This document shows positions 1 through 64,000 of a stretch of 64,000 nt of DNA, in pieces. The translations under genes and the position numbers were made by a program. Each line of letters starts with the position of its first letter. The stretch's first letter is position 1. This DNA comes from Comamonas resistens (GTDB lineage Bacteria; Pseudomonadota; Gammaproteobacteria; Burkholderiales; Burkholderiaceae_C), in the NCBI RefSeq assembly GCF_030064165.1, contig NZ_CP125947.1, forward strand, positions 558,001-622,000, given 5' to 3'. Below the pieces are notes generated by a model, which was given only the letters and a program-made list of their open reading frames with translations, had not been told where the DNA came from and did not search any database.

Positions 1-2559
<2,559 letters not shown>

Positions 2560-2732
2560 ATAACTTTGGGTTGAAGCTCAGAAAATGAAGACGGAATGGA
2601 TCGAAAGATCGTTCAAGTTATGCCAAGTGATGGCGCAATCGAAAAGCTGATAGAAGACTCTATGAATTCGTTGGAGAGAGAGTAAGGGATTAAGAAGTTA
2701 ATGCCCAAGCGATCGATCCGACAAAAAGTTTA
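2560..2732 (+). other. 23S-5S internal transcribed spacer
   Basis: Spacer of about 170 nt between the rRNA genes. It is AT-richer than the flanking coding DNA. I see no tRNA in it, which is normal for a 23S-5S spacer. It presumably holds the paired processing stems for RNase III, but I did not fold it. Confidence 0.7.
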
Positions 2733-2847
2733 TGCCTGATGACCATAGCGATTTGGTACCACTCCTTCCCATCCCGAACAGGACAGTGAAACGAATTTGC
2801 GCCGATGATAGTGCGGGTTCCCGTGTGAAAGTAGGTCATCGTCAGGC
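2733..2847 (+). rRNA. rrf: 5S ribosomal RNA
   Basis: About 115 nt. The ends pair: TGCCTGATGACC at the start with GGTCATCGTCAGGC at the end. The conserved internal stretch CCCATCCCGAACAGG is present around 2768-2783. It lies 170 nt after 23S and just before a strong terminator, so it is the last gene of the rrn operon. Ends are defined by the terminal stem and may differ by one or two bases. Confidence 0.95.
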
Positions 2848-2860
2848 TCTTACAGAGAAA

Positions 2861-2892
2861 AACCCCGTAGTCAGATGACTACGGGGTTTTTT
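2861..2892 (+). terminator. rrn operon intrinsic terminator
   Basis: Perfect 10-bp stem CCCCGTAGTC / GACTACGGGG with a 4-nt loop (AGAT), followed directly by six T. It starts 14 nt after the 5S end and closes the rrn operon. Confidence 0.93.
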
Positions 2893-2968
2893 ATTGCTCG
2901 CTTCGAAATGAGGAGCAATTTGCGCAGGCTGTCAAAGCATTGCGGCTGTAAAAATACCGGAAATCCAT

Positions 2969-2997
2969 AAAAAGAGAGCGCCAGGCGCTCTCTTTTT
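2969..2997 (-). terminator. Hairpin terminator of the metallo-hydrolase gene, probably bidirectional
   Basis: Perfect 14-bp inverted repeat around a single A, with A5 on the left and T5 on the right, so it can act in both directions. The TAA stop of the minus-strand gene (2996-2998) overlaps the right arm, so the hairpin sits directly on the 3' end of that gene. It is also a back-up for rrn read-through. Confidence 0.85.
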
Positions 2998-4075
2998 ATT
3001 TACGCGGCAGCTGGAAGCGTATTACGCCATGCTCATCGCGTCTGCGTTGGAGCTGCCGAGCAAACCAGAGATGGTGAAGATGGGCCAGGGCTTCGCCCAT
3101 GGCAAAGGTCATCTGGTGGGGGTCGAGTGTGCGCTTGAAAAGGATAGACAAGATATCCGCCGCGCTGAGGGAGCGGGTTTGCGCTGCTTTCATGATGTCA
3201 TCAAGGCGCTCCTGATGATGATTCAGCAATTGATGAACACGTGGATGCAGGCCGGTGAAAGGCTTTCCGTGCGATGGCAACACATAGCAGTCCTGAGGCA
3301 GTTCAAGGTAGCGTCGTAAAGAACTGAGGAAGAGCTGCAAGGGGTTGGCTTCAGGCTCGGAGGCATGCACGCTGACGTTGGCTGAAATGCGCGGGAGCAC
3401 CATGTCGCCGCTGATGAGGATGTTCAGCGCCTGGCAATACAGTGCCATATGCTCGGGTGCATGGCCATAGCCGACGATGCATTGCCAGTCATGGCTACCG
3501 ATGGTGATGCTTGAGCCGTCCATGATGCGGCAATAGGTTTCGGGAATGGGACTGACCAGCGAGGAGTAGTAACTGCCGCGTCCCCGGACATGCGTGAGAA
3601 AGTCTGCATCCGTCTGGCCATGCAGGCGATAGAACTCAAAGCCCGATTCGCCGCCAAAACCATCACGATCCTTCATTGCGACACGGGCCGTGTTGTAGTC
3701 GGTGGCACTGATCCAGAGTGGAGCCTTCCAATGTTCGCACAGCCAGCCGGCCAAGCCGATGTGGTCGGGATGCATGTGCGTGACGATGACTCGCAGAACA
3801 GGCAGGCCCTCGAGCTCATTCGCAAAAATCTGCTCCCACTGGCTGCGTGCTTCTGTGCGATTGACGCAGCAGTCGATGACTGACCATCCATCCACCATCT
3901 GTCCGTACATATCTTCCTGGCGGTCACGCAGCAACCAGAGGTTGATGTGATCCAGTGCGAATGGCAGAGACATTCGAATCCATTTGATGCCGGGTGCTAT
4001 CTCCAGACATTGGCCGGCGGCCGGCAGATTCTCACCCAATGGATATTGAAGAGCAGATTCATGGGGATGGTTCAT
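2996..4075 (-). CDS. MBL-fold metallo-hydrolase
   Basis: 359 residues. A metallo-beta-lactamase-fold hydrolase with the zinc motif H-x-H-x-D-H at residues 100-105 (THMHPDHIG). The later ligands are visible as GHAPEHMALY, SGDMVLP and LPSHGKP. About 90 residues after the core look like the small winged-helix-type C-terminal domain found in LACTB2-like members. The substrate cannot be told from sequence; a thioester or ester linked to acyl-CoA breakdown is only suggested by context. It is divergent from the liuR regulator, and the shared 120-bp gap contains a liuR-type palindrome, so the two are probably co-regulated. ATG start at 4075. Confidence 0.88.
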   Translation of the reverse strand: MNHPHESALQYPLGENLPAAGQCLEIAPGIKWIRMSLPFALDHINLWLLRDRQEDMYGQMVDGWSVIDCCVNRTEARSQWEQIFANELEGLPVLRVIVTHMHPDHIGLAGWLCEHWKAPLWISATDYNTARVAMKDRDGFGGESGFEFYRLHGQTDADFLTHVRGRGSYYSSLVSPIPETYCRIMDGSSITIGSHDWQCIVGYGHAPEHMALYCQALNILISGDMVLPRISANVSVHASEPEANPLQLFLSSLRRYLELPQDCYVLPSHGKPFTGLHPRVHQLLNHHQERLDDIMKAAQTRSLSAADILSILFKRTLDPHQMTFAMGEALAHLHHLWFARQLQRRRDEHGVIRFQLPRK

Positions 4076-4096
4076 GGGTGGCCTATATCGTTTAGC

Positions 4097-4120
4097 ATTG
4101 ACGTTAACGTAAACGTCAGT
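4097..4120. promoter_or_regulatory. Probable LiuR operator 1 (divergent promoter)
   Basis: 24-bp near-palindrome centred on AACGTAAACG, in the gap between the metallo-hydrolase and liuR. It matches operator 2 at 22 of 24 positions by eye; the differences are T to A at position 10 and A to G at position 23. MerR-family LiuR proteins of Proteobacteria are known to bind palindromes with this ACGT-rich core. Assignment to this LiuR is inference from motif and position. Confidence 0.82.
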
Positions 4121-4194
4121 GATTTAAACAATATTTTAAAGAGCGGGATGCGTGGTGCAGTCACCTGCGCGATGCATTCTTGCTAGGTAGAACC

Positions 4195-4596
4195 ATGTCT
4201 AACAACTACACCATCAGCGATCTGGCCAAGGAGTTCGATCTCACCACCCGAGCTATCCGCTTCTATGAGGATATGGGTCTGCTGCAGCCTGAGCGATCCG
4301 GGGCAGCGGGGCGCAATCGCGTGTATTCGTCGCGTGACCGCGCACGACTGCGGCTGACGCTGCGTGCCAAGCGGCTGGGCCTGTCATTGACCGAGGCCAA
4401 GGAGATCATCGATCTCTACGACAGCCCACGTGATACCGGCGTTCAATTGAAGAAGTTCCTCGACGTCCTGGCTGTGCATCGCAAGCAGTTGGAGAGCCAG
4501 ATGGCTGATCTGCAGGCCACTCTGGATGAGGTGCAGGAGCAGGAGAAAGAGGCGCGTCAGCTTCTGAAGAAGCTCGACAAGAAAAATGCTGCATAA
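4195..4596 (+). CDS. liuR: MerR-family transcriptional regulator, LiuR-type
   Basis: 133 residues. N-terminal winged helix-turn-helix typical of MerR (YTISDLAKEFDLTTRAIR at 5-22, then YEDMGLLQPER), followed by a dimerising coiled coil (about 80-130) rich in Glu, Gln and Lys. No cysteine cluster for metal sensing. Liu-type MerR regulators control branched-chain amino acid and isovalerate catabolism, and isovaleryl-CoA dehydrogenase lies two genes downstream. ATG at 4195 is chosen over an in-frame TTG at 4180 because it gives the usual MerR N-terminus. It is flanked by two operator-like palindromes, so autoregulation plus control of liuA is likely. Confidence 0.9.
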   Translation: MSNNYTISDLAKEFDLTTRAIRFYEDMGLLQPERSGAAGRNRVYSSRDRARLRLTLRAKRLGLSLTEAKEIIDLYDSPRDTGVQLKKFLDVLAVHRKQLESQMADLQATLDEVQEQEKEARQLLKKLDKKNAA

Positions 4597-4619
4597 TTGA
4601 CGTTTACGTAAACGTCAAT
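4596..4619. promoter_or_regulatory. Probable LiuR operator 2 (upstream of thioesterase-liuA)
   Basis: Perfect 24-bp palindrome: ATTGACGTTTAC followed exactly by its reverse complement. Its first base is the last base of the liuR TAA stop codon. It lies 90 bp before the thioesterase start, where it would control the thioesterase-liuA transcript. Confidence 0.85.
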
Positions 4620-4709
4620 GTGAGTGAGAAGAGCCGGCCTTGTGAGCTGGCTTCTGTGAAGCTCTGTTGGCGTCAGTACCAGTCAATTCAGATCTTGTGG
4701 AGACCATGC

Positions 4710-5162
4710 ATGAAATTGCAGGACGACTCAATGGATTACGAGAGTCGCGTACGCCAGAGTTTTGGCTTGCAGGGGGCCATGCAGACCTTGGGGGCGGAAC
4801 TCACCCGCATAGCGCCAGGTGCCGTGGACATCTGCCTGGATTGGGCGCCCGGCCTGACTCAGCAGCATGGCTTTCTGCATGCAGGCATGGTGTCCACTGC
4901 CCTGGACTCCGCATGCGGCTACGCAGGGCTGACCCAGATGCCAGCCGATGCCGCGGTGTTGACCATCGAATTCAAGATCAATCTGTTGGCTCCGGCAAAA
5001 GGACAGCGCTTTCGCATGGAAGGGCGGGTGATCAAGCCGGGACGCACGATCACCGTGACGGAAGGCCGGGCCTATGCCATAGACCAGGATAAAGAAAAGC
5101 TGGTGGCTACCATGGGCTGCACGCTGATGTGTGTGCAGGACCGCCAAGGCCTGAGCGATTAA
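4710..5162 (+). CDS. PaaI-type hotdog-fold acyl-CoA thioesterase
   Basis: 150 residues. Contains the hotdog-fold signature HGFLHAGMVSTALDSACGYA (about 50-69), matching the catalytic helix region of PaaI/YigI-type thioesterases, which hydrolyse medium or aromatic acyl-CoA. The likely role is releasing stalled acyl-CoA during isovalerate or fatty-acid breakdown; that is inference from its place between liuR and liuA. ATG at 4710 is preceded by GGAGA with good spacing. Longer in-frame starts back to 4620 would encode an unconserved-looking leader and run into operator 2, so they are rejected. Confidence 0.85.
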   Translation: MKLQDDSMDYESRVRQSFGLQGAMQTLGAELTRIAPGAVDICLDWAPGLTQQHGFLHAGMVSTALDSACGYAGLTQMPADAAVLTIEFKINLLAPAKGQRFRMEGRVIKPGRTITVTEGRAYAIDQDKEKLVATMGCTLMCVQDRQGLSD

Positions 5163-5207
5163 ACCAACCATTCAATCCAGATTCGACGATATCAATAGGA
5201 GACAACC

Positions 5208-6395
5208 ATGAGCCTTGCCAATCTGCCAGGACTGAATTTCCAGCTGGGCGAAGACATCGATGCCTTGCGCGATGCGGTGCGCGAATTCGCGCAGAGCGAG
5301 ATTGCACCACGTGCCGCGGAGATCGACCGCAACGACCAGTTCCCCATGGATCTGTGGCGCAAGTTCGGTGATCTGGGCGTGCTGGGCATCACCGTGCCCG
5401 AGCAGTACGGCGGTGCCAATATGGGCTATCTGGCCCATATGGTGGCCATGGAGGAGATCTCGCGTGCCAGCGCCTCGGTGGGCCTGTCCTATGGCGCGCA
5501 CAGCAATCTGTGCGTGAACCAGATCAACCGCAACGGCAACGAGGCGCAGAAGGCCAAGTATCTGCCCAAGCTGATCAGCGGCGAACATGTGGGTGCACTG
5601 GCCATGAGCGAGCCCGGTGCTGGCTCCGACGTGATCAGCATGAAGCTCAAGGCCGAGGACAAGGGTGGCTACTACCTGCTCAATGGCAACAAGATGTGGA
5701 TCACCAACGGCCCCGATGCCGACACCTTGGTGGTCTATGCCAAGAGCGAGCCTGAGATGGGCGCGCGTGGCGTGACGGCCTTCCTGATCGAAAAGGGCAT
5801 GAAGGGTTTCAGCATCGCGCAGAAGCTGGACAAGCTGGGCATGCGTGGCAGCCACACGGGTGAGTTGGTGTTTCAGAACGTCGAAGTGCCTGCCGAGAAC
5901 GTGCTGGGCGGCGTGAACATGGGCGCCAAGGTGCTGATGAGTGGCCTGGACTACGAGCGCGCCGTGCTGACTGGCGGGCCGCTGGGCATCATGCAGTCGG
6001 TGATGGACAACGTCGTTCCCTATATCCACGATCGCAAGCAGTTTGGCCAGAGCATTGGTGAGTTCCAGCTCATCCAGGGCAAGGTGGCCGATATGTACAC
6101 CGTGCTGCAGGCGGGCCGCTCCTTCGCCTATACGGTCGCCAAAAACCTCGATCTGCTGGGAACCGACCATGTTCGTCAGGTTCGCAAGGACTGCGCCAGT
6201 GTCATTCTCTGGTGTGCCGAGAAGGCCACCTGGATGGCTGGCGAAGGCGTGCAAATCTATGGCGGCAATGGGTATATCAACGAGTATCCGCTCGGTCGTT
6301 TGTGGCGAGATGCGAAACTCTACGAGATTGGTGCCGGAACCAGCGAAATTCGCCGCATGTTGATAGGCCGCGAACTGTTTGCTGAAACCTGCTGA
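5208..6395 (+). CDS. liuA: Isovaleryl-CoA dehydrogenase
   Basis: 395 residues, the family's usual length. FAD-dependent oxidation of isovaleryl-CoA to 3-methylcrotonyl-CoA, step one of the Liu pathway. Acyl-CoA dehydrogenase signatures are seen: SEPGAGSDV (134-142), a C-terminal [13 protein letters not shown] and [14 protein letters not shown]. The catalytic glutamate is at E250 in [12 protein letters not shown], the position used by isovaleryl- and long-chain enzymes, not at the C-terminal site of short-chain ones; this is the best argument for the substrate. Strong ribosome site AGGAGACAACC before ATG 5208. The liuB, liuC, liuD and liuE genes lie 31-40 kb downstream. Confidence 0.95.
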
Positions 6396-6445
6396 AAAAG
6401 CAGGAGCTGCGCCGTTCTTTCAACCACAAAAAGAAGGATAGCTTC

Positions 6446-7108
6446 ATGACAACGACCTCCATCGAAGAACTGTTTGTCCACAACCGCGAATGGGCAGACC
6501 AGATGGAGCGTGATCGTCCTGGTTTCTTTACCGGACTGATGGCGCAGCAAAAACCCAAGTACATGTGGATCGGCTGTTCGGACAGCCGTGTGCCAGCCAA
6601 CCAGATCACGGGTCTGGAGCCTGGCGAGGTGTTCGTTCACCGCAACGTGGCCAACGTGGTGGTACCCAGCGATCTGAACTGCCTTTCCACCATCCAGTAC
6701 TCGGTCGATCATCTGAAGATCGAGCACCTGATGGTTGTTGGCCACTATGGTTGCGGCGGCGTGTATGCGGCCCTGAACAATCTGCGCCTGGGCCTGGTGG
6801 ACAACTGGACCCGCCATGTGCGCGATGTGCGCGACAAGCACATCAAGCTGCTGGAAGGCATCTCCACCCAGTTCCGCCACGATGCGCTGTGCGAGCTCAA
6901 CGCCATCGAGCAGGTGGTCAACGTGGCACAGTCCACGGTGATGCAGGATGCCTGGGCCCGAGGGCAGAAGGTGACTTTGCACGGCTGGTGCTACAGCCTC
7001 AACAACGGCCACATTACCAACCTCGAAATGACCGTGCCCGGTGTGGGCGGTCTGGAGGATGTCTACAACAAGGCTGTCGAGAAGGTCGCAGCGCGCAAGC
7101 GCGACTGA
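6446..7108 (+). CDS. can: Beta-class carbonic anhydrase
   Basis: 220 residues. Interconverts CO2 and bicarbonate in the cytoplasm. Zinc ligands C44 (in IGCSDSRVP), H100 and C103 (in VGHYGCGGVYA) and the D46/R48 dyad are all present. Preceded by AGAAGGATAG, a fair ribosome site. Bicarbonate supply makes sense beside a pathway containing a biotin carboxylase (liuB/liuD), but direct co-transcription with liuA, 50 bp upstream, is only likely. It is clearly different from the second carbonic anhydrase at 23 kb. Confidence 0.95.
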   Translation: MTTTSIEELFVHNREWADQMERDRPGFFTGLMAQQKPKYMWIGCSDSRVPANQITGLEPGEVFVHRNVANVVVPSDLNCLSTIQYSVDHLKIEHLMVVGHYGCGGVYAALNNLRLGLVDNWTRHVRDVRDKHIKLLEGISTQFRHDALCELNAIEQVVNVAQSTVMQDAWARGQKVTLHGWCYSLNNGHITNLEMTVPGVGGLEDVYNKAVEKVAARKRD

Positions 7109-7209
7109 TCGCTGCCGCTGCGCAGTTGCAGTGCTGTGGTGCAGGTCCGAGACGCCAGCCGTCCGGCCTGCCTGACCGCATTGCTTGTTTTTGGAGCGAC
7201 TGGCCCGCC

Positions 7210-9030
7210 ATGTTTCCGCAACGACTGGACGCCCCGCAGGCCTATGCCATTGCACAGGCCTTGATGCATGGTTTCAACCTGCACTACCGTATGTTCAGTG
7301 CGGAGGCTGCCAGAGCCAAGCACCGCTTTGAATCCATGGACTGGCAGGGTCAGCAGCGCGCGCAGCGCGAGCGTATAGCGTTTTATGACCTGCAGGTGCG
7401 TGCCTGCATTCAACGGCTGGAAGAGGAGTTTGAAGCCAGCCAGCAGAGCATGGCCGTCTGGCAGCAGGTCAAGCTGCACTATATCGGGTTGATGGTGGAT
7501 CATCTGCAGCCCGAGCTGGCCGAAACTTTTTTCAACTCGGTCACCACCAAGATCCTGCACCGCACGCACTTTCACAACGACTTCATCTTTGTGCGCGCGG
7601 CCGTCAGCACGGAGTATCTGGAAAATACGGAGCCCGGGGCCATCCCCACTTACAGGGCCTACTATCCCGGCAGTCGCGAGCATCTGGAGGACACGCTGCA
7701 GACGCTGTTCGAGCAATTGCAACTGGCTTGCCCCTTTGAGGATCTGGCGCGGGATGTGCATTTGCTGGCCGATCGCATGCGCCACAAGCTGGCGAGCCTG
7801 ACGCTCAGACCCAACTTCCAGATTCAGGTGCTCTCCAGCCTCTTCTATCGCAACAAGGGCGCTTATCTGGTGGGCAAGATCATCACCGGCTATACCGAGC
7901 TGCCGCTGGCAATTCCCATCCTGCATGGCAGCCGAGGCCAGCTGATACTGCATGCGGCATTGTTTGGTGAAGACGATCTGCATGCGCTGTTCAGCTTTGC
8001 GCGGGCTTACTTCATGGTGCACATGGACGTGCCCAGCGCCTATGTGAGCTTTTTGCATCGCCTGATGCCGCGCAAGCCGCCTACCGAGATCTACAACGCA
8101 CTGGGTCTGGCCAAGCAGGGCAAGACGCTGTTCTATCGCGATTTTCTGCATCATTTGCGCCATTCCAGCGATCAGCTGCGCATTGCGCCGGGTATCAAGG
8201 GCTTGGTCATGCTGGTGTTCGACCTGCCCAGCTTTCCCTATGTCTTCAAGCTCATCAAGGACCGCATCGCCAGCAGCAAGGAGATCACACGCTCCCAGGT
8301 CAAGGACAAGTACCAACTGGTCAAGCGCCATGACCGGGGCGGGCGCATGGCCGATACCCTGGAGTACAGCCTGGTGGCCTTTCCGCGCAGCCGCTTCAGC
8401 AGCGAGTTGCTGGCCGAGCTGCAGGCGCATGCCCCTGAACAGATAGAGATCAGCGACCGTGACGGTGACGGCCAGGAAGAGGTCATCATCAGCCACCTTT
8501 ACATCGAGCGGCGCCTGGTACCGCTGAACCTGTTTCTGATGGAGTGTCTGGCCGAGGCCGATACCAAGCCCGAGCGCCGCGCGGCCATGGAAAAAGCCAT
8601 CGTGGAATACGGCAATGCCATCAAGGATCTGGTCGCCACCAATATCTTTCCCGGTGACATGCTGTGGAAAAACTTTGGCGTGACCCGCGGCGGCAAGGTC
8701 GTGTTCTACGACTATGACGAGATCGAATATCTGACGGATTGCAACTTTCGCGATGTGCCGTTGCCGCGCAACGAGGAGGAGGAAATGTCGGGCGATATCT
8801 GGTACCCGGTCGGCCCACGAGATGTATTTCCCGAAACGTTCGGGCCTTTTCTGCTGGGCCATCCTGCCGTGCGCGACATCTTCATGCGCCACCATGCCGA
8901 CTTGCTGGAAGCTGATTTCTGGCGCTCTCATCAAAACCGTATCCGCGATGGGCAGATGCTGGATGTGTTCCCCTATGAGCGCAGCCACTTCCTGCACGCG
9001 GGCGAGACAGGCCTGGCCACGCAGACTTGA
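7210..9030 (+). CDS. aceK: Isocitrate dehydrogenase kinase/phosphatase
   Basis: 606 residues, against 578 in E. coli. Bifunctional enzyme that phosphorylates and dephosphorylates isocitrate dehydrogenase, sending isocitrate to the glyoxylate shunt. Family-specific kinase stretches are clear: APGIKGLVMLVFDLPSFP followed by VFKLIKDR, the KDKYQLVKRHDRGGRMADT block, and ATNIFPGDMLWKNFGV with FYDYDEIEYL. The start is ATG 7210; the frame stays open into the carbonic anhydrase gene but that part is a shadow. No aceA or aceB is in this window, so it is separated from its usual operon partners. Its neighbours feed acetyl-CoA, consistent with shunt control. Confidence 0.96.
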   Translation: MFPQRLDAPQAYAIAQALMHGFNLHYRMFSAEAARAKHRFESMDWQGQQRAQRERIAFYDLQVRACIQRLEEEFEASQQSMAVWQQVKLHYIGLMVDHLQPELAETFFNSVTTKILHRTHFHNDFIFVRAAVSTEYLENTEPGAIPTYRAYYPGSREHLEDTLQTLFEQLQLACPFEDLARDVHLLADRMRHKLASLTLRPNFQIQVLSSLFYRNKGAYLVGKIITGYTELPLAIPILHGSRGQLILHAALFGEDDLHALFSFARAYFMVHMDVPSAYVSFLHRLMPRKPPTEIYNALGLAKQGKTLFYRDFLHHLRHSSDQLRIAPGIKGLVMLVFDLPSFPYVFKLIKDRIASSKEITRSQVKDKYQLVKRHDRGGRMADTLEYSLVAFPRSRFSSELLAELQAHAPEQIEISDRDGDGQEEVIISHLYIERRLVPLNLFLMECLAEADTKPERRAAMEKAIVEYGNAIKDLVATNIFPGDMLWKNFGVTRGGKVVFYDYDEIEYLTDCNFRDVPLPRNEEEEMSGDIWYPVGPRDVFPETFGPFLLGHPAVRDIFMRHHADLLEADFWRSHQNRIRDGQMLDVFPYERSHFLHAGETGLATQT

Positions 9031-9065
9031 ATTTTCTCAACCCATAGCCTCGTTCAAGAGGCAAT

Positions 9066-9076
9066 CCCCCCCCCCC
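9066..9076 (+). repeat. Poly-C tract (11 C) before thiolase ribosome site
   Basis: Eleven consecutive C end just 5 nt before the AGGAGA ribosome site (9081) of the thiolase gene. Such tracts slip during replication. Here it is non-coding, so a length change could alter only spacing or leader structure. A sequencing artefact is also possible. Confidence 0.8.
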
Positions 9077-9092
9077 TCAAAGGAGACAAACC

Positions 9093-10277
9093 ATGCATCA
9101 GGACCCCGTCGTCATCGTCAGCGCAGCTCGCACTCCCATGGGCGCATTCCAAGGCGATTTTTCCGATCTGGCTGCCCATGACCTGGGCGGTGCAGCCATC
9201 AAGGCTGCGGTGGAGCGTGCAGGCATCCAGCCCGAACTGGTGGAGGAAGTGCTGTTCGGCAACTGCCTGATGGCCGGCCAAGGCCAGGCGCCCGCCCGCC
9301 AGGCCGGCTTCAAGGGCGGTTTGCCGCAATCCACAGGTGCCGTGACCCTGTCCAAGATGTGCGGTGCCGGTATGGAGGCCACGATTCTGGCCCACGACCA
9401 GCTCATCGCAGGCAGTCGTGAGGTGATGGTCGCCGGCGGCATGGAGAGCATGACCAATGCGCCCTATCTGCTCAAGAAGGGACGTGGCGGCTATCGCATG
9501 GGGCACGACAAGATCTTCGATCACATGATGCTCGACGGCCTCGAAGATGCCTATGAAGCAGGCCGCTCCATGGGCACCTTCGGCGAAGACTGTGCCGCCA
9601 AATACCATTTCACGCGTGAAGCGCAGGACGCGTTTGCCATTGCCAGCGTGCAGCGCGCGCAAGCTGCTGCGCAAAGCGGTGCGTTTGACGCCGAAATCAC
9701 GCCTGTCACCGTCAAGACCCGCAAGGGCGATGTGACCGTCAGCCTGGACGAGGGGCCGGCCAAGGCCAAGCTGGACAAGATCGGCAGCCTCAAGCCAGCG
9801 TTCAAGAAGGACGGCACGATCACCGCAGCTTCCAGCTCCAGCATCAACGATGGCGCTGCCGCCATGGTGCTGATGCGTGAATCCACGGCCAAGCAACTGG
9901 GCTGCAAGCCGCTGGCGCGCATTGTCTCGCACGCCACCTTTGCGCAAGCTCCCGAGTGGTTCACCACGGCTCCTGTGGGTGCGACCGAAAAGGCTCTCAA
10001 GAAGGCCGGCTGGAAGGTCGAGGACGTGGATCTGTGGGAGATCAACGAAGCCTTTGCCGTCGTGCCCATGGCGCTGATGGCCGACCTCAAGGTGCCGCAT
10101 GACAAGGTCAACGTGAATGGCGGTGCCTGTGCCCTGGGGCACCCTATTGGCGCCAGCGGTGCGCGTATTCTGGTGACGCTGCTGCATGCGCTGAAGGCAC
10201 GCGGCAAGAAGAAAGGTCTGGCCACGTTGTGCATCGGCGGCGGTGAGGCCACAGCCATGGCGGTCGAGCTGGTCTGA
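9093..10277 (+). CDS. Acetyl-CoA C-acetyltransferase (thiolase II)
   Basis: 394 residues. Condenses or cleaves acetoacetyl-CoA and acetyl-CoA. The thiolase catalytic set is complete: nucleophile C90 (LSKMCGAGME), H350 (GHPIGASG) and C380 (CIGGGEA). Length and motifs fit biosynthetic/degradative acetyl-CoA acetyltransferases (PhaA/AtoB group). I cannot tell PHB synthesis from acetoacetate breakdown by sequence, but the liu pathway in the same window ends in acetoacetate. Strong AAAGGAGACAAACC ribosome site. Confidence 0.93.
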   Translation: MHQDPVVIVSAARTPMGAFQGDFSDLAAHDLGGAAIKAAVERAGIQPELVEEVLFGNCLMAGQGQAPARQAGFKGGLPQSTGAVTLSKMCGAGMEATILAHDQLIAGSREVMVAGGMESMTNAPYLLKKGRGGYRMGHDKIFDHMMLDGLEDAYEAGRSMGTFGEDCAAKYHFTREAQDAFAIASVQRAQAAAQSGAFDAEITPVTVKTRKGDVTVSLDEGPAKAKLDKIGSLKPAFKKDGTITAASSSSINDGAAAMVLMRESTAKQLGCKPLARIVSHATFAQAPEWFTTAPVGATEKALKKAGWKVEDVDLWEINEAFAVVPMALMADLKVPHDKVNVNGGACALGHPIGASGARILVTLLHALKARGKKKGLATLCIGGGEATAMAVELV

Positions 10278-10403
10278 TCGACTTCTGCCGCGTTTCAGCG
10301 AGCCGGTGCCGATTGCTCCAAGTCGTCACCGGCTTGCGATACATTGAGGCCATGTTCAACGACTGCCGGGAGAGCGCTGGCAGCCATCTAGTGAAAGTCC
10401 TTC

Positions 10404-11501
10404 ATGAGCGCAGACATTGACCGAGACGATGACCGGACCGTGGTACCGCTGAGCGATCAGCAGGCTCAGGCATTCTGGAGAGAGTTTTCCCGCCAGTTGC
10501 CCGCGCTGCAAGCACTGGATGGACATGGTTTTGTGAGTACGGCCAATGAGGTGCTGAACAACTACGCTCCAGGCCTGGCCATCGAACTGGAAGGTGCTGC
10601 CAAGGAGGCCGGCTCCAAGCTCGTGATTTCGGCGCATGGCAACACGGCCGAGTTCGAGAACGCGCAGGTGCTGGTGCGCAATGCGCCCAAGCTACAGAAC
10701 TTTGCCGTACAGGCCTATCGCAGTCGCACCCTGGGTTCCGACTTCGGCATGCGCATGGAGGACTTTGAGCTGACCAGCTCCGATGTGCTGGTGGGCTATT
10801 ACGATGCGGGCGGAATCACGGGGCTGGAGCTGGCATTTGCCAAGCCGATTCCCTCGGACATGATGGGCCATGCCCAGCATATGTCCTTCATCATGCTCGA
10901 CCATATCTTGGGCGAGTGGGATTTTTCGGTGCGCGTGGGGCCGGTGGAGTTCGTCGAAGAGATCTCGCAAGGTCTGAGCAGGCCGGTAAAACTCTCGGAA
11001 TTTCCGCCCGTCTTTGACGGCTTTGTGCGTCAGGAGCTGGGGCGCAGCTACGAATATCCGCAGGAGCAGGACAGCCGTTGGCTGTCGCTGGAAGTGCGTG
11101 CCCGCGATGCCGAGGACGGTGATCCTCCCGATATCCTGACCTTTCATGATTCGGCCAATGCCGTGGCGACGCGAGCCGACCTGTCGTACTTCATGGAATG
11201 GCGCTTCAGCTTCGACAGCCAGGCCCAGCTGGACCAGGTGCGCGATGTGCAGGATGCGCTGGACACCGAATTGGCCCGCCATCAACGCGGTATTCTGGTC
11301 TTCACAAGAGTGGAGAGCATGAGCTCGCGCGTGGCCGCCTATTACGTCGATGACCCCCTGCATGCGCAGCAGCAGGCCGAGCAGCTTGCGGCCAAGCATG
11401 CCGGCGGTATCAAGGCCGAGCTGAACATGAGCTTTGACCCCGCCTGGAACGAGTATCTGTCGTTGTATGGCGCGATTCATCGTCGAGGCGAGGAAGAATG
11501 A
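10404..11501 (+). CDS. DUF695-like protein of unknown function
   Basis: 365 residues, soluble, no signal peptide. The last 130 residues (FMEWRFSFDS, then GILVFTRVESMSSRVAAYY) resemble the DUF695 pattern of alternating strands ending in a [DE]P-x-W-x-E/N-Y motif (DPAWNEY). The first 200 residues appear to be a second alpha/beta domain that I do not recognise. It overlaps the next gene by 4 bp, so the two are co-translated. Acidic overall. No catalytic motif stands out. The start at 10404 has a weak ribosome site. Confidence 0.75.
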   Translation: MSADIDRDDDRTVVPLSDQQAQAFWREFSRQLPALQALDGHGFVSTANEVLNNYAPGLAIELEGAAKEAGSKLVISAHGNTAEFENAQVLVRNAPKLQNFAVQAYRSRTLGSDFGMRMEDFELTSSDVLVGYYDAGGITGLELAFAKPIPSDMMGHAQHMSFIMLDHILGEWDFSVRVGPVEFVEEISQGLSRPVKLSEFPPVFDGFVRQELGRSYEYPQEQDSRWLSLEVRARDAEDGDPPDILTFHDSANAVATRADLSYFMEWRFSFDSQAQLDQVRDVQDALDTELARHQRGILVFTRVESMSSRVAAYYVDDPLHAQQQAEQLAAKHAGGIKAELNMSFDPAWNEYLSLYGAIHRRGEEE

Positions 11502-12121
11502 TTCAGTCTCACGAACAGTTGCGTCAGCTCTATGCTGAGCCTGCCGAGCGGGCCTTGCTCAAGCAGCAACTGGAGCTCGACCGCTACTGCCTGCGCTTCA
11601 TCGCCCTGTCGCCGTTTGTGGTTCTGGCCACAGGTGGTGCCAACGGAGCCATGCTCGACGCTTCGCCGCGCGGTGGCAAGCCCGGTTTCGTCAAGGCGCC
11701 AGATGCCCAGACACTGTTGATCCCAGACGCGGGCGGCAACAACCGCCTCGACAGTTTCAGCAATCTGATCGACGACCCGCGCCTGGGTCTGCTGTTCTTT
11801 GTACCGGGGTTTGATGAAACCCTGCGCGTCAACGGCACGGCGCGACTGCGCGATGAGGCGCATTACACAGCGCTGTTCGCCAGCGACCATTTCCGTCCCA
11901 GGCTGGTGATCGAAGTACAGGTGCAAGAGGCCTATCTGCACTGCGCCAAGGCCTTGATGCGCTCCAGGCTCTGGAGTGCCGAGGCGCAGGTGCCGCGCAA
12001 GGTGATGCCATCGCTCAACCAGATGATCCAGTCACAGCTAGGCATGACCAGCGAGCCTGAATCGCAGGAAGCCATGGTGGCGCGCTATGCGTCACTGATT
12101 GCCCAGGAGCAGAACCGATGA
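11498..12121 (+). CDS. Pyridoxamine-phosphate-oxidase-family flavin split-barrel protein (MSMEG_1061-like)
   Basis: 207 residues. Features of the FMN-binding split barrel: SPFVVLATGGANG, DASPRGGKPGFVKAPD, then NNRLDSFSNLIDDPRLGLLFFVPG and TLRVNGTARL. The conserved C-terminal part contains HCAKALMRSRLW. This subgroup is often annotated as a pyridoxamine 5'-phosphate oxidase family protein, but the reaction is unknown. ATG overlaps the stop of the DUF695-like gene (ATGA). A decayed copy of its last 80 codons lies at 26790-27028. Confidence 0.85.
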   Translation: MIQSHEQLRQLYAEPAERALLKQQLELDRYCLRFIALSPFVVLATGGANGAMLDASPRGGKPGFVKAPDAQTLLIPDAGGNNRLDSFSNLIDDPRLGLLFFVPGFDETLRVNGTARLRDEAHYTALFASDHFRPRLVIEVQVQEAYLHCAKALMRSRLWSAEAQVPRKVMPSLNQMIQSQLGMTSEPESQEAMVARYASLIAQEQNR

Positions 12122-12191
12122 AGTGCGCAGCGGCAGTGGGCGTGGATCTGGCCGATGGCCTGCATGCAGGCTAGGCCACCTGGGGCGGTGA

Positions 12192-14564
12192 ATGCCTAGG
12201 CCCTGGGCGGCAGCTTCGATGACGCGGCTGCTGTGGCGCTTTGCCGCCATGCTGGCCGTCATTTGCGCAGCGACGCTGCTTGCCGGCGGTTACCTGACAG
12301 AGAACACCTTGCGCAGCGCGCAGCAGGAGGCATTCACGGACCGTTTTATGCTGGCTTCCCAGCGTGCGGCCACGGCTGCGGAGAATGCCCTGGCGTTGGG
12401 CGTTCCCTTGGCTCCAGACACGCCCCTGGCCGGGCTGCTGGCGCGTGAGGCGGCGCTGGAGCCGGCGCTGAGCTCTTTTGTGATTGATTCCGCACAGGGC
12501 GAACCGCTGCTTGCCGTGACCGTTGGTCAGCCAGCTGCGATGCAGGGGGGGGCACAAGCCAGCACGCCTATCCGCAATGATCTGGGTCAGACAGTGGCCT
12601 GGGCCAGGTTGCACTATGACGACAGCGCACTGAGCGCCGCGCAGCAGCGGCTGCATCAGGCGGTGCTATGGGCCGTCTGGCCTGCGCTGGCCCTGGTGTG
12701 TGCGGCGCTGGGGTTGCTGTGCGGGGGGCTGGTGGCCAGGCTCGGACGGCGGCATCGGCCGCTGGGGCTGCCAGGAGGGGAGCGCGCCCTGCTGACCGTC
12801 GCTTCGGCGCTGCTGCTGGGGGCTGCGCTGGCCTGGGTGGGCTGGCAGGCCGGCGTGGCGGGTCGGGCCAGCATCCAGCCCGACCAGATCGCCAAGGCCC
12901 AGGCCATGGTTCGCTCCAGTGCCGCGCTGATTGCCAGGGCTCTGGAAGCAGGCGTGCCCGCCGATGCGCTGGTGGGTGTCGAGGCACACGCGGCGGCATT
13001 GCACGCGCAAAGCCCTGAAATCGCCGAGCTGGCTTTTCTGGCCCCTGACGGACGCCTGTTGGCCGGAACCGTTCCGGCAGAAGGCCGGCTCCCGGTCCGG
13101 GCTCCGGTGCTGACGGCCGCCGGTCAGGAGCGGCAGGCCGGCGAGGTGGTATTGGCACTGGACCCCGGCGTGCTGACGCGCAGGCTGCAGGCCACGCTGC
13201 TGGACCTGGCATTTCTGGGTGCGATCTGTCTGCTGATGGCGCTGGAGTTGCTGGCGCTAGGCCTGGGCACGCGCGGCGCCCGCGCGCTGGCCGCGGCCGA
13301 TGCGCGCCGCAACCGCCGGGCGCAGGCTGCGCCCGGTGCTGCTGCACAGCCCTGGCGCACTACCGGTGCTGCAGCTGTGCGGCCGGCGTTGTTCCTGTTC
13401 ATGCTGGCCGAGGAATTGACGCGGCCCTTCTTGCCGACCTGGGCGCGCGCGCTGGCGCCCACTGACGGCCCGCTGTCACCGAATCTGCTGGCCAGCCTGC
13501 CGCTGGTTGTATTCCTGGCGGTCGTGGCCCTGCTGCAATGGCCTCTGGCCGCCTGGTCAGAGCGCCTCGGACGCCGTTCGGGGCTGATACTTGGCGCACT
13601 GCTGGGTGCTGCGGGTCTGGCTCTGGCTGCGGCCCTGCCCGGATACGCCGCGCTGGTTGCGGCGCGCCTGCTGGGTGCGGTCGGCTTTGCCATGGTGTTC
13701 GTATCGGCGCAGGGCGCCGCCATCGACGGCTCGGCCAGCCATGACCGCGCGCGCAGCCTGGCGCAGTTCGTGCGTGCCATTCTGGTGGCTGGCCTGTGCG
13801 GGCCGCCACTGGGTGGGCTGGCCGCTGATCGCTGGGGAGCTCCTGCAGCCTTTGCCTTGGCGGCTTGCGTGGCCTTGCTGGCCGCCGCCGTGGCCTGGAG
13901 GCAGATGCCAGCCCCCTCCCGGGCCGTGCAGCAGCCCGTGGCTGCGGTGCAAGGCCTTTCCTGGTCGGCCATGCTGCGCCAGCCCGGCCTTGGGGCCCTG
14001 CTGCTGGGCTGTGCACTGCCGGCCAAGCTGTTGCTGGCAGCGCTGTGTTTTTACCTGCTACCCATGCATTTGCAGGACATGGGCTATGGCAGTGCCGTTA
14101 CCGGACGGCTGCAGACCATTTATCCGCTGACCATGGTTCTGCTGGTTCCACTGGCCGCGCGCCTGGCGGATCGTTGGCGGCGGCGCGGCAGCTTTGTCGT
14201 GGTCGGGGGACTGCTGGCCGGAGCCAGCGCCATGCTGGCCTGGCCCATGGATGCAGACCCCATGCAGCTGGCGCTGATTCTGCTTGGATTGGGTCTGGGG
14301 CAGGCGCTGTCCATCACGCCCCAGTCGGCCCTGGTCGCTGATCTGGCTCGCAGCCTGCCGGCTCGCCAGGGGGCTGGCCTGCTAGGTCTGTTCAGGCTGA
14401 CAGAGCGTGGCGGCAGCGCCTTGGGGCCTGCCTTGGGTGCCTGGCTGCTGCCTGCCGTTGGCTTCAGCCCGGCGCTGGCGGTCATCGGCGCACTGGTGCT
14501 TGGCGGTAGTCTGGCCTATGGCTGTAGCCTGAGCCGGCAGAAGGCGCTGCGTACCAGAGGCTGA
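12192..14564 (+). CDS. MFS-type membrane protein with two N-terminal sensor-like segments
   Basis: 790 residues, far longer than a usual 400-residue MFS protein. Order: TM (about 17-38), extracytoplasmic segment (39-150), TM pair (about 152-216), a second extracytoplasmic segment (217-335), TM (336-358), then a full 12-helix MFS core (about 400-780) with the usual loop-2/3 motif (SERLGRRSG) and its repeat (LADRWRRRG). The two extracytoplasmic segments resemble each other loosely and look like double-sensor input domains. Start may be ATG 12219 instead, which puts MTRLLWRF right before the first TM. It heads a chain of genes ending in an RsbU phosphatase. Its ligand is unknown. Confidence 0.8.
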   Translation: MPRPWAAASMTRLLWRFAAMLAVICAATLLAGGYLTENTLRSAQQEAFTDRFMLASQRAATAAENALALGVPLAPDTPLAGLLAREAALEPALSSFVIDSAQGEPLLAVTVGQPAAMQGGAQASTPIRNDLGQTVAWARLHYDDSALSAAQQRLHQAVLWAVWPALALVCAALGLLCGGLVARLGRRHRPLGLPGGERALLTVASALLLGAALAWVGWQAGVAGRASIQPDQIAKAQAMVRSSAALIARALEAGVPADALVGVEAHAAALHAQSPEIAELAFLAPDGRLLAGTVPAEGRLPVRAPVLTAAGQERQAGEVVLALDPGVLTRRLQATLLDLAFLGAICLLMALELLALGLGTRGARALAAADARRNRRAQAAPGAAAQPWRTTGAAAVRPALFLFMLAEELTRPFLPTWARALAPTDGPLSPNLLASLPLVVFLAVVALLQWPLAAWSERLGRRSGLILGALLGAAGLALAAALPGYAALVAARLLGAVGFAMVFVSAQGAAIDGSASHDRARSLAQFVRAILVAGLCGPPLGGLAADRWGAPAAFALAACVALLAAAVAWRQMPAPSRAVQQPVAAVQGLSWSAMLRQPGLGALLLGCALPAKLLLAALCFYLLPMHLQDMGYGSAVTGRLQTIYPLTMVLLVPLAARLADRWRRRGSFVVVGGLLAGASAMLAWPMDADPMQLALILLGLGLGQALSITPQSALVADLARSLPARQGAGLLGLFRLTERGGSALGPALGAWLLPAVGFSPALAVIGALVLGGSLAYGCSLSRQKALRTRG

Positions 14565-14605
14565 ATATTTGGCCTGAGAGGCGGTGGCGGGCACATCGAT
14601 TGAAC

Positions 14606-14626
14606 AGAATTTTTTGAAAAAATTCT
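14606..14626. promoter_or_regulatory. AT-rich perfect palindrome before the SBP gene
   Basis: AGAATTTTTT-G-AAAAAATTCT, perfect over 10 bp per arm, 29 bp upstream of the substrate-binding protein start. It stands out in very GC-rich surroundings. It may be an operator or a weak hairpin; it lacks a GC stem for an intrinsic terminator. Confidence 0.45.
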
Positions 14627-14654
14627 TGTAAGGCTTTGTGAGAGACTAGTGCGC

Positions 14655-15713
14655 ATGTCACGCCGCCGCTTTCTCCGCCATTGCCTGCAGGGCACCAGCT
14701 TGCCCATGCTTGGACCGCTGTCTGCCATGGCTGCTCCGGTGTTGCAGCCGGTGGGCGGCCGGGCTTTCCATATTCTGATGATCACTTTTCGTGGTGAAAC
14801 CGATGTGGACAAGGGCTTCCGGGCCTATCTGGCCGATGCCGGGCTGCAGGTACGTTACACGGTGCGCGATGTGCAGCAGGATGTCTCCCGCATTCCTGCC
14901 ATCCTGCAGGAAGCAAAGGCGCTGGCACCGGACCTGATCTATGTCTGGGGCACGCCCGTCACGCTGGCCGTGGTGGGACCCTATGACGAACCCGACACGC
15001 AGCGACGCTATGTGCACGATATTCCCGTGGTCTTTGCGCTGGTGGCCGCGCCTGTGCAGTCGCGCATCGTGCCGCGGCTTGACGTACCGGGGCGCAAGGT
15101 GACAGGAGCCGTGCATGTGGTGCCGCCCGAGGTACAGCTGCGCGTCATGCAGAACTACCGGCCTTTCACCAAGCTGGGCGTGCTCTACAACGGAGCCGAG
15201 CCCAATTCACGGGCCATCGTGGCCCAGGCCAGGGTTTTTTGCCAGCGCCAGGGCGCTGAGTTGGTGGAGCGTACCTTTCACACGAATGAGCAAGGCCAGC
15301 CCGTGGGCGACGGCGTGGAAGACCTGGTGGCGCAAATCCACGCCGCAGGCGCGCAATGGCTGTACCTGCTGCCCGACACCTTCCTGGGAACGCTGTACGG
15401 TCGAATCACCCCCGCAGCATTGCAGCTGCAACTGCCGTCCTTCGGTGCGGCGGAGCTGGCCGTGCGCTCGGGCGGTGCGTTGCTGGGGCTGGTCAGCCGC
15501 TATTACTCGGTGGGACAACTGGCTGGCGCCAAGGCCGTGGACATCCTGGTCGGCGGCAAGCCGGCAGGCGCACTGCCCGTGGAAACGCTCAAGCGCTTTT
15601 CCCTGCTGGTCAATATGCGCGTCGCCCATAGCTTGCGCATGTATCCGCCCATCGACATGCTCAACTACGCTGAAGTCATTGCCGTGGGCGATGCAGCGGC
15701 CTTCTCGTCATGA
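14655..15713 (+). CDS. Tat-exported ABC-type substrate-binding protein (PF04392-like), orphan
   Basis: About 352 residues. The N-terminus SRRRFLRH followed by a hydrophobic stretch and AMA-AP is a twin-arginine signal peptide. The mature part has the two-lobe Rossmann layout of the ABC substrate-binding family that includes TrpX (ITFRGETDVDKGFRAYL, VYVWGTPVTLAV-like strand, KLGVLYNGAEPNSR, GLVSRYYSVGQLAG). No ABC permease or ATPase gene is near, so it may act as a ligand receptor for the sensor proteins downstream rather than in transport (inference). In-frame GTG at 14649 is an alternative start. It overlaps the next gene by 4 bp. Confidence 0.85.
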   Translation: MSRRRFLRHCLQGTSLPMLGPLSAMAAPVLQPVGGRAFHILMITFRGETDVDKGFRAYLADAGLQVRYTVRDVQQDVSRIPAILQEAKALAPDLIYVWGTPVTLAVVGPYDEPDTQRRYVHDIPVVFALVAAPVQSRIVPRLDVPGRKVTGAVHVVPPEVQLRVMQNYRPFTKLGVLYNGAEPNSRAIVAQARVFCQRQGAELVERTFHTNEQGQPVGDGVEDLVAQIHAAGAQWLYLLPDTFLGTLYGRITPAALQLQLPSFGAAELAVRSGGALLGLVSRYYSVGQLAGAKAVDILVGGKPAGALPVETLKRFSLLVNMRVAHSLRMYPPIDMLNYAEVIAVGDAAAFSS

Positions 15714-16387
15714 CGAACCCGGCTCCCGACGCAAGCCGCCTGCAGTGGCGCCTGCTGCAGGAGGCAGACCTGCAGTCCATGTATGGACTGCATTTGCTCA
15801 GCATTGCCGGCATGGCCGCTCAGGCGGTCAAGCCCGAGACGCGGGAATTCATGCTGAGCCTGTTGCAGGGCCGGGGGCGCGTGATCGGCGCCTGGCATGA
15901 AGATGCCCTCGTTGCCTATGGCGTGCTGCAGCATGATTTACTCGAGCACGACGATCCGCGCAGCCTGTTGGGACTGACGGCGGCCCAGCCGGTCTGCAAG
16001 CTCGCGGGTGCGGCCGTGGACCCAGGTTGGCGCGGCCAGGGGTTGCAGCGTGCGCTGATCCGGCGCCGCATGGACTGTGCTCCCCGTGACGCCGCGCTGT
16101 TTGCCACCGCCGCACCCTGTAATCTGCCCAGCTGGCATAACCTGCTGGCCTGCGGCTTTGCGGTGCGTGCGCTGCAATACCTCTACGGCGGCCATGCGCG
16201 CTATCTGCTTGCCCTGCTCCCGCAGGAGCAGGCTGTCTCGCTGCGGCCCGAAGCGGAGGTGTGCGTGGAACTGGACAACGGCGAGCTGCCGCAGCAGCAG
16301 GCCCTGCTGATGCAGGGGTGGCGCGGCACGGCTGTCGGCATGGCCGCCGGCAGCCTGCGTCTGGTGACGACTGTGAAGGGCAGGTAG
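15710..16387 (+). CDS. GNAT-family N-acetyltransferase-like protein
   Basis: 225 residues. The GNAT core is recognisable: a strand/loop with the acetyl-CoA-binding pattern VDPGWRGQGLQRALIRRRMD (about 103-122), where R-G-Q-G-L is the diphosphate loop. Earlier it has ADLQSMYGLHLLSI as the first helix. The acceptor substrate is unknown. ATG overlaps the upstream stop (ATGA) and the next gene starts 2 bp after, so it is translated as part of the RsbU gene chain. Confidence 0.82.
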   Translation: MTNPAPDASRLQWRLLQEADLQSMYGLHLLSIAGMAAQAVKPETREFMLSLLQGRGRVIGAWHEDALVAYGVLQHDLLEHDDPRSLLGLTAAQPVCKLAGAAVDPGWRGQGLQRALIRRRMDCAPRDAALFATAAPCNLPSWHNLLACGFAVRALQYLYGGHARYLLALLPQEQAVSLRPEAEVCVELDNGELPQQQALLMQGWRGTAVGMAAGSLRLVTTVKGR

Positions 16388-16389
16388 CC

Positions 16390-17538
16390 ATGAGCCTGCA
16401 GCTTGCCGCGCATGATGGGCCGCGCCTGTGCATAGACCTTGGCGCGCTGGAGCACAACTGGCAGGTCGTGCGCGGCGTCTGCCCGGGCAGCCGTGTCGGC
16501 GCTGTGGTCAAGAACGATGCCTACGGCCTGGGAGTTTCGAACGTCGTCCCTCAACTGTGGCAATGGGGCTGCCGCGATTTCTGGGTGGCGACCGTGGACG
16601 AGGCGCTGGCCGTGCGAGCCTGTCTGCCTGCGGATGCGAGGGCGGCGGGGCTGCGTATCCTGGTGCTCAATGGCCTGGCCGGGCTGACCGCTGAAGATTT
16701 TGCTGCGCATGGCCTGACCCCTGTGCTCGCCGGGCCCCATGAGCTGGCGGCCCTGACCGGTTATGCCGCGCGCCATGACAAGCGCTTTCCTGTGGCCCTG
16801 CACCTCGATACGGGGCTGACGCGCCTGGGCTTTGGCACTGCAGAGCTGGCGCAATTGCAATCCGGCTCCAGGCTCTGGGACGATGCCCAGGTTCAGCTGT
16901 GGGTGACCCATCTGGGGCGCTTCCACGACCCCGAGGCGCTGCAGTGCCAACGCCAGCGTGAGCGCTTTGTGCAATGGACGGCGCAACTGCCGCGGGCCGA
17001 GCGCAGCGTCGCCACCTCGTCCAGTGTGTTCGCGGGGCCGGGCTGGCATTTCGAGCAGGTGCGCGTCGGCAGCGCCTTGTTCGGCGTGCCCATAGGCGCG
17101 CACGCCGCCGAGCTGCTGCAGCCCGTGGCCAGCCTGAGAGCGCCTGTGCTGCGCGTGGCCGATGTGTCCGAGGGCACCGAGGTCGGCTATGCGGGCAGCT
17201 ATGTCACGGGCGGCCCGCGGCGCATCGCCACCGTGGCCATGGGCTACGGTCATGGCCTGCCGTTCAGTCTGGTCAACTGCGGCCACCTGATCCTGGCGGG
17301 ACGGCCGGCTCCCATCGTCGGTGGCGTGGCCATGGGCATGGTGGGGCTGGATGTGAGTGGCTATGCGCCCGGAGAAATCCAGCCTGGCATGTGGGCCGAG
17401 GTCTATGGTCGGCAGCAGCCGCTGCAAACGCTGGCCGCAGCGGCCGGCGTAGCCGCCAATGTAGTGCTGGCGCTGTCGGCCGCACTGGCACCGCACCGCC
17501 GCCAGTGCGGCGCGGCCGAAACCATGGAGGCCGCATGA
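16390..17538 (+). CDS. Alanine-racemase-like PLP protein
   Basis: 382 residues, alanine racemase fold and length. The PLP lysine is in AVVKNDAYGLG, and DTGLTRLGF, THLGRFHD, VRVGSALFG and EVGYAGSY align with active-site blocks of Alr. Two usual positions differ: GYADG reads GYGHG, and the VSMD block reads VAMG, losing the aspartate. It may thus be a racemase with another substrate or a PLP-binding sensor component. A housekeeping alr would not be expected inside a regulatory gene chain. It overlaps the next gene by 4 bp (ATGA). Confidence 0.85.
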   Translation: MSLQLAAHDGPRLCIDLGALEHNWQVVRGVCPGSRVGAVVKNDAYGLGVSNVVPQLWQWGCRDFWVATVDEALAVRACLPADARAAGLRILVLNGLAGLTAEDFAAHGLTPVLAGPHELAALTGYAARHDKRFPVALHLDTGLTRLGFGTAELAQLQSGSRLWDDAQVQLWVTHLGRFHDPEALQCQRQRERFVQWTAQLPRAERSVATSSSVFAGPGWHFEQVRVGSALFGVPIGAHAAELLQPVASLRAPVLRVADVSEGTEVGYAGSYVTGGPRRIATVAMGYGHGLPFSLVNCGHLILAGRPAPIVGGVAMGMVGLDVSGYAPGEIQPGMWAEVYGRQQPLQTLAAAAGVAANVVLALSAALAPHRRQCGAAETMEAA

Positions 17539-18296
17539 CGCTGCCGGGGCGCATCCATGCTGTCGTGCAGGTCTGTGTGCTGGCCCTGCTGGCGGCCTTG
17601 CTGCTGCTCACGCAGCAGGCCGAGCGCACCCGTCAGGCAGATATGGAAGCGCAGCTCGATGGCTATCTGCTGCGCAGCTTGCGCACCACGGCCGAGAACT
17701 TCCTCTCCACGGGATTGCAGCTGGAGCAGATGGAGGCGCTGCAGGGCGTGATCGAGCGCGAGCAGGCTTCCTTTGCACGGGTCGTTGCCATTGATGTCTA
17801 TGCCGCCAGCGGCAGCGTGCTCTACAGCACCGATGTCGACAGCCGCGGCCGGCCCGTGCCCGACGACTGGCGTCGGTATCTGGCTCAGGAGCAGCCCTGG
17901 CATGCCGAATCGCTGATGCTGCGGCAGATCGGCCAACGTTTTGACAACGACCTGGGCCAGGCGGCGGGAGGCATCGTCATCACCCTCTCCACTGCACCTG
18001 TTCCGCAAACGCTGGAACAGTGGAAACAAAAAGGGCAGCAGGGGCTGCAATGGTTGATGCTGGCGGCCTTGGCCTGCCTGGTGGCCTGGGCCTGCGTGTA
18101 CATGGGGCTCAAATTTCTGCTGCGGCCCTACGGCAATGCCGCACGCATTCTGCAAGGCAGGCCGTTGGCCCAGAGCGATGCACAGACGACTGCGCTGACG
18201 CAGGCGGCCTTGCGCCAGCGCGGGCAGTGGCAGGCCATGCAGCAAGGCTGCCAGCAGAGCATGAAGCAGCTGGAGGAGCTGGATCATGAGGCTTGA
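17535..18296 (+). CDS. Two-TM sensor-like membrane protein, no output domain
   Basis: 253 residues. TM at about 8-26, an extracytoplasmic segment of about 140 residues (with VIEREQASFARVVAIDVYA, then VLYSTDVDSRGR, like a double-sensor/PAS-type fold), a second TM near 175-197 (WLMLAALACLVAWACVYMG) and a short Gln-rich cytoplasmic coil. There is no kinase, GGDEF or phosphatase domain. It starts inside the alr-like stop and overlaps the next gene by 11 bp. Likely an input subunit for the RsbU phosphatase two genes on (inference). Confidence 0.75.
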   Translation: MTLPGRIHAVVQVCVLALLAALLLLTQQAERTRQADMEAQLDGYLLRSLRTTAENFLSTGLQLEQMEALQGVIEREQASFARVVAIDVYAASGSVLYSTDVDSRGRPVPDDWRRYLAQEQPWHAESLMLRQIGQRFDNDLGQAAGGIVITLSTAPVPQTLEQWKQKGQQGLQWLMLAALACLVAWACVYMGLKFLLRPYGNAARILQGRPLAQSDAQTTALTQAALRQRGQWQAMQQGCQQSMKQLEELDHEA

Positions 18297-19098
18297 GCGC
18301 AGTTTTCCGGCCCTGCAGGATCTGCGCTGGCGTGCGGGCCTGCTGGCTTTTGCGGTGCTGCTCGTCGTCGGCAGTGGCTGCGCGCTGTGGGCCCTGCACG
18401 AACTGCGCATAGGGGGCGCACGCGCTGCCAGTCAGGATGCTCGGGCCATGGCCCGGTCCGTGGCCCAGACCCTGGCCCAGCAACTGGGGCGCGCGGCAAG
18501 GCTGGGTATTCCGCTGCAGGAGCTGCCGGGCGTGGCGCCCTACCTTGCGGCGGCACTTGAGCGCCAGTCCGCGCTGGCCTCGATTGCGGTGGTGCTGCCT
18601 GACGGCCGCACGCTGCATGCCGTGGGGGCCGAGTCCGCTCCCGGCGATGCAGCAGACTCGGTTCGCGTGGAGATCGCTGCCAAGAAAGGGGTGGCCGGTG
18701 CCGTGGTGGCTGTGGCAGGAGGCCGTGCCGCCAGGCCGCAAAGTCTGGCGCGGGCTCAGGCGCTGAGCGCAGCAGCGGTGCTGGCGCTGGCTGTGGGCGC
18801 AGGCCTGTGGGCGGCGCTGGGGCCGGGCGCGCAGCTGGAGCGCCAGCGCCGGGCGGCAAGGGCCTGGCTGGAGGGGGGCGTACTGGCCGATATTTCCGGG
18901 CTGGAGGTCCTGTGCCGTGGAGGCGGGTTGCAGCCCCTGTTGGAAGCCCTGACCCAGGGCGATGCCGAGCAGCGCGCGGCGCAAGAGGCTGTGAAGGCCT
19001 ATGCCCAGGAGTTGCTGGCCATGGATTTCGACGGACTGATGCGTGAAGACATAGAGCGCATCGTGAACCCTGCCGCCGGGCAGTCGGAGGAAGGCTGA
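18286..19098 (+). CDS. Second two-TM sensor-like membrane protein
   Basis: 270 residues. Similar plan to its upstream neighbour: TM near 18-40, extracytoplasmic segment with VAPYLAAALERQSALASIAVVLPDGR (quoted only in part in other tools; key residues LPDGRTL), TM near 160-178, then a cytoplasmic helical tail of about 90 residues without a known output domain. It overlaps the gene before by 11 bp and touches the RsbU gene after it (stop 19096-19098, ATG 19099). It probably senses an extracytoplasmic signal together with the other membrane proteins of this chain. Confidence 0.72.
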   Translation: MRLERSFPALQDLRWRAGLLAFAVLLVVGSGCALWALHELRIGGARAASQDARAMARSVAQTLAQQLGRAARLGIPLQELPGVAPYLAAALERQSALASIAVVLPDGRTLHAVGAESAPGDAADSVRVEIAAKKGVAGAVVAVAGGRAARPQSLARAQALSAAAVLALAVGAGLWAALGPGAQLERQRRAARAWLEGGVLADISGLEVLCRGGGLQPLLEALTQGDAEQRAAQEAVKAYAQELLAMDFDGLMREDIERIVNPAAGQSEEG

Positions 19099-21135
19099 AT
19101 GCTGCTGCGCACGCGCATCACCCTGATGGCCGCCGCAGGCCTGCTGCTGACGGCGCTGGGCCTGGGCAGCGCCGGACTGTTGCGTGAACAGTTGCTACTG
19201 CAGCGCCTGGCCGTCACGACCCAGGCCGCGCAGACGGCGTTATGGGCCGAGGCCCTGGCTGCGGAAGACCAGACGCTGGACCAATACGCGGACCGGCTGG
19301 TTCTGGCACCGCATTTTCTGCAGGCTGTGCGGCGCGCCGATCCGGCTGCCATTTCCCAGGCCATGGCACAGGCGGGCCTGAAGCCCGGGCCGGGCCAGCC
19401 GCTGGATCTGGTGGCTGTGCTGAGCCTGGGCCGCAGTCCCATGGTTCAAGGGGCGGTGCCGCAGAGGGCCTTGCTCGATGCGGACAGCCTGGAGCGGGCC
19501 GTTGCAGGCGATGTCATGGACGGACTGCGCGTGCTCGGGGCAGATCAGGTGCTGGTGATTTCCACCAGAAGACTGCCCGACCAGTCCGAGCCTGCGGTGC
19601 TGGCGCTGGCGCGCGATGCGCACCATGCCCTGCAGCACATGGCGCAGCGCACGGCTTCCGTGGCCACGTTGCTCGACCTGCGCGGTAATCTGCTGGCGAC
19701 CACCGATGCCGAGCTGTGGCGGGCTGCGGCTCGGCATGTGGTGCAGCGTGCGGCGCAGCATGGCGAACTGGAGCTGGACGGCAAAACCTATACCCTCAGC
19801 AGCATGCCGGTGAACGATCTCGCAGGCCATGCGGCAGGCACGCTGATCACGCTGGCCGACCACACCCAGGATGCTGCGGCAAGCCGTTTTCTCGGGCGGC
19901 TGGCGCTGGGCGCCATTGCTGCCTTGCTGCTGGCCGTGCTGCTGGGGCTGAATTTCTACCTGCGTCGCAGCCTGCGTCCGCTTGAGCGTTCCATCGACGT
20001 CTTGCAGGCGCTGGCCCAGGGCGATGCCAGCGTGCGCCTGTCCTATGCGGGCAATGATGAAATCGGTCGCATTGCCCGGGCCGTGGCTGCTTTCCGGCGC
20101 AATGCACAGGAGCTTGCTGCCGCACGCGCCTTGCGTGAGCGCGTGCGCCGCCGGCAGGAGCGCCTGCTGCGCACCAAGCTGCAGAGCCTGGCTGAAGCCA
20201 CGCACCAGCCCCTGGCGCTGCAGGCCGGTGATGGAGACGAGGATAGTGACGAGGATAGTGACGAGGAGCAACTGCGTCAGCTGGCCGGTGTGATGAACGA
20301 GTTGTCGGGCCGGCTCATAGACCAGCACCAGCGCCTGACCGGCATGGTGCAGGAGCTGCGCGAGGCCCTGGTCACGAAGAACCGCCTTGCGGGTCTGGAG
20401 CAGGAGCTGCAGATCGCGGCCCAGGTCCAGCTGAGCATCTTGCCGCGCCAGCAGCCGCAGGACGCGCGCGTGCAGCTGCATTGCCACATCACGCCGGCGC
20501 GCGAGGTCGGCGGGGACTTCTACGACTACTTCTTCATCGACGATGCACATCTGGGCTTTGTGATCGCCGACGTTTCCGGCAAGGGCGTGCCCGCTGCGCT
20601 GTTCATGACCATCACGCGCACGCTGCTCAAGGCCACGGCACAGTTCATCGCCGAACCCACGAAATGCCTGGGCCAGCTCAACGACCTGCTGGCCGCAGAG
20701 AACGAGCAGATGATGTTCGTCACGCTGTTCTATGGTGTGCTGAATCTGGAAAGCGGTCAGCTGCGCTACGTCAATGCCGGGCACAACCCGCCATACCTGC
20801 TGCGCGCGGACGGCGGCGTGGCCTTGCTGCCGCGTACCGGCGGCATGGCCGTGGCCGTGAGCGAAGGCTTTCCCTACCGCGCGGGCAGCGTGGAGCTGGG
20901 TATTGGCGACCAGCTATTCCTCTATACCGACGGTGTGACCGAGGCCTTCGATCCCGATGGGCGGGAATATGGCGAGCCCCGGCTGGAGCAGGTGCTGTGC
21001 ACGCTGATGGCCGGGCCCGAGCACGCGCCGGCGCAGCTGGCCGCAGGCGTGCTGGCCGATGTCCATGCCTTCGAGCGCGGCGCACCCCAGGCCGACGACA
21101 TCACCTGCGTGGCGCTGCGCTATATGGGCTCCTGA
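19099..21135 (+). CDS. RsbU/SpoIIE-type PP2C serine phosphatase with sensor and HAMP domains
   Basis: 678 residues. TM near 8-28, extracytoplasmic sensor (about 30-265), TM (about 270-292), HAMP (RSLRPLERSIDVLQALAQGD), a coiled coil with an acidic repeat, then a C-terminal PP2C domain (about 440-676). All metal-site aspartates are present: EVGGDFYDYF, IADVSGKGVPAALF, YTDGVTEAFDPDG and QADDITCVAL. Family members dephosphorylate a phospho-STAS anti-anti-factor (RsbV), freeing it to bind the RsbW kinase. A STAS protein and an RsbW-like protein are encoded 5 kb downstream and are the probable partners. Confidence 0.93.
   Translation: MLLRTRITLMAAAGLLLTALGLGSAGLLREQLLLQRLAVTTQAAQTALWAEALAAEDQTLDQYADRLVLAPHFLQAVRRADPAAISQAMAQAGLKPGPGQPLDLVAVLSLGRSPMVQGAVPQRALLDADSLERAVAGDVMDGLRVLGADQVLVISTRRLPDQSEPAVLALARDAHHALQHMAQRTASVATLLDLRGNLLATTDAELWRAAARHVVQRAAQHGELELDGKTYTLSSMPVNDLAGHAAGTLITLADHTQDAAASRFLGRLALGAIAALLLAVLLGLNFYLRRSLRPLERSIDVLQALAQGDASVRLSYAGNDEIGRIARAVAAFRRNAQELAAARALRERVRRRQERLLRTKLQSLAEATHQPLALQAGDGDEDSDEDSDEEQLRQLAGVMNELSGRLIDQHQRLTGMVQELREALVTKNRLAGLEQELQIAAQVQLSILPRQQPQDARVQLHCHITPAREVGGDFYDYFFIDDAHLGFVIADVSGKGVPAALFMTITRTLLKATAQFIAEPTKCLGQLNDLLAAENEQMMFVTLFYGVLNLESGQLRYVNAGHNPPYLLRADGGVALLPRTGGMAVAVSEGFPYRAGSVELGIGDQLFLYTDGVTEAFDPDGREYGEPRLEQVLCTLMAGPEHAPAQLAAGVLADVHAFERGAPQADDITCVALRYMGS
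20236..20267 (+). repeat. 12-bp in-frame tandem repeat in rsbU-like gene
   Basis: Unit GACGAGGATAGT, two full copies plus 8 bases of a third. It encodes the acidic run DEDSDEDSDEE in the linker between the HAMP-proximal coiled coil and the phosphatase domain. Because the unit is a multiple of three, copy changes would lengthen the linker without frameshift. Confidence 0.85.
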
Positions 21136-21222
21136 AAACAGGAGCTTATTGCGCTTGCTGGATAAGGAATTGAAGGCATTTCATTTCTGAAATGCTGGTG
21201 TGGCAAGCGCAAGCAGCTATTT
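21128..21222. terminator. Nested hairpins between convergent genes (repeat-like element)
   Basis: Three inverted repeats lie between the RsbU gene and the convergent permease. GCTCCTG-AAAA-CAGGAGC spans the RsbU stop codon. GCATTTCA-TTTC-TGAAATGC is at 21176-21195. A long-range pair AGCTTATTGCGCTTGC / GCAAGCGCAAGCAGCT (21143-21158 and 21203-21218) is followed by T8. The outer pair resembles a short intergenic element that recurs near 41.6 and 43.9 kb. It probably terminates both transcripts. Confidence 0.6.
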
Positions 21223-21234
21223 TTTTTGAGTGCA

Positions 21235-22962
21235 TTAATTCTCGAAGGTCAGCCGCAGCGTGCACAGCCCATCGGCATTGCTGCTGGCGCGTGCACCGTG
21301 AGCCGACTGGCTTACCAGGTAGCCGGTCATCTGCAGCTCGGCCTCGGTGCTGGCCATCAGCTCTTCGGCCGACGGGGGCTGTTTTGCCAGCGGCAGCAGG
21401 CCGCCGCGGTAGCGCACGATGAGGGTGAAGATGTATTCGTCAAAGCCCGTCTCCACCTCGATCTCGCTCTGCGGGTCCGCCAACAGATGATGGCCGGTGA
21501 GTGCCTCCACCACCTGCCAGCCCACCAGCTCGGCACGGCGCACGGGCTCGTGGCGTGCGCCCCAGAGCCGACCCTGACTTTCGAGGAACTCGGTGATGTC
21601 GTCCAGCGTGGTGTGGTCCAGCGCGAAGCGCTTGCGCGTGCCCTGGCGTATGCCCAGACGGAATACCGAGGACATGAGCACCGTCACGCACACGCCCGCC
21701 GCTAGGCCCGACAGCGCCACATAGGCCAGCGAGGGCCATAGCTGCTGAATGGCCGGCTGGATGATGGGCATGCCCGTGCCCACCATCAGGCCCAGCCCCA
21801 CGGCCAGCACGCGCCGGTTGTCCAGCATGCGCGAGGCGATCAGCTGCAAGCCGCTGAGCGTGGTGAAGGTGGCAAGGTACAGCAGCAGCGCGCCCATGAC
21901 GGATGCGGGCAGCAGCAGCCACAGGCCGATCAGCTTGGGTACCAGCGCGGCCAGCAGCAGCAGGCCCGCCGTCCAGTAGCCGAGATAGCGGCTGGCGCTG
22001 CCCGAGGCTGCAGCCAGGCTCACGGCGCCGCCGCTGGCGGCCAGCGGCAGGCCGTTGACCAGGGCCGCGAACAAATGGGCCACGCCCTCGGCACGCACGC
22101 CGCGTGCCAGCGGGCGCAGATGGGGTCGCACCCAGTCGGCATCGGCGCTGCGCTGCACGATGGTCTGCGTGCCCATGGAAGTCAGAGAGAGCACGAAGCC
22201 CGTGACGATATATGGCGCTATGGCCATGGGCTCGAAGCTCCAGCCGAAGACCGGCAACTGAGGCAGCCGCACCCAGGCCAGTTGCTGCCAGGCGTGCAAC
22301 TGCTCGGGCATCAGATCCAGCAGCAGACTCAGCGCCATGCCCACAAGCAGGCCGGCCAGCGGCGCCATGAGCTTGAGCAGACCCCTGGCCCAGACGTTGC
22401 AGCCAATCATGGTGCTCAGCGCCAGTGCTCCGGTCAGCAGCGAGGCGCCGGTCAGCGGCTGGCCATGCGACAGCCGCGTGCCGGTAATCTGCTGCAGGCC
22501 CAGCGCGCCCAGGCCCAGCCCGATCAGCATCACTGCCACGCCCGATACTTCGGTGGTGAAGATATTGCGCATGCGCATGATGAGAAAGCTGAAGGCGATC
22601 TGCGTCAGCCCCACCACCCAGATCATGCCGAACACTGCTTGCAGACCCGAGCCCGGCAGACTGGCCACCAGATACATGCCCGGCAGCACAGCGCCCGTGG
22701 CCTGCAGCGGGTAGTAGTAGCCAGCGCCCAGGTAGCGCAGCGCGCGCACCTGCAGCACGATAACCAGCGCCGACACCAGCAGCGTGGCCGAGGCGATGTC
22801 CAGAAAGCCGCTGCGCTCCTCCAGCCCCGCCGCGCGTGCATAGATATCGGGAATGATCATCAGCGCGCCGAGAAAGGCCAGTTGCTGCAGGGCCAGCCCC
22901 AGAGCCAGCTTTGTGGGCAGCGGGTCGTTGACGCCGAAGGCGATGTTGTCTGGGCGGCGCAT
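21235..22962 (-). CDS. Divergent NCS2/SLC23-fold permease with RsbW-like C-terminal domain (copy A)
   Basis: 575 residues: about 420 residues of hydrophobic helices in the NCS2 (uracil/xanthine permease) order, then a soluble tail of about 130 residues. Residues that normally bind nucleobase are changed: the TM1 Gln-His pair reads LQQL, and the N-x-G-x4-T signature near TM10 reads GGAVSLAAASGS. The tail has helix RRAELVGWQVVEAL, strand FDEYIFTLIVRYRG and a final strand LCTLRLTFEN, a pattern resembling an RsbW ATPase fold without its N and G boxes. It lies 11 bp after a carbonic anhydrase gene, so probably one transcript. Substrate unknown; bicarbonate or another anion is only a guess from the neighbour. 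Confidence 0.78.
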   Translation of the reverse strand: MRRPDNIAFGVNDPLPTKLALGLALQQLAFLGALMIIPDIYARAAGLEERSGFLDIASATLLVSALVIVLQVRALRYLGAGYYYPLQATGAVLPGMYLVASLPGSGLQAVFGMIWVVGLTQIAFSFLIMRMRNIFTTEVSGVAVMLIGLGLGALGLQQITGTRLSHGQPLTGASLLTGALALSTMIGCNVWARGLLKLMAPLAGLLVGMALSLLLDLMPEQLHAWQQLAWVRLPQLPVFGWSFEPMAIAPYIVTGFVLSLTSMGTQTIVQRSADADWVRPHLRPLARGVRAEGVAHLFAALVNGLPLAASGGAVSLAAASGSASRYLGYWTAGLLLLAALVPKLIGLWLLLPASVMGALLLYLATFTTLSGLQLIASRMLDNRRVLAVGLGLMVGTGMPIIQPAIQQLWPSLAYVALSGLAAGVCVTVLMSSVFRLGIRQGTRKRFALDHTTLDDITEFLESQGRLWGARHEPVRRAELVGWQVVEALTGHHLLADPQSEIEVETGFDEYIFTLIVRYRGGLLPLAKQPPSAEELMASTEAELQMTGYLVSQSAHGARASSNADGLCTLRLTFEN

Positions 22963-22973
22963 CTGTCAGTCTT

Positions 22974-23678
22974 TCAGTCGATGACGGGCATCAGCTGCGT
23001 GCCGCCGGGCTCGGTGGTCCAGAGGTCGCCCGTGTCCAGGTCGAACCACCAGCCGTGCAGCACCAGATTGCCTGCCTCGACGCGTTCGCGCACCCAGGGA
23101 TAGCTCATGAGGTTCTTCAGCGAGCCGGCCACCGAAGCGCGCTCGACCAGCGCCGGGTTGTCCTTCAGGCGCTCCAGCGGGGCCAGCAGGGGCTGGCCCT
23201 GGGCGTCTTTCTCGGAGAGCTGCAGGCGGCTGGCGTCCAGTGCCATAGAGACCCAGTTGCCGATGAAGTCGCTTTGCAGCCACTGTCCACCCGCGCCGCC
23301 CAGCATGGCCTTGATGCCGCCGCAGTGCGCGTGGCCCAGCACGATGATGTGGTCTACCTTCAGGTGGCATACCGCGTATTCGATGGCTGCGCCCGCACCG
23401 TCGAAATGGTGTGCGGGATCGTAAGGAGGCACCAGGTTGGCCACGTTGCGCACCACGAACAGCTGACCTGGATCGGCGTCGGACAGCAGCGTGGGATCCA
23501 CGCGCGAGTCACTGCACGAAATCACCAGGGCTGGCGGCGATTGGCCTTGATCGACCAGCCGGTGCATCAGCTCGCTGTTGTCTTCATAAAAGCGCTGGCG
23601 AAAGCGCTTGATGCCCTCCAGCAGATGGCTGATGTCGCGGCAGGCGTCGCCGGCGTGTGCATGATCATGATGGGCCAA
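22974..23678 (-). CDS. Beta-class carbonic anhydrase, second copy
   Basis: 234 residues. Zinc ligands C55 (ISCSDSRVD), H116 and C119 (LGHAHCGGIKA), and the D57/R59 pair, are intact, so catalysis is expected. The N-terminus is His-rich (AHHDHAHAGD). The start is taken as TTG 23678, which has GGAGAA 8 nt before it; the nearby ATG triplets are out of frame. It is encoded between an RsbW-like kinase and a permease gene, which suggests that CO2/bicarbonate handling is part of this module. The 150-bp gap upstream may carry its own promoter. Confidence 0.9.
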   Translation of the reverse strand: MAHHDHAHAGDACRDISHLLEGIKRFRQRFYEDNSELMHRLVDQGQSPPALVISCSDSRVDPTLLSDADPGQLFVVRNVANLVPPYDPAHHFDGAGAAIEYAVCHLKVDHIIVLGHAHCGGIKAMLGGAGGQWLQSDFIGNWVSMALDASRLQLSEKDAQGQPLLAPLERLKDNPALVERASVAGSLKNLMSYPWVRERVEAGNLVLHGWWFDLDTGDLWTTEPGGTQLMPVID

Positions 23679-23847
23679 AATGATTTCTCCACAAAACAAG
23701 TTAGGACTTGCGCCAATCAGGATGAATCAAGGATTGCTGTTTTGAGGCAACGCTCTTGCTTGAGCCTGATTTGCGCACATCGTGCAAAGGTCGGGAACGA
23801 GAATCCTGCCACAGCCCTGGCGGGCTGCAACATTTGCTTGCATTCGT

Positions 23848-24306
23848 TTATGGCTCCAGCGCCACTTCCAGCAGCAGCACATTGCGCAGCGCTTCGCGGC
23901 GGTACAGCATCTGGTGCAGATAGTGGCGCATCAGCCGCAGGCCATGGCCACCGACCTGCGCCTCGTCCAGCGAGGCGGCCAGATCGGGCGAGGCCTGGGC
24001 CGTCGGGTCGAAGGCCACGCCGTTATCCTCGATCCTCAGAGCCAGGCCATGTGCCGTGGGGCCGCAGGCCAGCCACAGGTGCAATGGCTGGTCGGGCTGA
24101 GGGACGATATTGGCCAGGGCTTCGTCGGCGCACAGCGTCAGTGCAAACAGTGTCTTGGGCGGCCAGGCCTGGTGCTCGCCCAGTGCCTGCAGCCAGGCCA
24201 GTGCGCCGGAGATGCTCTCGGGGCCGGGCATGGGCTCGAAGCGCTGCGCCGGCGCGGTCCAGGCCGGCCATTCGGGTTGTGCAGTGGCGGTTGCCGCAGT
24301 GCTCAT
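23848..24306 (-). CDS. RsbW-like GHKL serine kinase / anti-sigma-type ATP-binding protein
   Basis: 152 residues. The GHKL ATP-binding motifs are complete: N-box DEALANI (E62, N66), G1 box IEDNGVAFDP (D94, G96) and G2 box GGHGLRLMR (119-127). Family members (RsbW, SpoIIAB, BtrW) phosphorylate a STAS partner and sequester an output protein, usually a sigma factor. No sigma gene is visible here; the permeases beside it carry related but motif-poor domains. ATG at 24306 has AAGGAG upstream and is preferred over TTG 24339. It starts 29 bp after the permease B stop. Confidence 0.9.
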   Translation of the reverse strand: MSTAATATAQPEWPAWTAPAQRFEPMPGPESISGALAWLQALGEHQAWPPKTLFALTLCADEALANIVPQPDQPLHLWLACGPTAHGLALRIEDNGVAFDPTAQASPDLAASLDEAQVGGHGLRLMRHYLHQMLYRREALRNVLLLEVALEP

Positions 24307-24335
24307 GGGTGGCAGCTCCTTGGAGTTTTGGGGCC

Positions 24336-26090
24336 TCAATGCTCGAAATGCAGGCGCAGCATGGCTTCACCAGTACCGACGTTATCTGCGGTGCTCACAC
24401 GGTCCGCCAGATGGCGCAGCAACTGGCCCGAGACATTGGCCAGCGCCGCGTCGATGGCGCTGTCGTCACCATCCAGCAGCGCGGCGGACGCCGGCGCGGC
24501 CGGGCCCGAGGACAGGGCCAGCGGCGCGCCCGTGTGCAGCATCTCCAGGTCGAGGTTGAATTCGTCGAAACTGCCGCGCATGCCCGTCAGCTGACGTCCC
24601 TGGGCAGCCACGGCCTCGGCGGCCTCCAGGGCGGCAATGGCCGCGCGCTGCACCACGTTGCGCCGCGCACCCCAGGCTGCGCCCCAGGTCTCGACCAAGC
24701 CCGTGATGTCTGCATGCAGCGTGGGGCTGGCAGACTGCAGCGATTGCGCAGCGCGCTGCGAGGTGCCGATGCGAAACAGCAGGTTCAGCACGATGACCAG
24801 AATGCCAGCGACCACAAATCCGTCACCCAGCAGGAAATGCAGCCCCGGGGGCAGATGCTGCGCCAGTTGCGGCATCTGCATCAGCGTCAGGCCTGCGCTC
24901 AGCGACAGTCCCACGGCAAAAATACCGCGGCTGTCCATGGCGCGTGAAGCAATCAGCTCCATACCCGAGACCATCAGAAACCCGGCCGCATACAGGCCCA
25001 CGGCGCCCAGCACGGGCTCGGGAATCAGCGTCAATGCCATGGTCAGCTGCGGCAGAAAAGCCACCAGAGCCAGGAGCAAAGCCGTCATGAACCCGATGAC
25101 GCGGGCCGTGGAGCGCGTGGCGTAGACCAGGGCGATATTGGCGGAGCTGACGCAGGTGGGAAAGCCGCCCAGCATGCCCATGAGCAGATCACCGATGCCG
25201 TTGGCCTTGATGCCGCTGCCCACGGCCTGCATGTTGGCGCGCTTCCAGTCCGCGTCGTCCATCTTGTCGAGCATGATGACGCTGCCCAGCATATCGAGCT
25301 GTGTGAGCACGGCCACCAGCGCCACGGCCACCATCATGCCGGCATCAAGGCCGAGCACCGGCGCAGCCACCTGCGGCAGCGCCACCAGCGGCACGTCCTG
25401 CAGCACCTGCAGGCCTTCGAGTTGGCCCAGCATGGCTGCCACCACAACGCCCGCCGCAATGGCCACCAGCAAGGCCATGAGGCGCAGCCGCCTGCCCCAG
25501 ACCGACAGCACCACGATGCAGCCCAGCGTGATGCCGGATACAAGCGCGCTGCCGCCATCGACATGCCATTGCCCGTCCACGCCCAGCGCATGGCGTACTG
25601 AGGACGACACCAGCGCCATGCCGCCCATGCAGATCACCACGCCCACGACAGGCGGTGGAAACAGCGCTCGCATATGGCGCACCAGCGGTGCCATGACCAG
25701 CGTCACCACGCCGTAGACCAGCGCCGCAGTCGCCATGCCGCCAGGCCCATGCGCGGCCACCAGTGCCGACACAAAGGCGATCATGAACGGGTTGGGCATG
25801 TGTACCAGCAGCGCGCCGCTGCCCCAGCGTCCGCCCCAGGCCTGCAGCGCCGTGCACAAGGCCATGCCCAGCAGCGTCATGGCCACCATGGACTGCGTGC
25901 CCCAGCGGTCCAGCCCGGCCGTACGCGCCGCGACCAGCACATAGGTGACGAAGGCCATGGCCGTGGCCGCATGCTGCGCGCCCAGCACCAGCAAGGCACC
26001 GGCCGAAGGCCGCTCGTCTGCGGCGTATACGAGGTCGGGCGGACGGCGGCGTACGGCCAGTGCGGGCAAGCGCAGAAAGGACAAATACAT
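24336..26090 (-). CDS. Divergent NCS2/SLC23-fold permease with RsbW-like C-terminal domain (copy B)
   Basis: 584 residues. It keeps the TM1 GAQHAA Gln-His of NCS2 permeases and an N-x-A-x4-T version (SSANIALVYATR) of the family signature, but the usual Glu of the TM8 block is not obvious (VLTQLDMLGSV). About 130 C-terminal residues after FRIGTSQ form a soluble domain: helix AAIAALEAAEAVA, strands FDEFNLDLEMLHTG, helix ALANVSGQLLRHLADRVS, and final strand AMLRLHFEH, paralleling the RsbW neighbour but lacking its N and G boxes. Probably a paralogue of permease A. ATG 26090 is chosen over TTG 26120. Divergent from the STAS gene. Confidence 0.78.
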   Translation of the reverse strand: MYLSFLRLPALAVRRRPPDLVYAADERPSAGALLVLGAQHAATAMAFVTYVLVAARTAGLDRWGTQSMVAMTLLGMALCTALQAWGGRWGSGALLVHMPNPFMIAFVSALVAAHGPGGMATAALVYGVVTLVMAPLVRHMRALFPPPVVGVVICMGGMALVSSSVRHALGVDGQWHVDGGSALVSGITLGCIVVLSVWGRRLRLMALLVAIAAGVVVAAMLGQLEGLQVLQDVPLVALPQVAAPVLGLDAGMMVAVALVAVLTQLDMLGSVIMLDKMDDADWKRANMQAVGSGIKANGIGDLLMGMLGGFPTCVSSANIALVYATRSTARVIGFMTALLLALVAFLPQLTMALTLIPEPVLGAVGLYAAGFLMVSGMELIASRAMDSRGIFAVGLSLSAGLTLMQMPQLAQHLPPGLHFLLGDGFVVAGILVIVLNLLFRIGTSQRAAQSLQSASPTLHADITGLVETWGAAWGARRNVVQRAAIAALEAAEAVAAQGRQLTGMRGSFDEFNLDLEMLHTGAPLALSSGPAAPASAALLDGDDSAIDAALANVSGQLLRHLADRVSTADNVGTGEAMLRLHFEH

Positions 26091-26182
26091 GGTCGGGAAA
26101 ATTCTGGCAGGGTTCGGCAAGAGGCCACGCTATCATCGCAGCGGCTTGCATTCTGCGATAAACCACAGAGAAAATTATTTCC

Positions 26183-26515
26183 ATGACGATTGCCATCGAA
26201 CCTACCGCCGCCGCCACCATCGTGCCTCTGCAAGGGCAGATCAACAGCGCCAATGCCGCAGCCATCGAGGCACAGGTGCTGGCGCTCGTGGATGGCGGCA
26301 CCAAGAATCTGATCCTCGATTTTGCGGGCCTTGACTACATCTCCAGCGCCGGTTTGCGCATGGTTCTGGTGGTGGCCAAGCGCCTCAAGCAGGAAAGCGG
26401 TCTGCTGGTGCTGTGCGGCATGCAGCCGCATGTGCGCGAGGTCTTCGACATCAGCGGCTTCCTGGCCATCCTCAATGTCGAGCCCACGCGCAGCGAGGCA
26501 TTGACTCGGTTCTGA
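26183..26515 (+). CDS. STAS-domain anti-sigma-factor antagonist (RsbV/SpoIIAA-like)
   Basis: 110 residues, a stand-alone STAS domain. The phosphorylation loop FAGLDYISSAGLRM is intact; S55 (second Ser of ISSAG) aligns with the phospho-serine of SpoIIAA. Flanking strands IVPLQGQINSANA and LLVLCGMQPHVREVFDISGF are typical. It should be the substrate of the RsbW-like kinase (23848-24306) and of the RsbU phosphatase (19099-21135). It is transcribed away from the permease operon across a 93-bp gap that must hold both promoters. Confidence 0.93.
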   Translation: MTIAIEPTAAATIVPLQGQINSANAAAIEAQVLALVDGGTKNLILDFAGLDYISSAGLRMVLVVAKRLKQESGLLVLCGMQPHVREVFDISGFLAILNVEPTRSEALTRF

Positions 26516-26595
26516 GTGGACATCTTGCTGTCCTCTCTGGCAAAGGGCGCAGGCCATTTTCACGACAAGAAAACAAAAAACGGCGCAACCGTGCA

Positions 26596-26788
26596 GCGGC
26601 GTCAAGCAGTTCATCACCGGGGGCAAGAACGGTGATGTGGCCGTTGTCATTGCCATTGCCGACAAGGCGACAAGGCGACAAGGCGGCGGGTAAAAAAGGC
26701 ATGAGCGCCTCTCGTACCGACCGCCAGCCCCGGCTCATCGTGGCGCGCCTTGAGGACAAGCGGGGCCGGCACAGCGGCGATACGGCAC
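26596..26788 (+). pseudogene. Decayed fragment of the acyl-CoA dehydrogenase gene
   Basis: Matches codons around 149-210 of the intact acyl-CoA dehydrogenase at 27846-28976 (parent bases about 28290-28473). Readable pieces are GVKQFIT-GGKNGDVAVVIAIADKA and ARLEDK. It is disrupted by a triplication of GACAAGGC (26661-26684), which breaks the frame, and by substitutions. It has no start or end of its own. It fuses directly to the next fragment at GATACGGCAC. Confidence 0.85.
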
Positions 26789-26789
26789 G

Positions 26790-27028
26790 GTGCTGTTCGC
26801 AAGCGATCATTTCCGCCCCAGGCGGGTGATCAAGGTGCATGTGCAAGAAGCCTGTCTGCACTGCGCCAAGGCCTTGATGCACTCCAGGCGCTGGAGTGCC
26901 GAGGTGCAGGTGCCGCGCAAGGTCATGCCATCGCTCAATCAGATGATCCGGTCGCAGTCAGGCATGACCAGCGAGCCGTGGCCCGCTACAGCGCGCTGAT
27001 TGCAGCAGAGCAAGGCAAACAGAGCTGA
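26790..27028 (+). pseudogene. Decayed fragment of the flavin split-barrel gene
   Basis: Matches the last 80 codons, including the stop, of the gene at 11498-12121 (parent bases about 11872-12121): LFASDHFRPR, then HCAKALMHSRRWSAEVQVPRK and NQMIRSQ. Identity is roughly 85% by eye at DNA level. About 19 bp are deleted after GCGAGCC, shifting the frame near the end. It follows the acyl-CoA dehydrogenase fragment without a gap. It is a remnant, not an active gene. Confidence 0.87.
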
Positions 27029-27128
27029 TCGATAGGGCTCATTGAAATGGATAGCTGATTGCGATAATGGTTAAAGGAGTTCAGTTGAAAAATATCTTGA
27101 AACCTAATAACGATAGGCGCTGGCAGCT

Positions 27129-27800
27129 ATGTCTTTGATACTGATTCTGGGAGCCTCCCGCGGGCTGGGCAAGGCGTTGACCCAGGCCTATGTGGAGCAG
27201 GGGCATCGTGTTATCGCAACGGTGCGCAAGGCCGAGGACATGGCTGCCGTGCAGGATCTGGGCGCACAGGTGTTGCAAGTCGATCTGGCCAACCCGGCCA
27301 GCATCAGCGGTCTGGCCTGGCAACTCGATGGCAAGAGCATCGATCTGGCGCTGTATGTCGCTGGCGTCTGGGATGGGCATGCGGCGGGCGTGCCGCCCAC
27401 GCAGCAGCAGTTTGATGCCGTCATGCACAGCAATGTGCTGGGCTTCATGCAGGCGCTGCCGCAGATTGCTCCCATGGTGCAGGAGGCTGGAGGCGTGGTG
27501 GCGGCTTTTTCCAGCGAGATGTCGCTGCTTTCCAGTGCGGACGAAAGCGCTTGGCTGTATCGCGTCAGCAAGGCCGCCCTCAATATGGCCGTGGCTTCGG
27601 CCTGCCGGCAATGGCCCGGACTGACGCTGCTGGCGCTGGATCCGGGTTGGACGCAGACCGAGATGGGTGGCAACTCTGCGCCTGTGACGGTGGCGCAAAG
27701 CGTGCAGGGCCTGATGCAGGTGTTGGAGCAAGTCCGCCCCGAAGACCGTGGCAGCTTGCTGCGTTATGACGGAACGCGTACTCGTTTTTTGGATGCCTAG
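27129..27800 (+). CDS. Short-chain dehydrogenase/reductase
   Basis: 223 residues. N-terminal NAD(P)-binding GASRGLGKALT (8-18), then YVAGVWDG in place of the usual NNAG, and the catalytic pair YRVSKAALN (Tyr-x3-Lys). The Ser before it is in FSSEMSLLSS. The DPGWTQTEMGG stretch is typical of C-factor-like (CsgA) SDRs. Substrate unknown. It is followed within 45 bp by the acyl-CoA dehydrogenase gene on the same strand. Confidence 0.9.
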   Translation: MSLILILGASRGLGKALTQAYVEQGHRVIATVRKAEDMAAVQDLGAQVLQVDLANPASISGLAWQLDGKSIDLALYVAGVWDGHAAGVPPTQQQFDAVMHSNVLGFMQALPQIAPMVQEAGGVVAAFSSEMSLLSSADESAWLYRVSKAALNMAVASACRQWPGLTLLALDPGWTQTEMGGNSAPVTVAQSVQGLMQVLEQVRPEDRGSLLRYDGTRTRFLDA

Positions 27801-27845
27801 CCCAGGCTGAAAAAGGGTATACAGCTATAAATATTGGAGACATTC

Positions 27846-28976
27846 ATGCTGCTGAATCAGGACCAGGAAATGATTCGCGAAGCTCTGCGCGATTTTGTGC
27901 GAGAGCAGATCACTCCCCATGCGGCGCGTTGGGACAAGGAACACCATTTCCCCAAGGATGTGCATAAGGGCCTGGCGGCGCTCGGTGCCTACGGCATCTG
28001 CGTGCCCGAGAGCCTGGGCGGCGCAGGCCTGAACTATCTGAGTCTGGCTCTGGTGCTCGAAGAGATTGCCGCAGGCGATGGCGGCACCAGCACCGTCATC
28101 AGTGTGACCAACTGCCCGGTCAATGCCATTCTCATGAAATACGGCAATGCCCAGCAGCAGGAGCAGTGGCTGCGTCCGCTGGCTCAAGGAACGATGCTGG
28201 GAGCCTTCTGCCTGACCGAGCCCCATGTGGGCTCGGATGCGAGTGCGCTGCGCACCACGGCCACGCGCGAGGGTGACGAGTACCTCATCAACGGCGTCAA
28301 GCAGTTCATCACCAGCGGCAAGAACGGCGATGTGGCCATTGTCATTGCCGTCACCGACAAGGCTGCAGGCAAGAAGGGCATGAGCGCCTTCATCGTGCCC
28401 ACGTCCAATCCCGGCTATCAGGTTGCACGCCTGGAAGACAAGCTGGGCCAGCACAGCAGCGATACGGCACAGATCAATTTCGACAACTGCCGTATTCCCG
28501 TCGCCAACCTGATCGGCGCCGAAGGCGAGGGCTACAGGATTGCACTGTCGGCGCTGGAGGGTGGACGCATAGGCATTGCCGCGCAAAGCGTGGGCATGGC
28601 ACGTGCGGCTTTTGAATGCGCGCTGCAATACAGCAAGGAGCGCGAGAGTTTTGGTCAGCCCATCTTCAATCACCAGGCCGTGGGTTTCAGGCTGGCGGAC
28701 TGTGCCACGCAGATCGAAGCGGCGCGTCAGCTGATCTGGCACGCGGCCAGTCTGCGCGATGCAGGCCAGCCTTGCCTCAAGGAGGCGGCCATGGCCAAGC
28801 TGTTCGCCAGCGAGATGGCGGAGCGCGTCTGCAGCATGGCCATCCAGACCCTGGGCGGCTATGGCGTGGTCAATGATTTCCCCGTGGAGCGCATCTACCG
28901 CGATGTGCGCGTGTGCCAGATCTATGAGGGAACGAGCGACGTGCAGAAAATCATCATTCAGCGGGCGCTGGCCTGA
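27846..28976 (+). CDS. Short-chain-type acyl-CoA dehydrogenase
   Basis: 376 residues. FAD-dependent alpha,beta-oxidation of a short acyl-CoA. Motifs: FCLTEPHVGSDAS, QFITSGKNGD and LGGYGVVNDFPVER. The catalytic base is E361 in IYEGTSDVQK, the position used by butyryl/branched short-chain enzymes, in contrast to LiuA. ATG 27846 is preceded by TTGGAGAC; a TTG at 27834 inside that ribosome site is rejected. A likely job is breakdown of 2-methylbutyryl-, isobutyryl- or butyryl-CoA. A broken partial copy lies 1.2 kb upstream. Confidence 0.92.
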   Translation: MLLNQDQEMIREALRDFVREQITPHAARWDKEHHFPKDVHKGLAALGAYGICVPESLGGAGLNYLSLALVLEEIAAGDGGTSTVISVTNCPVNAILMKYGNAQQQEQWLRPLAQGTMLGAFCLTEPHVGSDASALRTTATREGDEYLINGVKQFITSGKNGDVAIVIAVTDKAAGKKGMSAFIVPTSNPGYQVARLEDKLGQHSSDTAQINFDNCRIPVANLIGAEGEGYRIALSALEGGRIGIAAQSVGMARAAFECALQYSKERESFGQPIFNHQAVGFRLADCATQIEAARQLIWHAASLRDAGQPCLKEAAMAKLFASEMAERVCSMAIQTLGGYGVVNDFPVERIYRDVRVCQIYEGTSDVQKIIIQRALA

Positions 28977-29142
28977 ATGCGCTGACGGCGCGGGCGCAAA
29001 AAGCAGAGGCTGTCAACCTTGCCGGTGCATCTGTGGCAGCTTAGGGCCATGCCGGTTGCTGTTGTCACCTGCGCTGTCTAGGATGCTTTGAGCAAGGGGC
29101 TGCGCGCCCCGTTTCCTATCACTGCAGCAGGGAGACCACCAC

Positions 29143-29934
29143 ATGCCTTTTGCTCCGGTCAACGGCCAGAACATCTATTATGAAGACACGGGCGGACGCG
29201 GCCCGGCCATCGTGTTCTCCCACGGCTTGCTCATGGATCGCAGCATGTTCGATCCGCAGATCGAAGCCTTGCAGGCACAGTTCCGTTGCATCAGCTGGGA
29301 CGAGCGTGGTCATGGCCAGACGGCAGATCCCGATCATTGCGCCCCCTTCACCTATTACGACAGCGCTGACGATCTGGCCGCATTGCTCAAATTTCTGGGT
29401 GTGGAAAAGGCCGTGCTGGTCGGCATGTCGCAAGGCGGCTATCTGTCGCTGCGCTGCGCGTTGATCCATCCCGATGTGGTGGCTGCGCTGGTGCTGATAG
29501 ACACCCAGGCCGTGATGGAAGATCCCGAGCAGATGCCGCATCACGAGGCCTTGCTCAAAGCCTGGATGGAGCATGGCTTGTCCGACGATATGGCGGCCAC
29601 GGTAGAGCGTATCGTCCTGGGTGAAGGCTGGGGCGGTGCAGCCCAGTGGCGCGCCAAATGGAAGCAGGCTTCACCTATCAACCTGGGGCAGAGTTTTGCC
29701 ACGCTGGCGCTGCGCGATGACATCAGCCCGCGCCTGGCAGAGATCAAGGTACCGGCCCTGGTCATCCATGGTGACAAGGATGCCGCCATTGCCCCCGAGC
29801 GTGCACGTGCCATGTTCAAGGCCTTGCCCAATGCGCGCTGGGTGGACGTGGCAGGCGCGGGCCATGCCTCCAATCTCACCCATCCCGAGCCCGTGAACCT
29901 GGCCATTGAGCAATTTCTGAACTCCTTGGGCTGA
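29143..29934 (+). CDS. Alpha/beta-fold hydrolase
   Basis: 263 residues. Catalytic triad candidates: Ser in VGMSQGGYLS (about 103), Asp in IHGDKDAA, His in GAGHASNL. Oxyanion HG in FSHGLLMD. The fold matches 3-oxoadipate enol-lactonase/haloperoxidase-like esterases; the substrate is unknown. GGGAGACCACC before the ATG is a good ribosome site. It stands alone, converging on the DUF421 gene. Confidence 0.9.
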   Translation: MPFAPVNGQNIYYEDTGGRGPAIVFSHGLLMDRSMFDPQIEALQAQFRCISWDERGHGQTADPDHCAPFTYYDSADDLAALLKFLGVEKAVLVGMSQGGYLSLRCALIHPDVVAALVLIDTQAVMEDPEQMPHHEALLKAWMEHGLSDDMAATVERIVLGEGWGGAAQWRAKWKQASPINLGQSFATLALRDDISPRLAEIKVPALVIHGDKDAAIAPERARAMFKALPNARWVDVAGAGHASNLTHPEPVNLAIEQFLNSLG

Positions 29935-29950
29935 TGACTGGGAAGGTGAC

Positions 29951-30442
29951 TTAAGCCTCGCCCAGATCGGCAGCGCTGCGCTTGCGCAGCACCACGGTGA
30001 TCTGCCCATTGGTTTCTATGGTGGCGCGTTCCACCTCATGGGCATTGAGGCAGCCGTTGGAGCGCAGGGCAGCTGCCAGATCTTCGGCGGTGATCCTCTC
30101 CTGAGTCATCAGGCTGGGTTGAACCATCCCCTGGTGAATCAGGACCTTGGGCTTGCCGTTCACCAGCTTGCGCAAGGTGGGTGAGCGATAGGTCAGGTAG
30201 GACAGCAAGACATGGCAGATGATCAAAGTGCTGGCGCTGATCAAGCCGCCGATCAGGGAGTTGTCTCCGGCATTCATGGAGTTCTGCACGGCGTTGGACA
30301 GAATCAGCAGCAGCACCAGGTCGAAAGGTGCGTACTGCCCGGTCTGGCGCCGCCCCGTCAGGCGCAGAAACACCAGCAAAAACAGATAGACGGCGACGCC
30401 GCGAATCACAAATTCCCACCACGGAACGGCCATAGCCCACAT
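29951..30442 (-). CDS. DUF421-family (YetF-like) membrane protein
   Basis: 163 residues. Three TM helices in the first 90 residues (VAVYLFLLVFLRLTGRR, APFDLVLLLILSNAVQ, GGLISASTLIICHVLL), then a small cytoplasmic alpha/beta domain with KPKVLIHQG, IDEEDL-like ITAEDL and RATIETNGQITVV. These are standard DUF421 landmarks. Function unknown; related to Bacillus YetF/YrbG. AGGGAGG lies just before the ATG. Confidence 0.88.
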   Translation of the reverse strand: MWAMAVPWWEFVIRGVAVYLFLLVFLRLTGRRQTGQYAPFDLVLLLILSNAVQNSMNAGDNSLIGGLISASTLIICHVLLSYLTYRSPTLRKLVNGKPKVLIHQGMVQPSLMTQERITAEDLAAALRSNGCLNAHEVERATIETNGQITVVLRKRSAADLGEA

Positions 30443-30570
30443 AGAACCTCCCTTGTACAGCGGCTACTGTGCACCCTGGCTGCGGTGCAAGGCAAGCCGT
30501 ATGAGCTGCTGGAATGGGCTGACAATGTGCTATTGCAGACCATGCCTGTCGGGGCAGATACCGAGGTGCC

Positions 30571-30984
30571 GTGAAAGCCAACGAAAAAAAACAGGATTGC
30601 CCTTGCGGGCGCATGAACGCCAAAGCCAGGTCATTGGCTTATGCCGACTGCTGCGGCCGTTATATCGAGCATTGGGACGAGCAGCCAGCCCCAGATGCCG
30701 AGTCCTTGATGCGTTCGCGCTACAGCGCTTTTGTGCAGGAGAACGCTTCTTATCTGCTAGCAACGTGGCATGCGAGTCAGCGTCCGCTGCAGCTGGACTT
30801 TGAAGCCTCCACGAAATGGCTGGGGCTGGAGATCAAGGACTTTCAAGTGACGGGCCAGGATAGTGCCGAAGTTGAATTCGTCGCCCGCTATCGCATGGAT
30901 GGACGCGCCGTGCGCATGCATGAGCGCAGCTGCTTTGTACGCGCAGAGGGGCGCTGGTATTACGTGGATGGCGAACAGTTCTGA
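30571..30984 (+). CDS. YchJ-like UPF0225/SEC-C motif protein
   Basis: 137 residues. N-terminal zinc-binding pattern C-P-C-G (about 10-13) and DCCGRYI (about 27-33), then SLMRSRYSAFV and FVARYRMDGRAVRMHERSCFVR, the usual YchJ blocks (NTF2-like fold). GTG start at 30571 with GAGG upstream. Role unknown; single gene. Confidence 0.88.
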   Translation: MKANEKKQDCPCGRMNAKARSLAYADCCGRYIEHWDEQPAPDAESLMRSRYSAFVQENASYLLATWHASQRPLQLDFEASTKWLGLEIKDFQVTGQDSAEVEFVARYRMDGRAVRMHERSCFVRAEGRWYYVDGEQF

Positions 30985-31030
30985 GCCGGAGTCCGCGCAA
31001 CTGGCCGGAGTGTCCTTCCCTTGAACTCAA

Positions 31031-31069
31031 AAAAAGACATGCTCGCATAATCGGGAGCATCTTTTTTTT
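31031..31069. terminator. Bidirectional intrinsic terminator
   Basis: ATGCTC (31039-31044) pairs with GAGCAT (31055-31060), followed by T8 (31062-31069) and preceded by an A-run. It closes the YchJ-like gene. Confidence 0.75.
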
Positions 31070-31073
31070 GACC

Positions 31074-31098
31074 AAAGGCGCCATCAGGCGCCTTTTTT
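31074..31098 (+). terminator. Second intrinsic terminator, directly before the HAD gene
   Basis: AGGCGCC-ATCA-GGCGCCT with flanking A3 and T6. It lies only 4 nt after the previous terminator and ends 30 nt before the ATG of the HAD gene. Either it is a second read-through stop, or it lies in the HAD leader and acts as an attenuator. Confidence 0.75.
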
Positions 31099-31127
31099 GC
31101 ATCGCTGGCTGCGATGCGGATGATTTC

Positions 31128-31853
31128 ATGACTGCTTTCGACGCTGTGCTTTTTGACTGTGATGGGGTGCTGGTGGACAGCGAATCCATCACCAACCGTG
31201 TGCTGTGCATCATGCTCAACGAGTCCGGCTGGGCCATCAGCCAGGAGGAGTGCACGCGTGACTTCATTGGCAAGACGGTGCGCAGCCAGGCTGCCATCAT
31301 CGAAGCGCACACGGGCAAGCCTTTGACCGATGCGTGGATGGCCGAGTTCTATGAGCGCCGCAACGTAGCCCTGCAAGCCGAACTCGTGGCCATAGCCGGT
31401 GCGGTGCAAGCCGTCCAGCAGATTCACGAGCTATGCCAGGGCCGTATCGCCTGCGCTTCGGGCGCGGACCGTGCCAAGGTGGAGATGCAGCTGGCCAAGG
31501 TGGGAATGGCGCCCTATTTCGAAGGCCATGTCTACAGCGGCCATGAAATGCCGCGCAGCAAGCCCTTCCCCGATGTGTATCTGGCCGCGGCCCAGGCGCT
31601 GAACGCCGATCCTGCCAAATGCCTGGTGATCGAAGACACCATGACCGGCGTGCAGGCTGGTGTGGCAGCCGGTGCCACGGTCTGGGGCTACTTCCCCGCC
31701 GATCAGGGCCATGCGTCGGCGGAGCAGTTGCTGGAAGCCGGTGCTGCCTGCGTGTTCGGCCATATGGGCGATCTGCCTGCCATGTTCGCGGCAGTGTGCA
31801 AGAGTGCGGCTTCCGCCACCCCGGGCGACGGCGACGAGCACGAGATTTCGTGA
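31128..31853 (+). CDS. HAD-family phosphatase (subfamily IA)
   Basis: 241 residues. Motif I FDCDGVLVDSES holds the nucleophile Asp. Motif II is in ACASGADRAKV, and motif III lysine plus motif IV acids are in RSKPFPDVYL and VIEDTMTGVQAG. The layout fits beta-phosphoglucomutase/YieH-like phosphatases acting on small phosphorylated metabolites. ATG 31128 is preferred (GCGGA upstream); an earlier TTG lies inside the terminator hairpins. Confidence 0.9.
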   Translation: MTAFDAVLFDCDGVLVDSESITNRVLCIMLNESGWAISQEECTRDFIGKTVRSQAAIIEAHTGKPLTDAWMAEFYERRNVALQAELVAIAGAVQAVQQIHELCQGRIACASGADRAKVEMQLAKVGMAPYFEGHVYSGHEMPRSKPFPDVYLAAAQALNADPAKCLVIEDTMTGVQAGVAAGATVWGYFPADQGHASAEQLLEAGAACVFGHMGDLPAMFAAVCKSAASATPGDGDEHEIS

Positions 31854-31879
31854 GTCTGCAGTCGCCGCGAGCGGCCTGA

Positions 31880-32575
31880 TCAATCCCAGATTGATAGCGC
31901 TTCACGAAGGCGCTGCATGGGGCTGTCGGCAATAACACTGTTGTGCAGCAGTATCACGCGCTGTACCGGCAGGCTCTCGATCTGCCGTGCACAGGCCTGT
32001 ACGGCGGCCTTGTCCCTGACCAACAGGCGTATGGTGCGCGGCACGGTCAGGCGTTCATGACCCCCGGTCAACCCCAGATACATGCGCACCGGCAGGCTCA
32101 ACGGGCCCTGCCAGCATTGAAGAAGGTCGGTGGCAATCAGGCTGCCGCTGCGGGGGTGAAACCAGAGGGTCTCATCCAGCATGGGAATGCCGTTGACAGG
32201 CAGGCATTGCAGCTGCCCGGCCCAGGCAGCGCTTTCATCTGGTGGGACGAGTTGCATCTGCGGCAGATCCGGATGCTTGTGCAGCACGCCCGCCGTACCG
32301 TACAGGCGGGCCTGTGGATAAAGCCGGGCCAAGGCTGGCACGAACATATGGTGCATGGCGCTGGGCGCCACGATATGGCGCAGCGGCCCCAGTGCGTCCA
32401 AGGCTGTTTGCTGCGCTGGCGTCAGCGGCACGGCGGAGTGGGAAAACAGGCTGCCGTCGGCGAGCCGGATCACGGTCATGCGTGTGCTGATGGCCATGCC
32501 TTTGTTGCTGAACTGATAGCTCAGGGCCCAGACGCCATCGGCAATAGATTGCCATTCTTGGGTGGATTGCTGCAT
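31880..32575 (-). CDS. DUF4336 protein (metallo-hydrolase-like fold)
   Basis: 231 residues. Blocks HIVAPSAMHHMFVPALARLYP and LPVNGIPMLDETLWFHPRSGSLIATDLL resemble DUF4336, a family with a lactamase-like fold (residues before VAPS include LGPLRH). Function unknown. ATG 32575 gives the family-like N-terminus; the open frame upstream runs into the AraC gene region and is rejected. It is 17 bp downstream of the AraC gene on the same strand, possibly co-transcribed. Confidence 0.75.
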   Translation of the reverse strand: MQQSTQEWQSIADGVWALSYQFSNKGMAISTRMTVIRLADGSLFSHSAVPLTPAQQTALDALGPLRHIVAPSAMHHMFVPALARLYPQARLYGTAGVLHKHPDLPQMQLVPPDESAAWAGQLQCLPVNGIPMLDETLWFHPRSGSLIATDLLQCWQGPLSLPVRMYLGLTGGHERLTVPRTIRLLVRDKAAVQACARQIESLPVQRVILLHNSVIADSPMQRLREALSIWD

Positions 32576-32592
32576 GAGATTGGGTACTGGAT

Positions 32593-33669
32593 TCAAGAAA
32601 TACGCTGGCCGGCTGTCTTGCGAAATTCCGAAGGGGAAAGCCCGGTCCACAGCCGGAAAGCGCGGATAAAGCTTTTGTCATTGAGAAAGCCGCAGGCCTG
32701 TGCCACGCGCTTGATGGGACGGCTGGTGCGCAGCAGCAGCGCAATGGCGCGCTCGCGGCGGATCTCGTCCTTGAGTGCCTGCAGCGATACCCCTTCCTCC
32801 TTGAGCTGGCGGTGCAGGCTGCGCTGGGACAGATGCAGCTGGCGCGACAGGGTCTCGGCCGTCTGCTGCTCCTCGGTGCTGGCCGTTAGCAACTGGCGCA
32901 CACGCTGAACCAGTGTCTTCTCGCGCTGATAGGGGCGCACCTGGATCGGCAGGGCGCGCTGCAACATGCGGTTGAGCGCCGTCTCGTCACGTGCCAGGGG
33001 GGCTTGCAGCCAGTGGGCCTCGAACTGCAGGCTGGCGACGGGCGCATCGAACTCCAGACTGCCCGGTGCGAACAGCACCTGATAGACGCTGGCATGCGGC
33101 GGTGCGGCAAACGGAAAGCTCGCCTGCAGCAAGCCAATGGGTTCGTTGATCAGCCAGCTGGCAAAACCATGAATATTGCGCAGCACGGAGATCAGGCAGA
33201 ACTCCCGCATATCTCCCAGCGACCGGCACTCATGCAAGGTCAGCGTGGCGATGCCGGCCTGCTCGCTCAGGCTCAGCTGGATGTCGCTGGCGATCAGGCC
33301 ATGGTGGCGGCACCAGCGTGCCAGAGCCAGGCCCAGCTGCGGCGCACTGATGCTGGCGCGGGCCAGCATGCCGTAGCTGCCCCAGGGCAGGCGGCGCTGA
33401 AACCAGCCCAGAGCCTCGTCGTCAAGCTCGCGCATGGCGGCGTCCGACAGTGCCTCCATCTGCAGGGCCGTGATGCACTCATCAGCATGGTTTAACAACT
33501 CTGGCGGGATTTGTGCCTTTTCAAGTGCGGCCAGCGGCGACATCTGGCGCTCTTCATAGGCCCGGACGATGGCCTTAACAAAGGCCATCGGGGTAATTGC
33601 CGGGTGCGATTTGAGGACGGAACTGGCATTGTGTGGCAGCGGCGTCTTGACCAGGGAAGGGGTAAGCAT
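32593..33669 (-). CDS. AraC-family transcriptional regulator (OruR/ArgR-like)
   Basis: 358 residues. N-terminal ligand-binding-type domain (about 30-215) and a C-terminal double HTH: TAETLSRQLHLSQRSLHRQL and PIKRVAQACGFLNDKSFIRAF. This is the architecture of large AraC regulators that sense amino acids or lipids. It is divergent from an acyl-CoA synthetase gene, its likely target. A short inverted repeat sits directly in front of its start codon. Confidence 0.9.
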   Translation of the reverse strand: MLTPSLVKTPLPHNASSVLKSHPAITPMAFVKAIVRAYEERQMSPLAALEKAQIPPELLNHADECITALQMEALSDAAMRELDDEALGWFQRRLPWGSYGMLARASISAPQLGLALARWCRHHGLIASDIQLSLSEQAGIATLTLHECRSLGDMREFCLISVLRNIHGFASWLINEPIGLLQASFPFAAPPHASVYQVLFAPGSLEFDAPVASLQFEAHWLQAPLARDETALNRMLQRALPIQVRPYQREKTLVQRVRQLLTASTEEQQTAETLSRQLHLSQRSLHRQLKEEGVSLQALKDEIRRERAIALLLRTSRPIKRVAQACGFLNDKSFIRAFRLWTGLSPSEFRKTAGQRIS

Positions 33670-33672
33670 TTG

Positions 33673-33683
33673 GCAATTATTGC
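33673..33683. promoter_or_regulatory. Short inverted repeat between AraC regulator and acyl-CoA synthetase
   Basis: GCAAT-T-ATTGC, 4 bp before the AraC start codon, in the 130-bp divergent gap. It may be part of an operator; too short to be sure. Confidence 0.35.
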
Positions 33684-33802
33684 AACCTTACTGACTTCTT
33701 CTGGACAGGGCTAGCCCTTATTCTGGGCTGCAGAACAAGGTGCTGAATGGAAGCCGCGCAACCTGTTTGCAAAAGGATGCGGGGTCAAGGAGACAGGAAA
33801 CC

Positions 33803-35509
33803 ATGAACACGCTGACCGCCAGTTATGCCAAGGGGCGCACGGATGTACCGCTGATCGAGCAGACGATCGGTGATTTTTTTGCGGCCATGGCGCAGCGCCA
33901 GGGCAGTCGTGATGCGCTGGTCAGCCGCCACCAGGGCTTGCGTTACAGCTACGCCGAGCTGCATGCGGCGGCACGCCAGCTGGCCAGTGCCCTGCTGAAC
34001 CAGGGGCTGGAAAAAGGCGATCGCGTCGGCATCTGGAGCCACAACAATGCCGAGTGGGTGCTGATGCAGCTGGCCACGGCCCAGATCGGTCTGGTGTTGG
34101 TCAACATCAACCCCGCCTATCGCACGTCGGAAGTCGAGTACGCACTCAACAAGGTAGGCTGCAAGGCACTGGTGACCATGCCCCAGTTCAAGACCAGCGA
34201 CTACCTGGGCATGCTGTGCGAACTGGCCCCTGAGCTGATGGTGTGCGAGCCCGGAAAGCTGCAGTCGGCACGTTTGCCCACGCTGCGCAGCGTGGTCTGG
34301 ATAGATGTCGCAGGCCAGGGCGAAGAGCAGCCCGGCATGCTCCGTTTTTCGCAGCTGCTGGCGCAAGGTACACCTGCAGATGAGCGCATAAATGCCATTG
34401 CTGCCACGCTGAAGAATACCGACCCCATCAATATCCAGTTCACCAGCGGCACCACGGGCTTTCCCAAGGGCGCGACGCTGACCCACCGCAACATCCTGAA
34501 CAACGGCTTCTTCATCGGCGAATGCATGCGGCTCACGCCCGAAGACCGCTTGTGCATTCCCGTGCCGCTCTACCACTGCTTCGGCATGGTGCTGGGCAAT
34601 CTGGCCTGCTTTACCCATGGCTCGACCATCGTCTATCCCAACGATGGTTTCGACCCCATCACCGTGCTGGAAGCTGTGCAGGCAGAGAAATGCACGGGCC
34701 TGCATGGTGTGCCCACCATGTTCATTGCCGAGCTCGATCACCCGCGCTTTGCCGAGTTCGATCTGTCCACACTGCGCACCGGCATCATGGCCGGCTCGCC
34801 ATGCCCTATCGAGGTCATGAAGCGCGTGGTCAGCGATATGCATCTGTCCGAGATCACCATCGCCTACGGCATGACGGAAACCAGCCCCGTGAGCTGCCAG
34901 AGCGACAACGAGACGCCGCTGGAAAAGCGCGTGGCCACCGTGGGCAAGGTGCAACCGCATCTGGAGGTGAAGATCGTCGACCCGACCACGGGCGAGATCG
35001 TGGCACCCGGTATTTCGGGCGAGCTGTGCACACGCGGCTATTCGGTCATGCACGGCTACTGGGACGACGAGGCCAAGACGCGCGAGGCCATCGACGCCGA
35101 GCACTGGATGCATACCGGCGACCTGGCCACCATGGACGAAGAGGGCTATGTGAACATCGTGGGCCGCATCAAGGACATGGTGATTCGCGGCGGCGAGAAC
35201 ATCTATCCGCGCGAGATCGAGGAATTCCTCTACCGTCACCCTCAGGTGCAGGACGTGCAGGTGGTCGGTGTGCCCGATGTGCGCTACGGCGAGGAGTTGT
35301 GCGCCTGGATCATCGTCAAGCTCGGCCAGACCTTGGGCGAGGATGATGTGCGTGCTTTTTGCAAGGGGCAGATTGCGCATTACAAGGTGCCGCGCTATAT
35401 CCGCTTTGTCCAGGCCTTCCCCATGACGGTGACGGGCAAGATCCAGAAGTTCAAGATCCGCGACGAGATGATCGAGCTGCTGGATCTGCGTGTCATCAAG
35501 ACCGCTTGA
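33803..35509 (+). CDS. AMP-binding acyl-CoA synthetase
   Basis: 568 residues. Adenylate-forming enzyme: P-loop [18 protein letters not shown] (about 214-231), [25 protein letters not shown] and the hinge [21 protein letters not shown]; the C-terminal catalytic Lys is in [12 protein letters not shown]. Family members load a fatty or branched-chain acid onto CoA. Placement before the liu genes suggests isovalerate or a related acid, but medium/long-chain acids are possible. ATG 33803 has AAGGAGACAGGAAACC upstream; the longer open frame back to 33740 lacks one. Confidence 0.92.
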
Positions 35510-35545
35510 GATGGTGGCGGCCATGCGCAGCTTGCTCTTGCCCAT

Positions 35546-35570
35546 GAAAAAGCCCCGCACAGGCGGGGCT
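35546..35570 (-). terminator. Terminator of the CPA1 antiporter gene
   Basis: AGCCCCGC-ACAG-GCGGGGCT with A5 on the left, i.e. T5 after the hairpin on the minus strand. It lies 28 bp past the antiporter stop codon. No T-run on the plus strand, so it serves the minus strand. Confidence 0.85.
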
Positions 35571-35597
35571 TGGGCGGCAGCATGCGCGCGTAGGTCT

Positions 35598-37325
35598 TCA
35601 GTGGCCACCGGTATCGCCGGGCGCCAGACCTGCTGCGCGGCGGGCCACGACCAGGCGCTTGCGCATGGCAATTTCCTGCATGTCCAGCTCGCTGACCAGG
35701 CTGCGCAGCGATTCGTCATTGATGCGGTGAGCCTGCCGCTCGGCGTAGTAGAAGTCGCGCTCGGCGTGAATGCATTCGATGCGGGTTTCGATCTCCAGCA
35801 CATAGCGCAGCTTGCGCTGGCGCACGACCTCGGGCGCTTCGCGCAGGGATTCGATGCTCTGGACCGCACCGCTGCCGTCGTCCAGCAGCTGGATACGGTT
35901 GCGGTACTCCTGAATCAGGTGGCCGTTGACCTCCTGGCGCATGGCCACCCATTCGGGATCGCGCTTCTGGATTTCTTCTTCGGTCAGCGTGAGCCGGGTC
36001 ATGGCCGCCATGCAGGCCTGTTCGCGCGCCAGACGCTCTTCACGCACGGTGGGCGATTCCTCGTGGGCCGGCAGGTAGCGCAGCACGATGGGCAGGCCCA
36101 CGGCTCCGATGACCAGGGTGAACAGGATCGTGCCCGTGGCCAGGAAGATCAGCATGTCGCGGGCCGGGAAGGGCTGGCCGTTACCCAGCAGCATGGGCAC
36201 GGACAGGGCACCGGCCAGCGTCACCGCGCCGCGGATGCCGGCCAGTGTGGTGGCCAGGTTGAGCAGGGCCGAGGGGCGCTCGCTCATCTTGCCCTGCCGG
36301 TGGGCGCGCAGCAGCAAACCGTGCACGCCCAGCGTCAGCCAGATCCAGCGCATCAGCAGCAGCGCAAACGAAATGGCGGCCACATAGCCCACCAGAATCC
36401 ACCAGTCATGCCCGGCCTGATGCAGGGGCACACCGATGATGGAGGGCAGCTGCAGGCCCAGCAGCAGGAAGATGGCACCGTTGAAGGCCGCTTCCACCAT
36501 GCTCCAGGTGCCTGCGGTCTGCATGCGCTCGCTGATGTAGCTGCTGCGTTCCAGATCGGCGAAATTGGTGGCGATGCCGGCTGCCACCGCGGCCAGAATG
36601 CCGGAGACGCCGATCTTCTCGCCCACGATATAAGCGGCAAACGGCAGCAGCACCAGCAGCAGCACCATCTGCGTGGCCGCCACATCGCCCAGGCGGCGCG
36701 TGATGGTGCCGCGCGCATGGCTGAAACCCCAGCCGATCAGCGTGCCCACACCGAGGCCGCCCACGGCCATCCAGGTGAATTCCTTGGCGACTTCGCCCCA
36801 GGAAAAGACGCCGGTCAGCGTGGCGGCAACCGCAAATTTCAGCGCCACCAGGCCCGATGCGTCGTTGAGCAGCGACTCGCCTTCCAGCACATGCATGGTT
36901 TTTTCGGGCATGCCCAGATTGCGCGTGATGGCCGATACGGCCACGGCATCGGTGGGCGAGACCACAGCTGCCAGGGCAAAGGCCACCGTGAGCGGAATTT
37001 CGGGAATCATCCAGTGGATCAGATAGCCCAGGCCCAGAACGGTGAGCAGCACCAGGCCCAGGGCCAGCAGCAAGATGGGCTTGGCCAGCGCAAAGAATTC
37101 ACGCTTGGGAATGCGCCAGCCGTCGGCAAACAGCAGCGGTGGAATGAACAGCAGCAGGAACAGTTCGGGGTCGAAGGCGATGTGCAATCCCGCCTGGGGC
37201 CAGGCAATCAGCGCGCCCAGCGCAATCTGGATCAGAGGCAAGGGAATGGCCCGGATATAGCGGGCCACGATGCCTGTCAGTGCTCCCAGGAGCAGGACAA
37301 GAAGTACGGTTTCAACAGCATGCAT
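35598..37325 (-). CDS. CPA1-family Na+/H+ antiporter (NhaP-like)
   Basis: 575 residues. About 12 TM helices in the first 410 residues with the CPA1 signature VSPTDAVAVSAI and GESLLNDASGLVAL, containing the ion-binding Asp-Asp/Asn-Asp region. The last 150 residues are a soluble charged tail (AHEESPTVREERLAREQ onwards) that is long for an NhaP and may be regulatory. It exchanges Na+ or K+ for H+ at the inner membrane. It is placed between the acyl-CoA synthetase and liuB but on the other strand. Confidence 0.92.
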   Translation of the reverse strand: MHAVETVLLVLLLGALTGIVARYIRAIPLPLIQIALGALIAWPQAGLHIAFDPELFLLLFIPPLLFADGWRIPKREFFALAKPILLLALGLVLLTVLGLGYLIHWMIPEIPLTVAFALAAVVSPTDAVAVSAITRNLGMPEKTMHVLEGESLLNDASGLVALKFAVAATLTGVFSWGEVAKEFTWMAVGGLGVGTLIGWGFSHARGTITRRLGDVAATQMVLLLVLLPFAAYIVGEKIGVSGILAAVAAGIATNFADLERSSYISERMQTAGTWSMVEAAFNGAIFLLLGLQLPSIIGVPLHQAGHDWWILVGYVAAISFALLLMRWIWLTLGVHGLLLRAHRQGKMSERPSALLNLATTLAGIRGAVTLAGALSVPMLLGNGQPFPARDMLIFLATGTILFTLVIGAVGLPIVLRYLPAHEESPTVREERLAREQACMAAMTRLTLTEEEIQKRDPEWVAMRQEVNGHLIQEYRNRIQLLDDGSGAVQSIESLREAPEVVRQRKLRYVLEIETRIECIHAERDFYYAERQAHRINDESLRSLVSELDMQEIAMRKRLVVARRAAGLAPGDTGGH

Positions 37326-37422
37326 AAGGCATTTTCTTCAACTGCGGTTGCAGCGCTGTGTCCGAGCAAGAAAAAAACCAAGTTCCCGTATCGGGCAAAG
37401 TAATCAAGACAAGAGGTAAGCA

Positions 37423-39030
<1,608 letters not shown>

Positions 39031-39048
39031 GCGACCGAGGGCCTGACC

Positions 39049-39978
39049 ATGATGCGCTGCGCTGTCCCCGCTCCGATGCAAGCTCTGCTTTGTGCAGCGC
39101 TGGCCTTGCCCATGGCGGCCCAGGCCGATGTGCAGCAGTTCGACGCGCGCATTCCCGTCTGGGTGCCAGCCACCGAACAGGTTGCTGCGCATACGGCCAA
39201 TCTGGCAGGCCATGTCTATCGTCCGCAGGGTACAGGCCCCTGGCCGCTGGTGGTGCTGAGCCATGGCACGCCCAGTGGTGCCGATGCCCGTGCGGCGCTG
39301 ACCGAGCGCTACGGCCCGCAGGCGGTGGCGATTGCAGCCCTGGGCTATGTGGTGGTGACAGGGCTGCGCCGCGGCTACGGCGCATCGGACGGTCCTCTGG
39401 CCGACCGCTATGGCAGCTGCGACGCACCCGATTACCCGCATGCCGCGCAGGAAGCTGCACGCGATGTGGCAGCCATCATGAGCTACGGGCAGAAGCTGCC
39501 GTTTGTGAACAGCGCCCAGGTGGTGCTGATGGGCAAGTCGGCAGGCGGTTTTGCCTCGTTGGCGCTGGCGGCCCAGCAGCCTGCGGGTTTGCGCGGCGTC
39601 ATCAACTTTGCCGGTGGCCGGGGCTCGCAGCCCAGGATGCGCGAAAAGGCCGAGGTCTGCGGCGAGGCGCAGCTGCTCAAGACCATAGCCGGCTTTGCCG
39701 CCACCAGCCGGGTGCCTCAGCTGTGGATTTATGCCGAAAACGATAGCTACTTCCGCCCGCCGCTGGTACGCAAGATGGCCGAAAGCTATAGGGCCGCAGG
39801 CCAGAGCCTGACGCTGGTGTTTGCTCCGTCCACCGATGAGGAGGGACACCGGTTTTTCGACCGCGCAGCCAATATCGGGCAATGGCTGCCGCAGGTCCGT
39901 GAATTTCTGATGCAGCAGTTGCCAGGCATGGCGACTGCACAACTGCAAAGCCATAACTCACAGGGAGACAAGCCATGA
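39049..39978 (+). CDS. Secreted alpha/beta hydrolase (dienelactone hydrolase-like)
   Basis: 309 residues with an N-terminal signal peptide (about 1-26, ALALPMAAQADV) pointing to the periplasm. The Ser nucleophile is in MGKSAGGFASL, preceded by LSHGTPSG; Asp and His candidates are in YAENDSYF and EEGHRFFD. Substrate unknown. It lies between liuB and liuC and overlaps liuC by 4 bp (ATGA), so it is part of the operon, although a periplasmic hydrolase is not a known step of leucine breakdown. Confidence 0.87.
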   Translation: MMRCAVPAPMQALLCAALALPMAAQADVQQFDARIPVWVPATEQVAAHTANLAGHVYRPQGTGPWPLVVLSHGTPSGADARAALTERYGPQAVAIAALGYVVVTGLRRGYGASDGPLADRYGSCDAPDYPHAAQEAARDVAAIMSYGQKLPFVNSAQVVLMGKSAGGFASLALAAQQPAGLRGVINFAGGRGSQPRMREKAEVCGEAQLLKTIAGFAATSRVPQLWIYAENDSYFRPPLVRKMAESYRAAGQSLTLVFAPSTDEEGHRFFDRAANIGQWLPQVREFLMQQLPGMATAQLQSHNSQGDKP

Positions 39979-40757
39979 CCGCTTTGACTTTGACCGTGGA
40001 CGGCGGCATTGCCCGCATCACGCTGACCCAGCCCGAGATCCGCAATGCCTTCAGCGACGAGGTCATTGCCGAGATTACCACCGCGTTTCACACGGCGGGG
40101 GAACGACCCGATGTGCGCGCCATCGTGCTGGCCGCCGAAGGTCCGGCTTTCTGCGCCGGCGCCAATCTGAACTGGATGCGCCGCATGGCCGATTACTCGC
40201 GTGACGAGAACCGCGTCGATGCCGGTCTGCTGGCCGAGATGCTGCGCGTCATCTACGAATGCCCCAAGCCCACGATTGCGCGCGTGCAGGGCGACGTCTA
40301 TGCGGGCGGCATGGGCCTGGTGGCCTGCTGCGACATGGTGGTCAGCGTGGATACCGCGGGCTTTTGCCTCAGCGAGGTCAAGATCGGCCTGATTCCCGCC
40401 ACCATCAGCCCCTATGTGATTCGCGCCATGGGCGCGCGCGCTTCGCACCGCTACTTCCTCACGGGCGAGCGCTTTTCGGCGCAGGAAGCGCACCGCATAG
40501 GCTATGTGCACGAGGTGGTCGATGCCGAGCAGCTGGACTCCGTGGTCGACGGCTGGCTCAAGCATCTGCTGAGCGCCGGGCCTGCCGCCGTGCGTGCCTG
40601 CAAGCGCCTGGTGCTGGATGTGGCCGAGCGTGAAATCAGCGAGCAGCTGATTGCCGCCACCGTGGAGCAGATTGCCACCATACGCGCCAGCAGCGAAGGC
40701 AAGGAAGGCGTGCAGGCCTTTCTCAACAAGCGCAAGCCCAACTGGCTGCCCGGCTGA
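39975..40757 (+). CDS. liuC: 3-methylglutaconyl-CoA hydratase (enoyl-CoA hydratase family)
   Basis: 260 residues. Crotonase fold: oxyanion-hole loops AEGPAFCAGANLNWM and GDVYAGGMGLVACCDMV, and EVKIGLIPATISPYV with the position of the catalytic Glu. Adds water to 3-methylglutaconyl-CoA to make HMG-CoA. The specific substrate is inferred from the position between liuB and liuD. Starts inside the stop of the upstream hydrolase gene; ribosome site GGGAGACAAGCC. Confidence 0.92.
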   Translation: MTALTLTVDGGIARITLTQPEIRNAFSDEVIAEITTAFHTAGERPDVRAIVLAAEGPAFCAGANLNWMRRMADYSRDENRVDAGLLAEMLRVIYECPKPTIARVQGDVYAGGMGLVACCDMVVSVDTAGFCLSEVKIGLIPATISPYVIRAMGARASHRYFLTGERFSAQEAHRIGYVHEVVDAEQLDSVVDGWLKHLLSAGPAAVRACKRLVLDVAEREISEQLIAATVEQIATIRASSEGKEGVQAFLNKRKPNWLPG

Positions 40758-40854
40758 GACAGGATGAAACAGGGCTGAACCGACAGACCTTGCACCTGTG
40801 AGGGCCTAGAGTGGGCGCAAGCGCCGCACGGCACACAGGACAGGGAAGCACATC

Positions 40855-41607
40855 ATGGACATCTGGCAAACCATCATCGACTGGCTGCACCGCGCCGGCC
40901 TGCATGTGGACCCGAGCACGGCCCAGGCCGTGGGGCAGGCTGCAGACCAGATCGGCGACGTGGCGGCCAGGGCCGGCAACGCCGTGGGCCAGATGGACAT
41001 GGGCTCCATGCTGGCGCTGGCTGCGGCCCTGGGCTGGGCCAGCGGTTTTCGCCTCTATGCCGTGATGTTTCTGGTCGGTCTGCTGGGCGCCACGGGGCTG
41101 GTGCCCCTGCCCGGCGGCCTGCATGTGCTGCAGCACCCGATGGTGCTGCTCATCAGCGGCGGTCTGCTGTTCGTGGAGTTCTTCGCCGACAAGATTCCGC
41201 TGGTCGATTCGGCCTGGGACATGTTCCAGAGCGTGCTGCGCATTCCCGCCGGTGCAGCGCTGGCGGCCATGGTCTTTGGTGCCGACAACGCCACCATGGC
41301 CACGGCCGCTGCCTTGATGGGCGGCACGCTGGCGGCCACCAGCCAGGCTGCCAAGACCACGACCCGGGCGCTGATCAACACCTCGCCCGAGCCGTTCTCG
41401 AATGTGGGAGCCAGCCTGGCCGAAGACACGGTGTCCGTGGGCGCCATCTGGCTGGCGCTGGCCAACCCGCTGGTCTTCGCTGCGGTGCTGCTGGTCGTGG
41501 TGATTGCGATGTGGCTGGTGATCTGGGCACTGTGGCGCTTTCTGAAGGCGATTTTTCGACGCCTGCGCGGCGAGGGTGAAGCGCAGGATTCTTTGCAAAA
41601 AACATAG
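40855..41607 (+). CDS. DUF4126-family membrane protein
   Basis: 250 residues. After about 45 soluble residues come several TM helices (LALAAALGWASGFRLYAVMFLVG onward is the DUF4126 landmark; quoted residues GFRLYAVMF), a Gly/Ala-rich middle (AALMGGTLAATSQAAKTTTRA) and a C-terminal TM pair. Function unknown. It is lodged between liuC and liuD on the same strand with gaps of about 100 and 60 bp. Confidence 0.82.
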   Translation: MDIWQTIIDWLHRAGLHVDPSTAQAVGQAADQIGDVAARAGNAVGQMDMGSMLALAAALGWASGFRLYAVMFLVGLLGATGLVPLPGGLHVLQHPMVLLISGGLLFVEFFADKIPLVDSAWDMFQSVLRIPAGAALAAMVFGADNATMATAAALMGGTLAATSQAAKTTTRALINTSPEPFSNVGASLAEDTVSVGAIWLALANPLVFAAVLLVVVIAMWLVIWALWRFLKAIFRRLRGEGEAQDSLQKT

Positions 41608-41650
41608 CTGCCTGCGCTTGATGGATCTGCGCTGGATAGCGATATGACTT
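41606..41650 (+). repeat. Degenerate comamonad-type intergenic element
   Basis: TAGCTGCCTGCGCTTGATGGA followed by CTGCGCTGGATAGC (first part given only as the core TAGCTGCCTGCGCTTGATG). It resembles the GCTT-x-x-TGCGCTTG hairpin element at 21.14 kb and the copy at 43.95 kb. Recognition is from memory of such elements in this family and is tentative. Confidence 0.4.
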
Positions 41651-41667
41651 AAATATTTGGAGACAGC

Positions 41668-43689
41668 ATGTTCAAGAAAATTCTGATTGCCAACCGTGGT
41701 GAGATCGCCTGCCGGGTAGCGGCTACGGCACGTCGCATGGGTGTGAAGACCGTGGCCGTGTATTCGGATGCCGATGCCCAGGCCAAGCATGTGGCAGCCT
41801 GCGACGAGGCCGTGCACATTGGCGGCAGCGCCCCCAAGGACAGCTATCTGCGCTGGGAGCGCATCCTGGAAGCCGCCAAGGCCACGGGCGCCGAGGCCAT
41901 CCACCCCGGCTACGGTTTTCTGTCCGAGAACGAAGACTTTGCCAATGCCTGTGCGGCGGCCGGTCTGGTCTTCATCGGCCCGCCCGCCAGCGCGATTCGT
42001 GCCATGGGCCTGAAGGCAGAGTCCAAGCAACTGATGGAGAAAGCCAAGGTGCCGCTGGTGCCCGGCTATCACGGCCACGATCAGGACCCCGCAATGCTGC
42101 ACAAGGAGGCCGACCGCATCGGCTACCCCGTGCTCATCAAGGCCAGCGCGGGCGGCGGTGGCAAGGGCATGCGTCTGGTGGAAAAGAGCGAGGACTTTGC
42201 GGCCTCGCTGGAGTCCTGCAAGCGCGAAGCCATCAACAGCTTTGGCAACGATGCCGTGCTGATCGAAAAATACGTGCTGCGCCCTCGCCATATCGAGATC
42301 CAGGTGTTTGGCGATACGCATGGCAACTGCGTCTATCTGTTCGAGCGCGACTGCTCGGTGCAGCGCCGCCACCAGAAGGTGCTGGAGGAAGCGCCGGCTC
42401 CCGGCATGACCGAAGCCCTGCGCAAGCAGATGGGTGAGGCCGCCGTGGCCGCGGCCAAGGCCGTCAACTACGTGGGTGCGGGCACGGTGGAGTTCATCGT
42501 CGAGCAGCCCGGCGGCTATGACCAGCCCGAAGCCATGAAGTTCTACTTCATGGAGATGAACACCCGCCTGCAGGTGGAGCACCCCGTCACCGAGGCCATC
42601 ACCGGCGAAGACCTGGTGCAGTGGCAGTTGCTGGTCGCCAGCGGCAAGCCCTTGCCCAAGCAGCAGAGTGATCTCAGGATCATCGGCCATGCGATTGAAG
42701 CGCGCATCTGCGCCGAGAACCCCGAGAACAACTTCCTGCCCGCCACCGGCCATCTGGCCGTCTATCGCAAGCCCGAGTGCAGCAGCTTCGAGATCGCCAA
42801 TGTGCGCGTGGACGATGGCGTGCGCGAGGGCGATGCCATCAGCCCCTTCTATGACTCCATGATCGCCAAGCTCATCGTGCGTGGCGACGATCGTGCCCAG
42901 GCGCTGGCGCGCCTCGATGCGGCACTGGCCCAGACCCATATCGTGGGCCTGACCACCAATGTGCAGTTTCTGCGCCAGGTGGTGAAGAGCCAGGCCTTCA
43001 GCAACGCGCTGCTCGATACGGCGCTGATCGAGCGTGAACGCGAAGCCCTGTTCGGCAAGGACTTTGTGGGCCGCGATCTGGCCGTGGCTGCGGCCATGGC
43101 CCATCAGCTGCAGCAGGAGCAGGCGTTGCAGGGCGCAGACCCGTTCAGCCGCCGCGATGGCTGGCGCATGCTGGGTCGCGACGAGCGCCAGTTCGGCTTT
43201 GAGTACCGTGGCGAAGCATTGAATGCAGCCCTGGCCTATGGCCGTGATGGTCAGACCCATCAGCTGCGCGTCGGTGAGGGCGAAACCCGCAGCGAGGCCG
43301 TGCTGCAGTGGCGTGCCCTGGCCGACGGCCGTCTGGAGCTGAACCTGAGCGGCAGGCGCTGCGTGGCCGTGGTTCACGCCCAGGGCGATCAGCTGTCGGT
43401 CTTTACCGATGCCGGCAGCACCCAGATCATCGTGGTCGACCAACTGGCCCATGCGGGCGATACCGGCCACGAAGGCGGACGCCTGACAGCCCCCATGCCC
43501 GGCAAGGTGGTGTCGTTTGCCGTCAAGGCCGGCGACCAGGTCAGCAAGGGCCAGCCGCTGGCCGTGATGGAAGCCATGAAGATGGAGCACACGATTGCCG
43601 CGCCCGGCGACGGCGTGGTGCTGGAGCTGCTTTATGTGCCCGGCGACCAGGTCAGCGAAGGCGCGGAACTGTTGCGCCTGGAGGTGTGA
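41668..43689 (+). CDS. liuD: 3-methylcrotonyl-CoA carboxylase, biotin (alpha) subunit
   Basis: 673 residues. Biotin carboxylase domain (1-450): ANRGEIACRVAATARR, ATP-grasp IKASAGGGGKGMRLVE, and FMEMNTRLQVEHPVTE. A linker region (about 450-600) and a C-terminal biotinyl domain follow, with the biotin lysine K638 in VMEAMKMEHTI. Carboxylates biotin using bicarbonate and ATP, then serves LiuB. TTGGAGACAGC precedes the ATG. Confidence 0.96.
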   Translation: MFKKILIANRGEIACRVAATARRMGVKTVAVYSDADAQAKHVAACDEAVHIGGSAPKDSYLRWERILEAAKATGAEAIHPGYGFLSENEDFANACAAAGLVFIGPPASAIRAMGLKAESKQLMEKAKVPLVPGYHGHDQDPAMLHKEADRIGYPVLIKASAGGGGKGMRLVEKSEDFAASLESCKREAINSFGNDAVLIEKYVLRPRHIEIQVFGDTHGNCVYLFERDCSVQRRHQKVLEEAPAPGMTEALRKQMGEAAVAAAKAVNYVGAGTVEFIVEQPGGYDQPEAMKFYFMEMNTRLQVEHPVTEAITGEDLVQWQLLVASGKPLPKQQSDLRIIGHAIEARICAENPENNFLPATGHLAVYRKPECSSFEIANVRVDDGVREGDAISPFYDSMIAKLIVRGDDRAQALARLDAALAQTHIVGLTTNVQFLRQVVKSQAFSNALLDTALIEREREALFGKDFVGRDLAVAAAMAHQLQQEQALQGADPFSRRDGWRMLGRDERQFGFEYRGEALNAALAYGRDGQTHQLRVGEGETRSEAVLQWRALADGRLELNLSGRRCVAVVHAQGDQLSVFTDAGSTQIIVVDQLAHAGDTGHEGGRLTAPMPGKVVSFAVKAGDQVSKGQPLAVMEAMKMEHTIAAPGDGVVLELLYVPGDQVSEGAELLRLEV

Positions 43690-44031
43690 ATCACCCCCCT
43701 GAGCCGCTACGCGTCTTCCCCCGCTCTCGCACCGCTACGCGTTGCGGGCAGGGGGACGCAGCCCTCGCTGCGGGGCGGCCCTTGCTCGGCGGCTCTGGCC
43801 TGGGGTGTGCTCGTTTCAGGTGCTGTGAGCTGGATGTTTTTCTGTGTTACTGCTGCAGCGTGGGTTGAACTGTTTTGCAAAAAGAGCGGTTTGCGCCGGA
43901 TGAGCAAGGGTTCTGGACGGATTTGATGTCGAGATCGATATGTATCAAGCGCAAGCAGCTTCTTTTTCAATAGCGGTCTATTTGCCGATGACGTCTGCAG
44001 CCCACGCGCCAAACCGTTAGGCTTCACATCT
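43690..44031. repeat. 342-bp intergenic region with REP-like GC element and a short hairpin element
   Basis: No gene seen. 43691-43805 is a GC-rich stretch with GCACCGCTACGCGTTGCGGGC and GGGGGACGCAGCCC (cores CGCTACGCGTTGCGG and GGGACGCAGCC). I recall this as a dispersed element in Comamonas, Delftia and Acidovorax chromosomes; not checked. 43949-43975 contains ATCAAGCGCAAGCAGCTTC, like the elements at 21.2 and 41.6 kb. The last 60 bases should carry the promoter of the GhrA-like gene. Confidence 0.5.
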
Positions 44032-44955
44032 ATGAAAGTCCTATTTTGCTGTGAAGATACGCGGCCAGAACCCTGGCTCAAAGGTTTGCATGAAGCGCTG
44101 CCCGGCGCGGAGATCGCCATCTGGGAGCCGGGTGCGGCGCAGGCCGACTATGCGCTGGTCTGGGCACCGCCCCAGCAGTTCATCGACGAGCAGGCCGCCG
44201 GCCTCAAGGCCATGTTCAACATCGGCGCAGGCGTGGATGCATTGCTGCCGTTGACCATTCCCTCGGAGCTGCCCGTCTACCGCCTCGAAGACGCGGGCAT
44301 GGCCGTGCAGATGGCCGAGTACGTGGCGCAGGCCGTGATCCGCTTTTTCCGCGGCCTGGACCGGTACGAAGCCGATATGGCGCAGGGCCTGTGGCAGCAC
44401 CAGCGCAACCCCAAGCGGGCCGACTATCCCGTGGGCGTGATGGGCCTGGGCAAGATGGGCGAGCGTGTGGCCAGGGCGCTGACGGTGTTTGACTTCAAGG
44501 TCAACGGCTGGAGCCGCTCGCCGCGCGAGATGCAAGGCATACGCTGCTTCAGCGGCATGGAAAACCTGGACGCCTTCCTGTCCGAAACCCGCATTCTGGT
44601 CAATCTGCTGCCTTTGCACGACGAAACCCGCGACATCATCAATGCGCGCACATTGTCTTTGCTGCAGCCCGGGGCCTATGTGATCAATGTGGGCCGTGGC
44701 GGCCATGTGGTCGATGCCGACCTGGTGGCGCAGATCGAGAGTGGCCATGTCAGCGGTGCCATGCTCGACGTGTTCCGCGAAGAGCCCTTGCCCGAAAATC
44801 ATCTGTTCTGGAACCAGCCCAAAATCATCCTCACCCCCCATACCTCGGCCCGTACGCTGGCGGCGGACAGCATTGCCCAGATTGTGGGTAAGGTCGCTGC
44901 CATGAGCCGGGGTGAGCCCGTCACAGGTCGTGTCGATCTGAAAAAGGGATATTGA
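44032..44955 (+). CDS. ghrA: Glyoxylate/hydroxypyruvate reductase A-like 2-hydroxyacid dehydrogenase
   Basis: 307 residues, close to E. coli GhrA (312). NAD(P)-binding GVMGLGKMGERVA (about 136-148), the substrate Arg in NVGRGGHVVD, the Glu in DVFREEPLP and the catalytic His in LTPHTSA. Reduces glyoxylate or hydroxypyruvate. It lies between liuD and liuE with liuE only 16 bp downstream, so co-transcription is likely although the reaction is not in the leucine path. Glyoxylate handling would fit the aceK gene elsewhere in the window. Confidence 0.9.
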   Translation: MKVLFCCEDTRPEPWLKGLHEALPGAEIAIWEPGAAQADYALVWAPPQQFIDEQAAGLKAMFNIGAGVDALLPLTIPSELPVYRLEDAGMAVQMAEYVAQAVIRFFRGLDRYEADMAQGLWQHQRNPKRADYPVGVMGLGKMGERVARALTVFDFKVNGWSRSPREMQGIRCFSGMENLDAFLSETRILVNLLPLHDETRDIINARTLSLLQPGAYVINVGRGGHVVDADLVAQIESGHVSGAMLDVFREEPLPENHLFWNQPKIILTPHTSARTLAADSIAQIVGKVAAMSRGEPVTGRVDLKKGY

Positions 44956-44971
44956 TCCCAAGGAGACAAGA

Positions 44972-45880
44972 ATGAAGTACCCCGCACGCGTCAAGATCAT
45001 CGACGTAGGCCCGCGCGACGGCCTGCAAAACGAGAAGCAAGCTGTGCCAGCCTCGGTCAAGATCGAGTTGGTGCAGCGCCTGCAGGACGCGGGCCTCAAG
45101 GAGATCGAGGTCACCAGCTTTGTGTCGCCCAAATGGGTGCCGCAGATGGCGGACAACGCAGAGGTCATGGCCGGGATCGCGCGTGACAGCGGGGTGCTTT
45201 ATTCGGTGCTGACACCCAACCTCAAGGGCTTCGAGGCGGCAGTGGCTTCCAGGCCTGACGAAATCGTGGTGTTTGGCGCGGCCAGCGAAGCCTTCAGCCA
45301 GAAGAACATTAACTGCTCGATTGCCGAAAGCATCGAGCGTTTTGCCCCCGTGGTGCAGGCGGCGCTCGATGCCGGCATTGCCGTGCGCGGCGCCATCAGC
45401 TGCACCGTGGGCTGCCCTTACGAGGGCGAGATTGCCCCCGAGAAAGTGGGCTATGTCGCCCGGCTGATGAAGGACATCGGCGTGCAGCGCGTCGACGTGG
45501 CCGACACCATTGGCGTGGGCACGCCCATCAAGGTGCAAAAAGCGCTGGAGGCCACGCTGGCACACTTTGGTATCGACCAGGTATCGGGCCATTTTCACGA
45601 CACCTATGGCCAGGCTCTGAGCAATACGCTGGCGGCACTGGAGCTGGGCGTCTGGAACTTCCAGTCTTCGGTCGCGGGTCTGGGCGGCTGCCCCTATGCC
45701 AAGGGCGCCACGGGCAATGTGGCCACCGAAGACGTGGTCTATCTGCTGCAGGGCATGGGCATTGAAACGGGTATCGACCTGGACAAGCTCATCGACGCCG
45801 GCCAGTTCATCAGCGATCACCTGGGCCGGCCCACGCAGTCGCGTGTGGCCAAGGCGCTGCTGACCAAGCGTGCCGGTTGA
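44972..45880 (+). CDS. liuE: Hydroxymethylglutaryl-CoA lyase
   Basis: 302 residues. Cleaves HMG-CoA to acetoacetate and acetyl-CoA, the last Liu step. TIM-barrel HMGL family: VGPRDGLQNE (metal Asp and catalytic Arg), DTIGVGTP, GHFHDTYGQAL with metal His ligands, and the active-site Cys loop AGLGGCPYAKGATGN. AAGGAGACAAGA precedes ATG 44972. Confidence 0.95.
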   Translation: MKYPARVKIIDVGPRDGLQNEKQAVPASVKIELVQRLQDAGLKEIEVTSFVSPKWVPQMADNAEVMAGIARDSGVLYSVLTPNLKGFEAAVASRPDEIVVFGAASEAFSQKNINCSIAESIERFAPVVQAALDAGIAVRGAISCTVGCPYEGEIAPEKVGYVARLMKDIGVQRVDVADTIGVGTPIKVQKALEATLAHFGIDQVSGHFHDTYGQALSNTLAALELGVWNFQSSVAGLGGCPYAKGATGNVATEDVVYLLQGMGIETGIDLDKLIDAGQFISDHLGRPTQSRVAKALLTKRAG

Positions 45881-45945
45881 CGGTATGACATCAAGCGCGT
45901 GCTGCACGCTTTTATGCTTTCTTGCCAATATAAGGAGGTGTGGAT

Positions 45946-46500
45946 ATGCGTGTGGAAAAACAGACGGCCTTTCGCTTTGCATGGCTGGTCGCAGTGGTGA
46001 GCCTGGCAGCTGGTTGTTCGACGATGGATGCCGATGAGTGCCGCGTGGCCAACTGGTCGGGGCTGGGCTATGCAGATGCAAGCAAGGGAAAGGATGTCTC
46101 GATGGCCGGCGACCGGGCACAGGCATGCAGCGAACATGGCTATCGCATGGACATGGCGGCCTATCAGCGTGGCTGGAATGAGGGGCTCAAGGAGTTCTGC
46201 ACCTTCCCTGGCGGCCAGGCTTTTGGCGATAGAGGTGGCAACTACAAGCCTGGCTACTGTCCGCCGGGCGCGGAAAGCCAGTTTCTGGCCAGCTATCTTC
46301 CCGCCTACAAGAGGTATCAGTATCAGCAGCGTATCGACGGTCTGCAGCGGGATATCAATCGCAAAAATAGCGAAATCATCCGTCTGCAGTCCAGGAAGGA
46401 TGGCAGCGACGAAGGGAAAATCTCCCGCCTCAAGGGCGAAGTCAGTGCGCTGAACAACCAGCTCCAAAGCGAGCGCATGCGGCAATTCATGGACCGCTAG
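45946..46500 (+). CDS. DUF2799 lipoprotein, first of a tandem pair
   Basis: 184 residues. Lipoprotein signal with lipobox LAAGC (Cys about 23). The mature part has the DUF2799 pattern: CRVANWSGLGYADASKG, HGYRMDMAAYQRGWNEGLKEFC and YKPGYCPPG, with paired cysteines, then a C-terminal coiled coil (RIDGLQRDINRKNSEI). Function unknown; envelope location expected. A near-perfect ribosome site AAGGAGG lies 7 nt before ATG 45946; the GTG two codons earlier overlaps that site and is rejected. Its paralogue follows 38 bp downstream. Confidence 0.85.
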   Translation: MRVEKQTAFRFAWLVAVVSLAAGCSTMDADECRVANWSGLGYADASKGKDVSMAGDRAQACSEHGYRMDMAAYQRGWNEGLKEFCTFPGGQAFGDRGGNYKPGYCPPGAESQFLASYLPAYKRYQYQQRIDGLQRDINRKNSEIIRLQSRKDGSDEGKISRLKGEVSALNNQLQSERMRQFMDR

Positions 46501-46538
46501 TCATCAGGCTGTGTGGGGCGGGTTGTTACCATGAGCTC

Positions 46539-47078
46539 ATGTATGCATCACGTATTTATCTGGCTTTGACACTGTCCTCAGTCGCCTTGCTGTCCGCCTG
46601 TGCAGGCATGGATGCACAGGAGTGCAGAGACACGGACTGGGCCTATCTTGGCCAACTGGACGCCATGGATGGCAAGCAGGACATCACCACCCGGGCCAAG
46701 CGCCATTTCCGCACCTGCAAGGAAAACGGTGTGCAGATGGATGTACCTGCCTATCAGCAGGGCTGGCTGCGCGGGCTCAAGGATTTCTGTACGCCGGAGA
46801 GCGGCAAGGCTTTCGCCGAGGCAGGCAGGAAATTCCAGATGGGCTATTGCCCGGCCCAGCTGGAAGCGGCCTTTTTGCAAGGTTATTCCCCGGCGCGTGA
46901 GCGCTATGAAATGAAGGAGTCCGTTGCCGAGCTTGAGCGGCGCATTTCCGCCAAGAAGAAGGAGCTGCGCGAGGCACGCGATGCCAAGAACAGCGGCAGC
47001 CATATTGCCTATGTGCAAAAGGACTTGCGCGATCTGCAGCAGGAGCTGTTCCAGTTGCGGCTCAAGCTTGCCCAGTAA
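46539..47078 (+). CDS. DUF2799 lipoprotein, second of a tandem pair
   Basis: 179 residues. Lipobox LLSAC near residue 21. Same plan as the upstream gene: CRDTDWAYLGQLDAMDGKQD, NGVQMDVPAYQQGWLRGLKDFC, FQMGYCPAQLE, then a Lys/Glu-rich coiled coil (SVAELERRISAKKKELREA). Clearly a diverged tandem duplicate, since block order and cysteine spacing match. Function unknown. Confidence 0.85.
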   Translation: MYASRIYLALTLSSVALLSACAGMDAQECRDTDWAYLGQLDAMDGKQDITTRAKRHFRTCKENGVQMDVPAYQQGWLRGLKDFCTPESGKAFAEAGRKFQMGYCPAQLEAAFLQGYSPARERYEMKESVAELERRISAKKKELREARDAKNSGSHIAYVQKDLRDLQQELFQLRLKLAQ

Positions 47079-47093
47079 GGCGGGAGTCTGAGC

Positions 47094-47663
47094 ATGCAGA
47101 CGGCTTCCGACTTCATTGCGGCCCTGACGGTGGACGACTCCCTCAAGGCCGCGCAAATGCAGCCGGTGTTGGTGGCCCTCATGCCCTGGCTGCAGCAGGC
47201 GCCGGCGGTGGAGGTCCATCAGCTGGCTCGGGCGCTGCTGGTCGCCAACACGCGCTGGCATGTGGTGCTGCACGACACCTTGTCCTGGCTGGCCGAGGGT
47301 GACTGGCCTGCGCTGGTGGCCGCAGCACTGCAAAGTGCCCAGGTGCGCGGCAGCATGAGCGAGGCCGAGCGCACGGTGCTGGAAGCCGCAAGTTATCAAC
47401 AGCCCGGGTTGCTTGCTCCACTGCAGTCGCAGCTGGAAGAGCTGGATTGGGGTATAGAGTGTTTTGAGCCGGAAACCCAGGTGCAGAATGCGCAGTCAGC
47501 TATGCATTTGATATTTCCTCCGCATTATCTGCGGCGTGGAATTTCTTGGATACCCAGGCATTGGCTCCGAGCTGGAACCTGCAGCCCGGCCCTGAGCGCT
47601 GGCGCTTCGGCGGTGCGGGTGTGGGCCGCTGCCAGCATTGTGGCGGGCCTCTGCAGCATCTGA
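47094..47663 (+). CDS. Hypothetical protein, probable 5' part of a frameshifted gene
   Basis: As an open frame it encodes 189 residues, helical up to about residue 135 (VALMPWLQQAPAVEVHQLARALL, DWPALVAAALQSAQ). The last 55 residues look like out-of-frame noise (PHYLRRGISWIPRHWLRAG). In the +2 frame the region from about 47505 reads FDISSALSAAWNFLDTQ and runs without a break into the next listed gene. I think both are one gene of about 350 residues broken near 47490-47520. GCGGGAG gives a good ribosome site for ATG 47094. Confidence 0.6.
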   Translation: MQTASDFIAALTVDDSLKAAQMQPVLVALMPWLQQAPAVEVHQLARALLVANTRWHVVLHDTLSWLAEGDWPALVAAALQSAQVRGSMSEAERTVLEAASYQQPGLLAPLQSQLEELDWGIECFEPETQVQNAQSAMHLIFPPHYLRRGISWIPRHWLRAGTCSPALSAGASAVRVWAAASIVAGLCSI

Positions 47664-48157
47664 TCAGTCTGCCTGCAGGCAATGTGTATGGGAGTAATCA
47701 GCCAGCTGGAAAAACCGTGCAGCTGCAGCTGTGCCTGTCCTGCATGGAAAGTGGTGTGGGCGAGCTGCATTACTTCCATGATGAAGCGGGTCAGGCCCAT
47801 TGCCTGAATGCCGCGCAGGACGGGCAGCTGCAAGCACCGGATAGGGAGTACGGGCCTTTGCAAGCTACCGAAGTTGCACTGGCCGATACACCGGCACGCT
47901 GGCAGCGGCAGGACTGGGGCCAGTCCAACGGCCGCGAGAATCTGCACCGCGTCGGTGGTGAGCCGTCGTGGATTCATTCGCCCTGGGAGCCGCTGTGCAC
48001 GGGCTGCGGCCAGGCCATGCGCTTTGTGCTGCAGCTGGATGCGCAGATTCCTCAGGCCGAGGGTGGGGATGCGCATTTCTGGGGCAGTGGCGGCATGCTT
48101 TACGGCTTTGCCTGTTCGCCCTGCGCGCGCAGTGCCTACATCACTCAGTACACTTGA
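47546..48157 (+). CDS. Zinc-ribbon-like hypothetical protein, probable 3' part of a frameshifted gene
   Basis: 203 residues from TTG 47546, but no ribosome site and no ATG within the first 85 codons, which favours it being the continuation of the upstream frame. Two Cys pairs form a ribbon-like pattern (GRCQHCGGPL, CLSCMESG) and two more near the end (PLCTGCGQAM, FACSPCARSA). The region HFWGSGGMLYGFAC resembles DUF1963-type bacterial proteins. Function unknown. Confidence 0.65.
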   Translation: MDTQALAPSWNLQPGPERWRFGGAGVGRCQHCGGPLQHLISLPAGNVYGSNQPAGKTVQLQLCLSCMESGVGELHYFHDEAGQAHCLNAAQDGQLQAPDREYGPLQATEVALADTPARWQRQDWGQSNGRENLHRVGGEPSWIHSPWEPLCTGCGQAMRFVLQLDAQIPQAEGGDAHFWGSGGMLYGFACSPCARSAYITQYT

Positions 48158-48197
48158 TGCACGGGGCGCGGTGGGCGCTCTTTCTTCGAGAGTTTGT

Positions 48198-48695
48198 ATG
48201 TGTGGATCAGAACTTCACGCGCTGCCTGAAGGGGTGCAGCGCGTCAGCCGCTTTTTGCAGGATGCCGGTCATCCTCATGCGCCGCAGATGCTGGACGGCG
48301 CAGCACGCACGGCGCAGGAAGCCGCCGATCAGCTCAGCATTCTGGTGGGGCAGGTGGCCAAGAGCATCATCTTCAAGCGCAGGCTGGACGGTGCCGCCGT
48401 GCTGGTGGTGACATCGGGTGACAAGCGCGTGGATGAGAAAAAGGTGAAAGCCATCGTGGGTGCCATAGGCCGCGCCGATGCAGATTTTGTCAAAGCCAGC
48501 ACGGGCTTTTCGATTGGCGGTGTCAGCCCTGTCGCGCACGCGACCAGGCTGGTGACCTTGATCGATCAGGAGCTGCAGCGCTTTGATGTGGTCTGGGCCG
48601 CAGCGGGTCACCCTTATGGCGTGTTTCCCGCAACGCCTGCACAGCTGCAGGCTTTGACCAGTGCGCCATGGTCCGATGTGGTGGAGCAGTCATGA
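48198..48695 (+). CDS. YbaK/EbsC-type aminoacyl-tRNA deacylase-like protein
   Basis: 165 residues. The YbaK/ProX fold: VGQVAKSIIFKRR (with the conserved Lys), VVTSGDKRVDEKKV and TGFSIGGVSPVAHA (the GGVSP loop). Family members hydrolyse mischarged tRNA, but which tRNA this one edits is not clear. ATG 48198; the longer open frame before it overlaps the zinc-ribbon gene and is not used. It overlaps the next gene by 4 bp (ATGA). Confidence 0.9.
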   Translation: MCGSELHALPEGVQRVSRFLQDAGHPHAPQMLDGAARTAQEAADQLSILVGQVAKSIIFKRRLDGAAVLVVTSGDKRVDEKKVKAIVGAIGRADADFVKASTGFSIGGVSPVAHATRLVTLIDQELQRFDVVWAAAGHPYGVFPATPAQLQALTSAPWSDVVEQS

Positions 48696-48976
48696 GCGAA
48701 ACGATGAATCTGCAAGAGCAGCAGGCGCAGCAACTGGTGCAACTGGAAAGCAGGGCCGAGGCGGCTTTGATCTGGGCCAAGGCCGATCAGCCCGTGGCCT
48801 CACCCTGCATCAATGTCTGCCGCATGACCGAGGACCGCAGCCATTGCAAGGGCTGCTTTCGTACCATTGACGAGATCAGGGCCTGGTCCAAGGCGGATGA
48901 CGAGCAGCGCCTGCAGATCTGGGCGCAGTTGCTCAAGCGCGCGGGCTTGCAGGATCCCAGAGCCGCAGATTTGTGA
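48692..48976 (+). CDS. DUF1289 small cysteine-rich protein
   Basis: 94 residues. The DUF1289 motif SPCINVCRMTEDRSHCKGCF (Cys pattern C-x3-C-x8-C-x2-C) is followed by RTIDEIRAWSKADD. Probably binds a metal. Starts inside the stop of the YbaK-like gene and ends 16 bp before the next gene, so part of one operon. Confidence 0.88.
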   Translation: MSETMNLQEQQAQQLVQLESRAEAALIWAKADQPVASPCINVCRMTEDRSHCKGCFRTIDEIRAWSKADDEQRLQIWAQLLKRAGLQDPRAADL

Positions 48977-48992
48977 ACCGAAAGGGCGGAGC

Positions 48993-49637
48993 ATGAAGCA
49001 CATCACTTTCTATCTGGACTTTGTTTCGCCCTATGCCTGGCTGGCATTTGCACAGTTGCCCGAGCAGCTCAGAGGCATCAGCTGCCATGTGCGCTACCGC
49101 CCAGTCTTGCTTGGCGCTTTGCTCAAAAAGTACGCGAATCCCGGCCCCGCAGGCATTCCACCCAAGCGCGACTGGACCTACCGCCATGCCGAGTGGCTGG
49201 GTCATGCACAGGGCACGCCGCTGCACATGCCGCTGCACCACCCGTTCAACCCCTTGCCTCTGCTGCGGCTGGCGCTGGAATGCAGCGATGACGGCTGCAT
49301 CAACCGCTTCACGGCCGAAACCATCTTCCGCCATGTGTGGGAGGGCGGGGCCGATGCACTGGCTCCGGAGCGTCTTGCGGCCCTGCGCACGCAGCTGTCA
49401 GCACAGCTGCGCACGGACGAGCAGGCCGCGGAGCGTGCCAAGGCCTTGCTGCGCTCCAACACCGAAGATGCTTCGACCGCAGGCTTGTTTGGCGTGCCCA
49501 GTCTGGCGTTCGATGAACGTGTCTTTTTTGGCTTGGATGGATTGCCCATGTTGCGTGCCTGCTTGCAGGGCGACAGCTGGTTCGACCAGGGGCGCTGGGA
49601 AGCAGCTGCAAGTGTGGAGCAAGGCTTGCAGGCTTGA
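48993..49637 (+). CDS. DsbA-fold 2-hydroxychromene-2-carboxylate isomerase-like protein
   Basis: 214 residues. The N-terminal FYLDFVSPYAWLAF is the glutathione-dependent HCCA isomerase/DsbA-like motif, with Ser in place of a CxxC. The C-terminal part TAGLFGVPSLAFDERVFFGLDGLPML carries the cis-Pro block (GVPS). Known relatives isomerise a naphthalene-degradation intermediate, but no naphthalene genes are here, so the substrate is open. GGGCGGAGC precedes ATG 48993. Confidence 0.87.
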   Translation: MKHITFYLDFVSPYAWLAFAQLPEQLRGISCHVRYRPVLLGALLKKYANPGPAGIPPKRDWTYRHAEWLGHAQGTPLHMPLHHPFNPLPLLRLALECSDDGCINRFTAETIFRHVWEGGADALAPERLAALRTQLSAQLRTDEQAAERAKALLRSNTEDASTAGLFGVPSLAFDERVFFGLDGLPMLRACLQGDSWFDQGRWEAAASVEQGLQA

Positions 49638-49648
49638 ATGTCTGTGCC

Positions 49649-51466
49649 ATGCCCAATTCCTTCAATTTCTCGGTTTCCCCCTTTGACTGCTTGACGCCCG
49701 ACGAGCAGGCGCTGGTGCGCAACAGCGTCGATATTGCCTATTTTCCGGAAGGCGCTGTGCTGCTGGACCGGGGTGTGGCGCCCACCCATCTTTTTGTCAT
49801 CATCAAAGGCCATGTGGAGCAGACCGAAGGGGAGCAACTGCTGGCCTCCTACGGACCCGAGGATTGCTTTGATGGCCGAGCCCTGGTTGCAGGGCGCGCC
49901 AGCAGCCGCTTTGTGGTGGTCGAGGAGTTGGTGGCCTATCAGCTGTCGCGTGACATCATCAACGAGCTGATTGCGCGCAACCGGGCCTTTGGCGCCTTGC
50001 TGTTTGCGGATCTGGGGCACAAGCTGGGTACGCTGGCCCAGTTGGCCGATCAGCACGAGAGACAGTCGCTGACCTTGATGCGTGTGGATCAGGCCTTTGT
50101 GCGCCCTGCCCATGTGGTGGACGCATCCACCGATATCGTCAGCGTGACGCGCTTGCTGCACGAGCAGCGCATCACCAGTGTGCTGGTTTCGGGATTGCCG
50201 CAGGGCCTGGGTATCTTCTCCAACACCACGCTGCAGCGTGCCATTCTCGACGGGCGTGCGCTGACCGAGTTGACCGTTGGCGAGTTCGCCAGCAGCCCTG
50301 TGATCAGCGTTCGCGCCAGTGAGCAACTGGGCGATGCGATGGCGCTGCTGTTGCGTGCCCGCGTTCACCGGCTGGCGGTGCTGGACGAGGCGGGCCAGGT
50401 GTGCGGCATTCTGGATGCGCTGGATCTGTTCAGCTTTCTGGCCAACCACTCGCATCTGATCCTGGTGCAGATCGAGCAGGCCGGTGATCTGCAGGCGCTG
50501 GAGCAACCGGCGGCGCAGATCAACGAGCTGCTGTCCGCCCTGCACCGGGGCGGTACGCGCGTGGCGCTGATGGCGCAACTGGTGCAGCAGCTCAACACCC
50601 GCTTGTTCGAGCGCGCCTGGCAGATGCTGGCACCTTCGGATCTTGTGGCCAATAGCTGTCTGTTCGTGATGGGCAGCGAAGGACGGGGCGAACAGCTGCT
50701 CAAGACCGATCAGGACAATGGCCTGTTGCTGCGCGATGGCTATGTGCCGCCCGCCGATCTGGCGGCTATCTGCGATGCTTTTTCCGCCGTGCTGCAGAGA
50801 TTCGGTTATCCGGAATGCCCGGGGCGCATCATGTTGAACAACCCGGAGTGGCGCGGCACGGCCAGCGAATTCGCGCAGCGTTGCCAAGGCTGGCTGCTGA
50901 TGCCCAGCGCCGACAGCCTGATGCGGCTGGCCATCTTTCTGGATGCGCGTGCGGTGGCCGGCGATGCGGAACTACTGGCGGGTGTGCGCCAGAAGCTGCA
51001 GGCACTGGCCACGGATAACGATGCCTTGATCGCCCGCTTTGCCGCGGTGATCGACAGCTTTGGAGAGTCTGGCCGCTGGTGGAGCCGATTGCTGGGCCGC
51101 GATGACGAATTCAGCCGCGTGCACCTGAAGAAGGCCGGCATCTTCCCCCTGGTGCATGGTGTGCGCAGCCTGGCTTTGGCGCGGCATGTGGATGCGACAG
51201 GCACGGTAGAGCGCATAGAGGCGCTGGTCGCCGACGGAACGCTGGATGCGGCCCTGGGCCGGGAGATGCGCGAAGCCCTGCATCTGCTCATGGGCCTGAG
51301 ACTGCAGGCAGGGCTGAAAGAGCTCCAGCGCCACCGGCCCGTGACGGCCGAGGTGGACCCTGCCACGCTGAGCAGCCTGGAGCGGGATCTGCTCAAGGAT
51401 GCGCTGGCCGTGGTACGGCGTTTCCGGGCCTTGCTGCAGCAGCGTCTGCGGCTGGATGTGCTGTGA
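49649..51466 (+). CDS. cNMP-binding/CBS-pair/DUF294 nucleotidyltransferase-like protein
   Basis: 605 residues. Order: a cyclic-nucleotide-binding-like domain (about 20-130; YFPEGAVLLDRG), two CBS motifs (about 150-270), then a DUF294 nucleotidyltransferase domain with FVMGSEGRGEQLLKTDQDNGLL (GS-x-GR and D-x-D-like metal site) and a C-terminal helical domain. It resembles GlnD-type signalling enzymes. Start ATG 49649; the TTG 15 bp earlier overlaps the previous stop. It overlaps the next exonuclease gene by 4 bp. In Pseudomonas the same two genes sit next to the acetate permease, as here (established for PA3232-PA3235, from memory). Confidence 0.9.
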   Translation: MPNSFNFSVSPFDCLTPDEQALVRNSVDIAYFPEGAVLLDRGVAPTHLFVIIKGHVEQTEGEQLLASYGPEDCFDGRALVAGRASSRFVVVEELVAYQLSRDIINELIARNRAFGALLFADLGHKLGTLAQLADQHERQSLTLMRVDQAFVRPAHVVDASTDIVSVTRLLHEQRITSVLVSGLPQGLGIFSNTTLQRAILDGRALTELTVGEFASSPVISVRASEQLGDAMALLLRARVHRLAVLDEAGQVCGILDALDLFSFLANHSHLILVQIEQAGDLQALEQPAAQINELLSALHRGGTRVALMAQLVQQLNTRLFERAWQMLAPSDLVANSCLFVMGSEGRGEQLLKTDQDNGLLLRDGYVPPADLAAICDAFSAVLQRFGYPECPGRIMLNNPEWRGTASEFAQRCQGWLLMPSADSLMRLAIFLDARAVAGDAELLAGVRQKLQALATDNDALIARFAAVIDSFGESGRWWSRLLGRDDEFSRVHLKKAGIFPLVHGVRSLALARHVDATGTVERIEALVADGTLDAALGREMREALHLLMGLRLQAGLKELQRHRPVTAEVDPATLSSLERDLLKDALAVVRRFRALLQQRLRLDVL

Positions 51467-52107
51467 AGATCCGTTCCTGGCTTCAGTCCTGGCAGCATCA
51501 GCGGCTGCTGCGCCAGCTGAGCAGTCCCTCATACGCCTTTGTGCTGGAGCCGCCGCCGCTTGATGAATGGGTGTCGCTGGACTGCGAAACCACGGGGCTG
51601 GATACGCGTCGCGATCACATTGTCTCCATCGGTGCGGTACGCATTCATGGGCAGCGCATCCTGACCAGCCAGCGGCTGGAGCTGCTGGTGCGCCCGCCCC
51701 AGGGTGTCAGTGCGAACAGCGTACGCATCCACCAGCTGCGCGAGCGTGATCTGGCGCGGGGCATGCAGGCCGAGGAGGCCGTGCTGGAGCTGCTGCGCTT
51801 CATTGGCAGCCGCCCCTTGGTGGGCTACTACCTGGAGTTTGATCTGGCCATGATCAATCGGGTGCTCAAGCCCGTGCTGGGCATTGCTCTGCCACAGCCG
51901 CGCAACGAAGTGTCCTCGCTGTACTACGACTACAAGTTCAGGCAGCTTGCGCCGCATCGTCAGCAGAATCCCGAGATTGATCTGCGTTTTGACAGCCTGA
52001 TGCAGGATCTGGAACTACCCCAAAGCCGCGCTCATGATGCTCTCAACGATGCGGTGATGGCGGCGCTGGCCTTCATCAAGCTGCGCCAGTTGCTGGGGCA
52101 GCACTGA
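51463..52107 (+). CDS. DnaQ-like 3'-5' exonuclease
   Basis: 214 residues. DEDDh exonuclease: Exo I VSLDCETTGLDTRRD (Asp-x-Glu), Exo II RPLVGYYLEFDLAMIN (Asp), Exo III SRAHDALNDAVMAA (His-x4-Asp). GTG start overlapping the upstream stop (GTGA). It is a stand-alone epsilon-like protein, not the replicative subunit by context. Its conserved pairing with DUF294 suggests a signalling nucleotide or RNA substrate (inference). Confidence 0.9.
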   Translation: MKIRSWLQSWQHQRLLRQLSSPSYAFVLEPPPLDEWVSLDCETTGLDTRRDHIVSIGAVRIHGQRILTSQRLELLVRPPQGVSANSVRIHQLRERDLARGMQAEEAVLELLRFIGSRPLVGYYLEFDLAMINRVLKPVLGIALPQPRNEVSSLYYDYKFRQLAPHRQQNPEIDLRFDSLMQDLELPQSRAHDALNDAVMAALAFIKLRQLLGQH

Positions 52108-52152
52108 GCAATATTTAAAAAGCCCCATGTTGGCCCACTTCGTGCTGCCGCT

Positions 52153-52175
52153 GCCCCTTCGAGAGGGGCTTTTTG
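52153..52175 (+). terminator. Terminator after the DnaQ-like gene
   Basis: GCCCCT-TCGAG-AGGGGC followed by T5. It lies 46 bp past the exonuclease stop. An outer AAAAAGCCCC upstream can pair with GGGGCTTTTT too. Confidence 0.8.
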
Positions 52176-52192
52176 TCTTTGGGGGCCGGCAA

Positions 52193-52221
52193 TAAAAAAG
52201 CCGGACTCGAAAGCCCGGCTT
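52193..52221 (-). terminator. Terminator of the actP-yjcH operon
   Basis: AAGCCGG (52198-52204) pairs with CCGGCTT (52215-52221). Preceded on the plus strand by an A-run, hence a T-run on the minus strand. It lies 39 bp past the actP stop codon. Confidence 0.82.
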
Positions 52222-52259
52222 GTAGTTGCAGCGCGCCCGTGGCCGCGCTGCAGGACGGG

Positions 52260-54002
52260 TTAGTGACCCGATGCGCGAGAGGCACCCAGACCGGTTTCCG
52301 AGCGCACTTGCTGCGCCGCAAAAGCCTCTTTCTCCTTGTCTGCCTGGCCGCTCTTGTCCAGCACCGAGAACAGCCACACGCCCACAAAACCGATGGTCAT
52401 GGAGAACAGTGCGGGTGAGGTGTAGGGGAACCAGGCCGAGCCGGCAGGGTTGCCGAAAGTGGCTTCCCAGACCGATGGGGAAACAATGGTCAGGCCCACG
52501 GAAGAGATCAGACCCATGAAGCCGCCGATCACGGCGCCCTTGGTGGTGCAACCCTTCCACAGCACGGACAGCAGCAGCACGGGGAAGTTGGCCGATGCGG
52601 CAATCGCAAAGGCCAGTGCCACCATGAAGGCCACGTTCTGCTTCTCGAACACAATGCCCAGCAGCACGGCGATGGCGCCCAGGGTCAGAGTGGTCAGACG
52701 CGAGACCTTGAGTTCGGAGGCGCTGTCCGCCTTGCCGTTCTTGAAGACGGTGGCGTAGAGGTCATGCGACACGGCAGAGGCACCCGACAGCGTCAGACCT
52801 GCAACCACGGCCAGGATGGTGGCAAAGGCCACGGCCGAGATGAAGCCGTAGAACACATTGCCGCCCACGCTCTTGGCGACCAGCACGGCCGCCATATTGG
52901 CCGTGCCTGCACCGCCGAGGATCACGCCCTTGGCCGTGTCGGCCATTTCAGGGTTGGTGAGCACCATGGTGATGGCGCCAAAGCCGATGATGAAGATCAG
53001 GATGTAGAAGTAGCCGATCCACACGGTGGCCCAGCCCACGGATTTGCGGGCTTCCTTGGCATCAGGCACGGTGAAGAAACGCATCAGGATGTGGGGCAGA
53101 CCCAGGGTGCCGAACATCAGCGCCATGCCGAAACTGATGGCGGAAATGGGGTCCTTGATGAAGCCGCCGGGGCCCATGATGGATAGCCCCAGCTTGGCCG
53201 CCACGTCAGGCTCCTTGCCGCCGGCTGCCGCGATCTCTGTCTTGACGCGCACGCCATCGGCAAACAGCTTTTCAAAGCTGAAGCCGTAGTGCGACATGAT
53301 CATGAAGCCCATGAAAGTCACGCCAGCCAGCAGCATGCAGGCCTTGATGATCTGCACCCAGGTGGTGGCAGTCATGCCGCCGAACAGCACATAGACCATC
53401 ATCAGCACGCCGACCAGCACCACGGCCACCCAGTAGTCCAGGCCGAACAGCAGCTTGATCAGCTGGCCTGCACCCACCATCTGTGCGATCAGATAGAAGG
53501 CCACGACCACCAGCGTGCCGCTGGCGGCAAACATGCGAAATGGCCCTTGGGCAAAGCGGTAGCCGGCCACGTCGGCAAAGGTGAACTTGCCCAGGTTGCG
53601 CAGGCGCTCGGCCAGCAGGAAGGTCAGGATGGGCCAGCCCACGAGAAAGCCGATGGAGTAAATCAGGCCGTCGTAGCCGCTCGTCATCACCTGGGCCGAA
53701 ATGCCCAGGAAGGAGGCCGCTGACATGTAGTCGCCCGCAATGGCCAGGCCGTTCTGGAAGCCGGTAATGCCGCCGCCAGCCGTGTAGAAGTCCGCTGCGG
53801 ATTTGGTGCGACCGGCAGCCCACTTGGTGATCCACAAAGTGGCCAGCACGAAGACCGTGAACATGATGATGGCAGTCCAGTTGGTGGACTGCTTGGCCGT
53901 ATTGCCAATATCACCACCGGCTGCCAGGGCAGAGCCGGCAACCGAGAGCAGGAGAGATGTGGCCAGCGCAGGGATCAGCGCGCGTTGCATGGAGCTCTTC
54001 AT
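52260..54002 (-). CDS. actP: Cation/acetate symporter
   Basis: 580 residues. Sodium:solute symporter family, about 13 TM helices preceded by a cleavable-looking N-terminal signal ([20 protein letters not shown]). [29 protein letters not shown] is the SSS signature (core [14 protein letters not shown]) and [21 protein letters not shown] is typical of ActP. Takes up acetate and other short monocarboxylates. The start overlaps the yjcH stop by 4 bp. No acs gene is adjacent. Confidence 0.94.
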
Positions 54003-54310
54003 TTCTGGGCGTCCTTCAGGATCTGCTGGGTCATCTGGTCGAACTCGTTGTTGGCGCGACGGATGTAGAACAGCGTGATGGCGATCGTGAAGATGATCAC
54101 GAAGAGGGCAATCGGAATACCCAGTGTGGTGACGCCAGCGCTGCTCAGAGGCTGGGCCAGAAGCTCCTTGTCGAAAGCAATCAATGCCACATAGCCGTAG
54201 TAGACGACGAGCATCAGAATGGTCAGCGTGGAACCTAGCCGGTTGCGTTTGCGGCGCAATTCCTGGTAGACAGGATTGCGTTGAATTTTCTCAGTTGCCG
54301 AGTCAGTCAC
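53999..54310 (-). CDS. yjcH: DUF485 inner-membrane protein, ActP partner
   Basis: 103 residues, two TM helices ([18 protein letters not shown] and [21 protein letters not shown]) with the DUF485 pattern [14 protein letters not shown] near the N-terminus. Always paired with ActP in Proteobacteria; role in acetate uptake not firmly defined. GTG 54310 has AAGGAGACAAA directly before it and is preferred over GTG 54337. Confidence 0.9.
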
Positions 54311-54601
54311 TTTGTCTCCTTGGGATGCGAGCTGCACGCTCTTTTCGAGATGAGTTGCTATGCAGGTCTGGCCATTCTGTGAAGCGCGTCTGACCGCCTC
54401 CTTACTTGCGATATGGGTGTTTTCACCGGGTTTTTCATATCGAAAAAAAGCGGATTCGGGTTAGTGCTGAGAGGGTCGGGAAAAGCCTTGTCTTGAATTT
54501 TTACAAATCGGTTTTTTGTAAGTTAGCGGTCAGTTGTCACTTTGATATTGGACAAACAGGTGGATTGGCAGCGCCTGATTTTTAAAATCTAGGAGACAAA
54601 C
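54311..54601. promoter_or_regulatory. Divergent regulatory region, yjcH-actP versus MHS transporter
   Basis: 291 bp, AT-rich in the middle, no gene seen. Two inverted repeats: CGATATG (54409-54415) / CATATCG (54436-54442), and TTACAAA (54501-54507) / TTTGTAA (54515-54521). Either could be an operator for acetate- or carboxylate-responsive control. No clear -35/-10 pair that I would defend. Confidence 0.45.
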
Positions 54602-56284
54602 ATGGCCATCAACGCGACAGCAAACATGGGGGGGAAGTCGGCTCCACGGCCGATGAGCCCGGAGGAGCGCAAAGTGATCTTTGCGTCTTCGCTTGGAACG
54701 GTTTTCGAGTGGTACGACTTCTATCTGTATGGCTCGCTGGCGGCCATCATTGCCAAGCAGTTCTTCAGTGGACTGGATGCGGGCTCTGCCTTCATCTTCG
54801 CGCTGCTGGCCTTTGCCGCAGGCTTCATCGTGCGGCCCTTCGGCGCACTGGTGTTTGGCCGCCTGGGCGACATGATCGGTCGCAAGTACACCTTTCTGGT
54901 GACGATTCTGATCATGGGCCTGTCCACCTTCATCGTGGGCGTCCTGCCAACTTACGCCAGCATTGGCGTGGCTGCCCCCATCATCCTGATCGCACTGCGC
55001 ATGCTGCAAGGCCTGGCGCTGGGCGGCGAGTATGGCGGCGCAGCAACCTATGTGGCGGAGCATGCGCCCGATGGCAAGCGTGGCGCCTACACCTCCTGGA
55101 TTCAGACAACGGCCACGCTGGGGCTGTTCCTGTCGCTGCTGGTGATTCTGGGTGTACGCACCTCGCTGGGCGAAGAGGCGTTTGTTGACTGGGGCTGGCG
55201 CATTCCCTTCCTGGTGTCCATCCTGCTGCTGGGCGTCTCGGTCTGGATTCGTATGACGCTGTCCGAGTCGCCGGCCTTCCAGAAGATGAAGGCCGAAGGC
55301 AAAGTCTCCAAAGCGCCTTTGAAGGAGTCGTTTGGTCAGTGGAAGAACCTCAAGGTGGTGATCCTGGCTCTGCTGGGCTTGACCGCAGGTCAGGCCGTGG
55401 TCTGGTACACAGGCCAGTTCTACTCGCTGTTCTTCCTGACCCAGCAGCTCAAGGTCGACGCCGTGACTGCCAATCTGATGATCGCGGCCGCGCTGCTGAT
55501 AGGTACGCCTTTCTTCGTGATCTTTGGCACGCTGTCGGACAAGATCGGCCGCAAGCCCATCATCATGCTGGGCTGCATTCTGGCCGTGTTGACCTACTTT
55601 CCCGCCTTCAAGGCTCTGACTGCAGCCGCCAACCCCGATCTGGCTGTGGCTCAGGCCAGGAACAAGGTCGTCATCGTGGCCGATCCGGCTGAATGCTCGT
55701 TCCAGTTCAATCCGACAGGTACAGCCAAGTTCACCAGTTCCTGCGATGTGGCCAAGCAGGCCCTGGCCAATCGTTCGGTAAGCTACGAAAGCGAAACGGC
55801 ACCGGCTGGCACGCCAGCGGTTATCAAGATCGGCGACGACACCATTGCCAGCTATTCGCTGGCAGGCCTGGGTGCCGATGAACTCAAGGCCAAGGGGGCA
55901 GAGTTCAACAAGACCGTGACCGAAACCCTGAAGAAGGACGGTTATCCCGACAAGGCTGATCCCAGCAAGATGAACAAGCCTTTGATGGTCGCCATCCTGT
56001 TCTACCTGGTGCTGCTGGTGACCATGGTCTACGGCCCTATTGCCGCCATGCTGGTGGAACTGTTCCCCACGCGCATCCGCTACACGTCCATGAGCTTGCC
56101 CTATCACATCGGCAATGGCTGGTTTGGCGGTCTGTTGCCCACCATGTCCTTCGCCATCGTGGCGCAGACCGGCAATATGTATAACGGCCTCTGGTATCCC
56201 ATCATCATCGCGGGCGTGACCGCCGTGATCGGTACGCTGTTCGTACCGGAAACCAAGAACCGCAATATCTACGCCGAAGACTGA
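54602..56284 (+). CDS. MHS-family MFS transporter with a large extra loop
   Basis: 560 residues against about 430-440 for typical ProP/ShiA-like carriers. SSLGTVFEWYDFYLYG, GRLGDMIGRKYTF and RMLQGLALGGEYGGAATY are MHS hallmarks. About 120 residues are inserted late in the protein (FKALTAAANPDLAVAQ to KADPSKMNKP) with two cysteines (ECSF, SSCDV), which suggests a folded extracytoplasmic domain. Substrate likely a carboxylate or amino acid derivative. Divergent from actP. CTAGGAGACAAAC precedes the ATG. Confidence 0.9.
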   Translation: MAINATANMGGKSAPRPMSPEERKVIFASSLGTVFEWYDFYLYGSLAAIIAKQFFSGLDAGSAFIFALLAFAAGFIVRPFGALVFGRLGDMIGRKYTFLVTILIMGLSTFIVGVLPTYASIGVAAPIILIALRMLQGLALGGEYGGAATYVAEHAPDGKRGAYTSWIQTTATLGLFLSLLVILGVRTSLGEEAFVDWGWRIPFLVSILLLGVSVWIRMTLSESPAFQKMKAEGKVSKAPLKESFGQWKNLKVVILALLGLTAGQAVVWYTGQFYSLFFLTQQLKVDAVTANLMIAAALLIGTPFFVIFGTLSDKIGRKPIIMLGCILAVLTYFPAFKALTAAANPDLAVAQARNKVVIVADPAECSFQFNPTGTAKFTSSCDVAKQALANRSVSYESETAPAGTPAVIKIGDDTIASYSLAGLGADELKAKGAEFNKTVTETLKKDGYPDKADPSKMNKPLMVAILFYLVLLVTMVYGPIAAMLVELFPTRIRYTSMSLPYHIGNGWFGGLLPTMSFAIVAQTGNMYNGLWYPIIIAGVTAVIGTLFVPETKNRNIYAED

Positions 56285-56325
56285 TCTTCAATGGGGGCCG
56301 CAGTTCCCGCGGCCTGCTCACCAAG

Positions 56326-56354
56326 GCCCGCGCAGCGCAAGCTCGCGGGCTTTT
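56326..56354 (+). terminator. Terminator after the MHS transporter
   Basis: GCCCGCG (56326-56332) pairs with CGCGGGC (56344-56350), loop 11 nt, then T4. Confidence 0.7.
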
Positions 56355-56436
56355 GCCATATTGCTGCGGTGTTTCAGTAGTGTGGCAACAAAGCATCAAA
56401 CACTCATTTTTTTGAGACGCAAATCAAGCTTTTCCA

Positions 56437-56448
56437 AGGTGCGCACCT
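56437..56448. promoter_or_regulatory. 12-bp palindrome in the porin leader
   Basis: AGGTGCGCACCT, perfect, 82 bp before the porin ATG and followed by CTAG-AATTGCTC-CTAG. It may be an operator or part of the untranslated leader of this presumably highly expressed gene. Confidence 0.4.
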
Positions 56449-56529
56449 AGAATTGCTCCTAGCCGCGAGGGGGCCACAAACCTACAAGCCAATGCGGTGC
56501 ACAACATATTTCAAGATCAGGAGCACTCA

Positions 56530-57531
56530 ATGACCAAGATGACTCGCATCGCTCTGGCCGCACTGGCAGTGATGGGCGCAACTACTGCCATGGCACAGAG
56601 CAGCGTGACGCTGTATGGCCGTATCAACACCACTGTCGAGCGTCAGAAGATTGGTGATGTGAACAACACCAAGATGGAGAACAACGCGTCGCGTTGGGGC
56701 ATCCGTGGTACCGAGGATTTGGGTGGAGGCCTGAAGGCTGGCTTCATTCTGGAAAGTGGCTTCAGTTCTGATACTGGTGCTGCTGCATCGACCTTCTTCG
56801 GTCGTCAAAGCGAACTGAATCTGTCCGGCAACTTCGGTATGCTGCGTCTGGGCAACTTCTTCCCCGAGTCGTACTTTGCTTCTGCTGACTATGTCAGCAT
56901 GCACAACCACGATACCGGCACTTCCAGTGATGCCCTGTACCAAGATCCTAATTGGATGGGTGCTTCGGCTGGTGGCCAAGGCGGTGCCGGCGGCGTTGGT
57001 ACTGGCAACAAGGTTGCTTACCGCACTCCTTCCATGGGTGGTTTCTGGGCCGAAGGTTCGGTTTCCCTGCACGAAAAGGCTGCAAGTACCAACAGCAAGA
57101 ACGGCTACGATCTGGCTGCGAACTACAGCCAAGGCCCTCTGCATCTGGGTGCAGGCTACAGCCGCTGGGACGGCAACTGGCAGGCGTCTGTGCGCGGTCT
57201 GTACACCCTTGGTCAGCTGACTTTCGGCGGCTACTATCAGCGTAACGACGAAAACCTGCTGGGTTCGCGTAATAATTTCCGCCTGTCTGCCATGTACACC
57301 ATGGGCGCATCCGAGTTCCACCTGAACGCCGGTCGTGCCAACAGCTGGAGCGAGCTGTCCAACTCCGCTGGTACTCAGTACACGCTGGGCTACAACTACA
57401 ACCTGAGCAAGCGCACCAAGGTGTACGGTTACTACACTCGTGTGAATAACGGTGCCAATTCTTCGTACGGCTCTGGCGTTCGTGGTGCTGACTTCAGTTC
57501 CTTCGCTCTGGGTGTGCGTCACGCCTTCTAA
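56530..57531 (+). CDS. Gram-negative general porin (Omp32-like)
   Basis: 333 residues. Signal peptide MTKMTRIALAALAVMGATTAMAQ, then SSVTLYGRINTTVE, the standard start of betaproteobacterial porins; GLKAGFILESGFSS and a terminal aromatic VRHAF, required for barrel insertion. Trimeric 16-strand beta-barrel in the outer membrane. Codon use is more biased and less GC-rich at third positions than in neighbours, as expected for an abundant protein. ATG 56530 has CAGGAG upstream; GTG 56497 is rejected. Confidence 0.95.
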   Translation: MTKMTRIALAALAVMGATTAMAQSSVTLYGRINTTVERQKIGDVNNTKMENNASRWGIRGTEDLGGGLKAGFILESGFSSDTGAAASTFFGRQSELNLSGNFGMLRLGNFFPESYFASADYVSMHNHDTGTSSDALYQDPNWMGASAGGQGGAGGVGTGNKVAYRTPSMGGFWAEGSVSLHEKAASTNSKNGYDLAANYSQGPLHLGAGYSRWDGNWQASVRGLYTLGQLTFGGYYQRNDENLLGSRNNFRLSAMYTMGASEFHLNAGRANSWSELSNSAGTQYTLGYNYNLSKRTKVYGYYTRVNNGANSSYGSGVRGADFSSFALGVRHAF

Positions 57532-57601
57532 TTTGTGCACCGCGTAAGCGGTGTCTCCAGCAGCTGCAGCTGATAATGCAGACCATTACTCCAAGTTCAT
57601 A

Positions 57602-57629
57602 CCCCATGTCGCAAGGCATGGGGTTTTTT
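57602..57629 (+). terminator. Porin terminator
   Basis: CCCCATG-TCGCAAGG-CATGGGG followed by T6, 70 bp past the porin stop codon. Confidence 0.9.
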
Positions 57630-57894
57630 CTTGGGCGTTGTAGCCGATACCCGGTTTCTTCGATGAATGAATATGCCCCGAGGTGAGGCTGTGATTGGCT
57701 TGCAGCTCGCCATCTCGAGGTGGGTCGCAGCGGATGTCTGAGTGGAAAGCATGTTGAAGATACCGAGCCAGCCCAAGTAAATCCGTCACGCTGCTCCAGG
57801 CTCGCATTGGAAATGCGTTGGGCAATCACGTGCCAGCCTCAGGTGCTTGGCAAGACTGCCTAGAATGTTTGGCCTCTACTGAAGACCAAACACT
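57630..57894. promoter_or_regulatory. Upstream region of the long uvrA, with hairpin against the start codon
   Basis: 265 bp with no convincing gene. At 57866-57892 there is a perfect inverted repeat TGTTTGG / CCAAACA with a 13-nt loop, ending 2 nt before ATG 57895. The start has no Shine-Dalgarno sequence that I can see. I find no CTG-N10-CAG LexA box of the E. coli type. Confidence 0.5.
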
Positions 57895-63861
<5,967 letters not shown>

Positions 63862-64000
63862 GGCTAAGACCGTCAGGCAATGGTTGCGCAATATCCACAC
63901 ATTTCCGGGGAGCCGCCTCCATCAATGTAAATATTGCGCAATGCGGCTGTCAGCAACTGCCCAGGCCACGCCCAAAGTCAATAATGGCGGGCAGAGAAGA
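63862..64000. other. Window-end intergenic DNA with paired TTGCGCAA boxes
   Basis: TTGCGCAATAT (63884-63894) and its exact reverse complement ATATTGCGCAA (63931-63941) are separated by 36 bp. Each arm holds the 8-bp palindrome TTGCGCAA. This looks like two operator half-sites of one regulator. No gene start is visible before the window ends. Confidence 0.55.

Follow-up and report, generated by a model that had tools for sequence, protein, structure and literature searches.

The locus and its partner-switching genes

The stretch of Comamonas resistens DNA analysed here, called the window throughout, is 64,000 nucleotides long, and 12 genes fill its positions 12192-26515 (Table 1). All the gene types listed by a first-pass annotation are present, as twelve genes rather than the eleven it had counted, and Pfam and NCBIfam matches together with motifs and, for the sensors, TM estimates confirmed the identities it had proposed, namely RsbU, RsbV, RsbW, two permeases, a carbonic anhydrase, sensors, a periplasmic binding protein (SBP), a GNAT protein, an alanine racemase and an MFS protein. 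On the plus strand the genes for MFS, SBP, GNAT, alanine racemase, Sen1, Sen2 and RsbU mostly overlap or abut; those for Per1, carbonic anhydrase, RsbW and Per2 lie on the minus strand, with RsbV divergent on the plus strand.

Table 1. Features of the locus, in window coordinates
Feature	Position	Strand	Basis
MFS transporter, N-terminal sensor-like extra hydrophobic segments (accessory)	12192..14564	+	PF07690 1.1e-40, best stretch residues 399-719
SBP: Tat-type exported ABC_sub_bind periplasmic binding protein (accessory)	14649..15713	+	PF04392 1.4e-19; twin-arginine motif SRRRFLR
GNAT acetyltransferase (accessory)	15710..16387	+	PF00583 1.6e-6
Alanine racemase (accessory, lineage-specific)	16390..17538	+	TIGR00492 174.8 bits, cut-off 168
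Sen1: two-TM sensor-like protein	17535..18296	+	TM estimate; homologues in relatives
Sen2: two-TM sensor-like protein	18286..19098	+	TM estimate; homologues in relatives
RsbU: membrane sensor-HAMP-PP2C (SpoIIE) phosphatase	19099..21135	+	PF07228 3.1e-51, PF00672
Per1: SLC23-fold permease with RsbW-like tail, carbonic-anhydrase-linked clade	21235..22962	-	PF00860 5.6e-36; clade n=27, support 1.0
Per1 tail: degenerate RsbW/SpoIIAB-fold domain, more diverged than Per2 tail	21238..21657	-	Alignments A1, A2, A5
Beta-carbonic anhydrase	22974..23699	-	PF00484 7e-46; 11 bp upstream of Per1
RsbW-type serine kinase, N, G1, G2 boxes intact	23848..24339	-	PF13581 8.2e-13; 4-base overlap with Per2 stop
Per2: SLC23/NCS2-fold permease, C-terminal RsbW-like pseudokinase tail	24336..26120	-	PF00860 6.5e-36; alternative ATG start 26090
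Per2 tail: degenerate RsbW/SpoIIAB-fold domain	24339..24758	-	Profile comparison and structure model
RsbV-type STAS protein, predicted phospho-acceptor Ser55	26183..26515	+	PF01740 1.1e-21; TIGR00377 over cut-off

RsbU has the four PP2C motifs complete (GGDFYD, DVSGKG, TDGVTEA, ADDIT), as expected of the phosphatase of an RsbU/V/W system. RsbV is a STAS protein with a conserved phospho-acceptor serine: 35 of the 36 aligned RsbV rows share the Ser55 that had been proposed as the phosphorylation site, and one has a gap there. The N, G1 and G2 boxes of a GHKL kinase are found in RsbW, where the catalytic Glu and Asn and the first and last glycines of G2 are kept in 30/30 aligned rows and the G1 Asp in 29/30. 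Both proteins are the only short frames of their kind in the genome: RsbW (172 aa) among 14 HATPase_c_2 matches, the rest of which are at least 274 aa long, and RsbV (117 aa) among four STAS matches, the others spanning 561-661 aa. The carbonic anhydrase carries the zinc ligands of the beta class, with CxDxR present as CSDSR and HxxC as HAHC. Sen1 and Sen2 gave no Pfam or NCBIfam match and have no recognised output domain; the MFS protein is weakly similar to Sen2, as seen in relatives. It is possible that the SBP provides a sensory input to the module.

RsbU, RsbV and RsbW classically act on sigma factors. The first-pass annotation saw no sigma factor at this locus, and a domain scan of the locus proteins bears this out. 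A sigma partner of RsbW would have spoken against its reading; at the level of sequence, SigB/F/G-type sigma factors over the cut-off occurred in 0 of 21 genomes, while sigma-70 family matches under the SigBFG cut-off were present in all 21. From its sequence features the module appears to work like a partner switch, and we do not class it as a sigma regulator. It resembles the RsbU/RsbV/RsbW and SpoIIAA/SpoIIAB systems of Bacillus in its PP2C phosphatase, STAS phosphoprotein and GHKL serine kinase, with their conserved motifs and phospho-serine position, but differs from them in lacking a SigB/F/G factor over the cut-off and in having a second, apparently dead RsbW domain fused to the adjoining permease.

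In composition the module is an island, its G+C content (67.2% over 12192-26120) contrasting with 61.7% at 9093-12121 and 61.5% at 27129-36000. Between RsbV and an SDR gene, at 26594-26977, lies a chimera of gene remnants, of which one part (192 bp) is 89% identical to the 3' end of the PNPOx gene left of the module (11866-12057) and the other (about 195 bp) corresponds, at 76% identity, to a segment within an acyl-CoA dehydrogenase gene (28289-28470). The chimera is possibly a recombination scar, and the G+C contrast together with the 192-bp PNPOx copy beyond the right end suggests acquisition or rearrangement of the module. A search of Per1 against plasmids returned zero matches at E 1e-30.

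The permeases and their RsbW-like tails

The profile match of the permeases in the structure database is to UapA and UraA chains which, with the PF00860 matches, places them in the SLC23 fold. We take a Glu in TM8 and a [QEP]-N pair in TM10 to be the substrate residues of UraA and UapA. The TM8 Glu and TM10 Gln are found in 0 of 60 locus rows of tailed permeases, a set including repeats of permeases fetched twice, and in 0 of 66 database rows, whereas both are kept in 22 of 24 other rows, the two exceptions (L052, L097) being one broken and one weak member of the tailed family. The TM10 Asn is kept in 32/60 and 38/66 of the tailed rows respectively, and Pro occupies the TM10 Gln position in 14/66 database rows. 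Since these residues are missing, nucleobase transport is unlikely, and we rejected it as the default reading.

The C-terminal tails of Per1 and Per2 escape detection by Pfam, and a search of the tail profile against PDB chains by sequence found none. The RsbW-like tails proposed by the first-pass annotation were nevertheless confirmed, by comparison with a profile set containing both tails, supported in part by a permutation list restricted to the best 10 of 30, and, for the Per2 tail only, by a structure model with a GHKL fold of the anti-sigma-kinase type. A histidine-kinase origin of the tail is less likely, because anti-sigma kinases score clearly higher. The ATP-binding residues are lost from the tails, with the N-box Asn present in 0/63 and the G1 Asp in 1/63, so that on these residues the tail looks like a catalytically dead RsbW (GHKL) domain. 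Two loci (L113, L115) had raised the idea that the tail replaces RsbW where the latter is absent, which we rejected because those genomes hold RsbW elsewhere; altogether six genomes have an RsbV-permease pair with no RsbW nearby, each with a standalone RsbW elsewhere; in G1558 and G1638 this RsbW shares a contig with the permease, at a distance of about 10 kb.

Linkage, distribution and the carbonic anhydrase branch

The linkage of tailed permeases to RsbV, RsbW or RsbU is more than chance. Among 63 tailed permeases, 43 have at least one of the three no more than 8 kb away, whereas none of 18 plain NCS2 permeases does. The 63 rows are not independent: the window is one of the loci counted, seven loci contribute two permeases apiece, and some loci are nearly identical (the window and L031, its nearest named relative, a Comamonas MAG with 98% over Per1; the Methylococcus loci). 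All 18 controls are from the window's order, for which 20 regions were fetched and two gave no row. One locus with an RsbU-RsbW protein and no permease (L118) and a duplicate of L100 (L032) were left out, and the tail of L119 falls under the 40-bit threshold. RsbV is found within 3 kb in 37 of the 63, RsbW within 5 kb in 36 and RsbU within 8 kb in 27.

Several gene orders occur. One type is RsbU-RsbW-RsbV-permease, a variant of which has a Na/Pi-cotransporter-like gene between RsbV and the permease (L098 9062-10678, L108 10592-12256, L109 14663-16360; PF02690 tested in L098); another, in L113 and L115, is RsbV-permease-RsbU; and in L064 RsbW-RsbV-permease is followed by a fusion of an ammonium transporter with a SpoIIE phosphatase (10333-12501, PF00909 and PF07228). 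The occurrence of the same parts in differing orders argues for a functional link.

Tailed permeases with none of RsbV, RsbW or RsbU within 8 kb in the fetched stretch number 20 of 63, a few of them on short contigs. Two tailed permeases (L066 9526-12057, L067 9580-12099) have a long N-terminal extension, which in L066, where a histidine kinase adjoins, is a GAF domain and in L067 is alike by alignment. In L069 (4601-12023) two convergent tailed permeases lie near a histidine kinase and a gene that by eye resembles a response regulator. Because 20 of 63 lack RsbV, RsbW and RsbU, and some (L063, L066, L069) stand by histidine kinases or are GAF-fused, RsbV cannot be the partner of the tail everywhere unless it acts in trans.

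A close relative of Per2, used as query, occurs in just 2 of 36 genomes of the same genus (G001, G003), and the module is therefore patchy. Tail matches were found with profile A1 in at least 7 of 399 genomes of the order and at least 3 of 398 of the phylum, and with profile A2 in at least 15 of 399 of the family and at least 9 of 369 of the class, the last including one false match (G462) and one weak one (G1238); these are lower bounds because only about 10-12 candidates were scored per genome, and each tally includes the genome at its centre, which for these four is the window's own. A second order, which holds Methylococcus geothermalis and Methylomagnum ishizawai and is here called Methylococcales, has matches in 20 of 121 genomes, and the order of G1482 in 4 of 36, three of them weak; in the latter order, the stretch fetched for L161 lacks RsbV, RsbW and RsbU (the tally of 121 again includes the genome at its centre).

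A neighbourhood confined to very close relatives had been named as grounds for dropping the proposed link between the partner switch, the permeases and the carbonic anhydrase. The linkage instead recurs in a second order, Methylococcales, but not as one conserved unit: relatives keep only parts, and a single module of eleven or twelve genes is rejected. The recurring core is RsbV, a tailed permease and RsbW, often with RsbU. The MFS, GNAT, alanine racemase and Sen1/Sen2 genes were seen only in Comamonadaceae loci, and the stretches fetched from two Comamonas relatives (L060, L061) contain no MFS, alanine racemase, carbonic anhydrase or Per1 gene.

The carbonic anhydrase accompanies the Per1 clade. 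This clade of 27 sequences (support 1.0), 7 from Comamonadaceae and 20 from Methylococcales, is the only grouping that we use, as support at the base of the tailed family is low (0.30). A carbonic anhydrase gene lies directly upstream in 20 of the 27, in one case (L034) cut by the contig end, and is absent from seven (L033, L142, L145, L148, L154, L155, L156). The order carbonic anhydrase-permease-RsbV is found in 14 of the 20 Methylococcales loci, with RsbW divergent beside the carbonic anhydrase in 10 of those 14.

This pair has been met before. According to the available part of one study, beta-CA4 (MCA1665) and a xanthine/uracil permease (MCA1664) of M. capsulatus form an operon, CA4 transcription rises 2.8-fold on CO2 removal and that of the remaining four CA genes 2.0- to 3.8-fold, and the CA4 knockout grows poorly and is unrescued by CA4, as the CA1 knockout is by CA1 (PMC11423575). 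Its authors suggest bicarbonate transport for MCA1664; in the text available, the term anti-sigma has 0 occurrences and no RsbV, RsbW or tail is named. Four of the primers it gives match L157 at the expected places with zero mismatches and with the stated 717-bp ORF, and the gap between carbonic anhydrase and permease in L157 is 11 bp, as in the CA-Per1 pair of the window. As far as this part of the source goes, the published CA4 locus is therefore the L157-type module or one nearly identical to it, with the same CA-Per1 pair and spacing as here.

Transport as a candidate output of the switch

Here ion transport, for example of bicarbonate, may be under the control of a switch whose usual targets are genes, a reading prompted by the same arrangement in methane-eating bacteria. 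We give a probability of about 0.55 to a partner switch with a transporter as its output, in which docking of RsbV on the dead RsbW tail would gate the permease and the Per1 clade would probably carry bicarbonate. According to this model, RsbW would phosphorylate RsbV at Ser55, and the membrane phosphatase RsbU would strip the phosphate once its sensors, that is its own periplasmic part and perhaps the SBP and Sen1/Sen2, were triggered. Both RsbW and the permease tail would draw on unphosphorylated RsbV as the currency, and RsbV docked on the tail would gate the permease, in whichever direction. Because SLC23 carriers and RsbW/SpoIIAB are both homodimers, the tails of two paired permeases could come together as an RsbW-like dimer. 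Members of the Per1 clade, by the carbonic anhydrase, would probably move or sense bicarbonate, and Per2-type members would probably handle other anions. More tentatively, one may speculate that the dead RsbW on an SLC23-fold anion permease and the live RsbW compete for RsbV, and that for Per1-clade members in methanotrophs and Comamonadaceae this competition controls carbonic-anhydrase-coupled bicarbonate flux as a post-translationally switched CO2-supply module.

Several observations count against gating. In the available part of the M. capsulatus study all five CA genes rose, and CA1, for which no such neighbour is reported there, also failed complementation (PMC11423575); moreover, 7 of the 27 Per1-clade members lack the carbonic anhydrase, the family is patchy, and no RsbV/W/U gene was found within 8 kb of 20 of the 63 tailed permeases. 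The permease might instead be a transceptor, in which substrate binding or transport alters the tail's hold on RsbV and thereby the amount available to RsbW, with control of a partner of RsbW elsewhere as the result. This alternative, which we consider unlikely, is kept alive by the tailed permeases without RsbV/W/U, by the histidine-kinase neighbours and by GAF fusions such as that in L066, and the lost nucleobase-site residues would suit it. However, no alternative output gene recurs beside the core in the loci inspected, sensory input is already offered by RsbU, and the pairing with carbonic anhydrase fits transport better than sensing alone.

It is improbable that a sigma factor elsewhere is the target of RsbW, with the permeases as passengers whose tails only dimerise. 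The kept catalytic motifs of RsbW, the classical role of RsbUVW and the sub-cut-off sigma-70 family matches in every genome would agree with such a target, but SigBFG factors over the cut-off and sigma domains among the locus proteins are both absent, and the linkage is to tailed rather than plain permeases. Least probable, to the point that we give it hardly any weight, is that these are nucleobase permeases of the ordinary kind, whose tail is structural and which happen to lie near an RsbUVW operon. PF00860 membership and the Per2 score for the NCBIfam purine/pyrimidine permease model NCS2_1 (58.8 against a cut-off of 40) speak for it; yet the pbuX and ncs2 models score far under their cut-offs, the TM8 Glu and TM10 Gln are gone from the tailed rows, and the linkage is found in two orders.

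Partner switches with outputs other than sigma factors include SypA/SypE and SiaABCD, which regulate biofilm formation or c-di-GMP; their outputs are not a permease. In Synechocystis, the Slr1861/Ssr1600-SigC cascade and the icfG operon tie a partner switch to the inorganic carbon level, and there, as far as the accessible portion of the source goes, the target is SigC, in contrast to the transporter proposed here (PMC12329169). SulP/SLC26 anion transporters, described in the available text as bearing a C-terminal STAS domain (PMC8256260), are alike in their related 7+7 TM architecture, their tail from the STAS/anti-sigma world and, in some, a carbonic anhydrase neighbour, SulP adjoining beta-CA3 in M. 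capsulatus in the part of the study at hand (PMC11423575). Pfam finds no STAS in Per1 or Per2, and as far as these partial sources allow the comparison, the tail here is the RsbW side, the STAS protein being separate and having a phospho-acceptor Ser. If the transporter-output model is true, partner switching controls transport without transcription, in a mirror image of the STAS-tailed SulP transporters. A literature search found no description of the combination beyond the M. capsulatus operon remark, an absence that weighs little because only open-licence PMC papers were covered.

In three loci of one Methylococcales genus (L154, L155, L156) the tailed permease comes immediately after genes like cysD and cysN, whose domains were tested in L156, a hint at sulfate or another anion. 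In two Methylococcus loci (L158 4615-7922, L152 10331-13647) the genes that follow RsbV specify a periplasmic binding protein and an MCP-type receptor, with Peripla_BP_5 and MCPsignal domains as tested in L158. Tail matches are numerous: the Per2 tail alone gave 274 permease-length matches among 8000 candidates scored, and a diverged tail 145 of 487, which may overlap with the 274. This suggests that, if our reading is right, many proteins named xanthine/uracil permease are misnamed.
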